NCBI GenBank assembly: GCA_905221615.1 | Contig: CAJNDT010001868.1 | Coordinates: forward strand, 857,501 to 921,500 | Direction of reading: 5' to 3' | Source of the DNA: Symbiodinium sp. CCMP2592 | Taxonomy: Eukaryota; Sar; Dinophyceae; Suessiales; Symbiodiniaceae | Length of the DNA: 64,000 nucleotides | Part shown: positions 1-64,000 of the stretch, piece by piece | Layout of the letters: the number at the start of each line of letters is the position of its first letter | Position numbering within the stretch: the first letter of the stretch is position 1 | The notes under the pieces: generated by a model | Told to the model about the DNA's origin: nothing | What the model saw: the letters and a program-made list of their open reading frames with translations, nothing else | The model's database searches: none | Program-made: the position numbers and the translations under genes

Positions 1-3
1 TAG

Positions 4-153
4 ATGCTGTCTCAGAGTAGCACCTCTGCTCTTCCCAATTCTGGCTTTGTGAAAACTGTTTGTAACTCGATGCACAGGTTGGATGGTTCAGATGATGGGA
101 ACATCTCTTACGACGAGTTCAAAGTGTTGGAGAAGTACCTCGGCACTGACTAA
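4..153 (+). CDS. C-terminal exon of an EF-hand calcium-binding protein (partial)
   Basis: The frame reading from the left edge ends at a TAA at 151-153. Its last residues contain a textbook EF-hand loop, DGSDDGNISYDE: acidic or oxygen ligands at loop positions 1, 3, 5 and 12, Gly at 6 and Ile at 8. The loop is flanked by helices (GFVKTVCNSMHRL before, FKVLEKYLGTD after). EF-hand loops bind calcium, and a hand this close to the C-terminus is common in calmodulin-like and calcium-dependent kinase proteins. The in-frame TAG at positions 1-3 is probably the end of an intron (AG acceptor), so the rest of the gene lies left of the window. An ATG at 4 could in principle start a 49-residue protein, but a terminal exon is more likely. 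The family beyond 'EF-hand protein' cannot be decided. Confidence 0.6.
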   Translation: MLSQSSTSALPNSGFVKTVCNSMHRLDGSDDGNISYDEFKVLEKYLGTD

Positions 154-1187
154 AATACAAGAGGTCGGAATAGGTGGCAATAATATGCCTTGGGGCCCCT
201 ATTATTACAACTATGCAATAACTTATCGCAAAACCCTATTCCAAAGGCCCCAGTTGCTTGAGTTCAGGTGCTCCCATCACGGCAGTTACAAGGGCTGCAT
301 GCCTCGGGTATCTTTGGGTTCTCACACAGCGAAATTGCCTTTCACTGCTTCTTAGCCATCGAGCCCTAACTCCTTGGTCCAGGTTGGAGGTTTCTCGGCT
401 TTTTCGAGTAGAACCTGATTTCCCATGGCCCCAAACCGGTAACCCGGTAACCGATGCGATTGGAGTTTTTGAAGCTGGTTTCTTTGGCCGGCCCAAAAAA
501 GTGAGATAAGGAACATAGAGAGCTCGGCTGAGGTGAGGTGTAAACTGGATCCCTTTGCGAAACAGATGTTTCTTGTATGAGGGACGGTTTCTTTCTTGGC
601 ATGATCAGCGATGCAGTCGCTGAGGTACAGGCCCAAGCGCCAGATCGCAAAGAATAAGAAGAAGTAGACTGCCTTCTCCGAAGGACGTGGAACACAGAGC
701 TCGGCGAGGGTTTATGTCTTCATGGCGTTGTCTATTCTTCTGGTATGCATGAATGGGCTGTCATCCTCTTGTGCGTTGTGCGAGCCCTCAGCTTCTGCCA
801 GGACACAAGGCAGTGACATCAAGCCCCCGCAAACGGACGAGTGAACGTCCAGCGCACCAAGCCACCGGCTATCCCCTTTAGTAAAACTGCGGTCATGAAC
901 AGTTGCCAGCTTCATCACCTGCAGCTTGTGTACGAAGCTGCTGTGAATGCGGCTCTGCTTGCTACACCTACAGATGGACACAAAACGAGCAACATCCCCA
1001 AGTTGCTCGCCTGATTCGCCTGCCCTCGTGCTATGTTTTGGGACATGTGCTGACAAGCTCTAAGGCTTCCAAACTCCATGCCATCAGACCTCCTCAACTA
1101 GATGCTGTCACACTTGCGAGCTACATCGAGGGGCGTTACACCTGAGCATATCCAGGCTATGCTATGACTGTATGTCTATGTGTGGGG
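154..1187. other. Intergenic or intronic stretch without a recognisable gene
   Basis: Open frames occur on both strands, but none has a recognisable motif. The first few hundred bases are presumably the 3' untranslated region of the EF-hand gene. A short frame from the ATG at 896 ends in NAALLATPTDGHKTSNIPKLLA and could be a terminal exon, but nothing supports it strongly. Confidence 0.4.
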
Positions 1188-1256
1188 ATATACATACATA
1201 TATATACATATATATATATATATATGTACAGATATATATATATATATATATATACA
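1188..1256. repeat. (TA)n / (CATA)n microsatellite
   Basis: An almost pure run of TA dinucleotides with interspersed CATA and GTACAG. It is the same kind of tract in which both LINE elements of this window sit, but here it is empty. Confidence 0.9.
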
Positions 1257-1770
1257 CTTCATACAATATTGAATACATGGTATATGCTACATCCTCTAAG
1301 ACATGTTAGTCAGTTATGCATTGCGCTAAATGGTGTTTATACTGTGTTATACATTCTACTGCTTTCTGCGGTAGAATGCTGTGCCGTACTCCGGTAAACC
1401 ATATTTCACTACAGCATGTGATGTTTCATTTGTTTCCTTTGACACTTTATTTAAGAGGCAAGTGACACGTCACATCATATAATACATTTTATGAGTGACA
1501 GAGGGTCAAAACGTTGAGAAAATGCCGGTGGCTGGGACATCGGAGCCTCGGCCCAGCGAAGCTGACACCGAAACTCCGCAGTTTGTTGCACGCAGGAGCC
1601 CCGGGATCTAAGTTGAATGTGGAAAGGAAGCAAAAGGATTCATGTGGGGACAAGGGTTCTAAAGGCTTGTGTAAGGGCTTGCACAGGGTTTGATCAGGGT
1701 CCACACTTATGTGATAATGCACCGCTATTCTAATTGTTGCGGCACCACAAGGCTCCTATAGCAGTATAGC

Positions 1771-1940
1771 GGTAGTGGTAGTAGTCGTACTAGTAGTAGT
1801 CGTCGTCGTCATAGTACTAGTCGTCGTCGTGGTAGTCATAGTCGTAGTACAGTAGGAGGAGTAGGAGTAGGGGTAGTCCCGGTCGTCGTCGTCGTCGTCG
1901 TCGTTGCGGTGGTGGTGGCGGTGGTGGTACTAAGTAGTAG
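1771..1940. repeat. Degenerate GTN trinucleotide repeat
   Basis: About 170 bases built from GTA, GTC and GTG triplets (for example GTCGTCGTCGTCGTCGTC near 1885 and GGTGGTGGCGG near 1910). The long frames across it on both strands are repeat artefacts. Confidence 0.85.
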
Positions 1941-3994
1941 GCAGCACACGTCATTTCGCAGGCTCCTGCGTGCCATGATTTCAGGCAGTCTGCTACCAGA
2001 CTTCACGCGGCAGAGGTGCCGGGAGGCTTTAACCATCGAAAGCCAAAGAATCATTGATTTAGCATCTGCCCAAGCAGCATTTCCCCTCAAGCTTTGTGCC
2101 ATCTTGAACATCTTTAAACCGTAGATGAGCTTATGAATATGGCTACGGCCTCGACCACGATGTCTCACTTCGAGGCAGTCGGCAGGCTTGGGAAAATTGG
2201 GTGGGTCCGTCCCTTTTTGATGACACCGTCCCGGTGAATAAACAGAAACCTACACAAAAGCAGCCCACATCCTCAAGAAATGTGCGGTGGATCGTCACAA
2301 AACTCCAAGACTCGAAAGCCATGCCTGAAGCCAAAAGCCCTGTGATGTTTCGCTGAGGCCGCGAAAGACGAGCCGGGTCCTGGTTTGGAGTTTGGGGTGC
2401 AGTGTTTGGCAATGCCTGCTGTGGGTAGTGCATTTGCTCGGTATTATGGGCAATTACCACAACGTTTAAGCAAAGAGGCCGGAAGGATTTTGCCAAGAGT
2501 CGCTGTGCGCGCTGTAGAAGATTGGTTGCAATGCAGGAGTCCGCAGGAGATGGAATCGGAGGCTTCGGATTTCGACTCTCGAGCGTGTCACGGTGTTCTT
2601 GTGAATCTTACGTCAGCGCAACGACGTAGCTCTACAGCTAACTTCGTGAGGCCGATCTTTCGTACACATGGTTCTGCGCTGCTGTTGGTAAGGCAAGGCA
2701 GTTCATGCGGTCAGACTACAAGTAGCAAGCCAAGCTGGCCCTGTTCCTTCCTGACCTGGGGGTGTTATATTTTGTGCTCCACCTTGTCTTAGCAAGCGTC
2801 AACTAGGGTGCCCTCAAGCACCCTCAAGCAAAAAGCTTCTTCACAACGCACACACACACACACGACATCCCTGTAGCGTGAACCCAATTTCTCGAAGTAT
2901 CTCACACTTACTCAGCGTTCCGCATCAATCGGCACGGGTACTGACATGATTCCACAGTGAAGCATTGTTTCTGTTGCACCCACACGCACTCATCACACCC
3001 CGCAGAAAGAACCTATTACCCTTAGCCCCATCCTTGCCCTAGGTCCCGTGCCATGGAGACGTTGGATGGGGCGCCCGTTACGGCCTGCGGCCAAGCGTCA
3101 AGCTTTGAGCCATTTGCACGTCTCTAATCCTGCCACGATTTAACGGGTAACGTGTAACCTTTTCTCTTGGGCAGCTCAGCAAGCGGAGAGTTTAGGGTGT
3201 CGAAGAAGTTGACCTGCGTTTGACTTCTTTCCCAGCTGGAGACTCAGACGCCTTCCAAAACGCTGGAATGAAGAGGTGGAAGCTGACCAAGTCGTCCACT
3301 CCTAGCCTTTCCGTTACATTACGGGATCGCATGCTTGCAGCGCTGCGGCAAGCTTCGGCATGTGGTGTAAGGGCCACTGACGGCGACGAAGACCCGTGTC
3401 AGGGCGAAGGGTAGCAATGCTGAATGAATCATGTCCGGAGCGTGTATCTCGCAGATGTCACTGTCCGAGAGCTGTTTTGTGAAGTTGTGAACTCGCATCT
3501 TCTGTGTTCTCCGAGGCCAATACGCTTGTCACTGTCTGCGGTATCAGTAGCCTTGCCAGGCTTGTCCAAGTTGTGAGTGCTGAAGAAAACCAGCCAAGTC
3601 GAAGCCACAAGCAGTAGTTTTTCAATACGTCTCAGCTAGGTAGGCTGGTGGTTATCCGGCCTGAACGCAGCCCTCCATCACGAAAGCCTAGATGTAAACT
3701 CCTCTGGCACATCCGAAATGAGCGCGCCAAGTTACGAAAACCCAAACTTCCACCAAGAAAGCCAAAGCTTTAATGGAAGTGGTGCGCATGGCGAATATTC
3801 TGACTTATTGTTGTTTTAACCTTGCTAGCGGCTCGTGCAGCAAGCAGGAGGCAAAAATGCCGAAGAAAAGACCCAAACCGAAATCAGCAAAGCCACCACC
3901 CTCCAAGCCCTTCGATTTGCCTCGTTCCTAATAGTTCTCTACCGAGGTCGAGGAGTTGGCGGCTGCCGAAGCAGCCGAGGCATGACCTGGTTCG
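1941..3994. other. Stretch without a recognisable gene
   Basis: A frame at 2385-2792 (plus, from TTG) and one at 3220-3414 (plus, ATG) are open but resemble nothing I know. A (CA)8 run lies near 2848-2863, preceded by a short tandem of CCCTCAAGCA near 2811-2830. I see no other structure. Confidence 0.4.
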
Positions 3995-4180
3995 TGGTTT
4001 AGGGTACTGGGGCTTGTGGGGTTAGGGGCTTCTGGGGTTGAGGCTTCATGGTTTCAAAAAAATCCTACAATTCATATTTTGGAGATGTTTGGAGCTTTGG
4101 GGTTCAGGCCTCTGGATATTGAGGGTTTGGGGTTCATGGTTCAGGTTCAGAGTTTTGGGGTTCGGTTCTCAGGGTTTGGG
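3995..4180. repeat. Degenerate TTTAGGG-like G/T-rich block
   Basis: Scattered GGTTTAGGG, GGGGTTAGGGG, GGGTTTGGGG and GGGGTTCAGG words give this block a strong G/T bias on the plus strand. It resembles decayed telomere-type (TTTAGGG) repeat. A frame at 4016-4384 runs through it and continues with non-repetitive sequence (GRKKMHGRSYKIPD), which could be part of an exon but is unsupported. Confidence 0.45.
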
Positions 4181-4489
4181 GATAAGAGTCGTAGCAATCA
4201 GCAGCTTTTGATTGAACGGCCTCTATCGGAGTATTGCGGCGTGCAGCTGTTAGGGCGCAAGAAGATGCATGGAAGGAGCTACAAGATCCCAGACACGTCT
4301 GCATTTGCGGTGATTCCAGGCTGCAGAACAGGCTGCGCGGCGGGCGAAGTCTGTGCCGCTGCTAAGGCCACCTCAGCTTTATGAAGACTCTCTATAGTCG
4401 TTGCTTGTACGTATCTGTACACGTGCTATTCAGGTGGAAAGAGGGATAGATATCGAAATAGACGATGTCTGTTTAAATGTGTATACTGC

Positions 4490-4581
4490 ATATATGTACA
4501 TATATTTATATGTGTATATACAATGCCTACATGTGTATATATATATAATGCCTACATACAGTCTCATACATACAATACATA
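4490..4581. repeat. TA/CATA-rich flank at the 3' side of LINE element 1
   Basis: AT-rich sequence with TGTATATA, ATATATATA and repeated CATACA words. It is the left half of the target locus that was split by insertion of LINE element 1. The right half is the (CATA)n tract after 13108. Confidence 0.8.
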
Positions 4582-4596
4582 CCTGCTTACCTACAT
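4582..4596. repeat. Target-site duplication of LINE element 1, 3' copy
   Basis: The 15-mer CCTGCTTACCTACAT occurs here and again at 13108-13122, perfectly matched, with the bases on either side differing. It brackets the whole ORF1-ORF2 unit, which is what target-primed reverse transcription leaves behind. Chance recurrence of a non-repetitive 15-mer at exactly both edges of the element is very unlikely. Confidence 0.88.
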
Positions 4597-4634
4597 TTCC
4601 ATTTCCATGCTGTCAGAGGAAGTACGCAGCTTAA

Positions 4635-7600
4635 TTAATTGCAGGGGTGTTCCCTCAGTAGCTGGAACGGTCCAGCTAGCGGGCCTCGCCAGAACTCAGC
4701 AGGAGCCCTGAGCTGTACAGCCCGTCCTTGCATCAACTCCTGCCAAAGGTCCTTCAGAACCGACGGCAGGAGAGCGAGTGGATCATCTAGCACGGCCAAG
4801 CTGCCGAACACTTCCCTACTCTTCCCCCACTCAGCTTCCCAGGTGGAAGGCAGGATGTACAAAGTGCTAGGTTGGGTCCCGTGCATAGGCATCACTCGCT
4901 TGAGCTCCTGGTCCCATTGGATCTCCTGGAGCAGTTGTTGAAAGTCTTCAAAGGTCTGGCTCTTCTCATGCTGTGGCAGTGCTTCGTCCGGAGCGCTCCA
5001 GACCACCGCCGATACAGCTCGACAGGCAGATTGCATGACATCTAGTGTCGCCCTGCTCCATTGTCGTGGTATATCACTTTCAAAAACAAACTCCATCTCG
5101 GTCACCAAAAGGGAAAGGGCATCGCAAATCTCGTCTGGGTAGAGCGGGTAGCATGCAAGGGCACTCTTGATCACATGCTCAAAGTCACCAGCCTCAGTGA
5201 CCTCAAAAGCTGCCTCGCACAGGTCCTTGTAGTAGCTCGTCAGATGAGGACCCCAGCTGGTCTCCTGTGCTGGCTCCCTCATAGGTCCAACACGTACTGG
5301 AGCAGCAGGGGTGTATTGCTCAACATCAAGTTTTCGTCGTCGACGACTACCAAAACCTGGCTCGACCGGGATTGCACAACCACTGCGTCGGAGGGACTCG
5401 ACACAACGAGGGTAAGCCCGAAGGTGCGCAGCCAGTCGTCCATTGGACCAGAATTCCTTGCCACACGCCGCGCAATACGACCCTGTAGCGAATCGCCGAT
5501 ACTCAGCTACCCGCTTGTGCGTCTTGAAGTAGTGGACACTGAGCTTCGCCTTGGTATCGAAGGACACCCCACACATCCAGCACTTCCAGAACGGTCGCCG
5601 CGGGACATCCTGTGCGACCTTAGGTAGCGTCCGATACATGGCCCATTGGCAAACTGATACAACATCAGCCGCGCATATCTCCTTGTGGGCGGCCTTGAGA
5701 CGAAGGGCCACCCGTCTCTTAAACCGGGCAGTCTGATCGCGGATGAGAGTGAACCACTCTGGCCACCCTGCTGCACCTAGTCGCGGCCATTCTGCAGAAT
5801 CGCAGTCAACAAGCCACTTCAGGTCACCACAAAGGGTCTTCAACCAACTACCCTCAGCTTGGAGGGTGGCCCATAGAAGGTCTGGGCCAGCCACGACCAA
5901 GGATGCCAGTAGACTTAAGCGCGCACGGCGCGCAACCAGGTCGAGCTTCCAGCAGCCTGTCGCGACATGTGCCACCACAAGGGGGACTCGAAAGATTCTT
6001 TCCCCTTTGAAAGTGGGGGCAAGCAGTCGCCTGACCAACCTTGAGTAAGCGTTGTTCAACATCCTCCAAGCTCGGCCAACAGGGATCCACAAGCCAATGT
6101 TGAACAACGAGGTGGTGACAATGGTGCTGAAGATCCCAGCCCTGGTTTCCAAGGCAAGGTCACGGCGGCAAAGGAAGAGCCGGCTAGAGTCATCAAAGGC
6201 CTGGGTAGCCAGAGCGATTCTATGTCTGGCCTCCACCACCATCGTGTTGTTGACATCGAGGAAGCCACCGAGGTGGCGATACTGTGGCACGAGTGGCACC
6301 GTGATGTCAAGTGTTGCTATCCGCAGTGTCGAGGCGCCATCAGGAAACTGTTGTCGTCTAACTCGAACAGAGCCACGACCACTCAGCCTCATCAACAAAC
6401 TGGTTTTTCCAACCTTCATGTTCGGTGTGAGGCCCACAGCTTGGCATGATCCAATAACCACCTCACACAATCTGGTCGCCTTATGCAGGAGCTGCTCCGC
6501 ATCAGTTGCAACCGTAGGGAAAGCACTGTCGTCTGCCCACGTTCCATCCCATGACGTCTGTTCAAGACCAGCTGTGCCATCAGCATAAATTCCAGTCTCG
6601 GGGTCATACGGCACTTCAAAGGCCAGTCCTTCCGTGGCAGCAATCTCATAAATGGAGCAAAGGAGCTTCGCATACACAAATCCGAAGATCGTGTCCGCGA
6701 AGGACTCGCCTGGTCTGGATCCGGCAAGTGTTTTGCAAGCTTGTCGGCCGTCCGTGAAGCGCGTGGTAAACCACGTGTTGTAGTGGAAGTCGCGGATGAC
6801 TTGACGGAGAGCCGGTGGGACACCGGCAGCATCCATAATGCCTCCAGCGGCTACCGTTGCCATGAGTTCTTGCAAATCTTCTGGTGGAAGATGGAACCGC
6901 TGGAAAAGCTGTATGACCGTGGAGTCGCGACAAATGTCACCAACAGCAAGTTCTCTGCACACTGCATAGTAGGCACTCTTGGTATCCAAGAATAGCACAG
7001 CATAGCACAGCCCATCTCGAACACACCGTCGAACATGAGACAGAATGTAGAGCTCAGGGAATTGTACTGGAGCTTTCCGTCGCGGCCCACAGTGCAAGGG
7101 GTGGAGCATGCGGTGGGTGTGGCACTGGATTTTGTCCCGGACAAGGCGGTGGAAGCATTTGCCGAGGGCACTGCTCACAAACAAACTTCTGTAGTTCGAA
7201 ACTTCGCGATTGCTGCCAGCATTCTTGAAGGCTTCAAACAATATGCCTCCTCTCCACTGCGTTGGTTGCCTCGCCCAAAGCATAGCCTTTGTGAAGAGAG
7301 GATGAAGAACAGCTGCAAGTTCCTCATGCGCAGTAGAAAGCACATCGCCAGGAATGAGGTCCAGCCCGGCTGACTTATGCCTGGGAGTGGTCCTCATCAG
7401 CCTCTGGACATCAGCAACCGTGGGGAGGAGCTCAATCGTCCATTGAACCTCGTCAGTTGGCATGGGCACAGCGGCTTGCTCAACAAGGGTAGTGGTGTCG
7501 AGAACGAATCCTTGTTCCTGCTGGCCAAAGTAATCCAACCAGACCCGATCTTTAGCCGCTCTATGTCCAACAAGTTGGCCATTCGCAGGGTCAAGAAGGG

Positions 7601-8495
7601 CAGGAAGTGGTCGCCGTTTTTGGCGAGCCGCTACACCACCAAAGCCAGCCGCTTTGGCCCGTCTGAGCAGCTGGGCCGCACTGTGGTGCCCCTCGCCCAA
7701 GACCTCTCCAATGAACCTCTGGCGCCCCTCAGCTACTCCCTTGCGAACACGGGCAGTGGCGAATCGGATAGCCGCCGCCGAGAGCTGGTACAAGAGCCCC
7801 TGTTTTTGGACCAGAAGGCCAAGACCAACATCACAACCGGTACGCCATTGTCGGAAAGCCCAGGAGACTAGGTCAGACCACAAATGCAACCTTCCTCTCG
7901 TGGCGCGTTTCAGCCGCATCTTGGCCTCTCGGAGCTCCCAAACACTCAGGGGGATGTAGGTGGCCTTGGCTCCATTCCGATCGACCGAGAAATGTTTTTG
8001 AAGAGTCTCAAGCAGCATGTCCTGAATCAGTTGACAGTGCTCATCAGGCGTAACATCCCACTTTGGCTGCACAAAGCTGCGGCAAGCCTCTAGCAGAATC
8101 TGGCGGCCCTCATCAGAGGCGATTTTTGCTCGATCAAATTGGGGGCGCCATAAAGTAGCTCTTGGCGGTGCGCGCTGGAAGGTGCCAGAGAAGGTCAGGC
8201 CAACCAATCTGTGGTCCTCCCTCGGGGCTCCAGTGTCAAAGTCAAGTAGCACCCGGCTGTAAGCACGGAGGCAGGAAGACCGGCCTCCAATGGCAATGAA
8301 ATCAATGCGATGTTCTGACCCACTCGGGTGGACAAAAGTGTTGTCTTCCCCAACATGTAGGTGACGGTGTGTTGCTGGGAGCCAAAGGGAGGCTTTCTCC
8401 AGCACACGAACAAAGCGCCGTCCAATTGGATCCGGCTGTCCACATTCGACTGGCCCCGCCCGTAATGTCTCCAAACAGAGCCGGAACACGACCAT
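4635..8495 (-). CDS. LINE element 1 ORF2, 3' part: endonuclease C-terminus, reverse transcriptase, zinc fingers
   Basis: A 1286-residue frame that is really the continuation of the upstream ORF2 frame (8302-11793). The ATG at 8495 lies inside the endonuclease and is not a natural start. Residues 15-105 carry the endonuclease C-terminal motifs (HRIDFIAI, REDHRLVGL). The reverse transcriptase spans about 360-810: linker motif SAGLDLIPGDVL, motif A LFLDTKSAYY (503-510), an unusual motif B GSRPGESFADTIF, and catalytic motif C WADD (653-656). Two zinc fingers follow at about 972-1031 (CWMCGVSF...H...H, then CAACGKEF...H...C). The RT would copy the element RNA at a nicked target in the nucleus. The last 250 residues match nothing I know. 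RT motifs look intact, but the frame is separated from its own N-terminus by a frameshift, so the copy is defective. Confidence 0.9.
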   Translation of the reverse strand: MVVFRLCLETLRAGPVECGQPDPIGRRFVRVLEKASLWLPATHRHLHVGEDNTFVHPSGSEHRIDFIAIGGRSSCLRAYSRVLLDFDTGAPREDHRLVGLTFSGTFQRAPPRATLWRPQFDRAKIASDEGRQILLEACRSFVQPKWDVTPDEHCQLIQDMLLETLQKHFSVDRNGAKATYIPLSVWELREAKMRLKRATRGRLHLWSDLVSWAFRQWRTGCDVGLGLLVQKQGLLYQLSAAAIRFATARVRKGVAEGRQRFIGEVLGEGHHSAAQLLRRAKAAGFGGVAARQKRRPLPALLDPANGQLVGHRAAKDRVWLDYFGQQEQGFVLDTTTLVEQAAVPMPTDEVQWTIELLPTVADVQRLMRTTPRHKSAGLDLIPGDVLSTAHEELAAVLHPLFTKAMLWARQPTQWRGGILFEAFKNAGSNREVSNYRSLFVSSALGKCFHRLVRDKIQCHTHRMLHPLHCGPRRKAPVQFPELYILSHVRRCVRDGLCYAVLFLDTKSAYYAVCRELAVGDICRDSTVIQLFQRFHLPPEDLQELMATVAAGGIMDAAGVPPALRQVIRDFHYNTWFTTRFTDGRQACKTLAGSRPGESFADTIFGFVYAKLLCSIYEIAATEGLAFEVPYDPETGIYADGTAGLEQTSWDGTWADDSAFPTVATDAEQLLHKATRLCEVVIGSCQAVGLTPNMKVGKTSLLMRLSGRGSVRVRRQQFPDGASTLRIATLDITVPLVPQYRHLGGFLDVNNTMVVEARHRIALATQAFDDSSRLFLCRRDLALETRAGIFSTIVTTSLFNIGLWIPVGRAWRMLNNAYSRLVRRLLAPTFKGERIFRVPLVVAHVATGCWKLDLVARRARLSLLASLVVAGPDLLWATLQAEGSWLKTLCGDLKWLVDCDSAEWPRLGAAGWPEWFTLIRDQTARFKRRVALRLKAAHKEICAADVVSVCQWAMYRTLPKVAQDVPRRPFWKCWMCGVSFDTKAKLSVHYFKTHKRVAEYRRFATGSYCAACGKEFWSNGRLAAHLRAYPRCVESLRRSGCAIPVEPGFGSRRRRKLDVEQYTPAAPVRVGPMREPAQETSWGPHLTSYYKDLCEAAFEVTEAGDFEHVIKSALACYPLYPDEICDALSLLVTEMEFVFESDIPRQWSRATLDVMQSACRAVSAVVWSAPDEALPQHEKSQTFEDFQQLLQEIQWDQELKRVMPMHGTQPSTLYILPSTWEAEWGKSREVFGSLAVLDDPLALLPSVLKDLWQELMQGRAVQLRAPAEFWRGPLAGPFQLLREHPCN

Positions 8496-11400
8496 TCAGG
8501 TCAATTCCACATATAATCAGGTCCGCTCCCTTCATTTTGGACAGTTCCGCTTCAAGAACATCCAGAAAACTCATGCTCTCCGGGCCTTTAAGAGCATGAG
8601 GGCAGTGGGCAGCAATCAGGTAGATGGAGAGCTGGGCTGGTCTTGCTTTCAGGATCAAGAGCCGCGTATCTTCAAACTGGACCTCCAAGTCATGTTCATC
8701 AACTTTCGTGGGCCTCCCATCCAGAGAGAACAGACCAAGTTGACGATGGATCCAAATGGCCGTGCCCCATCGAGATAGTGATTCAGAATGGAGCCGCAGA
8801 TATCTCTTGGATTGTAGCAAGCCCATCGGGGACTTGGTCTCCTGAAACATGATCACATTGAAAGCCTCATGGTCAAGCTGGGCCTCGAGGTAGGCAGTCT
8901 TACCACCAAAGCCCTGAACATTCAAAGTCCCCGCAGTGAGCTCGAACGAAGGTGGTTGTTGCCCAGAGTTGCGATCACCTCCTTGGACAGGGACCAATTG
9001 GTCCGGTCGAAGCCGGAAACCATCATCGCGGAATGCTCCCCATTCCAAGCATCCTCTGTGAACTTTGTAGGCCTGAGAGCATGCCGCTTTAGCTTCAATC
9101 GCAAGCCAGGAGAGGTCCAGTGTCAGAAACTCACGGCAAACTTCAACTGGGGGGGCACCAAAGCGGGCCCTGCCAGCGGAGGCCTCCTTTGCTAAAACAT
9201 CAGAGAGCTCGTTCCAAGGATTCCCCTCATGTGCACGCACATGGGCGAAGTGGAGGTCGAGGCCGGGCTGCTCACGAAGGAACAGCTCAAGCAGGTGGCC
9301 CTGCTCACCAAATTGATCCGGTGCCTGCCACCGTCCACTAGCAGCGTAGCCAGCAGACATGCAGTCAAAATACAGCGTACAGGAGAAGCATGGCATAAGG
9401 GCGCGAAACTGCATGACCCAAAGCATCGCTACCGTGATCGCAACTTGCTCTGCTCGAAGAGCCGGGGGAGCGTCAAGTGGCCAAACTGATGACGCGCCCA
9501 GCAACTGGTCGCTGATGACGCCAAGAACCGCGACACAAAGACCAACTCTTAGCAGAATCGTGACTGCAAAACCACTCTTGGTGGAATCTTTGTTGGCAGA
9601 GCCGTCCGTGTAGATCTCAATCTTGAGCAGGTCATTCATACTGTGTCGGGCCAATAATACTGACCACGGCACCGTTTGGGCAAGAGCCTTCGTAGTCGTC
9701 TCTTTCAGAGGCAGCCCATCGAGATCGAAGTGCAACCACGTGGGAGGCCAGGGCTTTGGATGCGTAGTCCAGGCTGGCGGCACATTCGGTAGTTTCAACG
9801 AGTCGATCGTTAGGTCGTACGTGGGGACCGGGAGCTCGGCCGCTATTGAGATCGTGGTTGGCGATGCCAAAGGTCCAAACACAGTGCCACCTCGTCGAGC
9901 GGGGGATCGGCTTCGTCCACGTCGGGGGGCATTGACAGGTTCAGGAGGCGGAGGGCCCCAAGGGCCGGGACCATTCGGAGCGCCGTCAGAGAGATCAGAG
10001 GAATCAGGGAGGGCATCAAAGGTAGAGCTGCTCTCCCCATCTTCGCAGTCATCATCTGCTCCATCATCGGGGTCCCCACTGCTGCCCTCCTGCGTTGGGG
10101 TAATTGCCGCCGTTTGGCGGAGGACAATCTCAAGGACCTCTCCGTCTCGCACTTCCACAAAACCATCTTCTCCATGAACACGACCTCCATGGATCACCAC
10201 GGAGAAGCCCTCAACCAACTCAATCTGCAGGTCCTCAACGTATCGCCCCGGATGGAAATGGGGCCCGTCGACAGTTGTCCATTGAGGCCAATGCCCAACA
10301 CCACGAAGATCCAAAAAGATGACTCTCGCAGATTCAGAGGGGTCAGCCTGTCGGGGCACAACAGCGACCAAAGAGTGCACACTGGCACCTTTCCAGCAAA
10401 GTCTGCCCGGACGGTCGGTAGGGGCTCTCAATCGGAAGGCGCCCTCGGTTAAGCCAAAAGCCCATGCTGCGACCTGGTGTGGACTGTTGTCACGATCTCG
10501 CCGCGCATGGTGAATGTACTGCTCCTCCGGGGACTGGAAAGCAATCATACCTCGGCCACAAGACGGAGGAGGGTCCGTACGTGGATCCCATAAATCTGGA
10601 CGGTCAAGTCGGTCACGAAGTTCTCCTGACCACTCAATGACCGTACCCCGCGGCACCACCTTCACAAGGGATCCAGAGACTGGGAGGCGGCTCTCAAGAG
10701 GTCCCAGAGGAGCCAAGTCACCTCCCACAAAGACCTCGAAGGGCTCAGCGTAGCCCTTGCCTGCTGCCTGCAGTGCCACACCGCGTGTCAGCGGCCCATG
10801 TAGGTAATGAGCGAAGACGCCTCCATCAGCAAGCCGGGCATCTATAGCAACAGCTGTACAGCTCGAGTGCGGGAGCCATTCCGGGAGCAAAAGGAAACTA
10901 GCAAAGTCCGCGTGGATCTGCGGCACAGTGGGGGAAACGTAGCCCAGCCAGTTCTGTGCAGACTCATTGCGGGCGTCTCGCACAAAGTCAAAGAGAGTCT
11001 CAGCCGTCGTGGGGAAGGGCACAGCAACTTGTATCATTTCTGGCTCCGAGAAGGGCGTGAGGACCCACAACGAGATATGCCTCGCCCTGACTGGCTCAAA
11101 TCCATCTGGCGGCCATTCCTCCTCAGGCTCCTCTTCATCAAGTGGCTCGGGGCCTGTCGGCGGTAGGACCGGTGGTCCTTGGCGGTGGATCGCAGCTGGG
11201 TGTAACCCTGCACTCAACAGTGGCTGGCTCCAAATCATCTGGCTCTCGGCAACTGTAAGCTGTTCAAACTCGGACCGCTGGTGTGCCAGGAAGCGAGGGT
11301 CAAGGCGGCCTCGGCCGCCAATCCTCATTGGGCTGGAGACCCCACAACGAAAAAGGCCGAATGCCAGGAGCGGTCGGATGGGCAAAGGCAGCCGACTTGT

Positions 11401-11793
11401 TCCCTTGCCAGCGCGATGGAAGGGGTGTCGTTTCCTTCCATATATTGGCAGCAGTGTACATAATGCGACCAAGAGGACGAGGAGTACTGATAGAGCCAGG
11501 GAGGTGGTCGTCGGTGCAATCAGGACCAAAGCAGCACCGAGCCAGAGGACGACAGCATCAAACATCATTTGCTGTACCTCAAGTATATCCCAAAATCGTC
11601 CGGGGCTCCAGCCATGTGGTACAGCTCCGTGATCAAACCGATCAACAGATTCACCACATCCACCAGGGCTCGGAACCAAAAGGTGATCTCCCCAGTCATC
11701 ATTGACCCAATGACCGAGGATCTGTACTGTATCACTGAGAGGAGAGACAGGCCGAAAAAGCTCTCCATTCATACCAGCTGGGTCATAGTGCAT
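8302..11793 (-). CDS. LINE element 1 ORF2, 5' part: hydrophobic region, unassigned module, RNase H, endonuclease N-terminus
   Basis: The frame stays open upstream as far as 12861, but that part only shadows ORF1. I start it at the ATG at 11793, the first ATG after the ORF1 stop. Residues 76-115 hold two hydrophobic segments (VVLWLGAALVLIA, LALSVLLVLLVALCTLL). Residues 241-560 are a module of unknown function that recurs four times in element 2. A linker follows with an acidic Ser-rich stretch and a basic patch (RRGRSRSPARRG). RNase H lies at about 722-873 with its four acidic residues visible: YTDGSA, LRAEQVA, LYFDCMSAG and NELSDVLAKEA. The AP-type endonuclease begins near 951 (TLNVQGFGG, catalytic QETK, CGIDLNGR). 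The frame then breaks in a G/C run near 8452-8465; residues after that are out of frame and stop at 8302. Confidence 0.85.
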   Translation of the reverse strand: MHYDPAGMNGELFRPVSPLSDTVQILGHWVNDDWGDHLLVPSPGGCGESVDRFDHGAVPHGWSPGRFWDILEVQQMMFDAVVLWLGAALVLIAPTTTSLALSVLLVLLVALCTLLPIYGRKRHPFHRAGKGTSRLPLPIRPLLAFGLFRCGVSSPMRIGGRGRLDPRFLAHQRSEFEQLTVAESQMIWSQPLLSAGLHPAAIHRQGPPVLPPTGPEPLDEEEPEEEWPPDGFEPVRARHISLWVLTPFSEPEMIQVAVPFPTTAETLFDFVRDARNESAQNWLGYVSPTVPQIHADFASFLLLPEWLPHSSCTAVAIDARLADGGVFAHYLHGPLTRGVALQAAGKGYAEPFEVFVGGDLAPLGPLESRLPVSGSLVKVVPRGTVIEWSGELRDRLDRPDLWDPRTDPPPSCGRGMIAFQSPEEQYIHHARRDRDNSPHQVAAWAFGLTEGAFRLRAPTDRPGRLCWKGASVHSLVAVVPRQADPSESARVIFLDLRGVGHWPQWTTVDGPHFHPGRYVEDLQIELVEGFSVVIHGGRVHGEDGFVEVRDGEVLEIVLRQTAAITPTQEGSSGDPDDGADDDCEDGESSSTFDALPDSSDLSDGAPNGPGPWGPPPPEPVNAPRRGRSRSPARRGGTVFGPLASPTTISIAAELPVPTYDLTIDSLKLPNVPPAWTTHPKPWPPTWLHFDLDGLPLKETTTKALAQTVPWSVLLARHSMNDLLKIEIYTDGSANKDSTKSGFAVTILLRVGLCVAVLGVISDQLLGASSVWPLDAPPALRAEQVAITVAMLWVMQFRALMPCFSCTLYFDCMSAGYAASGRWQAPDQFGEQGHLLELFLREQPGLDLHFAHVRAHEGNPWNELSDVLAKEASAGRARFGAPPVEVCREFLTLDLSWLAIEAKAACSQAYKVHRGCLEWGAFRDDGFRLRPDQLVPVQGGDRNSGQQPPSFELTAGTLNVQGFGGKTAYLEAQLDHEAFNVIMFQETKSPMGLLQSKRYLRLHSESLSRWGTAIWIHRQLGLFSLDGRPTKVDEHDLEVQFEDTRLLILKARPAQLSIYLIAAHCPHALKGPESMSFLDVLEAELSKMKGADLIICGIDLNGRVPALFGDITGGASRMWTAGSNWTALCSCAGESLPLAPSNTPSPTCWGRQHFCPPEWVRTSH
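10116..11073 (-). other. Unassigned repeated module, single copy in LINE element 1
   Basis: About 320 residues inside ORF2. Landmarks in order: IQVAVPFP...VRDARNE; LLLPEWLP followed by VAIDARLADGGVFAHYL; LTRGVALQAAG; a KVVPRGT segment; and near the end VIFLDLRGVGHWPQW with GFSVVIHGG. The same succession of short motifs occurs four times in element 2. I know no named family with this pattern. It is predicted to be mixed alpha/beta from the alternation of hydrophobic residues; its function is unknown. Confidence 0.7.
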
Positions 11794-11846
11794 TCCCAAC
11801 CGCAAGCTGCCCCCGACGAAGCAAGCCTCAGCCGCCAAAAGGGCAG

Positions 11847-13106
11847 CTAGATTTCCGGGGGTCCATTGCTCGCCTGGTTCTTCGCCAGGGCAGCAACCGA
11901 TGTCTCCTCGTCGTCGTCCTGCACGACCTCCACATTGTGTGCCTCTCTCACCGCTGCAAGCTTTTGGCCCAAAGAGCCGCTGACAACAGGCCTGCTGGGG
12001 TCTCTGCCTTTCTCCTTGATAGGTGTTCGCCTGGTAGAGGACCGAGATCTTCTCCTCGCCGGTGAGATCGATGGGGTAGGCGCCGAGGTCCTCGTTGAGG
12101 GCGAGACCTGATATGGGTCTTGGAGCGCAGCCGAGGCCGGGCTTGCTCCAAAGCCAGGCGCCTCCTTCCCAGCAACCATGGCCTCCAAAAGCGGAGTAGT
12201 GGAAGCCTTCCGTGGAGTTGTCTTCAGGGGAGTGAGCGGCGCAACTGTCGGCCTCCTGGGCGGTGTTGTGGCCACCACCTCTCGCAAGCGGCTCCTCACT
12301 TGCTCGACAGCCGCCGAAGTCATCTCCTCGTCGCTGTCCTCGGTGCCTTGCAACAAGGCATCCCATTCCAAGTCCACCTCTGGCGGCGGAGCCTGCGTCC
12401 TGGGTTCCACGATCTTCTCCGGGTTGGCCATCGCCTCCTGGAGCTCTGCGAATGCAGTGGTCTGGGCATCCTGACATTCCTGGAGGGTCTGCTTCGCTTT
12501 CAAGGATTCCTGGCTGTGTCGCTCGCGACCCTTGATAAATTTCTTCTTGAGCTCGTCCTGGAACTGGACCCAGTCGGCTTCGATCCTCTCGCAGTCCTCC
12601 GTGGCTTTCCGAGTACGGACCTCCGCTTTCCTCGCGACGGTCACAAGCCGCTGCACTGCCTTGACCAGGCCTGCAGCTGCCGTAGGTTGCTTGGCTCTCT
12701 CTTCCACAGGAGGTGGCCGCGGATGGTGAGCTGCTGGCCTGGTGTAGGTTGGGTACTCGTAGCCCTCCCAGTCGTGGCTGTCCTCCCATCCACCATACGA
12801 GGCTGAGTCCTGCCAGCCGCCACCACGTCTGCCTGTGCCGTTTTCGTTCCACTGGCCCCATTGTGGCTTCTTTCCCATCGACTTGAAGGTCCGATACACA
12901 GGGCAGGAATGGTGCGCCTCAAGGAGTCGCACGTCTCTGCTCCAAGGCTGCAGTCCTTGGCAGCGAAGTGCCTTGATGCGGCCACGGGCAGCTGAGCGCT
13001 TACGCCTCTGCAGTCGGTGCCAGCCAGGTGACTTCACTATGGCAGCGTGCGCTTTTCGCACTGGGGACTGGGCAATGCGTCGGGCTACCCTTCGCTCGAT
13101 CCCAAA
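11847..13106 (-). CDS. LINE element 1 ORF1 protein
   Basis: The frame is open from the 5' end of the element (13107) to the TAG at 11847. It has no ATG until 12878 (MGKKPQW). A GTG at 13061 is only nominal. Yet the stretch upstream of 12878 matches element 2 ORF1 residue by residue (SPGWHR, RSAARGRIKA, LLEAHHSCPVY), so it is probably translated. Visible parts: a basic N-terminus; a Gly/Trp-rich stretch (WGQW..., GGGWQDS); a charged helical region likely to form a coiled coil (VKAVQRLVTVARKAEVRTRK... to about FAELQEAM); and a Ser/Pro/Arg-rich C-terminal third. There is no CCHC knuckle or RRM of the usual LINE ORF1 kind. By analogy it would bind element RNA; that is inference. The ORF2 frame is -1 relative to this one. 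Confidence 0.75.
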   Translation of the reverse strand, partial: FGIERRVARRIAQSPVRKAHAAIVKSPGWHRLQRRKRSAARGRIKALRCQGLQPWSRDVRLLEAHHSCPVYRTFKSMGKKPQWGQWNENGTGRRGGGWQDSASYGGWEDSHDWEGYEYPTYTRPAAHHPRPPPVEERAKQPTAAAGLVKAVQRLVTVARKAEVRTRKATEDCERIEADWVQFQDELKKKFIKGRERHSQESLKAKQTLQECQDAQTTAFAELQEAMANPEKIVEPRTQAPPPEVDLEWDALLQGTEDSDEEMTSAAVEQVRSRLREVVATTPPRRPTVAPLTPLKTTPRKASTTPLLEAMVAGKEAPGFGASPASAALQDPYQVSPSTRTSAPTPSISPARRRSRSSTRRTPIKEKGRDPSRPVVSGSLGQKLAAVREAHNVEVVQDDDEETSVAALAKNQASNGPPEI

Positions 13107-13107
13107 C

Positions 13108-13122
13108 CCTGCTTACCTACAT
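13108..13122. repeat. Target-site duplication of LINE element 1, 5' copy
   Basis: Second copy of CCTGCTTACCTACAT (see 4582-4596). It runs directly into a (CATA)n tract up to 13135, so the original target was a CATA microsatellite with a short interruption. Confidence 0.88.
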
Positions 13123-13135
13123 ACATACATACATA

Positions 13136-14301
13136 GGTCCTTGCAGTTTATGTTTTTAAGGTTCAGAGTGCATCGCCCTCAGGCGAACGCACAGGTCCTG
13201 ATGCAAAAAGGTGTGATGTGCTTGATTGGTTCACTTCTAGAAGCCATTGTAACTAAAGCTGTGAGCGCCAAATGATGTCCACCCCCCTCCGGTCGCTCAC
13301 CATCAAATTGTTGCAGGCCCCGAGCCTTGAGGTGGCGTGAAATAGCTTGAGAGCAAAATGCCGCCTGTTCTGCATCGGAACGTCCATGTGGGAATTTGGG
13401 GAAGTCGGAGCTGCGACATGGGAAATATGCAGAGAGTACTTAGATCCCGGTGCGGTAACAGTACATGAGATCCTCAATTACCGTAGCCACGACTATCAGC
13501 AGGGCGATCACAACAGCCATAACAAACTCAAAAGCTGCGCCCGCTGCCGTCACCGCTAATGCCAGCCGTACCGCTGCCGCTGCGGCGCACCACCACCACC
13601 ACCGCCACCACCACCAACAGCACCACCATCACTGCTGCAGCCCATAGCACAAGGAGCAGTTCAAACCCGCAGAAGCACTGCTCCGACACCACGTCCACAA
13701 CAACGAGTAAGATGAGGCACAGAAAGCGGAGGACGACGATTCCGAGCTGTGCTCGAGGGGTTATGGTCAGGGGTCTCCCGCGATGCACTTACTTTGATGA
13801 GCACAGTGCTTGTCAAGAGAGGCGGCCAAACTGTCGGACAAGGCGCCATCTTCCTGTAGCTTGTAACAGGTTCTACACACGCTCGAGACTCCTGCAGGGC
13901 GGTCAGCCACATACTTTTGTTGCCCGTTCCATATCCAAGCGAGAATGATGCATATCAAGGTTGCCGTCTGCCCTTTCCGGCTGCCAGAGATAGCACAGAA
14001 ATAGGTGCTTGAGTGACATATCCGGCTGTGAGTCACTAGCCACACAGAGGGCGGGTGCATTGTGTCGAAGAGTCTCGCTGCTGCGACATGTAAACTTGCA
14101 ACATTTCAGTGTTGAGTAGCTTGCAGCAGAACGAACAGCCCTAAGACCAGCAACACTGGCCGAGTGAAGCTACTGCACTTGCTTGCCATTATTCCGCGGA
14201 AGCTCGCAACTTCGAGGACAGGGCGGCCTTTTGTGTGCAGCTCGGGGCCCTGACGCTAAAATCTCTGAAGCGAAGCCAAGCACAGCACAAATCCAGCAGC
14301 C
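13136..14301. other. Stretch without a recognisable gene
   Basis: Contains a CCA/CAC-rich triplet run near 13585-13635 that creates His- and Thr-rich artefact frames. Nothing else is recognisable on either strand. A short frame ending at 13275 (MQKGVMCLIGSLLEAIVTKAVSAK) might be coding but has no support. Confidence 0.4.
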
Positions 14302-14493
14302 ATGGCTTCAAAGTTTAGATCCTCAGCTTCGAAGCCTTTTGAGGAGATGCCGGCAGAGCGTGGCCAGGACGGGCGGGATGCAGCGCTACTGACTAGACTC
14401 TTGGATACGTCAAGTTTCGGACAGCTTCAGTGCATGCTCATCGAAGCTGGCATGCAGCACAAGTGCGAGGAGTTCGATTCCAACGAAGACTGA
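14302..14493 (+). CDS. Possible small protein or exon, unknown
   Basis: A 63-residue frame with an ATG in good context (CAGCCATGG). It begins MASKFRSSASKPFEEM and ends in an acidic tail (CEEFDSNED). The centre LLTRLLDTSSFGQLQCMLIEAGMQ could form amphipathic helices. I do not recognise it. Composition is protein-like, but the frame is short and alone, so it may equally be chance or one exon of a larger gene. Confidence 0.25.
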   Translation: MASKFRSSASKPFEEMPAERGQDGRDAALLTRLLDTSSFGQLQCMLIEAGMQHKCEEFDSNED

Positions 14494-15311
14494 AGTTTCC
14501 GACAAAAACCCGTAAAGCCTTCAAAATATTCGGTGACCGAACCCTGATAAAAAGCTTACCCAGAAATGACACAGAAGCCGTCCTTCCTTGGTCCAAGGTG
14601 AGCAGAAGCTCGAAGAGGCTCGTGCCCGGATCAACGGCGCCACACGTGCAGCCCTCGCCGCTCGGTGGCGACAGTGTGGCTTCTGATGCTGGGGCTAATG
14701 CTCATCATCATCACCATCAAAGTCACAACAGTGCAAACAGGAATGAAGTACAGCCTGCACCCGTGCCAAGCCAGTCCACGAGACGAGTCATGCGGGAGCC
14801 AAGAAAAGAAAAAGAGCAAGAATAAGAATCATCGTCTTCGTCATCACCACACTATAGTACTACTAATAGCCATACTGACAAAAACGAGGAGTCACCGGGA
14901 AGCGTCTTCATTGCGTGGTTGCCGAAGTCCAGAACTACCAGAGGAGTGGAGAGCAATCGAGTCCTTAGCGCAAGCACGTACCGAATTCTTCTGAAATTCT
15001 GCCCAGACTGGGCTCTGCTGGAGCAGACTGTGACCAGTGGTTGTGCTTCGCTCGAGGACACCAACCGCAGCTAGCCGCTTGTTTAGGCCGCGATCATTTA
15101 CAGCACTTTTCTGTCGAGAATACAAGAGCCTGAAGCTGAATCAGCCTTAGAGTCGTAGAGTGTAGAGGAAGTTGCGTCCGCAGATCTGCAGTTCAAGTCC
15201 GCGGCAATGAGAGGCCCAGGGCCCGGCTAAAAGAGCGCTGGGAGTTTCACGACTCGCCAAATTGCGAGAGCCAAGTCCCAGCCTCCCAGCCGCTAAGGGC
15301 GGCCCGACCGG

Positions 15312-15482
15312 ATGGAGGAGGATGCGGATGTTCCTGTTGAACACCCTGAGCCTAAAATGCTTGGTTCTTCTTGCGAAGATTCGGATGCAGAGGAGTTCTC
15401 GGATGTTTTGGTCTCCTTACCATCAGCAAGTGCTGAACTTGCACCCCACATCCAGGGAGCGATTGACTACATGTCTGAATGA
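15312..15482 (+). CDS. Short acidic upstream ORF overlapping the TIR-like gene start
   Basis: A 56-residue frame beginning MEEDADVPVEHPEPKMLG, rich in Glu and Asp (EDSDAEEFSD). Its TGA (15480-15482) overlaps the ATG of the next gene (15479) in the four bases ATGA. The codons look like real coding sequence. It could be an upstream ORF that couples translation to the next gene, or an N-terminal part of that gene put out of frame by a one-base change. The short length keeps confidence low. Confidence 0.35.
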   Translation: MEEDADVPVEHPEPKMLGSSCEDSDAEEFSDVLVSLPSASAELAPHIQGAIDYMSE

Positions 15483-16834
15483 AGGCACTTCCCGAAATCC
15501 TGCGTGGACTCCGGATATGCGACTTTCTGAGATATGCACCGTGGTTCTGGTGGCGACGTGAGTTGTGGAAGCTGTACTACTTAGCCGAACCTTTCGACAC
15601 CTTGGAGGAATTCTGGTCCCACAGCTGGCGGCTAGCAGCATGGACGAAGTATGTGAATGTGCTCTTTTTGAAACATGCCTTTCCAGCATCCTTGGTGGGT
15701 CTGATATGTGCCACGGTCGCCTACGCTCTCTTCCTCATGGAACGTCTGCCAAAGTGGACGCATGGTCCCTACGCTTGTAGCTGGTGTTCCTTTTCAGCAG
15801 CAGGGGCCTATGTCTTGACAATGCTGTTCTGCCGCCGATATACGCACGTTTTCCTCGACGTCGCTTGCATCAAGCAGGATGACCCTGTCTTGAAGGCTCA
15901 GGGCCTTCTCAGCTTGGGTGCTTGGTTGAAGAGATCGAAATCTTTGGTGATTTTATGGGATCCGTCTTTCAGTTCGCGCCTATGGTGTGTCTTTGAACTG
16001 GGAGCTTACCTGCACAGCCATCCCAAAGATTCAAAGCTCACAGTTGCCCCACCTCTTCAAGGGGCCATCTGCCTGGGGACCCAGATCGGGATGGCTGCAA
16101 CATTGACTCTATCACATCTGGGGAAAGGGTTCGAGATGGTAAAAGTGGTGCTCTTGTTTACTGTCCTCTTGCCATGCGGGATCCTACTGACACATGGGCT
16201 TCGTGCCTATTGGCGCAGCATCGATGTGATGAAACGTCAGGCTTCCAGTTTCACGTTCGAGCAGGCCACGTGTGACTGTTGCGAACGGGGTCGTCACGAA
16301 CGAGGCTTGTGTGACAGGGACATCATCGGAAGGTGTGTTATCGCTTGGTTCGGATCCATTGGAGCATTTGAAAGTCGAGTGCGAATGGAGATGGAGGTGG
16401 CTCTGGCGCACCAGCTTGCAAATGCGGCCTTTGCCTATCATCGCCTGGTGTTAGCAGTGATGCCTTGGCTGTGGTTACAGATGGATTTAAGCGCCAGTCA
16501 TGTTGGAGAGTCCAGCGATTGGACACGTTGGGTTGAGCTCAGCAGAGCAGTGACGCTTGTTTTCGGAATCTATCCCTGCACGATGAAGCTTCTATGCCAG
16601 ACTACGTTCCTCCTTCGGGCCAAACATTGCAGCACATGTGTTGACATGCTGCTGTCAGCTGTGGCTCTGGTCTCTCACTTGTGGGCTGCCAGCGGCTTAA
16701 TTACGTTGGAAGAATATGTCGTGTGGTTTCTTGTCGGCCACCCATATGGACCAATCTTTGGCGGCTTAATTTCCTGGTCTATGTGGAGCATTGTCACTTT
16801 GCTATTGTGGAAGTGCTTACCGGTTCTCCACTGA
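15479..16834 (+). CDS. Multipass membrane protein with a TIR-like domain (dinoflagellate-type family)
   Basis: A 451-residue intronless frame. Hydrophobic segments lie at about 60-85 (FPASLVGLICATVAYALFL), 105-118, 195-213 and 218-240, and several more cover 325-450 (LVLAVMPWLWL, MLLSAVALVSHLWAASGLI, a long one at the C-terminus). Between the second and third is a soluble block at about 122-180: HVFLDVACIKQDD, SKSLVILWD and SRLWCVFELGAYL. That succession (a strand ending in an acidic residue, a 'they are armed, so act' beta strand, then an aromatic-Cys-x-x-Glu helix) is what TIR-like domains show, and the Glu after WCVF matches the position of their catalytic glutamate. A Cys pair CDCC lies near 255. 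I associate this combination with a large dinoflagellate membrane protein family. The function is unknown; NAD cleavage or signalling is only an inference. Confidence 0.75.
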   Translation: MKALPEILRGLRICDFLRYAPWFWWRRELWKLYYLAEPFDTLEEFWSHSWRLAAWTKYVNVLFLKHAFPASLVGLICATVAYALFLMERLPKWTHGPYACSWCSFSAAGAYVLTMLFCRRYTHVFLDVACIKQDDPVLKAQGLLSLGAWLKRSKSLVILWDPSFSSRLWCVFELGAYLHSHPKDSKLTVAPPLQGAICLGTQIGMAATLTLSHLGKGFEMVKVVLLFTVLLPCGILLTHGLRAYWRSIDVMKRQASSFTFEQATCDCCERGRHERGLCDRDIIGRCVIAWFGSIGAFESRVRMEMEVALAHQLANAAFAYHRLVLAVMPWLWLQMDLSASHVGESSDWTRWVELSRAVTLVFGIYPCTMKLLCQTTFLLRAKHCSTCVDMLLSAVALVSHLWAASGLITLEEYVVWFLVGHPYGPIFGGLISWSMWSIVTLLLWKCLPVLH

Positions 16835-18024
16835 ATGCCCTGGGTGCAACTGGTCTTCTTTCTTGATCACTGACGATGGTGCGCTACCTTTGCTGCAGTT
16901 TCTCCCAGGCTGCGCTAGCACATTTAGCCTGAACACTGATGTCACGATGCTGTTTCATAGATGCCCTGGATCGCATGTAATGTAAAGATGCAAGCGCTTA
17001 TGCATGGAGCCTGAAGGCTGCATGCATTGCAGAAAGCCAGCCATCCCTCTCTGATCCAGGTTGGATGATGCACATGAAATAGCGCTTCTTTCCATCATTT
17101 AAGTAACACCATGAGAACTCTGCATTCGAGGGGTGCGGTTGTCGTCCATTGCGATGGACAGTTGATCTTGTGGTGGACAGAAGCTGGCGAAAGAGACAGA
17201 AGTCTCCCCCATCTTTTTTAAAGTTTGGCATGGCGTGCTTTCAGGCCCTACTGAAAGCCCGTGGTGTATGCCATCGTTTCACCACTTGACATGCAGACTC
17301 TCTCGGCGTGCCAAGCACGCGACTTTCCTCTCTGGGCCATGGAGGCGCAGGTGACCACAGGCAAAGGAGCCCAAAGTCCGTCGCGCAACTTTCAACAAGT
17401 TGGGCATGGCATGGAAGGGGCTGTCAGGATGGGGCTGTCAGGCCCCACTGGAACTCCAGCCAGGTCTGTGGGTTTAAGGTCTTATGTGGACCAAACACAA
17501 CTCTTACTGATGCTTGCAGCGAGCACCTGACATCTCCAAGCGGCTCTAGCCCCCAAGAAAGGGGGGGGGGCCTAAGCCCTGTGTAAGTGAGCACCGCTTG
17601 CTGAAGCGACGTTCCCGATGTTTCCGACAGCGGCTTGCCACTCGAGGGAAGTCTAAAGCCGATGCTTGGCCATGATGAAAACACAAACGACTCCTTAGCG
17701 ATTGGTGGTTAGTTGCCCCGAGCTCTCGAAGTAGGCCGGGGAGGTACAGGAGACGAATCAGTCGCTGTTTGTGCCACCATACTACCGCTTCGCCCAAAAT
17801 AGCATAAGCTGTGAGGGCACCATTCTGATGTTTGACAAAGTTCTGCTTCAGCAATATTATAGCCCTGAAACCTTTAAACCTAACCAAAGCCCAAACCGAA
17901 ACCCACAACCCAGGAAACCGAGGAGACTGGCTTCCAGGTTCTCGGCGCCCCGGCAGAGCCCACCAATGCTTTCCTATGATGGTACTGAAATGGCTTCTGA
18001 GTCCAGAGGTGTGCTAGATTCAGC
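16835..18024. other. Intergenic stretch without a recognisable gene
   Basis: It begins with the presumed 3' untranslated region of the TIR-like gene. A ten-base G run lies at 17561-17570. At 17866-17922 the plus strand is rich in AAACC and CCCAAA words (decayed telomere-like sequence in the opposite orientation to the block at 3995). No coding frame is convincing. Confidence 0.4.

Positions 18025-18093
<69 letters not shown>
18025..18093. repeat. (AGT)23 microsatellite
   Basis: Twenty-three perfect AGT triplets with no interruption, which implies recent expansion. The Val, Tyr, Leu and Thr runs in the frames across it are artefacts. Confidence 0.97.
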
Positions 18094-18094
<1 letters not shown>

Positions 18095-19186
18095 CTCGCA
18101 TTGTACCGCGACGCTGAAGCTTTCTTCTCGCATTCCATTGCGAGCAACTGCAGTTTGGAAATGCCTCGCAGATTGATCTGAGGTGAACTGGCCAGACAGC
18201 GTGAGGGCATCGAGAGGATCAACACTCACGTGCAAGTGATCTGACATTTGTTGAGCAGTCGACAGTTGCTTGCCTCTGCGGACTCGTTTCACTGCATAGA
18301 TCTGGTTTGATCTTCCATGGCCTCTTGCATCTGAAGTGGCGCAGGACTACAGGCTGGCTGTTTTCGCAACACCACACCATCCAATTAGCCTGCGCGAGCC
18401 GAGGCCACTGATGACAATATCTCTGGCGCACGGAGAGTGCTGGTTCAGATGTACCGGAGGGCCATGGCTGCTTGACCTACCAGGGGCCAGGAGGGGATTC
18501 CGGACAGTCTCGGGATGATCTAGCACCGTTTCTTCTTAGCATGTGGAACTTTGAGAAGCTTTCCGACTCAGCTCTTTAACACAGTTCGAAGCTTCGACCC
18601 GATGCTCAAATGCATTTGCATGATGCAGCCGAAGACCCTCTAGTGACTTGCACAACCCGCAGACGGCCAGAGTTTAGCTACTGTTCGGATTGAAAGACAG
18701 CAGCTGCGCACAGCCACGTAAAATCAGGAAAGCTGGGTGCATATGTAACCGCCAAGCCCAGGCCAAGAAAATCGCATTATGGTGCATGGTGCTTATCCTC
18801 CTTGTGACCGTTATTGTCATCATCTACTTCATGATCTTCAAGCATCCGAAGAAGTGAGGCAAAGCTTGAGCAGAGCTGCTCCTTTAGCGCCCCTGCCCCA
18901 AAACCGAAACCTTCACCAGAGTTCCGGTACCCGTAACTTCGCGCGGGTTCCCAAACTCGGCCAGGAAAGCCCAAACCTCTTGCTTCCTGCAACTACAGGC
19001 AGAAAGCATTTCACCAAAGGGCTTCTAGGACGGCTGGGCTGTGCGAATAAGACCTCTCACTACGAAAGCACATGGTTGGCTTATGTGCCCTACCCTCGCG
19101 CTTTGACCTAGAGGTGAGGCCATGAACATCAGCACAACGACGACGATTATCCTTACTGCTGGTATCACCACCCATGATGGCGATTC
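18094..19186. other. Stretch without a recognisable gene
   Basis: No motif is recognised. At 18586-18597 the 12-base palindrome TCGAAGCTTCGA occurs. At about 18895-18985 there are AAACC/CCAAA words like those at 17866. Confidence 0.4.
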
Positions 19187-19254
19187 GGATGATGATGATG
19201 ATGATGATGGTGATGGTGATGGTTATGGTTATGGTGATGGTGGTGATGATGACG
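19187..19254. repeat. (GAT)n / (GGT)n triplet repeat
   Basis: A run of GAT triplets grading into GAT-GGT hexamers and GGTTAT. Imperfect, so older than the AGT tract at 18025. Confidence 0.9.
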
Positions 19255-20372
19255 AGTGTGATGATTATTGTTGTCATTGTGTTTACTGACAGTAATGCGC
19301 TATTACTGCATCATGGCCATTTGAGATTTCATGTTTATCGTTTTCTTATCTTCATTGTTGATTATTGTCACTATTGTTTTTGGCATTGCTACTGTATTTG
19401 TTGTCCAAGGCCATTATTTCTTCCCCACACAGCATGGGGTTCTTGCCTACAGGGTAAAGAGGCCTGGATCACTGTGTCACCGAAGCAACGCACACGGCCG
19501 CCCCGCAGCTCCCGCTGTGGATGCACCCTCCACATGCCGGAGGCAGTGCAAAATCCAATGTCTCGGCACTGGCGAACTTGACAAGCCGAATTTCTGCTAG
19601 AGTGCTGTGCACATGTGTGAGTGCTTTTGGATGGAAATCGTGCTCCCGCCAATGTCCCGTGCCTATTTGCCTTCAAGTCACTCGAAGCCCTTCAACGTCC
19701 TTGCAGGGCTACGGCTTTGGAAATTTGTGCTGTTGGCAATCGACGTTTTTATTTTTGCGCCTCCACACTCCACCCACTGTTTCGGTCATGCATTGTCCTG
19801 TTCGGACGAGGACGCCCTCGCACCGGCTTCCCACTCGCAGTAGTCAGTCGTCATACTATAGCGATGTTCGAAACACGGGGGAAATTTGCGCCATGTGGTC
19901 TCAGTGCTTTTACTTCTGTTGTGCCAGTTGTCGCCAGCAACGCAAGAATTCTTGATAATAGCACGGCCAGAGCATGCCTAGCCGGCCGCGATGCCTTGGA
20001 GTCTTTTGCTGGGGATGTCAGAGGGTTTCGAAAAAGCTGTCCCGTGGGTCCTGGAAGGCTTCTGTATGTAGAGGAGAACCGGTAAATTCAGGTTGGGGGA
20101 CCTCGGCTCGCAACATTTAGACAAGCCAGCATGATGGTGCATTTGTATGCTTGGATAAGCCAGGCGAAGCTTGATGGGAGCTTTGTGCACATCATCCTCC
20201 GCATGAAAGGGCTCTGACTTTTAAGCGGTTCTTATTGGGCTGTTCTTGCGGTAGGGATCCCACTGGTTGGGTCTACTGGCAAACCCCTTATATTTTCCGC
20301 TGGTTCTCAACTGTGGACTTGACTACAATGCCGCCGCATGCTGCACCAATCGTGCTCCATGGTAGAGCTGGT
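19255..20372. other. Stretch without a recognisable gene
   Basis: Several overlapping frames are open between 19270 and 20085, but none shows a motif, and frames on both strands are equally open. Nothing else is seen. Confidence 0.35.
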
Positions 20373-20390
20373 AGTATAGTATACTATACT
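20373..20390. repeat. 18-bp perfect palindrome
   Basis: AGTATAGTATACTATACT is its own reverse complement. It sits in AT-rich DNA just before a TATATGTATGTAT tract. It may be an extruded hairpin in single strands or simply part of decayed microsatellite. Confidence 0.85.
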
Positions 20391-21119
20391 TGATAAAGAA
20401 GTTTGTATATATGTATGTATTTGCTACCATTGCAACATGACAGATCACATCGAGCAAGGATTCAGGACAGCTACCTTCACCTCGCTCACAAATTCTCAGC
20501 TTCGTAGCAAATAGTTACTAGTTTCAACTAACACACTGATGTCGCGCATCGTGTGCGAGGAACCATGCAGCCGTACAGCCCTTATCCACAGCCCTGCCGA
20601 ATGTGTTTCCTCAATTCGCCATGGCAGAGACGCCGAGTGCCACTGGCACCACGGATGCGTCGCATGCTGAGGTTGAGCAGTGACTCAGGTATTCGGCCAT
20701 GCAGGCAGGCCCTGCAGTGACGACTGGAAAGTCAAGGAAGAAAGCAGAGCAATGGGGGTGTCAGGGCCTTCAAAGATTGTTGCCAGCCGCTGTCAAAGCA
20801 ATGGACACTGCCCTGCGAGCCTCAGACTCCACTAGTCTGGCAGATGGACACCATGCAACGACGGAAGCAGAAGCTTAGATCACCCAACCGTTAGACTGAT
20901 GCTGAAGCTGGTTCGGGATGGTGTAGAGCCCCGCGTCAAGCTTCGATAAGTCCGCTTCCGTTTCAAACTATTTATGATGCACATTTTGGGCAATGGCCGT
21001 TGTTCGGATTGCATACTGATAGTAACTATGGCGATGAAAATGGTGGTAGTTGTGGTGATGATCTTGCTGCAAATTATGGTGATGAAGATGATGATGGCAG
21101 CACTGGAAGACAAATTGAT
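20391..21119. other. Stretch without a recognisable gene
   Basis: No coding motif is seen. From about 21025 the sequence becomes GAT/GGT-rich (degenerate triplet repeat), leading into the inverted-repeat element at 21120. Confidence 0.4.
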
Positions 21120-21222
21120 TCATAGGGACCCTTAAGGGGGTAGGGGAGGGGGTATGGGACTATACTTCGTTAAATAAGCCTTATTAAGGCCTTATGGGTG
21201 TGAAGGCAAAGGGTCCCTATGA
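21120..21222. mobile_element. MITE-like inverted-repeat element, 103 bp
   Basis: The ends are a perfect 14-base inverted repeat: TCATAGGGACCCTT at 21120-21133 and its reverse complement AAGGGTCCCTATGA at 21209-21222. The interior is non-coding: a G-rich half and a palindromic AAGCCTTATTAAGGCCTTAT segment. ATT stands on both sides if the repeat is trimmed by one base, a possible short target duplication. The element sits inside a degenerate GAT repeat that continues on the right. Size and structure fit a miniature inverted-repeat transposon or a folded-back non-autonomous element; no transposase is nearby. Confidence 0.55.
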
Positions 21223-21370
21223 TTAGTGGTGATGACGGTGATGCTGATCATGTTGCTTCTGACCCTTGTGATGATGATGGCGGTGCTGATGTGGTGCTGG
21301 TCATGATGAGGATGAGGATGATGGTGGTGGTGGTGGTGACCCTCATGATTTCCATCGTCGTCACGGTGGT
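21223..21370. repeat. Degenerate GAT/GGT triplet repeat
   Basis: Continuation of the triplet-rich sequence interrupted by the inverted-repeat element, with GATGACGGTGATGCTGAT and GATGAGGATGAGGATGAT words. Confidence 0.75.
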
Positions 21371-24300
21371 CGTGGAGCTTGAACAGATCACTTGTTCAGG
21401 CTGATTGCCTGGAAGCCTCCTAATGAGCGACTCACTTGCAAAGGCCTGGCAACCGGGTCCCGCAATGCCAGAGACTTCTGCGCCCGGCTTATTCAAATTT
21501 GGCTGGGCTTGAGGGTTCTGCAGGGCGAGGCGTTTTCGTATTCCGGAGGCTGAAGGTAGCACAGATACGGCGTGCAACTTCCGAAGCAGTGAAAGCCCAA
21601 CTCACTGAATGTGTACAGCGGCAGGTACAGTGCATCGCTCGATCATACCGCGAAGTTTCACCCTAGATCACGCGAACGGAGGAGGCCGAAGCACAGTCCC
21701 GAGCGCCTCGAAACCAAGACTGCCGCTACTCAACCTTCATATCCCGAAGAGTCCGAAGAGCCGAGAAGCGCGAAAGCCCCAAGGTGCATGGGAGGGCCCC
21801 TTCTGGAGGTGCGGGCCGAGGCAAGGGGCGCACTGGATCACAAGTGCGCTTGCTGGCAATCGGCAAGCTATCAGCACATATCAGCGCAACAGCGGCAACC
21901 GCACAGGCGACACCAACTCTAGGAGCAGAAGCTGCATCGTGAATCGTCAGACTCCTAACCTAATCCCAGTAGAGGGTACTTCTGTCCTGTAAGAGTTTTG
22001 CAGCTGCGGAGGTCGAATTTTCAGTCCGGTTCGGTGCGAGGGTGCTGGCAGTTTTAGGTTTGCATGGGACTGCGTCATCTGTCAGCGGCAGGTGCCCAAG
22101 GCATTTTTGGAGGAGCACCTCGGCAGCAGAATACACGAATGAGCGATGCTGGAGTGTGGAGAAAACAAAGCGTCGCACAGTTGCCGATGTTTTGGGAGTG
22201 GAATGTGCATGCAGTCGCGTGGGTAGGGAGCCAGGCGAAAGTTCAGCAAGATGTGAAGCCAAGAGTCAGGAGTATACGGCAGTAGAGTTTGAATGAAGGG
22301 GCTGACGAATTCGTGTCGCTTCACGCCATGACACAGAAGACACTGTGAGCCCTTGTGCTTCGAGTCGGTACCGAGGTACAAGCTGCGACCGAACGCCGCC
22401 GCGACCCAAGCAGGTTACCTGAGCATTGCTGGATGGCGTCGTAGTAGTAGTGGGACAATCCAGAGCCCCGATGCTGGAAAGCGTTGCGATGCAAAACTCG
22501 GTTGGTATCACGATTGACTTTTCAGGGAGATGGCGAATAGTGTCAGGCTTTCGTCAGAGAGGATGTAGTTCTTCAGCCGCAGGACCATTTTCTGGTACTA
22601 CAGTACTTGCGGCGTCCATCAACAACCACCCTACAGGATACGTTGATCATGCTGATAAGTCAAGTTCCGCGGTGTCAGAGAGCTTGATTTCGACTGCCCA
22701 GGTCTTGCAAGTGGAGGGCCGCCTCCTTGGTGATACTGTTATCCCTGAATTGGCTCTCATTGTTGCTGATGGTCGTGATACGGATCATGATGGTGATGCG
22801 AATGGTTGCCCACACAAACGCCATGCTTCGGCTTCCCTGTCCATGCACGTTTTGATTCTAGAGCGTTCAAGTTCATGAAGAGCTATTGCAACACAAAAGA
22901 AACACGCCAAGGTCACATGCAGTCTATGCTCACAGAGATGAGTCGCCTGACCAGCGAGGCCAGAAGGAGGAATGCGAGGCAATTAGAGGTTTTGGGCTTT
23001 GTGTAGCCTGCCTCTTTCAAATTTACAGTCATCGGGCTTGTGGTGCAGCCTGCGGCTTCGAGATCAATCGGAGTGTCTTGGTCGGTTCGGAGGCTGTGGC
23101 AAGCAATCAAACCACTAAGCGACTGGCCTGAGAAGCTACGCCTATCTATTGGCAGCGATAGGTATTCAGCTCTCTTGCCCCCGATGCCAAAGTCCTTTCG
23201 GCATGTTCAGTGATGAGGGGCCAAGGCAGTTGAGGAGGGTTTACTAAGAAGTCATGTTTTCAGAGCTCATAGAGTGTATAAAGAGCAATGTATACAGACT
23301 TACGTGAATTTTTCGGGCTACTTGCTGTCTCGAAACCCCACACCATCGAAAAGCTTGTCACATTCAGTCCAATCATAGTCCATGCCTTTTCACTTCCTGC
23401 ACGCGGCATAGGAGCATACTGGTGAGAGTTTTTGCATGTATAAGGTGTAATGTCCATTCGCGGTGGATGTTTGTCTGGCAGAGCCGAAAGTGAGAGAAGA
23501 AACATGACAAGGGAATTTGAGAAAAGAAGAGACCTTGACAATACAGTAGTATACGTTTTGGATAAACTCCATGAGCTCCTACATGAGGAATCTCTAACTT
23601 TAAGAAGCCCTTCAAAGAGGGAAGGACTGTCCGTCCAGGCCGGCCTAGTGCTGGAATATGCAGCTACGGGTGGGGCGACGAACACCGCGCTCGCCGTGCA
23701 GGCAGCGGCATGCCCTCCAACGATTCCAGAAGGGGGCTAAAGAGCGACATGCCTTCCGTGCTCCTGGAGTAGAGCTGGATTTGCAAGGTTCCTCCGCCTG
23801 GTCTTCTGTACCAGGGGCTAACAGTCCGAAGCTTCTCGGTAGTCTTAGTGGCCTTGCACTTGACAGTTTGCTTGCCAGCTGTCCCATGTTTCGGCCATGG
23901 CAGGCTTTGCTGCAGCAGGACCTTGGCCCGATGTCGTCGGAGGCCCCGCGCTATTCGTTTATCCGCTTGTGACATAGCTGCTGGGTCCGAGTCGCAAGCA
24001 GTTGTTCTTAGCTGAGCATAACAACTCTCACGAGAACCCCTTGCTATGCCTGCGTTCTTCTTCAACCCTCCGCACATGCCACGATCATCGGTTGATCGCC
24101 AAGCTTGCCTTTTCCACTTCTTCGGAGGCAAGTGGTCGTTCGCACCTTGAGCCATAGCATGACCAGGCCATTCGGCGGCAGACGCCTATCGTTTCCATCC
24201 TTGGGGGCGTCGGCCGAGACCAGCTAGGCAAGCAGGGCCTTGGGCTGGTTTCGCTCATGCGACAGCTTCACGTATTGAACAGGGATCTAAGGAGGTGGTA

Positions 24301-27300
24301 GTGCCTGTGGCTGTGCTGGTGCAGATTATGTCCCTCTCCTTGGGCCGGAATCTCAATTTTGCTGCAGGTTACAAGCTGCAAGACTACCTCAAAGAGGCTG
24401 GTTTCCAGGTTTCAGTTTGCATGCACAGTCGAACTGATCAGCTCGTGTCATTTCTTGCTATCAGACCCTTCAGCCCCCAACAGATGCAATCAGGGCCTGA
24501 CAGACTCGGTTACTAGGCTTGGCGTTGCGGAACGGTTCTAGTATCCTAGGCAATGGGATCTTGGCGTCGCTCGGTTTGTCGCAGACTGGCATCCAGCCGC
24601 TCTTTTCGGAGATCGTCTCGGAGAGTACTGGCTGGACTGCCGGGGCTCCCGGCTTCCCAAGTTGCTACTTTGACAACAAACAATGTTTTGGCAGAGGGGA
24701 CCTGATCCACGCACACACCGTGCTGCCTCATCCGGAGCACTGCTCATCCCTGATCCATCTCAAAATCATTGAAGCGTGCTACGTCGGATAGCTAGTTGTA
24801 AAGGAGCGTAGAAAGAGACCAGACGGTGACATACTCTTAATGCTGAGCTTGGTGACAAGTTGCGCCAAGTCTGAGTGAATCTCATTCACAACGTTCATCC
24901 GCATCGTCGAGGCTTTCTTGTGTGCCAGTCGCCGGGAGAGGGCCGCAGACAGGCAACGCAGTCAGGGTTGTTGGAGGCTATACTGAAATTTCGGTATTTG
25001 CGTAGAAATTGGTGTGGGCGATCCATGCGCAGTCATGGGATGTCATGGGCAGTCTTGAGGTGCTCAGTCACTGCAAGCCGAATGCTTCATGCTTAGTGGC
25101 ATAGTTAAGCATCTTGTCGCCCATTACAAGGATGACAGTGGTTTGTTTCGGTCATCGAAGGACTGGGCATCCGGTACGAGATGATACAAGTGTGTTCACA
25201 GTCGGACTCTTGCTGTTTCGCTCGTTTCAACCTCGAGTCCTCGACTTACAAACGGACATGGTCGGACATGAAGCATACTTCAACATGTTACAGAAACGAT
25301 TCTCGGCTTCGGCGCAGATGCAAAGGACCGCCGGAAAGAGTTGTGTAAGCCGTACAAGAGCTCTTAAATTGAGGCAAGTCAAAGCACGGGGGTTCCTTTG
25401 TGAACGTGAAGAGATAATATCTGCCCTTTCAGACAAGCGGTTGAGATTCGTGGAAAATTCGCAGTATTGATCGCTGGCCTGGTTCAGCCGAGCCTTTGCT
25501 GAAGCACTGCTTTGGCCTAAAACGTAAACCCCGAAACCCGACAGGAATTCGGCCAGCCAGTACTTCCTAAACAATCTCGACCCCGTTGAGGCAATTGCAA
25601 TATTGAAGCACAGCTCAAACACTGCCAATCACACTCTTCATGTGAGCTGCATGATCGGCTGGTGGAGCCGCTGCCCTGAACGAGCATGCCTGGCCTAGAG
25701 TATCGGAACGTGAGCTCCGAAACCAATGAAATACCGCATTTTCTTGTTGCGACGTTTGCATACTGCAGCAGACTCGAGCATACAGTTCATACAGCTCCCT
25801 GACCTTTGCAGGCCTGCGTTGTCGTCGCAACCCAGTGAGGCCCAGCTGGGTTTCGGAAGTTCAACTGCCAGCTCTATGCACACGGGCTCAGGGTTTGGTT
25901 TCAGGTTTGAGGTTCAGCAAGTCAGAGTCTCAAAGGCCTGCAACACGAGATTCTTTCAGGTTTTCGGCTCGCAGGCTGGGCACCATCCTGATCCAGCGAG
26001 CGACCTCTTGTGACAGCAACAATAAACGACAAGAGTACGACTATGATCAGAGCAATTGTTGCCATTTTCGTCTGTAGCAATGCTAAAAGAGCTGCTACAG
26101 GCAACAAGCGAACTGCGGTATCCGAACCCTTTCAGCCGGTGAGGAGAAGGTCGATGGCTCTGCCAAGCTTGCTGTGGTCTACCGCGCAATTCAGGTACCG
26201 GCCTCATGCAGTTGGACCGGACGGTGCAGTTGGCATACCAAGTCGTCCCAGCAGTCACGGCAGCAGCAAAAGCAACACCGAAAAGCAGGGAAATGTCATA
26301 CGAATCATAAGTTCGATCTTGAACTGGCACAAAAAACAGTGCTAGTCGTAGAAATGAACGATGTAAGTTGCGTAACATGCACTATGTTCTGTACACAGAC
26401 CGTACAGTCGCAACGACAGGAATACCAGTGGCAACGTTAAGGTGGTGAAAACAATGGACTACTATGTACTACTGATAGTCTGAGACTGGCGGGCGGTACG
26501 AAAGAGCTGGACACGTGGCAAGCCGTCAGCATCACAGAGACGATCAAGCCCACATGTAGTTGCAAGAAACAACACTGCAATGCCCGTTGATCTCAGAACC
26601 ACGAATCTGGCTCAAAATTATGCCTCACCCCATTTGGAGTCCAAAGAGACATGACAGGTACGCATGCATGTCTGTGTGAGTCACTGTATGGGGGCATGTA
26701 CATATGCATGCAGTATGCATGTCTGCATGTAACCGTATGTATGCTTGTATGTACCTATGTCGCATGCCTAACCCTTCCCCCAATCCGACACACTCAAACG
26801 CCCCGAACCCCAAGAGTTTGCTCTGGATTAGAATACTGACAGTGAGGAACGACGCTTAAAGTTCTTCAGCTGCCCTCAAGGAACAATGAACCGGTTAAAC
26901 TTACGTTGTCAGCTTTGGAAAGACAGCCCGTCGTCTGCCCCGATTGCCCTACTTTGATTGTCAGGCCGGAGCCGCCAACCAGTCGAGACCTCAAAGGGGT
27001 CAAAAGAGCTTACGAGGGCACGGTTTGGGACATGCCTGCTAAGAGCTATTTGGGCAGCTCAGAGCGTGGTGAGCTTTTTGTCCGTTTCTTGAAGAGACAC
27101 TGTCCGACGGTGTGCAGGGGGGTTTGCTTCGTAAGCATCACTAATGGGTCGTGTGTGGAGTTGACGTTCCATATTGTGTCCACCTCAGAGTGCACCCGAA
27201 GACCGGTCCCGGACAGATGCGAAGGTACAAGCTGGACCACTTGCGCTTCAAAATTTGGGAGCAGGTGGAAGCGGCGGGGGTCGTCTACGCAGAGGCTGGT

Positions 27301-29020
27301 TGAGACAGTGTTGAGACTGCATGGCCGTGTTGGTGTTTGGTATGGGGCTGAGCGATTACGATGCCGTGCAGAAGCATCCGCGCTTGGGCCATTTCGAAGT
27401 ATTGTGCTTCATTGCTGGAGAGGATGTTAGGCGCTAAGGGAGGGACTAACGATGGCTAATATTCTTCACGGTTGATGATCGGGCTGCGACTCTCCGCTAC
27501 ATCGTTTGGACCACTGCCCACCATCTTCGACATCACCTGCATTTGTGTCAACAGTCGATCCGTGATCTTCATTTTCTTGATCCTCATCTTGCAGGCTTGT
27601 GGTGTCCTTTGTTTTTGTTGTGATGCAAGTTCATTTGCCTGGCTTGCGGGGCTGTGCCTATACCAACTCAACGTCCCATCGCGGCCTTCGCTGCAGGCGA
27701 CCTTTCTGACCGTCTCCTTCGAGAGCGTAAAGATTTTGGCGGAGTTCCCCACTCAGTTTCGTGCACCGTGTGAAGTTGCAGGCTTTGATGTGTTGGGTCG
27801 TCGTAGTCGCTCGGGATTAAATCTCCGACAGGAGAGACTTCGGGCCTAGGGTGACGGGGGCAGCTCACATGCCCCCAGAACCCCAAGAGTACTGCTGCAG
27901 GCAAGACGGGATGCAAAAGTCATTGCTGCTGTGAACTGGCAACTGTTTCTACGGCCAGCACTATTATTTCAAACACAGGCGATCACTGCCATGATATGAT
28001 TATGGAAATGCAGTTATTGTCGTGGCCCAGCAGCACGATGATGAGGGCATGTTGCTGCCCTCACTGCAAGCGAACGTCGAACAGCACTCTGGAGTGTTGT
28101 GAAGGTTTTGAGAGAGCGCTGCGCAATGTTCTACATCATGAAGCACCCACTGCATCGTCCACTTATAAGTCAAAGGACGGATTCAAATTTCACATTGCCG
28201 AAACCCATGACATGATGACTTGACGGTTCACATCGCATTTCAACCTGAAGCTTTCGCCAAGGCATTGCGCGAAGATGGGTAATACCTTCTGCCTGAACCT
28301 CTCGGCACCATACGTGTGCCGATATTTCGGCGACCGGATACTGACGGTGCGGACCCGAGAGCCAGGATTCAGTTTGACGTCGCCAATCATGGCATGCTAC
28401 TGGAGACGTTTGGGTCGTTTCTCCTCTTCATCCAGTAAACGGAAACCTTGGTCACCTAAACCCCGCACCCGGCGATGCGAGACTGCACAGAGGGTGAACT
28501 GCGTCTCAAGCAGAAACACCTTCAGAATCGGAAGGCCCGGCTCCAGTGAATGCAGGTCATGCCTTACACGGACTTCGTCTTCGGCTCCGAGACCGCATCC
28601 CGCCAGCGTTTTGCCCATGTCCCCCGCATGGGAAGCTTGGAGGGGACGGGGGAAGGGGGGGGCACATATGCACCAGGCTCGCAGCAGCCGGCCCCGGAAC
28701 ATCAAGTTTCAAAGTTCAGAGTCTTGCGGTTTGATGGTTCTTTGATGTTCTTTTGGAGATCGATTCTGGTTTGGAGTTCGTGGCCACTCAGCATGGTCTC
28801 ATGGATGCCTGTCTGCTGTAATGTGGGTTCGGGGTTGCGATCATTCAATGACTTTATTAAGGGGAGACACGCTTTGTCGGTGCACCTGGCGTGAAGGTGT
28901 ACAAAACATGGGTTTAGGAGTGGCAACCGTCGTAGGTCGTACACCACAATTCCTTACAATGGCGACCTCGCAAAACCACGTGGAAGAAGCTCGCGGCACC
29001 CCCAATGCGCAAAAGCCAAG
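21371..29020. other. Long stretch without a recognisable gene
   Basis: About 7.6 kb in which I recognise no protein family, RNA gene or mobile element. Open frames are present but shared by both strands. The more protein-like ones are 23450-23740 (plus; a charged helical stretch REFEKRRDLDNTVVYVLDKL) and 23664-24155 (minus; a basic protein with a KKWKRQ start), which overlap and so cannot both be real. Telomere-like AAACCC or GGGTTT words recur near 25510-25545, 25875-25915 and 28435-28470. A CATG/CATGTATG-rich patch lies near 26660-26760. Confidence 0.35.
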
Positions 29021-29165
29021 GAATACATGGCCCTTGCGGAGCTGAAGAAGACCGAGGGCCTTGCTCAGGCGCCTCTCAGCAGTCGCCTTCAGCGTTTAAG
29101 TGCTCGCTTCTACAATAAGACCCGTAAGAAGGCAGATAGAAGGCCAGCGAAATCACGGTCTTGTG
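29021..29165 (+). CDS. Possible internal exon, unknown protein
   Basis: An open segment preceded by AG (CCAAG before 29021) and followed by GTAAGG, so both edges look like splice sites. It encodes EYMALAELKKTEGLAQAPL then SSRLQRLSARFYNKTRKKAD, a charged, helical, protein-like sequence. The family is not recognised. Splice sites in dinoflagellates can be non-canonical, so the match to GT-AG is only mild support. No partner exon is identified nearby. Confidence 0.25.
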
Positions 29166-29610
29166 GTAAGGATGCGACTTGGCAAGCACGTTGTGTAGGA
29201 TCGTACCGGGGTCTACAGTGTACAGACGAGACAGCACCAACTAACCTTAGCTGGCTGGTTCGAATGGATGTCGTGAGTTGATATTGATATTGTTGCTATG
29301 GATATTCGATGGTATTCGTGTACAGCATAATATGACTAGGGTTAGGGCGTTTCCCTCTGAAACAATCCTGTGCCTCGCCTGCCTGCGAACAGGACGTGGA
29401 CTCTGCACGGAGCTCAGTGATACTGACCGAGATGCTTTTGCCTCTGCAGTGAAGATGATGTGCGATGTGCGACGATTTCCAAAAGAAAGAGGTTCCCATC
29501 TCCCTGCCGTTAGCGCCCCGGCCTTCTCAGTTACCCAACTGCCCAGGCAGGTGTGACTCTTTCATCGCACTGTAGCCTCCTCGCAGAGGGGCCGTTTGAA
29601 GCAAAAAGCG
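29166..29610. other. Stretch without a recognisable gene
   Basis: Nothing is recognised. A GACTAGGGTTAGGG word near 29335 is another telomere-like fragment. Confidence 0.35.
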
Positions 29611-29633
29611 TCTAACCCCTCTGAAGGGTTAGA
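29611..29633. repeat. Short hairpin with telomere-like arms
   Basis: TCTAACCC and GGGTTAGA form an 8-base stem around a 7-base loop. No poly-T follows, and no gene ends here that would make it a terminator. Confidence 0.6.
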
Positions 29634-29760
29634 TGAGGTGGCGACTTGGCTCGCCCGGATGCCACGCTCCGATGGCGAAGTCGAGCGTCGACGGCACATT
29701 GCATCTTGGTCCCAGTTTTGAGGTTGTGCGGAGAATCTGGGGAATTTAGGGGGTAGAGAG

Positions 29761-29812
29761 GTAAGCTCAGCAGTATATTGTGGTTTGTAAGCTCAGCAGT
29801 ATATTGTGGTTT
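29761..29812. repeat. Tandem duplication, 2 x 26 bp
   Basis: The unit beginning GTAAGCTCAGCAGTATATTG is repeated exactly twice with no spacer, so the duplication is recent. Confidence 0.9.
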
Positions 29813-32800
29813 TTTGTTAATGCTGAAGATGTTTCCATCACTAGGCATGTCACCCTTAAAGACCCATCACAGAAAGACAGGAATCGAACAGCCCCAAGTC
29901 CCGATTCCTCAATCGGTGGATCATCCAGTTCCCAAAAATCAGACCTCCTGGTTCGAAGTTCCACCTGGTAGAATCCTAGAGCGGTTTATTTCAATCAGTG
30001 GTGCGATCATGAAGACCCCGTGCCTGCGGAAGTTGCCAAAGAGGTCGTCACGTGTGGCTCACGTCCTGCGCTTGTCGCTTCAACATGGCGCGGCTATGGC
30101 GTCGGGATCCCCGGCCCGCCTGAGGTTGAAAAGGGGGTTCTTGAAGTTAGCGTCTCGGAAGGGTTTCCTTTCGTCAGGGTACCCGGCAGTCGCAATAGGC
30201 CTGGATGCAAACGCGTCTCGGAAAGTGTCCTAGGAAGGAAGGATGGCAACAAGGAATGGAGTCGAAGAGGGGAGGGATCCGTTAAAACTCATAGGCACTG
30301 CTGCGCTATGCGTGGTTCGTTATGCTGTTCGCAATCACTTGCAGTAAGATCACGTAGCAATATGTCATCAGATAATTTCGTACGCAGTCATCCAAGGACC
30401 TACGACAGAGTGAGTCGTAATATAACTGTAAATTGTAACCGTGTACTGTCTCTCTGAAATACAACTAACTACCCTCGAACAGCCATTCAGCGGTCTAAAG
30501 TCGGTGCCCAAGGCTATCAGTGCCCAGCACGCCAAGACTCTAACAACATGGGCCATGCACAAACGGCCATGGGAAATCGCCCAGCACGCCCTTCAATACT
30601 GTACGTAGCAGGTGAAAGTGCAAAGATTTCCGGTGCCACCCGTGGGGAGCCCAGGGTTACCAACGCTTGCTCGAATGTCCTTGGTGGTGGAGTCGGAGTG
30701 TAGGATTTAGGGCGAGAAGTTCTTGCACCGAGATCTATAGCGGCGTACAGCAATGGGAATGATGATTTATTGTGCAACTTGCGTTGGAAAGTCTTTGAAA
30801 ATCGCCGTCATTACGTACACACACACGCACACACACGCACGCGCGTGCTGGCATTCCGGGTCGTCTCGATGTGCAGATTCCCACCGAGACACTGCGACCA
30901 CTGCTAGCGCACGCTTGCTCCTTCGGCGGGTGTACTTCTTTGTTTGGAGGTGGTGGCCTCGTCGTGAGCACTTTCTTGACAGTTTCCAGTGGACTCGACG
31001 TCCTAAAGCGAATAGGTGCCTGTCGCGACAAAGGACAGCTCGTGCCTTGTCGCTGAGTGATTACTTCAGGACATCTAGTAGGCTGCGAAATAGATGAACT
31101 TTTATCAGAGCCGCCGACTTCCGCTCAGCACAGAACCCCGATCCCAAGGTCCGCAGCCGCAGTTTCGTGCGGAAAGATGGGGCCGGAGATGCTTTTGCAG
31201 GCTTCAAGAGCACGGTCTGGCCAGCGGTGTCGATGTGAGACAAAATGAGGATTGATTGCCTTGGCAGATCCGAAATGCACCCAGAGACTGGGTCACAAAA
31301 GCCTGATGCGAAGCGCAGGTGGATTCTTGTACGGGCTGATGCATGAGGCCACCTTGCTGCGAACCGGGGTATTCATCCATAGCAAACCTGTCTCCTAATG
31401 GCTTCAGCTTTGACATAGGCTCCGGCTCCGCCGGGAAAGACCTTTTCGGCTCGATGCAGAGTTGCAAGTTGCAAGTTCATTTGGGTTCAGGTGCTTTCGT
31501 TAGTGGGGGCTCCCTGAAAAAGTGCCCCGCACCTCGGAGACGGTGTTCCTCAGCAGACCCTGGTTGCAAAAATTGCGTTTGACGGTTGTTGTTGCAGTAA
31601 GGTTGGCTCAGTGTTTCCCAGACCCAGACATGCACTCTCTCCTTGTCTCCGGCCAGCGACGAAAGCACTGCGTAAATCATCCAACCCCACCTGAGCACTG
31701 GCGATTCAATCGCTTCCTTGTGGGAGTCAGAGGATATCGCGCTATGTCCAAAGGTGGCATGGAAGCGGTCCAGAGGTTCAGTTTTTTTAAGGACCCTGTT
31801 GTTTTGTTTCGCTCGTTCATGCAGGGCTGTCAGACCCAAAAGGCTCGAGCAAACATGGGCTCTGGGATCGACGGCAAATTCGTTGGCAGGCGGATGTGGA
31901 TAGCTGCGTTCAGCTGGCACTTTATTGCCTGCACCTGAGACCACCCTGCAACAGCACAGGTACCACGAAATACTGAAAGGCAGTGCAGGCACCAGACCCG
32001 AGCTGAGAAACTCGTGCCGACATGAACCACGCAGAGCTTGTCTGAATGCTGCTTTGCTCCCAGAGTCCTGAGCCAGGCCGATGTGCTCTTAAGAGACGCT
32101 GCAGACTGCCTCTGTAGGTGTATCCCTGTCTCCAAGCTGCAATGATAGAACTCCAAGGTGCCAGCGTTGCTGTGCAGCGGACGGGACCAGGCAGGGGAGC
32201 GAAATGAACGGGGCTGGGAAGCTGCGCAGCCTTGCCTGGATTGACGCCGCAGCTCGTGAGATGTCGTGAGTACATTACGGCTTTGCTTCATGGTTTGTTG
32301 CACCGGTTTGGCGTTTGCTTGTTATCCTAGAAGGTCGTCGAAGGAGAGATTGCTTTGCACGTTGCTCTGCACGGATATAACCAATCTGTGTAAAGCAATG
32401 CGATGTCGTTGCGGATTATGCTTTAGCAGACCTCGGCCAGGCTACTCCTTCAAGGACAAGCCGAGCCTGGACAAGTGAGAAGATATGAGGCCAGCAACGC
32501 ATTGAAGTGTGGGCTTTAAGGTTCCAGGCCCGAGCGCAGCAGAGGCATGGACGTGTATAAGCTAACTGAAGTGTCAATCCTGAGGCAAACATAGCGCTCG
32601 GAAGCATGTGCGGTTCGTGTCGGTGTGACAGTGGGTACTTCTGTGCGCAAGGACTTCCCCAGAGGCACACAGGCAGGGCCGCTCACTGGCTCCACCCATG
32701 CGAAACTGGAAGCACTTCTGAAACTCAGTCGCTGCATTCGTATCGGTCCTGGCTTTCGAAGCAGAGGTGCCGGCTGCTTAGTGCTGCATCGGTGCACTTG

Positions 32801-35800
32801 CTGTTCGGCATACCATCTCGCAGGCTCATGGCTTCGACTTCGCAGCTGCTCAGTGGGAGCCTGAAACCTGGGCTGCCGCAGGCTCGCGGAAAAGATCGGA
32901 AAAGATTGGATCAGGCACAATGTGCGAAGTTGGCTTGGGGCATCCATCCGGGATCGCAAGAGACTCTTACATACCTGCAGCCAGAGAAGAAGACGAAGCA
33001 AGAACATTCGCCCAATTTCTTTCTGCCCATCTCAACCATGAGCTTGTATCAATACCAAGGGCACCCTGGCAATCGAAGCCAGTCCCACATCTTTGCTCCA
33101 TCCGAGTGAGTCAGGCCGTGACACCGGCGATGCCGCAGCTTTCAACGTGCTGCTCGAAAGCTTGTAGCCCCGCAAGAACCACCCTTGAGACGCAAGCAGT
33201 GCCCCGACACGTGGCTCGGGCATATGCAGGTTCCATGGCTTAAAATTCCAAAATGTAGTAAGAGGAGCATCAGCAGCAGTCAGCAGCCAGCTCTGAACCT
33301 AAAGGCCTGTCAGAGGCACAAAAACCATCTGGAAAAGAATGACACCAATATAGTCGCCGGGTAGCCGAAGTGTGCACTTCTCGTGAAAGCAGATGCATGG
33401 ATCTCGCAATAGGAGTTCGTAGCCGTTTCTTCCTCTGCCACAATGCAATGGCCGTGAGAGCTGGAGCTTTGGAAGGGAGCTGCCGAGGACAGGCCATCAT
33501 GAACCACGGGCCGATGCACAGATTGACTCCGAACAGAGACCATACCGAGCACGAGATCGTAAAGAGCTAGAGACTTTTGAAGAGACCATGCCGACACAAG
33601 TAGCATAATCGCTTGCAGTGACTCCTTCGGGCATGTGCGAGAGAGCGTGCGAGAGGGAAACGCAGAGATTTGACGTTGAGTTCTGATGCTGCGAGGTTCG
33701 CCGCGGCAGTCACGCTTGATGCGTGAGCTTCGCATTTAGCTCCGCGAAGTAAAAGTACAATTTGCTGTCAGTAGTAGTTCAGTAGCACAGCTCATTCTTG
33801 TCCGAAGACTTCGATAAGGCCAGTCACCACGCCCATTTTTTCCCAGATATTCTGGAAAAAGCTGCGCAGCACCCACGGTCACCACAGGACGAGGTGCTCC
33901 TCGCCCCTCAGTGTTCACCTGAAAGTGATCTTTTCTCAGGGAAAATTCCAGAGTGTAATCCATTCACAGCTCCACAGAAGCCATTTCGGGGCTTCCGTTT
34001 CCCGAGCTTGTGGCCTGCTGAGTGGCCCTCGTGAGATCCCGCGCTCCACACGAGGGATTTTGTGATGAAGTCTTCTGCAAATGCTTCGTAGCCGAGTGAG
34101 CACACTTGACACTTTGTCGGATAGTATGGTCCCGTATGAATTGAAAGAAAGGTTACATTTTTGGGACTTATGACCTCAGCAACTGACGTGTTTGCACGAA
34201 CTCGGGCACGAATTGTTCCAGGCTGGAGCAGGTGCAGGTCAATGGGGGGGCGAGTCCAGCCAGGTTCCGGATGGGTGTCCTAGAAAGGTTCTGCGACAGG
34301 CGAGTGTGAAAAGCGAGGTCGCGCTCAATCTGCACGATGGGGTCCAAGGCTCAGGGCTAGCAAGGATGGCCACGGCAAACTGAATGCCCAAGGGCATCAC
34401 GCCTTACAACTTTAGCCGCGCTGCAACCGTGTGCCGTTTGCAGGGCCGCTGGCCTTGTCCCTGGGTTTTCGTACTGGATCTTGGCTTGGAAGCACATCTG
34501 GTCTGGAAGTGCTTCCCACTGCCTGCGCGTGCTCCGCTCCGCTCATGTCTGCGGCTGGTGATGATGACATCTGCTGTGTGGCACCGGCACCACGAAAATC
34601 ATGGAACTCGGTTCTTTGTTCACACCACAGCGGGCCCCACCAGAGCCATCCGGTCGAGTGACACATATTGCAGCCCGGCATTGTGTGCTCCTGCGAACAT
34701 CCCGGACAAGCTGCTGCGACGTCGCTAAGGCTTAAGTGTGTGCCTGCCCAGATCCATGTTGCCGTGCTGCGACGTGCACCCCTGCCTGCACATGCACGAG
34801 CTGGGGGTAAGGTCTATGGTCTGCATAGAAAAACATCCAACTTCCCCAAAACGTGTTTTGACCGATCTCCTTCGAGTTTTCCCCAACCTCCAGCCTCCAG
34901 CCATCGTCGGAAGCTCCAGATGGATGCTTCGCAGAACCTGTCCCTACACCCTAACCGCCAAGTAGCATTGACCCCATGAACCTCCGAGCCTGTCAGTGTA
35001 GGTAGGCCCTCGAAATCCCAAGCCCTATGCTGGTGCTAACTTAAAGCCTCCTGAGGTTCCGTGGGGCCTTGATTCCGCAGTCTTTGTTTGGAACTTAAGG
35101 TTTACGGCGTTTTCTTGGAATTTGAATTTTGGGTTGAAGGGCTCCGGTGGTCTTAGCCTCTCTGTTTGGGAGGCGAAGAGAGCTCATTTCTTCAGGGAGC
35201 CGCATCTTGCCTGAGGCTTTGAGCCTCGGCGTCGCATTCCCAGACCCTGGCAGGTTGCCCTCCGAAACGAACCCGGCACGCTTTGCACTTGAGTGTGTCG
35301 ATCTGAAGTCTCGGAAACCCGGCACCTCGGGAAGGTCGTTACGACGGCGCAGCAGAGGAAGGAAGCCGCCTTGTCTTCCCAGCCGCCCACGGCAGCCGCG
35401 TCTATTGCAGCATCGTCGCGGAAGTGTTCAGCTGGCGCTGCCTTGCTTTGGGCAACAGTCGAAGAAGCCCCAGCATGAACTGATTGCGCGTGGCCGGCGG
35501 TCCAGTGGGCCTTTCAAGACGGGCTGCTGAGCGCGGCTGAGATCCCACACCCCTGACTCGCAAACTGTTCCAGCATGGTTCTCTGCGCTCGAGTTTTTGA
35601 AGCCTTGGGCCGGGTTACTGTTTCTCGGCATTACTTGATTAAGGCACAGTCCCCACCTACGCTTCGGGTCTTTCAGTTGTAGACTCGTGACTTCACACCC
35701 ACGCGCCTCACAGGCATCTGTCTTCGGCCACGAACTTGAAAACCACACATTCCCGCAGGACAAGACTGATCCGTGGACATGCAATCATCAGGATTCCAAC

Positions 35801-38800
35801 CGGCCGCCGCAGACACTGTGCTGGCAACGAGCAGCCCGAAGACATATAGGGCTGGTGCCTAAGAAGGGATTGCAGGCCGTAGTGTCACCTGGTTTGGCAG
35901 TGCACAATGACAAGCCATTCGTCAAAACATTGGATCGTGGACTTGCCCTGAGCCTCAGGATCATAAATCGTGCGACCAAGCCACTTCTTGAGTCACACAG
36001 ACAGGGCCTCGTTAAACATTCGGGGCCGAAGTTTTATAGCGTTGGCAGTACCATTTTGTTTAGGGTGACATAGACACTGCGTTGCTCTCTCCCCCTTGAT
36101 GCGCTGCAGGGCCTTATCTAGCAAAGGCCATCGACTGGGAGGGTAGTTGAAAGAAACAGAACAACTAGGTGCAAGCCTGCGCCGTCCCCGGTCATGGCGT
36201 TTGACTTTCACGTAGCTCACCCTGTACTTCCGAAAGCAAGCAGAGAGTTGAAGAGCACAGCATCACGTGCTATCCGACGACCCAGGCCTCGCAGGAGCAG
36301 GCTCCACTGTTCTCGGGCTCTCCGTCTGGGATGTGGAGGTCTTGCACGTTTCAGATAAATAGAATGTACTGAAATCTGTCAGATGGTGGAAGGATTGTGA
36401 GAAGGATCTCTCCGGGTGGCGACTTTGACAGGTAGCTGCGCTTCATCATGCCATGGTCGTCGGAAAAATGCTCGGGGCTGCTTGAGTCAACCCAGCAGGG
36501 CCGGCTTCCATGCATGGAGGAGGTTGCTTGGGAGGCCTGTCACTGGGATTGCTCCCATCAGCTGGAGAATTCTCAGAAAATGAGGACGAGGCCCATGCGC
36601 CATACAGTCCGGGTCGTTATTGCTTGCATGCACTTTGGCAGCAGGCGAGTTCCCAAATCCCGGAAGGAACTGCAACACATGACCTGCACAGCCATGTGCG
36701 TCTCCAACTCTGCAGCGGCAGTCGGGGCTTGAAACGGCGGCTGCCCAGGCTGAGCGCATATCGTGGATAGGGGTTGTGGGCCCAAACAGCAAGAGCTTCG
36801 GCCGTGTTGCCGCTGTCTCCTAGGGATTTGTGCTTGAGAGTTATGTTCTGATACCGTGTAGAAAGATCCGAAAGCAAGAGCGCGGATTTCTTTGAGTTTG
36901 CACAGACACACAGTCGGTGCTGGAGCCGTCGAAGGTAGATGTGAAAAAGACGTTTAAGAAGATTGAACCCATTGCCATGCTCTGCCAAGGCTTGAAGCCC
37001 TGCAAGGCCCCTAGCTTTGAAAATTACACTTCCAAGCCTAGATTACGGATCAGGGTTCGTGCATTCCGAAGCTTCAAGAAGCTGGAAGGGTCGAGGTAGT
37101 GCCAAGAAACTCCTGAGATGACTTCTCGTGTTGCACTGAGCTTGATGAGACCGTTCTAGGTACATGGGACTTTCCGTGGCGCTTGCTTGTGTCTCTTAAA
37201 AGCCGCTCAGAAAAGCAGCCCATCGGCCGACAAAAGCCCTTAAACTTTGACACTTTGCTGTGACAGCGGCGGCTTCGAAGAGAGATCCGACTCCTTTCTT
37301 GGTGTTGTGTCAAGCCTGCAGGTGCCAGGGTATGCCAGCAAGCAAACACGGGATGCAATCGGCGACGATGCGTCGAGCTGGCGTGCCGCGAGCTCACGCT
37401 TCAAGGGTGCCGATGTGCAGGGCCGAAAGTGCCTTGTCGTGCTTCAGCTTGACGCAGGCTCTGCGAGCAGGCCATCTGCCATGCCAAACAAGGCTCCACG
37501 TGCAAATCCGTGTGTTCCACCCCACGGTCGCCCTGGAGAATCTGTGTTATATGGGTTGTTCTTGAAGCCAACTTTAAGTTTGCAGGTGCTGCTGTCGTAA
37601 TACTGTCTGAAGAGGGAGGCAGGGTGTGAACAACAGTGCAGAGGCTGCAAAGCATTGTGTCTTAGAACGTAAAGCATCAAGATTCCAGGAATGTGTGGTA
37701 GCACAGCATTTCCCAACCCACCAAGTGTGTCTCCTTCGAGGCTCCTACCATCTGCAAGCATATGGCAGACAACGGCGGGTCACAACACACGCTCGGGGAA
37801 TGTATCGCAGACGTTAGGCAAGGCGGCTGGGCTGAGAGACGCTGAGACGTACAGCTAAAATCCTTTCGAAAGCTGACCTCTTGTGCTTCAAGGCCCCAAG
37901 CTCGGCCGTTTTTGTGCCCAAGAATCGTTTCTCCTGGCAGCGGGAGAACGCATTGCCAGAAAGCACCCGGTCGGACAAGCGTTCGAACACTGAGCGCATC
38001 CGGCACGAGCCTTGAGCAACATTCGCATTCACGTGAGAGGCGGCTTCCTGAACTGCCCAGCCCCCGTCCCGACAGTCCGTGGTACACCTGAGGGTCCCAG
38101 ATGAAATATGCCAGCATTTCTTGAACTTGCTCACGTGCGCGAGCTTTCACACTTGCCTGCTCGCTTCTCGCGTAGACATCACAATGGGCGTCAGGCCTGA
38201 GGTCCCGACCTCCTGTCACAGCGCCTCCAGCTCTTGGCAAGAGGCCCCGAAGACCGGTGAAGTAGTGTTGAAGCCGCTGAAGCCTCCACGTTATAGAACA
38301 GCGTCATGGTGCATACACGGTCTGAGGGATGTCAGGGCATGAGGCGGTAGAGGGGTTGCAAGGCTTGCTGCTGCAAGCTTCGCTTCAACCTAGCAAGCAC
38401 TACCATCAGTATCAGGAGCCGTGTTCTGACGTCGATTGCTGGACAGAGCTCAGGGTGCGGCTACTTTTTGCGAGATTCCGCGGCGTGCGGTAGTTTCCGA
38501 GAAGGCAGTGTAACAGCAGAATCTGCGCCCTTGAGGTGTAGTGTTTGGGCATCTCAGCACCCGAGCAGGTTGAGTGGTCTGATTGTGGCCTCGGGCATCC
38601 TGTCAGAGCAGCTTGCGGTTCCAGATCAGGCTCTCTGCTGTCGGCATGAGATTGCGGGGGCATGTGCCCCTGGCGTGAGCATGGGGAGCTTCCTTCACTG
38701 CATTTAACACAATGCTATCGCTATGACGCGATGAGCTGTTGCAGGCGTCTTGGCACTAATTTGTCCTTCTCTGGCTTGATGGGCTCTCAAGGCCTGAAGA

Positions 38801-41800
38801 TCGTGTCCACCAGCCACCACCCATTTCCGAACAGCCTGAGCATTTTGCTCGTCCTTGGTTTGTTGCTGTGGCGGCCCTTCACCTTGTGATCGGGCCCAGG
38901 TTCTAGTCATTTCGCGAGGCCAGCCGCAGGCCCGAAGGCACGTGGTCCGCCCGTTCGATCCGACCTCGCCGTGTAGAGCCGGCAAGATGCCCGGATGCTC
39001 GGTACGGTGAAAGGCGGAGAAGCGCCACACCGCTGAGCTTGCGACCTGCCTCTTCATCTTGAGAGCAGCTCTTCTGGAGCTCCTGTCCTTTGTACATGGC
39101 TCACCTGTTTCCACTAATGGCAGAAGCTAATGTTGCCTTTGCCTCGCTGCTTCAAGTTGTCCGGAGAACAAGTTGCAAGCCTTCATCCTGTCTTCTCAGC
39201 TTCGAGCATACGGCGTCAGGCCTCGCCACGTCCTCCTTGCGATGCCAACAGTCGCCTCCTGCAGACTTTGCTCTGCATGTATGGTGTGCTGAATACTGGC
39301 CTCCTTCCATTGGTGGTTCGGGAACAGGGCCGATCAACAAGGACGGACAAAGTAGCTTCCCACTCTGTTGTCTCGGCGCTTGGCGTGACTTTGTCGTCTC
39401 CAGCGCTTCACTCCTTCGTGGCCTGCCCCGCAGACATCTATGAAACCACTTCTGGTTACTTTCCTGATGATCTGCAGCTTGCCATTCCCTTGACAACCTA
39501 GGTTGTGGGCAACGTAGGCCTATGTAATGCAAGGAGACCTGTCGACAGTCCGGCAGCGTAGGGTCACTAATCATTTAGGCTCCTCTTTTGAGGTTCGGGT
39601 TGTCTGGTTCGCGTGAAGACCCGTAACTGTTGCCGCGGAAGAAATGGCCAATGATGGGCCGCTTGTCTGCTGCCAAGCAGAGTCGACCCGAGCAAGTGCC
39701 ATCATGGCTGCTACAGAAAGCCCTCCAGAAAACGCTATGATGATTACAATCCCGGTTGCTGCCATGCACCCTCACAAGGACCATCGCTGCTAACGAGAAG
39801 CACCCTGCATGCCACTTCTCCCACGCCAAGGGCTCGCCACTGGCAAGGTAAAATGTATTGCTTGACCGTGCAGCCGAAGCCACGCCGGGCCGCACTGAGC
39901 TGTCATGCGTCTATCCTGGACTACCTGGTCAAAATGGACGGAGTGCCTCAGAAAAGGTGTTGGGGGCTTCGCATGAGCTTCGGCTCAGTGCGGCCTCGAT
40001 CTCATGTTGCGAAATGGAGATGCGTAAGGCCAAGATGCTGCTGCTCTTTAGTATCGACTGCGTGCAAGTTGCGATGGAAAAGTGTTTTAAGACGGAGCGC
40101 AAGCATTGGGTGGCAGAGTTGTTTGGCTGTGGCCGCCAGCGCTTCGCTCGAGGCTGGATCCGACTTAGAGATGGTTTGCACTCTTGTTCAGGCAGGCCAA
40201 AATCTCCCGCGAGCATCCTCGACCTGAAAACTTACCTCTTGGTTGCGATGCAGAAAATGTAGTTACAACATGCTAACATTCACCCACTGTGCCAGCGCTG
40301 GGTTACCCGCACTGCAGCTCCCACCGCAGAGCTGGGCTTCGAGACAGCATTTGGCGCAACACAGCTGGACACATGTCGACTTGGATCTGTCTCTGCCAAG
40401 AGCCGTTACTGCAAGCTGAAATCCAGCTGGTCTTTGGCCAAGACATGACTGATGCTTCTTGAGCGCCCACACAGGCACGTCGGTTTGATCCTGTGTAGAG
40501 GGATCTTGCCGGGCCTTCTAGACGATGCACTGCATCCTGTGTGGGGTGTGCGGTGCACACCTTCACAGCTGCACTTTGCAGAGTGCTCTTCCATATGCCG
40601 GGCGGTGTTTTCGAAGTGACGAACCCCAAGGCGAAGTCTGTAACCCCCCCCAGCAGCAGGACTGTCAAGTGCCTTTGCTGGGATTCATTGGCAATGTTAG
40701 CCTTATGAGGTCAATGCACACCGTCCATACACCTCAGCCTCAGGGGAACCCCAGGTTTAATGGAGCAGAGGAGGCGGAAAGCAGGGCCCGCAAGAGCCAA
40801 ACGCAAGCTTGGCATCGAAAAAGGTCGTCGCGCAGACTTAGGGGGCACGCTCCTCCCCTAAAAGTCAGGGGTATAGCGAAGTGGAAAGCCCATGTTTTAA
40901 GAAATCATCCTGTTGAAGCTGCAGGTCCGCAAAGTCGTATTCCACCCCAAGGGGTTTCATGGAAGGATTCAATTTGAGGGTGGCTTGACTTTGGGTCCGC
41001 GAAAGAATCGCTTCGAGGAGAGGTTGAAGCAGATTTGAAGCACCCAATTGCTAGCATGATGACCCATTGAAGAACTCCGTGTGGGATGTTGAGCGGCTGG
41101 CTGGCAGCTGCATCCTGGATAGCTTCAAGGCTTCGTGCAGCCAAAACCGTTTCTAGCTGAAGCGCTCCAACTCCATACTTCCAACATGCACAGTAGCTTC
41201 ATGGCATTGACCGGTTGATGCAAGACCTTCGCGATACACAAACCAGCTGTAACACTTCGGATTTAGGAAAACGCCACTGTCGCCATGGGCAGCTGCTGCC
41301 AGAGCGGGGTTGTCGATGAGGCCTTGTGGCTTGTCCGGTTCTGTAACTCGAGCTTCAGCATCAAATTCACGGTGCAGGAACCCTTGGTGCGATAAGTTCA
41401 TTGTTGATGCAATTCTGTTCTTCTACATTTTCGTGGTTGGCAACGGGATGCGGGTGTTTCTCGAAGCAATCGCAGCAAGTAGCATGGAGGCTTAGATTGT
41501 GGTCTTCGGACGTTTAGTTTCAGGGTTGAATCTTGAGGGACACCTCATAAACCGTGGTCCTAGTCAAATGCATGATTACGGCATCACGGCTTAGTTCTGC
41601 CTGACTTTGTTCTTTCGACATGCCCTCGCATAATCGAAGCTTCGCGGGGCCAGAGCTGTTGTTCAACTGAGCTTCGGGTTCACCCTCGGAAGCCGGAAGG
41701 CCATCGGATGAAACCCACCTGAGACCTGTAAATTTGAAGCTTGGGCCTTCACCGGCTCGAAGTCACAAGTCCCCTGTAGGGCTCGGAGTGTTTGGCCGAG

Positions 41801-42232
41801 GAGGTTTCGCAACTTGGCGAACGCTTAGTTTCTCACCGAATTCCTGGGTTCGAGTTTCTGCTTCATGTGTGTTGGGGTGGCTCGCAAGTCTTTGGATATT
41901 CGAGCTTCGGCTTAGGGATTTGGAGAGATCTTCTTGCCTGAGATTTCGGGATGCGGCCTTTGCATTACCTGCTTGGGCGCTCCCCAGGCTCTAAATAGGC
42001 GATTGGTGGTTACATGAGGGACTCTTACCTCTGCCGGAAACAGTACGGGATCCAACGCAAGTACCCCTGATTTCAACAGTTCGACCAAGACGCAGAAGAA
42101 GACTCGAAGGGGACCGAACCAGCTCGACAAGTCTACACGCGGCTCCATGCAAACCCACTACACATCGCCACAAGGGCCCCATGCGTTCAAGAACACCATT
42201 GTACATCGTGTGGAGGTACCTGTATAGGTCGT
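29813..42232. other. Long stretch without a recognisable gene
   Basis: About 12.4 kb with no family recognised on either strand. It holds a CA/CG dinucleotide run at 30816-30846, telomere-like words near 35095-35160 and 41505-41960, and the palindrome CGAAGCTTCG at 41635-41644. Frames such as 39858-40262 (plus, ATG) are open but unassignable. I cannot exclude short exons of spliced genes here. Confidence 0.35.
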
Positions 42233-42433
42233 ATGCACCCGAGGATGTGTTTTCTTTCGGATGCTGTCGTGAGACGGGGTTACTTCTTTCAGCCGTGGGA
42301 GACTGCGATACCCAAGGGCACGAGGATCAGCGCGTCTTTCGCACCGATCACTCCTGCACCGGCCCCAGCTCAGAAGCAAGAACTTGGAAGCAGTCTCAAC
42401 AGTTTCAGTTTCATGAGTCATGTTTTCGGATAG
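42233..42433 (+). CDS. Possible terminal exon, unknown
   Basis: A 66-residue frame with GC-rich third codon positions, reading RRGYFFQPWETAIPKGT then FAPITPAPAPAQKQ and ending MSHVFG. An overlapping frame from 42181 is also open, so assignment is uncertain. Not recognised. Confidence 0.2.
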   Translation: MHPRMCFLSDAVVRRGYFFQPWETAIPKGTRISASFAPITPAPAPAQKQELGSSLNSFSFMSHVFG

Positions 42434-42781
42434 CGCGCCATGAGGTGGTGTGGGAGCTTAAACGTTGTTTTCTCCTCCGAAAGTTCCCCCAGCAAAGCCA
42501 CCATGCGGGTATCGTTCGTGCTCCGATCACGCACGCAGCGTTGCATCTCTCAGGATTCGTTGGCGCCTGGCAGCAAACCAGTTCTGTATTAACATCTCCG
42601 CCTTCCGAGTTCGTGTTTGCTCTTCGACACGCTGGCTCAAGTTTCATTTGCTTCCGAGGTGGGGAGGTCTAGATGGAGGTACATGCTTATGCCATCCATT
42701 TGACCGCCAGACCCCCCTTCCTACATCTAAACAGCCAAGCTCAACCTCTCACGGACCAGTAGTCTAGTTGAGTAGAGTGGA

Positions 42782-43879
42782 ATGCAGACTCAATGCAAAG
42801 GCCAGCGAGAGGGATTTCAACAGTGCACAGTCCTTTGCCGTGCCAGAATGGACGGGCCTGGTGAGGAAAACTTCGGCACTGCCTGGCGAGCAGCAGGGAC
42901 CATGGCCGCAGCAGCCATTGCCAGCCTGTTAGCCTCGGTAGGGCAACTTATTGCTGAGCACGATGGCAAGTTCCCCTGTCTTCTGCAGGCACAGACAGCC
43001 CTGCGGGCATTTGCAGCCGTGGCATTGTCGCGAACAGCATACGAGGTAGTTTGCCGGATACCTTGGCGGTCCATCGGGCATCGCCCCTTGCAAGACGCGA
43101 GCCGGAAGCTACAAATCCAGCTGCAAACAGCGACAGAGGAGTTGAGCATCGTCAAATCGGAAGTGGAATCCTTGACGATGGAGAAGCAGCATCTCGAGGC
43201 CCGGATGCAGCGATCCGAAGCATCTCGCGAACAATTGCGTGGGAGCTTTGCATCGGTTCTGTCTCGCCTGGAGCGGTCCGAAAGAGATGAGTCGCAGCTG
43301 CGGCAGGAGATCCTTCGCATTATGACACTTGCCGCATCAGGACCACAGCCACAGAGCTATGATGCCCATCCGGGCCTACAGAGCACAGAGATTCCTGCAG
43401 ACTTCACCTTTGCGCCAAGCACACCCTCGTCGACAAGGTCAAGCCGAAAGCGCAAGACGGACCAGCGATGTGTGTCCAGTACTCGCTTTGCCGATTCGTC
43501 ACTGGCCAGGACCGGCGATGCCATCAGCGAGTCTTCCTTCGAGGATGAGCGAGAAGAGGGAAATGAAACTCCACCGGATTCTGAAGACACCGCAACACCA
43601 GACACCGCCAAACGAGATTGCGGCGACAGTCCCCAAAAGCAATCTCATCGTGACAGCCGCGCCTCCATGAAGCCTCGCACGGAGCAACAGACCGGAGAGG
43701 CCGAAGCCTTGGTAGCAGAGGCAGCCGAGGCAGCCAACGCGAGCTCGGGGACGCGAGGGAGTCAGGCCAAGCGCCAGCGGCTAAGCTCGAGGAGCGCACG
43801 TGCAGCACGACGAGGATCTCATGGTCATGGCGGTCATGGAGTGCACATCGTCATCAGGAAGTCCCGCGACAAGCCCTAG
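42782..43879 (+). CDS. Coiled-coil protein with basic C-terminus, probably nuclear
   Basis: A 365-residue intronless frame; ATGs at residues 1, 23 (MDGPGEENFG) and 41 are possible starts, and the second or third may be the real one. Residues 42-95 are Ala/Leu-rich and helical. Residues 105-180 form a clear coiled coil with regular hydrophobic spacing and many Glu, Gln and Arg (LQIQLQTATEELSIVKSEVE, then LEARMQRSEASREQLR). The C-terminal half is disordered: Ser/Asp/Glu-rich, then two basic clusters (SSRKRKTDQR near 220; QAKRQRLSSRSARAARRG near 330) that look like nuclear localisation signals. It ends in a His/Gly stretch (HGHGGHGVHIVIRK). I know no matching family. A structural or chromatin-associated role is inference from composition. 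Confidence 0.65.
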   Translation: MQTQCKGQREGFQQCTVLCRARMDGPGEENFGTAWRAAGTMAAAAIASLLASVGQLIAEHDGKFPCLLQAQTALRAFAAVALSRTAYEVVCRIPWRSIGHRPLQDASRKLQIQLQTATEELSIVKSEVESLTMEKQHLEARMQRSEASREQLRGSFASVLSRLERSERDESQLRQEILRIMTLAASGPQPQSYDAHPGLQSTEIPADFTFAPSTPSSTRSSRKRKTDQRCVSSTRFADSSLARTGDAISESSFEDEREEGNETPPDSEDTATPDTAKRDCGDSPQKQSHRDSRASMKPRTEQQTGEAEALVAEAAEAANASSGTRGSQAKRQRLSSRSARAARRGSHGHGGHGVHIVIRKSRDKP

Positions 43880-46176
43880 GCCCGGAAAGACTTCGGGGGT
43901 GAGGCACTGTCTGGACAGACGGAAGTGCTCTTGCGGCTCCAGGCTTTCGCTGGCTGAGTCTCCGTGTTCGGAGGTCTGTTAGGATCAGGGGGCTACAATG
44001 GTTCCAGCTCAAGAACGGAGGTCTAAGTATAGTAGAAACGGTCCGGCACCCCAATCCTTGACCTCATGTTATGGAAAGTGTGCATGCTTTCGTGCTCACT
44101 TACCTTATCATACAGAGTTGTTTGGCATGATCTGCCAGGGCAGAAACAGCCGCCTTGTGGATCATGCCATCATGACAGTCTGGGCCGGATGGTCAATTCC
44201 GATACATTGTATTACATGGCACTACAATATACTATAATATATGGTATTAAACTCTAACATATGTTGGAATATTACGTGCAACATCAGGTAACTAGAGAGC
44301 CTTTGCGCTTCCTATCACTGTTGCAAGTGCCACGTGTAGCTCGGACAGTGTGGTGTTGTCACATTCGTCATGCCCGTCTCCTGCTACTTTCGCCTTGGGA
44401 CAGTTTGCTACTCGAAGCCTGAAGTGTGAGCAAGTCCACACAGATCTGACACGACCCGGACTGGTCTCCGTTTGCGATCTTGTTGCAAGACTAGCAAGCA
44501 TTTCCATGTTTGCTGTCGATGGTTTCAGAAGCGAGATCACTAATTCGATGCATGGCGACTCGAAGAGGGACAACCGCGCCTAGAGATCGTCCGGATGTGA
44601 GAGGAAGAACTGTTCACCAACCCAATACCTTGGCAGTCTCTCCCTGCGATCCTGAATCACTCCACAGCCAAGGTCTGCCGGATCTGCTCCCACAGAGGTG
44701 GACGATGCGCAGCTTTTCGAAGTGCAAGCGCCTGAGCTCGCGGGACTGCCCAGCTCGGCTAGGGCCGGGGCAGAGGCTCGACTTCTGTTTGCGCCACGAG
44801 AAAGCGAGCCAAAGAGAACGAGACGGAAAACAAAGGCCTCGGGTGGCTCAATTATGATTCACACAGACACTGGAGCCAACCGACGGTATTGTGGGCACTG
44901 CCACCCTGGCAAACGACCCCCCCCACATCTTTCTCCACTACTTCAGCATTGAGCTGCCGCTTACTGTGCAGCCAAACACTCGTAGAAATCTCAAGTCCGT
45001 CACTTGCACGAAGCCGCCAAGGCACCTCAACTGTTCTCGGGAAACCCGAGTCGGTTTAGTCCTTGACAACTCGGACGAGCAGGTGGGGAACTCGGTCTAC
45101 GCTTGCTCTGTGCACAGAAGTGTCGTCCATGCACAGATTCGTGTCTTTCAGCCCGAACATGAATAGGGACGCTGGTGAAGACAAGTGCCAAGAAAGTTAT
45201 CGTCACACGGTGTATCTAGGCATTTCATCTCGAGCTCCTGGGAAAGCGCAGGGCCGCAATCTGTTAAGGTAGTCAATGAGGCCCTCCTCCTGCTTGCTCA
45301 TGAGTGAGTGCAGGAAGGCTTCCGACAGTTACGCAAAGACAGGTTTTTCTTGACATGCATTCACTTGCTTGCATGTGTATGTGTGTGCACGCACGGATCA
45401 CGTGTATATACTTATACAGTTTGTAACACTCTATACATTCATAGGCACGCTGTTTTTTCTCAGACTTCTCATTCCTCGTGAATTGCTACAGGTTGCTTGC
45501 TTCTCACACTTACTTACGCGACCGCTGCAACTTCTGAGTGAATTATTCGGGAAAATTGAGTTTGTCCATTCGAGAACAGTATCCGGATGACAAACGATTC
45601 CGGACATGCTGGAAAACGGCGGGCAACCCACCGAGGTATGCCTTGTGAAGTCCATCTCCGATGGGCTGGTGAAGGAGTGGCTAAGCCTGAGCTTTCCTTG
45701 TGGCTTCGCGTTCTCTCAGGGAAGGGGCTGACCCTGGCTGTTGCGTGTAGCCAATGTAGCCTAAAGGGTCCCACCATCCACCAAGGTGGAACGAGACCAG
45801 CAAGAACTTTGCTGTTGCCTGTCTCAGTTTTGAAGACGAAGAGCAACAAGGATAAGTCAGTGGCAGGAATTAAGAGTGTAGCACCCACGGCGCGACTGGT
45901 TGTAGTTTAGGGTGGCTTGATGGTGACATGAACGAAGCTTCGGCTGCCTTGAACCCGTGGACCTGCGCATCATTCAGCTTGTGGTCCTAAGTCTGCCTAA
46001 ATCCGAGGAGTTCGCTAGGGAGAAGGCTGATGCACGGAGGCGCTTAATTCCCAAATGCGCTGCAGGTGAAGCCTAGACACCGACTGCTTTTCATCGATGG
46101 GCAACTTGGGCCGGAAGAGTTTCCGCGCCGGGGTTCGGGATCAAGTTTTTCTGGGTGAAGTATATATGTATATGAA
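43880..46176. other. Stretch without a recognisable gene
   Basis: Presumed 3' untranslated region of the coiled-coil gene, then non-coding sequence. An AT-rich patch lies at 44195-44285. The palindrome CGAAGCTTCG is at 45933-45942. From 46161 the sequence turns into TATATGTATATG, the left flank of LINE element 2. Confidence 0.4.
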
Positions 46177-46188
46177 TATTATATACAC
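46177..46188. repeat. Target-site duplication of LINE element 2, 3' copy
   Basis: TATTATATACAC here matches 60487-60498 exactly, with different bases on both sides. The sequence is AT-rich, so 12 matching bases alone are weaker evidence than the 15-mer of element 1. It does fall just outside the 3' end and just upstream of ORF1, where a duplication is expected. Confidence 0.7.
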
Positions 46189-46246
46189 TCACATTTCTCA
46201 CATTTGGGGCACAGACTCCTATTAGGCTGCAGCCCTTTGGCTTGCA

Positions 46247-49200
46247 TTAATTGAGATGGGGTGAAACGAGAAGGCCGCAGAGGTCGTCGCAGGTGGAGAT
46301 GACACAGTGGTCACCTCTGACACGCTTGCTGAGACCCCGCAGCGAAGAGACGGACTGGACGCAGAGGTCAGCCGAAGACGACACCAGGAGTAGGGCAGGT
46401 ATGCGGAGCAAGGCAAGCTTCAGGAAGAAGCGAAGAAGGTCGGCTCCAAGGACAGCGCCCTCCAATTCATCACACAACGTCGAGATGCCCAAGTCGGGGC
46501 AGGACGGAGCTGAGAGAAAGTGGAGGCCAAGGAGATCCAACACAAACGCAACTTCCTCGAAAGGCCCCTCCATAAAAGAGGGTAGCTTGCCGATCCGGAA
46601 GGCCTCCAGACACTCTGCATGGGTGAACTCGATAAGGCCGGACTCCCTTCGGGAAACTGCGCACCAAGGGGAGTCAGGGTGTACCCAGACAACCGTGTGA
46701 GCGGGGGAAGTCCGAAGAGGAGATCCCAGGCAGATCGGGGCCGTGTCAATGACACTAACCACACACGCAGCGTCCCTGTATGTGCGGAAGACAGACTGGG
46801 CAACGGCTGGATCAGGGACAATCCATTGGACAATGTCAGCTTGGCAGATCCACTCTGCACAAGTAATTAGACGCTCATGACCCCCGGAGGAGCAAAGTGT
46901 CTCAAGCCAGGCCTGAGCGGTCGCTCGGAGACGGTCTGTCGGTGCACACACACAAGAGAAGGCAATGCGGAGGCGATCCCATAGTACGGAATCCGACAAG
47001 AGTTCGACTGGCCCATCAAAGTCCAGGTGGAGTAGGCAATCCCATACTTCCGCAACCGGACAGTCTTCTTGTGGGAAGACGAGGGTCTGAGCGAACTGTC
47101 GGATCGGCCCACTCCCTGGCAAGGCCGGGCACAGTCCTGCCATCCGGTCGTCCACTTTGCGGTGTCCTACACCCGGTTCAAACTCACAAGCATATCCATT
47201 GGAAAGGAGCTTGTCTCTACATGACCGGGAATAGCGCAGGTGTCTGCAAAGTCTGACGTTGTTGCTGTATGTGCGGAGGCATGCTTGACACTGGAGCCCT
47301 GAGAGAATGCCCCGACCCGTCATGCGCCGACCATGACACTTAAAGGCATGAACCGACCACTTCTGCTTGGAGGGGAATGTGGTACGACACAAAGCACAGC
47401 AGTGGGCGGAGTCAAGGCGATCCTGTGTAACTCCATGCAGGGACGCCCCATGTAGTCGCAACTGTTGAACAAGAAGGGCGCAATGTTGTTGGTGTGCCGC
47501 CTGCCAGGCCTCAGCCTGGACAGCTCTGGCCTGAGCCCGTCGAAGCAGATTTTTCCAGCGACCTGGTGCCGACCCTATCATGGTCAACCACTCTGGCCAA
47601 ACTTCGGTCCACCGTCGTGTGTCAGTTGATGACCGAGTAGTCTGCCACAACCAACTGAGGGATTCCCGAACTGATCCGAGCCAGGCCTCCTCCCAATGGG
47701 CCAGCGCCCACATCTGCTTGAGGCCGAGTCTAACGAACAGTAGCAGGTGTCTCAATCTGTGTACGTGAAGAAGCACAAACATCGACGGGAGTCCCAGAAA
47801 GGCAAGTACCTGATCACGACCTGCGTGCATAGCCTGATCAAAGTCCCAGTGTGGACGACACATATGGCAGGCCATCCTCTCATATGCTGCACTAAGTGCC
47901 GACTGAGCAGCGGGGCGTAGTGCAGGCCATGTTCCTGCACCGTGCAGTAGAACGGAAAGGATGAGGGAGTTGAAGAGGGTAGCCTTGGCAGTCTTGGGTA
48001 CAATCGGAGAACCAAAGATCTGGCGTTTCCTCTTTTGGAAAGCCTCATGGGCCATCCCAACCCGAGAGCGTATCTCTCGAGCAACGTCACCCGAGAAATG
48101 GATGACACCGCCCAAGTGGCGGTAGAAATGCACGACCCGAACACGGGCTTGTTGCCACAGACGGGAAGGAATCTCGACAGAAGGGTCCTTGTCCCTGAAG
48201 AGGGCGGCCCTGCAGGCCTTGGAGCCCTTTCCACAGGGTACGATGATTAATTCTGTCTTACCTCGAGCGAGGTTGGGTAACAACGCCCTTGAGAGGCAAG
48301 CATCGAGTAAGGCACCTGTGACGTGCCTAGCCTTCGTGATGACAGCCTCAGCGGAATCCGCCAACATCATTAGAGCAAGGTCGTCCATCCAAGTGGCGTC
48401 CATGATGTCAATGGGTTGTGCCTCAGACGCCCTACTTGAGAAAATATCCCCCTGCATGGAGTCTCGAAAGGGCAAGTGAGTCAAGCAGCCCATGTCTACA
48501 AGGTCCCGCGAGAGTTCCCGTAGGACCCGGGAGAATAGAAAGGAAAAGATGACATCTGCACAATTGTCGCCCGGACGGCTCCCTATACCTGTCTGGACCA
48601 AGGAAGGTCCAGCTTTGAACCGAAACCATGTCGAGGCCAGCACTTCGCTCATGGCCTGAGAAAGCCAAGGGCTGGCCCCACTGTCCTCGAAAATGGACTT
48701 CCCAGAGAGGTGAAGGTGGAGCTCGTGCATGACCCCTGCGGGGAGACGAATGGTCTGTGCCACTTTGGCGATGGCCTCGTCGCAGAGTGGAGCTCCGGTC
48801 AGTAGGGGCCGACACACTCTATAAAATGCTTCTTGAAGGTCAAGAAATAGGATGGCGAAGGACTGTTGTTTTGCTCGTGCGGAAGCAACAAAGAGCCGTA
48901 CAGCGTGTGAAACGGCTGTCACGGGGCACGAAGGCAAGCCCTCAAGTTGCAACGGGGATGTCACTGAGGAGAGAGGCCCAACACATCTGGAACGCAGGAG
49001 CCTATGAAAGGCTTTCCCTGTCACAGCAGAGATGAGAATACCTCTATGCGAGGCACACAACGCGGGCGAACCTTTGCCTTTCCAGGCCGCCTCAAGACTC
49101 CCACCCTTGAACTGAACCGGCTCTGCTAGGCGCATGCTGGTCTTAAGGAGGAGAGGGTAAAGAACCTTAGAGGCCGTGGCTACGGCGAAGTGGAGGGCTT

Positions 49201-52200
49201 CTCCCGGTACACCATCTAGACCCGCAGCTCGGCCTGTGGAAGTGTCCCGTAAAGCCGTTTCGAGCTCGATGCGGCTCGGAAGATCGGCCGCGGAGAACAG
49301 AAGAGAGTCAAGATCCCGGCTCGCTTGTATGTGCATGCAGCTCGCAGCGAGTTCCTGTGGAAGGATCTTGCAGCCGTCCTCAATGCCGGCAAAGTGCTGG
49401 ATCCAAGTATCCTCAACTTCCTCACTGGTGGCGGCCGGTACACCGGTGGAGGTGAGCACCAGAGGAAGTCCATTGTGTGTTCGGGCCTTCCGTTTGGGTG
49501 GCCCCAGCAAGGGTTTGAGTCTGCGCACCGCCTCAGCCGTGGCGCAGTGTTCCGCCTCAGCGGCGACGTCGGTGATCCGTTGCCGGACATCTCTACGAAC
49601 AGCCTGTCTGAGGGCCTTTCGTGTCTGCCGCAGTTCCTGTGCAAAACTCGCTAGCCGACGCTGTCGGCCCATGACGATAAAAACGCTGCAGAGCTCAAAG
49701 ACCCTCAGGCGACACTGCCGACGCCATGCTAGGAAAGGTGCTCTGGTGCCCGGGGGGAGGAGACTTTCCCTGCACCGGAGTATCTGGCGACGTAGCCAGA
49801 CGCGTCGTTGTCTGAGTTGCCAGGTGTACTCACTAAAGTGGGAGGAGCGGCACTGCCCTCTTTGACTGGGGAATGCCCTGGGCAGTGCTGTCTGAAGATA
49901 GGCTTCCAAAGCCGCCCAATGTCTGCGCACATTGGTTGACCAGGGGACGGTGGGTGCATGGCGCCAAACCTGTGCAAGAGTCGCCTGACCTTCTGCTGTG
50001 CCAATGGCTTCCCTGTCAACCCTGAACTTGGAAGGGCCCGGGGTGATAGCTTTGACAAGTGACGACACATCGACCTGGGCCGCAAAGTGGTCTGTGTGCG
50101 CCTGTCCCCAGTCAAGTTCAGCTTGAATGCAGGATGCTCGTGGTCCCGCTACCCACGTACAGGGTATGCCAACAAAGTCAATCCTTGAGCCGGATAACCC
50201 AGACGGGGAAATCCACGTAAGGGAGGGTCCATGATGAATGTCCGGAAAGGTCGAAGGGATCCACAGATCCTGTGTATGCAAGATCCGTTGAAGTCCTGAC
50301 GGAACTGTGCCTGTCCCTGGTAGGACTAGGCTGCCAACTCGGCCCGGAATTTCAAGCGAAAAATGGACATTGTAGTCACCCAACAACACCACTTCATGGG
50401 CCTCACTGAAACGATGTAGCCTCTCATGGAGCGAGGCCCACCACAAGTCACGCTGTGGATCACAGGTAGTGGGACCATGGACGCAGACAAACAAGATCTT
50501 GATTCCTCCTCTTGCGAATCTCACAATGAGCGTGCGGGGGTCCGCAAAGGTAACGATGAAATCGCCCGGCTGAAAGAAAGACTTGATGCCCCTGGAGGAC
50601 AGGAAGGGTGACAGACGGCTAAACCAAATCTCTACACCGTGGTTGCCGGCAGTGTCCTTTCCGGAGCAGAATCTTATGTGCGACTTCGAAGTGATCGTGT
50701 CGCTAGCCGACGCCCGCGTTTCTTGTAGGGCGGCAACATGAACATCTAGCGCAACTAGCTGTTCGCGGAGGAAACCGGCTCGACCCTTAAACCCCTTATC
50801 CTCAACCTCGGGGACAGAGGAATCATTGAGAGTCTGAACGTTGACAGTGAGCAACCTAAGCGAGAGCAGCTGTGAGCGGTCCGGCTGTGTGTGCAGTGAT
50901 TCACGAAATCCGAACCATGCTCTGGCCTCGGATGTCGACGGAGGTTGGGCATCGGCAAACCTACTGTGATCAGTGAGGAATGCACCCTGAAAGCTGGGCC
51001 ATGCCTGTGGCTCTGCCGCTCCAGTGTAAATCAACCACCACCAGTGGACAGATCCGTCCCTGATGGCTTGAGCCAGGCTGTGGGCTTGGGTGCTGAGTGT
51101 CGACTGAGTCCTATTTCTGACCGCAAATTTTGCAAGCGAGTCGACAAGTTCATTGTCCGGCTGTCCCTGGTGGGATCTAACGTGGCTAATGGAGCCACTG
51201 AAGGCAGGCTGGACAGCACACAGGAGTTGAAGAAGGGCACGTGCAGCCGGCATCATGGGGTAGTCGGTGTTACACCCCCAAGCTCCATTGGCCTGCTGTA
51301 GTGCCGACAGGCAATCGGCAAGGTACTCGAGTGAAGAGCAAGCAGGAGCTTGCATGCCCCAGTAAATTGCCCAGATTATTGCCGTGTATTCACCTGCTAG
51401 GGCAGAGTGTGCGGGTGCTCCGACAAAGGCAGGGTGTAGAGCAGAGACCTGGACTAGGCCGGCCTGCCATCCCAGGAAGTAGCTTGCCTGGCCCCTGTAC
51501 CCGAAGGCGGCACAGGCCCAAGAGCTAACATCCCCGTCAAAAGACCCATCCGTAAAGACAGTGACTGCGTCAAAACACTTTGGCAGGAGTTGCTCGTCCT
51601 CTAGCCAGTCCGTGTTGCAGCAATCGAGTAGGGACTGGGCAGCGGGATGGATGTCAATGGAGTCAGGAATCGATAGATTGAGGTCGAAGGACCCTGGGCA
51701 GATACAACGCATGACCTGGTCCAGGCTTGTGCCGATATCAACTGAGACGACAGAGAGGTCAAAGGTCTGGCAGGCTGGTAAGTGTGAAGAAAGTCGCAGA
51801 GGCTCAGGTCTGCCAGGCCGAGGGCCTTGTATATCTGACCGATCTGGTTGAGTGGTGGCGATTGGGTGAGCCTCACCATGGCCCGGAGCCTGGTGTTCAA
51901 GTAAAGCCTCCAGCAGGGTCCAAGCAAGGAACAGCGGGTAGTCTTGGCTTTCAGCTCGACTATATTCAAGCAAGGTGTGCAATGGCAGCTCACAGTCAAG
52001 TTCCCAGCCTCCAGACGGAGCATGCGCAAGGCTGTCCCGTTCAGCAGCATCAGAGAAGGCGGGAGCACGCAAGGAAGCAAAAGGTGCATGACTGCGGCAT
52101 GGCGTGGGCACTGGTCGGACAGCATCTTGTCCTAGCTGGCCGTTGGTTTCTTGGACAGGGGCGGTCTTGTCGACCACCGAAAGTTGAACTGCCTCGACAA

Positions 52201-52402
52201 AAGAGGAGTTGAACTGGACGTGAAGAAGGGCAAAGACGCAAAGCCAAGGCATGCGGCGTATTGCCCACAGGCAGCACGTTAGCAGGAAGTGTCCGATGGC
52301 GAGACTCAATAGGAACACTCGAAAGAATCCGGCCGCATCATCAGAGGTGTCTCCAGGCGGCCCTCTCCAAAGGGCATGATGAAAAGTAACCCAGTTCCAC
52401 AT
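46247..52402 (-). CDS. LINE element 2 RNase H-endonuclease-reverse transcriptase-zinc finger polyprotein
   Basis: A 2051-residue uninterrupted frame. Residues 24-62 hold two hydrophobic segments (VFLLSLAIGHFLLTCCLWAI, MPWLCVFALLHV). RNase H is at about 281-430 with its acidic set VFTDGS, LAGEYTAI, LADCLSAL and NELVDSLAK. The AP-type endonuclease is at 515-780: TVNVQTLND, QETR, LLGDYNVHF, RIDFVG and HTDHF. The reverse transcriptase is at about 1035-1480: linker AAGLDGVPGEAL, motif A LFLDLQEAFY (from 1185), motif B GSRPGDNCADVIF, and motif C WMDD (1338-1341). Zinc fingers lie at 1668-1735 (CALCRTTF...H...H, CQACLRTY...H...C). The remaining 300 residues are unassigned. All catalytic residues I can check are present, so the enzymes may be active. 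The ATG at 52402 lies 97 bases inside the preceding frame; whether it is the true start or the two frames were once one is open. Confidence 0.92.
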   Translation of the reverse strand: MWNWVTFHHALWRGPPGDTSDDAAGFFRVFLLSLAIGHFLLTCCLWAIRRMPWLCVFALLHVQFNSSFVEAVQLSVVDKTAPVQETNGQLGQDAVRPVPTPCRSHAPFASLRAPAFSDAAERDSLAHAPSGGWELDCELPLHTLLEYSRAESQDYPLFLAWTLLEALLEHQAPGHGEAHPIATTQPDRSDIQGPRPGRPEPLRLSSHLPACQTFDLSVVSVDIGTSLDQVMRCICPGSFDLNLSIPDSIDIHPAAQSLLDCCNTDWLEDEQLLPKCFDAVTVFTDGSFDGDVSSWACAAFGYRGQASYFLGWQAGLVQVSALHPAFVGAPAHSALAGEYTAIIWAIYWGMQAPACSSLEYLADCLSALQQANGAWGCNTDYPMMPAARALLQLLCAVQPAFSGSISHVRSHQGQPDNELVDSLAKFAVRNRTQSTLSTQAHSLAQAIRDGSVHWWWLIYTGAAEPQAWPSFQGAFLTDHSRFADAQPPSTSEARAWFGFRESLHTQPDRSQLLSLRLLTVNVQTLNDSSVPEVEDKGFKGRAGFLREQLVALDVHVAALQETRASASDTITSKSHIRFCSGKDTAGNHGVEIWFSRLSPFLSSRGIKSFFQPGDFIVTFADPRTLIVRFARGGIKILFVCVHGPTTCDPQRDLWWASLHERLHRFSEAHEVVLLGDYNVHFSLEIPGRVGSLVLPGTGTVPSGLQRILHTQDLWIPSTFPDIHHGPSLTWISPSGLSGSRIDFVGIPCTWVAGPRASCIQAELDWGQAHTDHFAAQVDVSSLVKAITPGPSKFRVDREAIGTAEGQATLAQVWRHAPTVPWSTNVRRHWAALEAYLQTALPRAFPSQRGQCRSSHFSEYTWQLRQRRVWLRRQILRCRESLLPPGTRAPFLAWRRQCRLRVFELCSVFIVMGRQRRLASFAQELRQTRKALRQAVRRDVRQRITDVAAEAEHCATAEAVRRLKPLLGPPKRKARTHNGLPLVLTSTGVPAATSEEVEDTWIQHFAGIEDGCKILPQELAASCMHIQASRDLDSLLFSAADLPSRIELETALRDTSTGRAAGLDGVPGEALHFAVATASKVLYPLLLKTSMRLAEPVQFKGGSLEAAWKGKGSPALCASHRGILISAVTGKAFHRLLRSRCVGPLSSVTSPLQLEGLPSCPVTAVSHAVRLFVASARAKQQSFAILFLDLQEAFYRVCRPLLTGAPLCDEAIAKVAQTIRLPAGVMHELHLHLSGKSIFEDSGASPWLSQAMSEVLASTWFRFKAGPSLVQTGIGSRPGDNCADVIFSFLFSRVLRELSRDLVDMGCLTHLPFRDSMQGDIFSSRASEAQPIDIMDATWMDDLALMMLADSAEAVITKARHVTGALLDACLSRALLPNLARGKTELIIVPCGKGSKACRAALFRDKDPSVEIPSRLWQQARVRVVHFYRHLGGVIHFSGDVAREIRSRVGMAHEAFQKRKRQIFGSPIVPKTAKATLFNSLILSVLLHGAGTWPALRPAAQSALSAAYERMACHMCRPHWDFDQAMHAGRDQVLAFLGLPSMFVLLHVHRLRHLLLFVRLGLKQMWALAHWEEAWLGSVRESLSWLWQTTRSSTDTRRWTEVWPEWLTMIGSAPGRWKNLLRRAQARAVQAEAWQAAHQQHCALLVQQLRLHGASLHGVTQDRLDSAHCCALCRTTFPSKQKWSVHAFKCHGRRMTGRGILSGLQCQACLRTYSNNVRLCRHLRYSRSCRDKLLSNGYACEFEPGVGHRKVDDRMAGLCPALPGSGPIRQFAQTLVFPQEDCPVAEVWDCLLHLDFDGPVELLSDSVLWDRLRIAFSCVCAPTDRLRATAQAWLETLCSSGGHERLITCAEWICQADIVQWIVPDPAVAQSVFRTYRDAACVVSVIDTAPICLGSPLRTSPAHTVVWVHPDSPWCAVSRRESGLIEFTHAECLEAFRIGKLPSFMEGPFEEVAFVLDLLGLHFLSAPSCPDLGISTLCDELEGAVLGADLLRFFLKLALLRIPALLLVSSSADLCVQSVSSLRGLSKRVRGDHCVISTCDDLCGLLVSPHLN

Positions 52403-54327
52403 GACGGAAGGACGGCTCTCTCTGGTGAATGGCCTCCACCAAAGAACATCTGAACAGTTAAGTTAAGTCTGGGGCGAGAGGCTGCGGTTTGGGATGCCAC
52501 TCCACAGGCACGCGTCGCACCAGCAGGCTGTGAACCAGAACGGCGGGAGCCTCCTGTTCCAGCATCGTGCCCTGTTGAGATGCTAGCAGAGACAGAGTGA
52601 CTGGAAGCGGCAGCGGAGTCTCCATCTTCTTGGTGCCCATCTGAACCATCAGCATCATGAGACGGTGGGCCGTCAGGAGGCGGTGTGTTACTTCCTGCTG
52701 TCGAGTCAGGAAGGAAGCTGCATGGCAAGAAGGTGAGGATGAGGACATCCAGGTCCTCTACCCAAATGTCCTGTGTGACATGGTGCACGAAACCATCCTG
52801 TTCAAAGTAGCACAACGCAAACCCTGTCGGGCAACGGCTGGCAAATTGGGCATTGAGTCTGGCACATGTAACAACGCCTCCAGGTGCACTGATGCATTCC
52901 ACCCGTAGCAAAAGGGGCCTGGCATCGATGAAGCAGACGGCATGGCGTTCAACTTGTGGCATTGTGTAGAGAGCAGGGGTCAATGCAGCGACGACAAGGT
53001 CTTGGACAACACCAAGGTGGGTGTAGGCAGGAGCAAGAGGCTCAGGCGAGCACAAAATGAGAGAAGCCTCAATAACTCCAACAGCGACAGAAAGATCCCT
53101 TTTCAAGGAGCTTCGTCGCGCAGGATTGATGGTGAAAGAAAATGCCGCCTGCGGGCCAAGAACCCAGGCGTGCTCCTGCACAGAGAAGGTGGGGGTCCAC
53201 GAGGGATCCCAATGTTCCGCTGAACTGAGAAGTGCGGACAGAGTGGTCGTTGTGAAGTGCGTGTGCCGCGGTGGAACAAAAATCGCAATGTCCCCATGAC
53301 TGACAGTTACATTTGTCCCATGCTGGATGGGCCACGGAATGTCTTTGAGATAGACTTCAAGATCAGACTGTGGCGGAAAGCCCGCAGCGACGAGCAAGCC
53401 CTCTCTTTGCACAATGCCGGGGAGTTGTGCAACATGAATCTGGCCGTCAGCTCTAGTGCTGTCAAGTACAACTAGGGCACCCGAGGGGTCCCAAAGGGGT
53501 AGGCCTATCAAAACCGCTACCCCATCAAGGGACTGAATGGGAACATGGCCTACCCTAGGCAGATAGCTGCGGATAGCTGGATCTCTGGCAGCACTAACTG
53601 CCTCAAGGACCTCGGCAGTCCCGATGCCAAGCGGAATCCTCACACGAACGACCTCAACTTCATAATGTTGTCCGAGGATGCAAAAGACTGCTTCAGCAAA
53701 GGAGGGTGGCTCAGGAGTGTCGTCGCCACCGTGTCCACTTGTTGGACCAGCAGCATGGGCGGTGGCTGAAGGTGCTGAGTCAAAGAGTGGATCACTTCGA
53801 GCAACTCGAATAGTTGGAGCAGTATCTCGATCATTTGCGCTCAAGGACGCAGCAGGCGCCGAGATGTCAGAAGCTCCAGCAAAGTTGTCCGAAGCGTTTG
53901 GAGGCAAAGACGCAGCTCTAGAGGGAATATATTCAGCTACTAGAACCTGACCAGGGTGGACGGCTGCATGGCGCTGGGAACTCGGATGGCCCACGAAAAC
54001 GGCGCGCCAGCCCCTAGGCGCATGTCCATCAAGGATGTCAAGGATATCCCATGCGTCAACGCGTCCTTCATTAAAGGGAACTGTGAACCAGCCATTACGC
54101 AACGGTCGGCAGTCAACCAGAACACAGAAGGCATTGGAATCAGCATGGTCTCTTTCAACAACACCGATGACGGCCCTGACCGGACAGCCCGCAACAACAC
54201 AGTCAGTGATGCGGGGGTTGGCTGGGCAGAGCATGAAACCTCCAACTGGGAGGCCAAGGCTGGAAGCAATGGTGTTTATACCTGGTCGGACAGGTAACAT
54301 CAGTCTCATGCAGAATGGTCTGACCAT
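52306..54327 (-). CDS. LINE element 2 ORF2 part 3: end of module 3, module 4, acidic linker
   Basis: A 673-residue frame. Its first 15 or so residues are out of frame with the module; the meaningful part starts near 54285 (INTIASSLGLPVGG) and continues module 3 to 53922, including FCVLVDCRPLRNGWF. Module 4 occupies about residues 216-537 (VRVRIPLGIG..VSAARD, LVVLDSTRADGQIHV, DLEVYLKD, VCFIDARPLLLRVE). Then comes a Ser/Asp/Gly-rich acidic linker with a basic tail (GGSRRSGSQP). The frame ends at 52306, overlapping the next ORF by 97 bases in a different frame. Compared with element 1, where module and RNase H are in one frame, this suggests either frameshift decay or a separate ORF. Function is unknown. 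Confidence 0.7.
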   Translation of the reverse strand: MVRPFCMRLMLPVRPGINTIASSLGLPVGGFMLCPANPRITDCVVAGCPVRAVIGVVERDHADSNAFCVLVDCRPLRNGWFTVPFNEGRVDAWDILDILDGHAPRGWRAVFVGHPSSQRHAAVHPGQVLVAEYIPSRAASLPPNASDNFAGASDISAPAASLSANDRDTAPTIRVARSDPLFDSAPSATAHAAGPTSGHGGDDTPEPPSFAEAVFCILGQHYEVEVVRVRIPLGIGTAEVLEAVSAARDPAIRSYLPRVGHVPIQSLDGVAVLIGLPLWDPSGALVVLDSTRADGQIHVAQLPGIVQREGLLVAAGFPPQSDLEVYLKDIPWPIQHGTNVTVSHGDIAIFVPPRHTHFTTTTLSALLSSAEHWDPSWTPTFSVQEHAWVLGPQAAFSFTINPARRSSLKRDLSVAVGVIEASLILCSPEPLAPAYTHLGVVQDLVVAALTPALYTMPQVERHAVCFIDARPLLLRVECISAPGGVVTCARLNAQFASRCPTGFALCYFEQDGFVHHVTQDIWVEDLDVLILTFLPCSFLPDSTAGSNTPPPDGPPSHDADGSDGHQEDGDSAAASSHSVSASISTGHDAGTGGSRRSGSQPAGATRACGVASQTAASRPRLNLTVQMFFGGGHSPERAVLPSCGTGLLFIMPFGEGRLETPLMMRPDSFECSY
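52717..53682 (-). other. Unassigned module, copy 4 of LINE element 2
   Basis: About 320 residues, from CILGQHYEVEVVRV to LDVLILTFLPC. It aligns by landmark with the other copies: AR pair after the first helix, LPLWDPSG, DSTRADGQI, LEVYLKD, GDIAIFVPP, FIDARPLLLR and the PTGFALCYF close. Confidence 0.65.
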
Positions 54328-54862
54328 CGAAGACTAGACCATATGCCGCGACCTGACACGGAGGCAGTGTGAAGGGATCAACACTCCACCAGGTTGGATT
54401 GCCAAGGCATTCAGCAAGTGTGACAGGCTGCTCAGCAGGAGTGCCAGCGGGCACGATCCTAATGGTGTCACCGGAAGTGAGATGTAACTCTGCCCCGTCG
54501 GGAAGTGGGTCACTGTCATACCCAACATATACGTCAAGGTCCTGGTGAGCCGACAGCCCAGCAGCGTGCACAAGGGCAAATCGGTCGGCATAAGAACGCC
54601 CACTCTTTGCAAACAAGCGACCGTCTATAAGTCTTGTGTCAAAGCAGATGGTAGGTGGCTGGGGACCCCAGCTGGGTTCTGCAAGGAACAGTCCACAGCC
54701 GGCAATGGGCTGAGGATTCGCAGGATGTAGAATCGGGAATTGGCGCCTGTCCGTTGTCGGCCGGGCAGCCCGAACAGCAGCAAGAGCTTCCGGGGGCACT
54801 GCAGGAATGGTGAGGGTGACTTCCGTCTGGTACAGTGTGTACTCAGGTGTTGCAACAACAAA
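53922..54862 (-). other. Unassigned module, copy 3 of LINE element 2 (frameshifted)
   Basis: Runs from FVVATPEYTLYQ to VLVAEYIP, crossing one frame change near 54285. Landmarks: DTRLIDGRLFA, DLDVYVG, GDTIRIVPAG, then after the frame change LVDCRPLRN and PRGWRAVFVG. Confidence 0.65.
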
Positions 54863-55027
54863 GTACAGACGTCGGTCCTCAGATACCTGTTCAAGCTCAT
54901 CCTGAAACCCCGTGGTATCAGTTGCAAGGGGCTCCCGATGATCGAAGGGAGCGGAGTAAGTCCAGCTGACTTGTTCCTGGTTGCCATCACCAAAAGTGGG
55001 CAGATTCTCATGCCACTGAGAGAGACA
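54203..55027 (-). CDS. LINE element 2 ORF2 part 2: first half of module 3 (frameshifted fragment)
   Basis: The frame is open from a stop at 55030 to 54203. No convincing start codon is present; it is a segment of ORF2 displaced by one base. It reads QWHENLPTFGDGNQ, then FVVATPEYTLYQTEVTL and the module landmarks VRAARPT, LAEPSWGPQP, CFDTRLIDGRLFA, LSAHQDLDVYVG and SGDTIRIVPAG. The upstream frame runs out at 55008, just after a TCTCTCTC run near 55020 where a slip of one base would join the two. Near 54285 the coding sense passes to the next frame (52306-54327). Residues after about 54285 in this frame are out of phase. Confidence 0.6.
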   Translation of the reverse strand, partial: CLSQWHENLPTFGDGNQEQVSWTYSAPFDHREPLATDTTGFQDELEQVSEDRRLYFVVATPEYTLYQTEVTLTIPAVPPEALAAVRAARPTTDRRQFPILHPANPQPIAGCGLFLAEPSWGPQPPTICFDTRLIDGRLFAKSGRSYADRFALVHAAGLSAHQDLDVYVGYDSDPLPDGAELHLTSGDTIRIVPAGTPAEQPVTLAECLGNPTWWSVDPFTLPPCQVAAYGLVFDGQTILHETDVTCPTRYKHHCFQPWPPSWRFHALPSQPPHH

Positions 55028-58000
55028 CTATAGGAACCAGGGTCACCCAAAAGTTTGAAGTTGAGAACCCCAAGGTGTAAATCCCAGGGACACCCAGAGA
55101 ACGAGGAAGTTGGCAAAGGGCTGTTAACAAACAGTACTTCCTTCGGGTCAAGAGTGGAGGGAAATTGGAGGCAACTACAACCTGAAGCTGGGTGCCCCCA
55201 AAGAGGGAAGCAAGGATGCCAGGGGAAAGAATGGCATGGCCAGCAGCACCATCAGTGCGTCGGGGTGAGCGGCTTCTTTCGCGACGGTCTTCGGCAGCTC
55301 CATTATCGACAGAGGACATACTGGAATCAGAGCTTGCAGACTCTGATTCAGCATGCTCATCTTCCCCCTCAAGCTCCTGTGATGACAACCCGCTAGGGCC
55401 AGGGGAGTTCTCAAGGAAGTCTTGCACAAACTGCACTACCAGGATACCTGCTTGCGGAACGTGGACATAGGTGCCCTCAGTGCGTAGTTCATGCCTTCCA
55501 CCCTTGATGCTGACAGCATAGCCAGGGGGTGCAGCAGGTTCAAAACGAGCGCACAAAGCATCGAAGTCGAGCACACCTTGATTGGTGAGGACCCATTCAA
55601 TGTCACGAAGGATCGGCCTGGTATCTATGATGGCTGTGCATGGGCCAGCACCATCAGCACTGACAGTGGAGCCTCCAACGCGCTGAGTGGCAACACAAAG
55701 AGCCTTACAAGTGTGCCCAAAGTGCTCGATATCCTCTATGGCAGGGCAAGACCGATGCAAAACAGAATCAGAGAGGCTGTAACCAAGTTGTGCAGAAATG
55801 GCACGCCGGAATTCAACGGGATCATCGGCAGGATCCTGGTCATAGGAAAAGGCTCTTGGCGCTGAATCATTAAATACCAGCAGAGCCGACCGAACAGGCC
55901 CAGGGTACATGGGGCACGGTTGGGCCCAGTGGCGTTCAGACCCGAGAAGCTCTTCAAAAGTGTATAAAGGGCCCGGCCGACGGCCTCCACGGAGAAGCGT
56001 GAACAAGCCCCCATTCTCGGGCACGATGGCCCTGTCCCTCGGTTGAAGCCTGTCATCAAAGAAGATGTTCAGCTCCAGTGCATCGGTAAGCTGGACAGCG
56101 GACAGCAAGGAGGCCCGGGAAAGCTGTGCTGGCACAATGATGCTGAAAAGCCGACCATCAACATGTCGGAGATCAACAAGCACATGGCATCTGTCAGCAG
56201 CCCACACTGGCGAAGACAGAATGCACGCGAATCGATTGTCTGGCTGAGGCTCAACTGGGACAAGTGTGTCGAAGTAAAGGGACTGGTCTTCATTCCTGGC
56301 GTCTTGAACCTCATTGAGAGCATCTTCCGGATCACAGGGGACCCGCATGACGAGGGGCAGCACCTCTGCGCGGTATCGGGGCGCAAAGACAAGAAAGTGA
56401 CCATGCAAGAAAGTGGGAGGAGGTACGCCCTGAGGCTTGTCCCTAGCGTAGACTGTCGGCGGCGGCGCATGTGCCTCATCGTCGTATCTGGCAGGAGGAT
56501 GGACAGTTCGATGCACATCTGTGGCCCGTTGCCACGGAACTCCCTGGCAGCCTCCTGGCATATGGTACGGGTTGCGCATGCCAATGGTAGCACTGTTGAC
56601 AAGTGAGTCGCCCGCCTGCTCTTCTACATCTAGAAGGGGAAACGGCTCTAGATCGACTGTCAGCACTCCTCCGTTGTGAACACAGAAAGCTGAGCCGACC
56701 TTTGGAAGGCCACTAAAGAGAGGTCGGTATCCTCGCGGGGGACTGAACACTATAAGTGACTGCAAGACCGATTCCTCAACCTGTTGATCATCCGTATAGT
56801 AGAAGGTAGGTTGTCTGCCGATGGGGCGACAGTCAAGGATGAGGAAAGTGCCTCGATTGGCCCTGTCTAGCTCAGACCGAGAGCCCTTTCGGGCCGCAAT
56901 GACCCCGGCTAGAAGAGCTCCCTGGTGGACATAAGGATGGAAGGAATCCTTATCTGGCTTGCAAAGCATGAGGTGTTCTTGACGGCAGTGTAGCGCACTA
57001 GCTGCATGTGACGCGAGATCCTCATCAGGTTGACCTGGGTGGAGGATTTCACGATCGACACTTGGTGCAAGGACTAGCCAAGAATCAGAAACCTCCTCAC
57101 TGATTATTTGGCGAACCTCGGCTGAGAGGAAGTCGGGGTCTCGGAGGCAATCGACTGTTGCAGGGTACCAAAAAGGGCTACCATAAACAGCAACAAACTT
57201 TATGGTGTCACCTGTGGTAACTCTTATGCTTCTGTCGGAGCACAGTGGTTCGGAGCTGCCTGTCTGAAACGCGTCCCAGGGAGAGACTGTGTGCCTGCTG
57301 GCATGCTCAATCAGCTGAGCATGCGGGAGGTTTCGCTCGACTATGACCGCGTAGACGGGACCACCAACTGCTGAGAAATCGAGGACGATCTCTGCATTGA
57401 CGGAGCGCTCAAGCCATTGTGGGACTAGAATAAGCGAAACATAGCCCTCTTCTGGCTGTGGTTCAACGAAATCAAGGTCAGAGGCGAAGAAGACCCTCCT
57501 CGGACTCAGTTCAGCGATGACTGACTGCAGGAATAACACAGGGTCTGCAGGGACCTCGACAGGAACTTGCACAGATTGAGTAGGGTATCCCGGTGCAAAG
57601 AGGATACACTGCACCTTGAGTGCACGGCTGGTTGATGTTGACCCGACGCAAGGGCCGAACAGTTCATCTGTGCCGGACGCACTGGCTCCGGGCTGAGCCT
57701 GAGGTTCGGGTGGCAGAGGATCAGGTCGGGTGGTTGATGCACTGCCATATGAGGCAACTCTGTGGTTGGGCCCAGGGGCAACTTCGACTAGATGATCCCT
57801 TGGTATCCGGAGGGGAGCTGCCCAAACACAGACAGGGTAGTGGAGCAATGCAAGAAGCCACAAAGCAAGCCAATTGCCTACCTTAGGTATTCTCCGAGAT
57901 CGACTGGGGTGACCTCCTTGCAGCCCTTTACTCGGCCTTTTGTGTGCGGTGCTAGGTCGGGGCAGGCCGAAGGACTGACTAGGGGAGAACCCCCGGAGAC

Positions 58001-59057
58001 AAATGAGGAGCCTAGCCGAGACTCCTTTGCAAGGAAGACCTAGGAGTCGCCCTAGAGGTTCATGTCTTTCTGGAAGTTGTCTCCAAAGGCAAACGTACAG
58101 GGCAAGCGCAAAGATGGACAAAATCGCCCTGCACAGGGGCACTAGGAAAGTGCCCAGGTCAAGCAGGAAGTTCAGAATCCTGTCGTTGACAACAGAAGAC
58201 TTGGGATCAAACCCAAAAGAGGGGGGACTAAACCTGAGAGGTCTAGGGGATTCGGGATGTGTGACCAGCTCCCCGGCGGACGCCCCTGAACCACCGATAC
58301 GTCTCTTAGGTGCTCGGGGAAACTGGTCATCAACATGCACTGTGCAGTGTACGCCATCCTCAACGGTAATGACGTCATCAAAATTGAAGGTCCAGGCCCT
58401 TCGTGGCGTGACAGACGACAGGTATGGAGTGCAGCCAAAAATCAAGACGCTTGATCTCCAATCTGGTGAGTAAGAAGCCGCAAAGGCAGTCATGGCAGTG
58501 GGCTGCAAAGGAAAAGGGACAAGGGTAGTAGCATGATGCTGGGAGCGTTGATATGGCAGAGGGACACCAGAGCGGGTGCAAGTCAAGCACCCCTCCAGTC
58601 TCCGCGAGGAAGAAAAGAACCCAATTCCAACGACATCGATCAAATCAAGAAAGATGCCAGAAGGAACAGGGTCCCGCAAGGAGACGCTACAGTCGCCCTC
58701 CAAGTCGTCTCGGCGAGACACCCTGCGAATGACAGACATGAGTGAGCCTGATCGCAAAGTGTGAGGGGCACGACTAAACACCTGACAGGAGACAAGAGCC
58801 CAATGTTCCATATCATGGTGCAAGTCGGTGGGAGGCTCGCCAGAGCAAAACTGTACAACACAAGAAATGTGAAATGCGTCGGCTCTCAGATTTGGAAGCT
58901 CATGGAAGACCAAATCAGAAGGGTCCCGGAGGAGATGCTGTCCGACCAACAACAGGAAGAAGGAAGTCAGAGGAGCCAGCCCCATGATGCTCTCTGACCT
59001 CCATTCTGCCGGGCTGACCAGACAATCCCCAGAGGAACAAATCTGATTGGTCTCCAT
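55008..59057 (-). CDS. LINE element 2 ORF2 part 1: hydrophobic region and modules 1-2
   Basis: The frame is open from 60383, but that first part shadows ORF1. I start it at the ATG at 59057, 17 bases after the ORF1 stop and the first ATG there, giving 1349 residues. Hydrophobic segments lie near residues 25-42, 293-325 (FLVPLCRAILSIFALALYVCL) and 395-415 (WLALWLLALLHYPVCVW); the last is followed by a Pro-rich stretch. Module 1 covers about 485-803 and module 2 about 888-1211. An acidic Ser-rich linker and a basic patch (RRERSRSPRR) follow. The frame ends at 55008 after running through TCTCTCTC, where a one-base slip would carry it into module 3. No enzymatic domain is recognised; the membrane-like segments are unusual for a LINE. 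Confidence 0.7.
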   Translation of the reverse strand: METNQICSSGDCLVSPAEWRSESIMGLAPLTSFFLLLVGQHLLRDPSDLVFHELPNLRADAFHISCVVQFCSGEPPTDLHHDMEHWALVSCQVFSRAPHTLRSGSLMSVIRRVSRRDDLEGDCSVSLRDPVPSGIFLDLIDVVGIGFFSSSRRLEGCLTCTRSGVPLPYQRSQHHATTLVPFPLQPTAMTAFAASYSPDWRSSVLIFGCTPYLSSVTPRRAWTFNFDDVITVEDGVHCTVHVDDQFPRAPKRRIGGSGASAGELVTHPESPRPLRFSPPSFGFDPKSSVVNDRILNFLLDLGTFLVPLCRAILSIFALALYVCLWRQLPERHEPLGRLLGLPCKGVSARLLICLRGFSPSQSFGLPRPSTAHKRPSKGLQGGHPSRSRRIPKVGNWLALWLLALLHYPVCVWAAPLRIPRDHLVEVAPGPNHRVASYGSASTTRPDPLPPEPQAQPGASASGTDELFGPCVGSTSTSRALKVQCILFAPGYPTQSVQVPVEVPADPVLFLQSVIAELSPRRVFFASDLDFVEPQPEEGYVSLILVPQWLERSVNAEIVLDFSAVGGPVYAVIVERNLPHAQLIEHASRHTVSPWDAFQTGSSEPLCSDRSIRVTTGDTIKFVAVYGSPFWYPATVDCLRDPDFLSAEVRQIISEEVSDSWLVLAPSVDREILHPGQPDEDLASHAASALHCRQEHLMLCKPDKDSFHPYVHQGALLAGVIAARKGSRSELDRANRGTFLILDCRPIGRQPTFYYTDDQQVEESVLQSLIVFSPPRGYRPLFSGLPKVGSAFCVHNGGVLTVDLEPFPLLDVEEQAGDSLVNSATIGMRNPYHMPGGCQGVPWQRATDVHRTVHPPARYDDEAHAPPPTVYARDKPQGVPPPTFLHGHFLVFAPRYRAEVLPLVMRVPCDPEDALNEVQDARNEDQSLYFDTLVPVEPQPDNRFACILSSPVWAADRCHVLVDLRHVDGRLFSIIVPAQLSRASLLSAVQLTDALELNIFFDDRLQPRDRAIVPENGGLFTLLRGGRRPGPLYTFEELLGSERHWAQPCPMYPGPVRSALLVFNDSAPRAFSYDQDPADDPVEFRRAISAQLGYSLSDSVLHRSCPAIEDIEHFGHTCKALCVATQRVGGSTVSADGAGPCTAIIDTRPILRDIEWVLTNQGVLDFDALCARFEPAAPPGYAVSIKGGRHELRTEGTYVHVPQAGILVVQFVQDFLENSPGPSGLSSQELEGEDEHAESESASSDSSMSSVDNGAAEDRRERSRSPRRTDGAAGHAILSPGILASLFGGTQLQVVVASNFPPLLTRRKYCLLTALCQLPRSLGVPGIYTLGFSTSNFWVTLVPIVSLSVA
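55425..56396 (-). other. Unassigned module, copy 2 of LINE element 2
   Basis: Runs from LVFAPRYRAEVLP to GILVVQFV. Landmarks: VQDARNEDQ, LVPVEPQPDN, VLVDLRHVDGRLFSI, LSRASLLSAVQL, IIDTRPILRDIEW and PPGYAVSIKGG. The N-terminal VQDARNE and the following region are the closest match to the single copy in element 1 (VRDARNE). It is followed by an acidic Ser-rich linker and RRERSRSPRR, again as in element 1. Confidence 0.7.
56650..57605 (-). other. Unassigned module, copy 1 of LINE element 2
   Basis: Runs from ILFAPGYPTQSVQV to NGGVLTVDL. Landmarks: VEVPADPVLFLQSV, FVEPQPEEGY, LVPQWLER, GDTIKFVAVYG, LILDCRPIGRQP and PRGYRPLFSG. Confidence 0.7.
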
Positions 59058-59074
59058 GGGCTTCTCTGCAGATG

Positions 59075-60484
59075 CTACACATCCAGTTTGGCAAGATCGC
59101 CAGTCTGTCCAGGTACAGCATGTTGAAGCTCTTCTTGTGTCACAACGATCGTATCGTTGGCGTTGTGACCCGGGTGTCCATCTGGTCGGAGGCCGAAGGG
59201 AAACATGGCTCCACTGCTTCGCTTGTTTTGCACACGTTCCTCGAGCGATGGAGCAGGTGCATGGTCGCCTCCGGCAAGTTCCCCAGGCTTGTTCTGAGGT
59301 TCCTTGACAGGTCCTCGGGTCTCGTAAGGGTTGATCCGTGGGGAAGCCGATGTAGTCCTCTTCAGTCTGGTCGTCGCTGGAGAAGTTTGGTATGGACCAG
59401 CACCTGGAGGCTCCGCATAAGCAGGTGTTGGCAGACCAGCTGGCAGATTGGCCGCAGGAGGGTGTCCTGCTCCAGTCACATGCCCCTCTTGGCTCAAGGT
59501 TCCCGTCCCGTATGGCACGGCAAGGCCCGGCGGGGTAGTCTGCCCTTGGCCAATGTGTGGCAGCACCGATAAAGTAGCCTGGAGGAGGCGAGCAGCAGCC
59601 TCCGGAGTCATCAGACATTGTCCTGGACCATTGGAGGGTGCTCCACTCGTCCGAATCATGTTCGCAGCTGCCAAGGCGTCTTGCAGGAACCCTGCCTGTG
59701 CAGGGACTTCGGTCGTCGATAGCAGGGTGTCCCAAGGGTCCTCCACATTCTCCATCGGAACAGCAGCTGCAGGTCGTTCGCCATTCACAATGGCTTGAAC
59801 GCTGCGGGCAGCGTCCTGTCCGACAGTGGTCGAGTCCTGGATCTCCTGGTCGATCCTTTGCAGAGCCGATTCGTACCTTGTTAGCTCGGCCACGTAGTCC
59901 TCTTTGGCTTTCTTGGCGAAAAGCTTCCATTGCGCTTCCTTGGTGGTCTTTTCCTCGCGAAGCCTTCGCACTTTGTTGTCTGCTTTCTTCGCGATGGATA
60001 CTGCCTTCTGAACTTCTCGCATCACGTTGTACCCCTCGATGTTCTCTGTCGGTATCGTAGGGGCTGCGGTAGAGGGCAGCTCGACCTGGTCGTAGGAGGG
60101 GCGTGTGTTGGCCGATTTGGCCCGCGGCGACGCAGCATAGGAGCCAGGCCAGACACGACCTGGCCAGGGAGGTCTGCCTCCACGCCATTCTTTCCACTCC
60201 TTTGCTGTCCATTTCTTTCCACCCATGCCCTGAGAGGTTGGGGGGAGTCGGCTGTATCTCGGCCTCGAGTGGTGGCTTTCCAACAGAGCCAAATCTTTTG
60301 GCAGTGGATACAGGCCAGCAAGTCTCCTTGCCTTGATTCTGGCCCTGCCGCGGGAGCGTTTGGCTCGCAGCCGCCGGTGCCAAGCAGGACTTCTATGAAG
60401 TCCCGTCGCAATGGCCCGCGGAGTCAAAGCGTGCTCTGTGGCACTGGGGCTACAGCTATCCTCTTCCTGAGGTTGATCTGAGCC
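59075..60484 (-). CDS. LINE element 2 ORF1 protein
   Basis: Open from the 5' end of the element to the TAG at 59075. Inside the element the first ATG is at 60226 (MGGKKW), but upstream residues match element 1 ORF1 (SPAWHRRLRAKRSRGRARIK, LLESHHSRPRY), so the region before it is probably translated too. The same frame stays open outward through the flanking TA/CATA tract, which contains in-frame ATGs. Visible parts: an Arg/Lys-rich N-terminus; a Trp/Gly/Pro stretch; a charged coiled-coil-like helix (VQKAVSIAKKADNKVRRLRE to about DQEIQDS); and a Pro/Gly/Thr-rich C-terminus. No zinc knuckle or RRM is present. It presumably binds element RNA, by analogy with other LINE ORF1 proteins. Confidence 0.72.
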   Translation of the reverse strand, partial: GSDQPQEEDSCSPSATEHALTPRAIATGLHRSPAWHRRLRAKRSRGRARIKARRLAGLYPLPKDLALLESHHSRPRYSRLPPTSQGMGGKKWTAKEWKEWRGGRPPWPGRVWPGSYAASPRAKSANTRPSYDQVELPSTAAPTIPTENIEGYNVMREVQKAVSIAKKADNKVRRLREEKTTKEAQWKLFAKKAKEDYVAELTRYESALQRIDQEIQDSTTVGQDAARSVQAIVNGERPAAAVPMENVEDPWDTLLSTTEVPAQAGFLQDALAAANMIRTSGAPSNGPGQCLMTPEAAARLLQATLSVLPHIGQGQTTPPGLAVPYGTGTLSQEGHVTGAGHPPAANLPAGLPTPAYAEPPGAGPYQTSPATTRLKRTTSASPRINPYETRGPVKEPQNKPGELAGGDHAPAPSLEERVQNKRSSGAMFPFGLRPDGHPGHNANDTIVVTQEELQHAVPGQTGDLAKLDV

Positions 60485-60486
60485 CT

Positions 60487-60498
60487 TATTATATACAC
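60487..60498. repeat. Target-site duplication of LINE element 2, 5' copy
   Basis: Second copy of TATTATATACAC (see 46177-46188), immediately upstream of the element on the minus strand. Confidence 0.7.
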
Positions 60499-60523
60499 AT
60501 GTATATACATATGTGTATATATA

Positions 60524-60559
<36 letters not shown>

Positions 60560-60563
60560 TATA
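60499..60563. repeat. (CATA)n / (TA)n microsatellite at the 5' side of LINE element 2
   Basis: TATATACATATG words, then about eight CATA units in a row, then TATATATATA. With the TATATATGTATATGAA at 46161 it reconstructs one AT-rich microsatellite split by the element. Confidence 0.92.
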
Positions 60564-61411
60564 GGAGGACGGGCACCTTCAGCTGCAACGGGTGTGATTG
60601 CAGAGAGACACGTCACCTCCGGGGAGGTTTGTTTCTCCACCGAAACTCTGAAACTTTACCCCGCGGTGACAGGGAGAGTACTAGGACCTAGCTCCATGTG
60701 CCTCGTCGGAACAACACGAACCCAGAGTTTGGAGCGATCCTCAACCCTTGACATGTGGGTTCGGGTTTCGAATGGGTTCTCCTCAACTGGCGAGGCAACC
60801 TTTCGCCTGCCTCTTGAATTGTTATCAACAGCGAAAGTCCTTTGCACATATAGCTGTAGTCCCTACATCGCCCAGCGATTGAACATCTTTAAAATAGAGA
60901 AGCTGCTTGAAAGGCAGCCAGGGAGCAGCACGGAGTTCATGGCTGAGCTGCCGCTGGCCCGAGAAATTGGGCTTGGCATCGGTTTTCTTGCGGTATCGTC
61001 CATTGCAACGACTGCTTAATCGCGGTCGGGGTCATGTCCTATCCCCGTTCTAGAGACCAGATGTAAAGATCAGAGTTTGTGTGGCACCTGCCGGAAACAC
61101 TTGCTGCAATTCCAAAGGATTGAAGCGTTCATTTCGAGGCAGCCTTGGCCACACTCCTTCACTTAGCGGACTGCACCTGCCCGAATGGATTGGCTCAAGA
61201 GTATAGCGGGGAGTTCATGCTTCTCGTGAACATTTGACTGCATTGCGAAAAAAACCAATGTAGGTTTTACAGACGTGTCGCTAGACGTCGCCGACGCCTC
61301 GCAACAATGCACTTGCAAAGAAGGCCTCGTGGACACTCATCGACATCAACGAACAGAACCGTTGATGCGGAAATACAGAGTGATCTTTCGCGAGTTGAAT
61401 GCCGATACGCC
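60564..61411. other. Region between LINE element 2 and the RING-PHD gene
   Basis: A plus-strand frame is open to a TAA at 61019 (VLGPSSMCLVGTTRT, then FRLPLELLSTAKVLC, ending GIGFLAVSSIATTA). It has no start outside the microsatellite and no recognisable motif. The rest is presumably promoter and 5' leader of the RING-PHD gene. No TATA-type element or splice-leader acceptor can be fixed by eye. Confidence 0.35.
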
Positions 61412-62338
61412 ATGGCACCGAAAAAGAGAAAGCTCGCCACACGAGCAAGGTCCCAGCGGGTCGTGGAGCGTGATGTCCTGACCTCCTCAGCACCAGCCTT
61501 TGTCAGCTCCGGCCGTGGCAAGGGAGAGAAAGTTTGCGGTGCTTGCTTGCTGCCGATCGAGTCTGACGCGCAGGTGGGAGCAATCGACAACTGCACGCAT
61601 CTTTTCCATCACAGTTGTGTCGAAAAGTGGTCAGAGACTGAAAACAGCTGCCCGCAATGCAAGACCCGATTCTTCTGGCTGGCAGCTTACGATGAAAGTT
61701 GCAAAAGGACCTCGTTGACAAGGATCGAAAGTAAAGACCAAGAGGAGCAGGAGGACGAAGCATTCGAAGAAATTTCGGTCTGCGAGATGTGCCATCAAGT
61801 TGGTGACGAGAGCCAGCTGCTGCTTTGCGACGGCATGCATGGCACCTGCAATGCTACATTTCACGTAGCTTGTGTTGGGCTTCATGAAGTACCACGGGGA
61901 GCCTGGTTTTGTCCAGACTGTATCGAGCGTGGTTTCGATGTTGATGCGCAAGGACGTCGTGGAACCTCGCAGAAGAAGGACGACACTGTCGAGGTGACGC
62001 CGACTCGCCGTGCAACACGAACAGATGCTCAAAGCGTCACAAATCAAGAGAGCACTCCTCCGCCAGCTGAGCTCCCTCGCCGTTTGCCAAACAGGGGGAA
62101 TCGATTTCCGTCACAGCTGCAGCTCAGCGCATTGGCATGCGTGACTCCGGCAGTTGAAGTTCCTGTGTTCAATGGAGCAAATGAACGTCCACAACCAGAA
62201 GGCCTTTTTGCAACTTTTGCTGCACGGCGACGAGCACGGCGTGGCTCTGAAACCCAGCAGAGAACCAGCTTCATCTCATTGAATCCGAGTTACGAGGACG
62301 ATTTCATGGCCAATCAAAAAGACGAAGCGAAGGGGTGA
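61412..62338 (+). CDS. RING-H2 plus PHD finger nuclear protein (PHRF1-like architecture)
   Basis: The frame opens at 61307, but the ATG at 61412 has the better context (CGCCATGG) and begins MAPKKRKL, a classic nuclear localisation signal, giving 308 residues. Counting from 61412, a RING finger lies at about 42-83: CGAC, then CTHLFHHSC and CPQC (C3H2C3 pattern), typical of E3 ubiquitin ligases. A PHD finger follows at about 124-170: CEMC, LLLCDG, CNATFHVAC and WFCPDC (C4HC3 pattern), the kind that reads histone H3 tails. An acidic linker (KDQEEQEDEAFEE) separates them, and the C-terminal third is disordered and basic. RING followed closely by PHD is the layout of PHRF1-type proteins, which are usually much longer. 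Expected role: nuclear ubiquitin ligase or chromatin regulator. All zinc ligands are present. Confidence 0.9.
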   Translation: MAPKKRKLATRARSQRVVERDVLTSSAPAFVSSGRGKGEKVCGACLLPIESDAQVGAIDNCTHLFHHSCVEKWSETENSCPQCKTRFFWLAAYDESCKRTSLTRIESKDQEEQEDEAFEEISVCEMCHQVGDESQLLLCDGMHGTCNATFHVACVGLHEVPRGAWFCPDCIERGFDVDAQGRRGTSQKKDDTVEVTPTRRATRTDAQSVTNQESTPPPAELPRRLPNRGNRFPSQLQLSALACVTPAVEVPVFNGANERPQPEGLFATFAARRRARRGSETQQRTSFISLNPSYEDDFMANQKDEAKG

Positions 62339-63070
62339 CGCGGGGAGCAGCAGCGTTTCTCTTTCTGAGCCGCTGGCATGGATCACTCTACCCTGAATCT
62401 CATGAAATTTTGCTACGTTTCACCAGTGACACAGAGCCTTTCAGAAGCAGAGGTAGATGCGATAGCTTACCTAGACTCTCCCGGGAAAGGATGTGGCCAA
62501 AATTCAACATCAAGTGTGTTCCCGCTTGAACGTATGCAACACGGCACGCGTCACGTCTGATTGCTGACGGTTAAGTTCAGCCATTTTGGTGGCAGTTCTG
62601 CCAAGTAAGTTGCGGCTTGCCTATCTCAGGATGACTCGATCAACTGCAGTCAACCTGACCTTTGAACGGCCGCTGGTGTTGCGCATTGCCCTTCGAACCT
62701 TGGCCAAGTTTATTGCAGGTGCTTTCGGTTCCTGATGGTGTAGGTTCCCCGGGAAACGGGGAGTCTTGGATGGATTGCAATACGAAATCTTCGATGTCGA
62801 CAGGACCTCCAGAGAGTCCAGCTCAGACTCGGATCTGCGCAACCTTGCCCATCGCTGACCTGAGCCGAGGAAAGTCAGAGGATGAGCCGCTGGGGCTTGT
62901 GCTGCGCCCGACAGAAAGCGATGCACCTCGGTCCTGTGTGTTAACAGCTTTGTCAGCAGTTAACATACGAGCTTTACGGCGGCAACAACAAGCTAGGGCA
63001 GACTGTATAACGTCAGGTCAGTGAACCATGCTACCAGAGATGAAGCCCTGAGAAGCAAGTCCAAGAGTTT
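62339..63070. other. Downstream region with weak coding potential
   Basis: Short plus-strand frames at 62378-62560 (ends LERMQHGTRHV) and 62662-63024 (contains SEDEPLGLVLRPTESDAP and ends ADCITSGQ) look mildly protein-like and could be exons of another gene or 3' untranslated sequence. Neither is recognisable. Confidence 0.3.
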
Positions 63071-63721
63071 CAGACATGCGCGAGAAGCCAGCTATCAGTT
63101 ATCTTATACCATTTCATATTATAACACAGGCTATGCTTCATTCCATACTTTACGATTTTGATGTGTATCATTTTTATGTATTTGCATATATGATACTTCG
63201 CATTATACGATGTAGTATATTGTATTGTTTTGTCTTGTCTTGCGTTCTGGTTTGTGGTACTTGTCTGTGATGAAGTTTGTTGTTTTGTATTTATTGGGTT
63301 CTATTGTGATTTGTATCAGAACAGTTACTTCTTGTATTTGCGGTTCGGTTATACTAGGCCATACTATACCGTGGTAGACCATATCATACCATGGCATGTC
63401 ATATTAGGCTAAGTTATGTCAGATCATGTTTCATACTGGGTTATTTGCCTTATGCTCTATTCCAGTATCCTCCATGATCTTAGAATCAACCATATTATCT
63501 GAGCTAAGAGAAGGTTGTATTAGATATTTTTTATGTTGTACTGCGTACTCCATATCACATTGCATCTTGATGTTCATTAGCATCGGTTAGAGTAGATTGG
63601 AATAAGCTGTATTAGTTATGCTACATTTAAAGCTTACCTTATACTTGAATACGTATACTGTGTTTCCTGACTATATGATATCACTTTTTCTACTCTACCG
63701 TACTGTAGTCTTCTATACATG

Positions 63722-63754
<33 letters not shown>

Positions 63755-64000
63755 TTCTATTATGTTATGTTTGTATTAGCCAGGCGATGATCGTGGAGGT
63801 TCAGCCCGGCTTAATACGCACCTGGAATAAGGCGGCCTCACCGACAACGACGGCCACTGTGATGCAGATAGTGGCAATACCAATATTCATAGTCGTGATC
63901 AGTGATAGTGCTAATAATGGTAATAGTAGTACTAACACATATAGCAATACTAGTAATAGCGGTGTTTGTACTACTAGTAGCAAAGTTAGCAATATCAGTC
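63071..64000. repeat. AT-rich low-complexity sequence with CATA-like and TA microsatellites
   Basis: Base composition shifts sharply towards A+T. Degenerate CATAC/CATATT words fill 63110-63700, for example a run of near-repeats CCATACTATACC and CCATATCATACC near 63358-63395. A (TA)n tract lies at 63719-63755. From 63890 to the end the sequence is a degenerate AGT/AAT triplet repeat (AATAGTAGTACTAACA). No gene is seen. Confidence 0.7.

Follow-up and report, generated by a model that had tools for sequence, protein, structure and literature searches.

LINEs of Symbiodinium that carry an additional DNA methyltransferase have been published. SymbioLINE-Dnmt is reported to be a Symbiodinium LINE that acquired and retained this accessory domain, and for the DNMT retrotransposons, LINE and DIRS elements being taken together, the domains listed in the legend to Fig. 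1 include Exo_endo_phos, RVT_1 and RNase_H (PMC5890265). Accessory domains in retrotransposons are likewise discussed in a second report, the available portion of which does not mention ubiquitin-like domains (PMC6338049). A ubiquitin-like array in a retrotransposon was not found among the matches listed in mainly open-access literature, as judged from titles and abstract openings. Here we analyzed a stretch of 64,000 nucleotides from Symbiodinium sp. CCMP2592 (the window), in which two elements carry a module of about 320 residues. Each module may consist of four ubiquitin-like (beta-grasp) domains arranged in tandem, with one such array in element 1 and four arrays, or about 16 units, in element 2. 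In the ORF2 polyprotein of a dinoflagellate-type LINE, these arrays would make up the N-terminal portion, followed by RNase H, endonuclease, reverse transcriptase and zinc fingers. Ubiquitin-like arrays in LINE ORF2, most likely serving as an interaction scaffold, is the explanation that we favor as a whole, with a probability of roughly 0.55.

The repeated module and the elements that carry it

The first-pass annotation described a series of short motifs recurring in five segments, of which element 1 has one and element 2 the other four; all five lie on the minus strand. The reading frame is open in four of the five copies, while copy c (54862-53922) shifts frame between ~54333 and ~54206 and was used in no profile. 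Profiles built from the full copies minus the tested one were run on the 1370 stop-to-stop pieces that six-frame translation of the window gives, plus reversed decoys, and every copy was matched:

10111-11076, minus strand: element 1 module (type a), in ORF 8305-12918; left-out profile i-Evalue 1.8e-18
56634-57608, minus strand: element 2 module a (type a); left-out profile i-Evalue 9.7e-23
55422-56402, minus strand: element 2 module b; left-out profile i-Evalue 7.8e-26; whole module modelled
53922-54862, minus strand: element 2 module c; frame change ~54333-54206; recovered as two frame pieces, i-Evalue 1.2e-29 and 2.5e-05 (C piece)
52711-53685, minus strand: element 2 module d; left-out profile i-Evalue 1.3e-25

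Over the five profile runs, non-module matches reached E 0.67 at best and reversed decoys E 0.066. The values above are far lower, so that the repeat is genuine and well beyond chance, and the five recurrences are those of one homologous module. No sixth copy was found among the 1370 six-frame pieces of the window. Pairwise identity among the five copies is 18-26% (copy c being represented by its N piece only), and the description of the copies as strongly diverged was thus correct. The motif series does recur, but not every motif is present in each copy, as copy b reads GGLFTLL at the expected GDTI; the true module ends lie a few residues past those first given.

The modules are separated by linkers of ~80 residues or longer. 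The motif R[ST]R[ST]P, which was chosen after being noticed, occurs in 7/15 linkers against a shuffle mean of 0.019 and maximum of 1, and was absent outside the linkers in the 14 scanned window and relative proteins (frame 54206-55027 left out). We take it to resemble SR-type phosphorylation sites. Two of the counted motifs are the following:

55263-55277, minus strand: RSRSP in the linker after module b
9901-9915, minus strand: RSRSP in the linker that follows the module of element 1

In both elements, the order within ORF2 is modules, RNase H, APE-type endonuclease, reverse transcriptase motifs and C2H2-like fingers, and each element has a separate ORF1:

59078-60655, minus strand: element 2 ORF1; 29% identity to element 1 ORF1 over 247 residues, E 9.9e-10
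11850-13112, minus strand: element 1 ORF1, a separate ORF similar to that of element 2
51122-51568, minus strand: element 2 RNase H, N-terminal of the endonuclease; PF00075 E 0.0016, under the curated cut-off
50222-50773, minus strand: element 2 APE-type endonuclease; PF03372 E 1.1e-4 with 22.5 bits, the cut-off being 24.5
48371-48847, minus strand: element 2 reverse transcriptase core, from motif A-like FLDLQEAF to motif C-like WMDD, read by eye

The element 2 endonuclease is homologous to that of a related protein, P0003, whose PF03372 match (E 9.5e-08) passes the cut-off. In element 1, RNase H was matched at a Pfam E of 5.5e-05, under the curated cut-off, and the endonuclease had no Pfam match, the two elements sharing 27% identity over 447 residues of RNase H and endonuclease by BLAST. 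The fingers were matched below the cut-off in element 1 (Pfam E 0.0023) and read by eye in element 2, and RVT_1 gave no Pfam match up to E 10 in element 1, element 2 or P0003. In Pfam scans up to E 0.5, element 1 ORF1 matched no family, element 2 ORF1 gave only a match under the cut-off, and neither ORF1 contained a DNA methylase or matched an ORF1p family, distant relatives of which may escape such a scan. ORF2 changes frame near 55010, 54206-54333 and 52306-52462 in element 2 and near 8302-8495 in element 1, so that both window copies look decayed. A secretory or membrane reading of the hydrophobic flanks was also considered. Hydrophobic stretches stood out against shuffles ahead of the element 1 module (fraction 0.002) and in the segment that joins the last module to RNase H in element 2 and P0003 (0.016 and 0.006), while four other flanks did not (0.078, 0.148, 0.158 and 0.228), and no claim was kept.

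Relatives and module types

Seven related proteins, P0001-P0007, were found with one to three whole or partial modules each, and both of those that carry an organism name are from Symbiodinium. Two of the three protein searches scored the best 8000 candidates by shared words, with candidate length bounded, and may have missed relatives; the third added P0007 alone. No relatives were confirmed in viral contigs or in bacterial and archaeal genomes with single-protein queries. P0003 is the hypothetical protein AK812_SmicGene3619 of Symbiodinium microadriaticum (2292 residues). Like element 2, it has modules followed by RNase H, endonuclease and reverse transcriptase in one chain, and the two are 36% identical across 1314 residues spanning RNase H, endonuclease and reverse transcriptase, but it differs in having one full and one partial module, and its record gives no function for the module. 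A further module match at P0003 residues 1853-1937 falls in the reverse transcriptase region and was set aside as false.

Before the first tree P0004_289, P0002_1161 and P0003_17 were excluded as too short, as was P0006 from the second tree. The unrooted tree of 16 modules contained a type a group (the element 1 module, P0005, module a of element 2 and the first modules of P0001, P0007 and P0002; support 94.2/96) and a type c group (module c of element 2, P0003, the second modules of P0001, P0007 and P0002, and the first of P0004; support 94.8/89), whereas modules b and d of element 2, the third of P0001 and the second of P0004 had no firm placing. Because types a and c each join different proteins and element families, the duplication that separates them looks older than element 2, in agreement with the old duplication proposed from the sequence, and at least two module types seem to predate the split of these element families, unless modules were swapped between elements. 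The same annotation had proposed that the module has a selected function. In one protein pair, P0001 and P0007, the modules are more alike (133/190 and 176/254 identical residues) than the linker (45/95), which agrees with selection on the module and lends that proposal indirect support.

The predicted fold

AF2 models were made of two stretches, the whole of module b and the C half of the element 1 module, from shallow alignments (17 and 13 rows, respectively). Mean pLDDT across five models was 85.8-89.9, and the model of module b (pLDDT 89.9, pTM 0.87) contains four predicted ubiquitin-like units, built from two strands, a helix and further strands; the packing follows that of ubiquitin most clearly in unit 2. 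The model of the element 1 stretch falls in the same fold class, consistent with the earlier expectation of one shared fold. Neither result that the first-pass annotation had named as refuting it was seen, as the profiles recovered all copies and the two modelled stretches agree in fold. On the other hand, the 320 residues had been taken as a single domain, which the model divides into four predicted units per module, giving about 16 in element 2; an initial reading of ours, in which the sequence suggested just two ubiquitin-like units in each module, was likewise dropped. The unit borders in module b were placed by us from the model:

10111-10596, minus strand: element 1 module, C half, modelled as a separate stretch; unit 3 ~10563-10333, unit 4 ~10332-10111
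56202-56402, minus strand: module b unit 1, residues 1-67, from model secondary structure; the least tested unit
55977-56195, minus strand: module b unit 2, residues 70-142, ubiquitin-like in the model
55677-55895, minus strand: module b unit 3, residues 170-242, from the AF2 model
55422-55652, minus strand: module b unit 4, residues 251-327; element order in the model as in the other units, profile similar to unit 2

Unit 1 is modelled with strands at residues 2-6 and 13-16, a helix at 25-35 and strands at 46-49 and 59-64, and holds the motifs V(x)VP, AR and PQP; D(x)R..DGRLF, DLxVY and GDTI..VP fall in unit 2, and unit 4 contains D(x)RP(I/L) together with PxGYxV. The best Foldseek match of the module b model was linear tetra-ubiquitin (E 2.9e-10) and the top viral match a pestivirus polyprotein fragment. 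For unit 2, superposition on ubiquitin gave 2.0 A, while sequence identity across the 50 listed superpositions is just 2-17%. The profiles of units 2 and 4 are similar by hhalign (E 5.8e-6, score 30.0), and none of 40 column-shuffled controls scored as high (best 12.8). Since the remaining five unit pairs did not rise above shuffles, it is only the predicted structure that makes units 1 and 3 ubiquitin-like. The ubiquitin-like fold is thus strongly predicted for unit 2, predicted for unit 4 from the model together with its sequence similarity to unit 2, and predicted more weakly for units 1 and 3. Gly-Gly occurs near the ends of 1/14, 1/15, 1/16 and 0/13 copies of units 1-4 (3/58 overall), and in view of this lack of a conserved terminal Gly-Gly, the units are probably neither conjugated nor cleaved as ubiquitin is.

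Assignment to a known family by sequence was also attempted, and the Pfam, NCBIfam and PDB sequence searches returned weak matches only, as expected from the first description of the module as one without a named family. These matches were the AAR2 N-terminal domain (E 0.06 in 1/17 modules, 0.028 in P0002), models of acyltransferase PapA5 (E 0.0066) and asparagine synthetase (E 0.056), each in 1/17 modules, and Sm D1 (E 0.95). Against PDB sequences unit 2 gave three matches (E 1.3-1.9), and its profile did not retrieve ubiquitin.

A proposed scaffold, its rivals and known systems

Members of the ubiquitin-like group that do not end in Gly-Gly usually serve as fixed interaction domains, and as the units described here lack such ends, a multivalent scaffold is favored. 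One such domain is reported to dimerise protein kinase D and another to stabilise SMCHD1 (PMC6768651, PMC6620310). The arrays would provide a fixed, multivalent scaffold for protein interactions, on which ORF2p or the element RNP is assembled or docked to host proteins, and this is the most likely role given the predicted fold, the copy number, the linkers and the known non-conjugating ubiquitin-like domains. Nucleic-acid binding, host evasion and assembly had all been suggested at the outset; assembly or protein binding fits the predicted fold better than binding to RNA or DNA. More tentatively, a dinoflagellate LINE family may encode a linear "polyubiquitin" of 4-16 units in cis with its reverse transcriptase, with the role of a polymerising RNP shell or scaffold, or else of a decoy directed at the ubiquitin receptors of the host. 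In that case the particle would be assembled or shielded in a manner not known to us from other LINEs.

The main rival to the scaffold is ubiquitin-chain mimicry, in which the arrays would interact with ubiquitin receptors of the host, with the proteasome, with p97 or with deubiquitinases and so protect the element or alter host control. That a linear ubiquitin tetramer heads the structural matches, that each protein has four or more units, and that unit 2 can be superposed on ubiquitin are all consistent with mimicry. However, any array of ubiquitin-like domains would be expected to match ubiquitin chains, and the low identity in the superpositions and the failure of the unit 2 profile to retrieve ubiquitin speak against this reading. 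Ubiquitin inserted in pestivirus polyproteins serves polyprotein processing, and the position of the array N-terminal of the enzymes within the single P0003 polyprotein, together with the pestivirus fragment as top viral match, might suggest that host deubiquitinases cut the units and free the RNase H-endonuclease-reverse transcriptase part. Such cleavage is unlikely, and the least credible of these readings, since the conserved Gly-Gly is absent.

Two further explanations appear improbable. The module could be a nucleic-acid-binding or chaperone domain that replaces part of ORF1p, as the array lies at the N-terminal side of the polyprotein and the RSRSP motifs of the linkers could contribute basic patches, but both elements have their own separate ORF1 and the predicted fold is not among the usual RNA-binding folds, so that RNA binding is possible but not favored. 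Alternatively, the AF2 models may be misleading and the module a different repeated alpha-beta domain, given the shallow alignments and the weaker prediction for units 1 and 3; this is opposed by the pLDDT values of all five models, by the agreement of the second model in fold class and by the similarity of units 2 and 4 in sequence, which is independent of AF2.

If the scaffold reading is true, a set of dinoflagellate LINE proteins at present annotated as "hypothetical" obtains a fold, the ubiquitin fold acquires a use in retroelements, and the recruitment of protein-interaction scaffolds by LINEs becomes a testable idea. We would then be dealing with a known element class to which a region of known fold has been added, a combination without a report among the matches listed. 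The bacterial multi-ubiquitin domain protein is unlike the LINE arrays in its origin, and to our knowledge it has no link to retroelements; a paper on this protein (PDB 9cd2) was not among the matches listed in the open-access literature. Linear polyubiquitin (PDB 7yui and others), which gave the best Foldseek match, likewise consists of head-to-tail beta-grasp units. In contrast to it, the modules have no detectable sequence similarity to ubiquitin and no Gly-Gly joints, and their units are strongly diverged from one another. In USP7, tandem ubiquitin-like domains lie C-terminal to the protease, whereas here the array is N-terminal to RNase H, endonuclease and reverse transcriptase. The USP7 domains (PDB 5c56, 2ylm) were nevertheless among the structure matches to the module, and USP7 similarly combines such an array with an enzyme in one chain. 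As is reported for SymbioLINE-Dnmt, a LINE appears to have gained an accessory domain (PMC5890265); the methyltransferase of that element is encoded in an ORF upstream of the reverse transcriptase ORF, while in the present elements no methyltransferase matched ORF1 and the predicted ubiquitin-like array is part of ORF2 itself.

Sequences beside the modules

In both LINEs (elements 1 and 2), an RSRSP-like motif lies in an ORF2 linker following a module of predicted ubiquitin-like units, as it does in the related proteins P0001, P0002, P0003 (AK812_SmicGene3619, Symbiodinium microadriaticum) and P0004. A motif scan of 14 proteins placed it in 7 of 15 linkers and nowhere outside them, and it resembles an SR-type site. 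Hydrophobic stretches, possibly membrane-spanning, adjoin the arrays of both elements and of P0003 (about residue 757). Reading by eye also shows an RP(V/I)PTPCR motif common to element 2 and P0003, placed after the hydrophobic stretch and before RNase H.

9915-9901, minus, RSRSP-like motif, element 1
55277-55263, minus, RSRSP-like motif, element 2
11505-11449, minus, hydrophobic stretch, element 1
52315-52259, minus, hydrophobic stretch, element 2

ORF1 and C2H2-like fingers

The two ORF1s are homologous, and a Pfam scan found no recognised domain in either; by eye, both have charged segments that may form coiled coils. Two C2H2-like fingers lie close to each ORF2 C terminus.

13112-11850, minus, ORF1, element 1
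60655-59078, minus, ORF1, element 2
5582-5474, minus, fingers, element 1 (Pfam matches below cut-off)
47398-47267, minus, fingers, element 2 (by eye)

Reverse transcriptase and domain order

6992-6542, minus, RT motifs, element 1
48847-48371, minus, RT motifs, element 2
9615-4638, minus, RNase H, then endonuclease and RT, element 1
51568-46250, minus, the same order, element 2

The RT seems strongly diverged, since its motifs are readable by eye yet Pfam RVT_1 matched neither element nor P0003, even at E 10. RNase H-bearing LINEs usually carry RNase H after RT, whereas in elements 1 and 2 and P0003 it lies upstream of endonuclease and RT.
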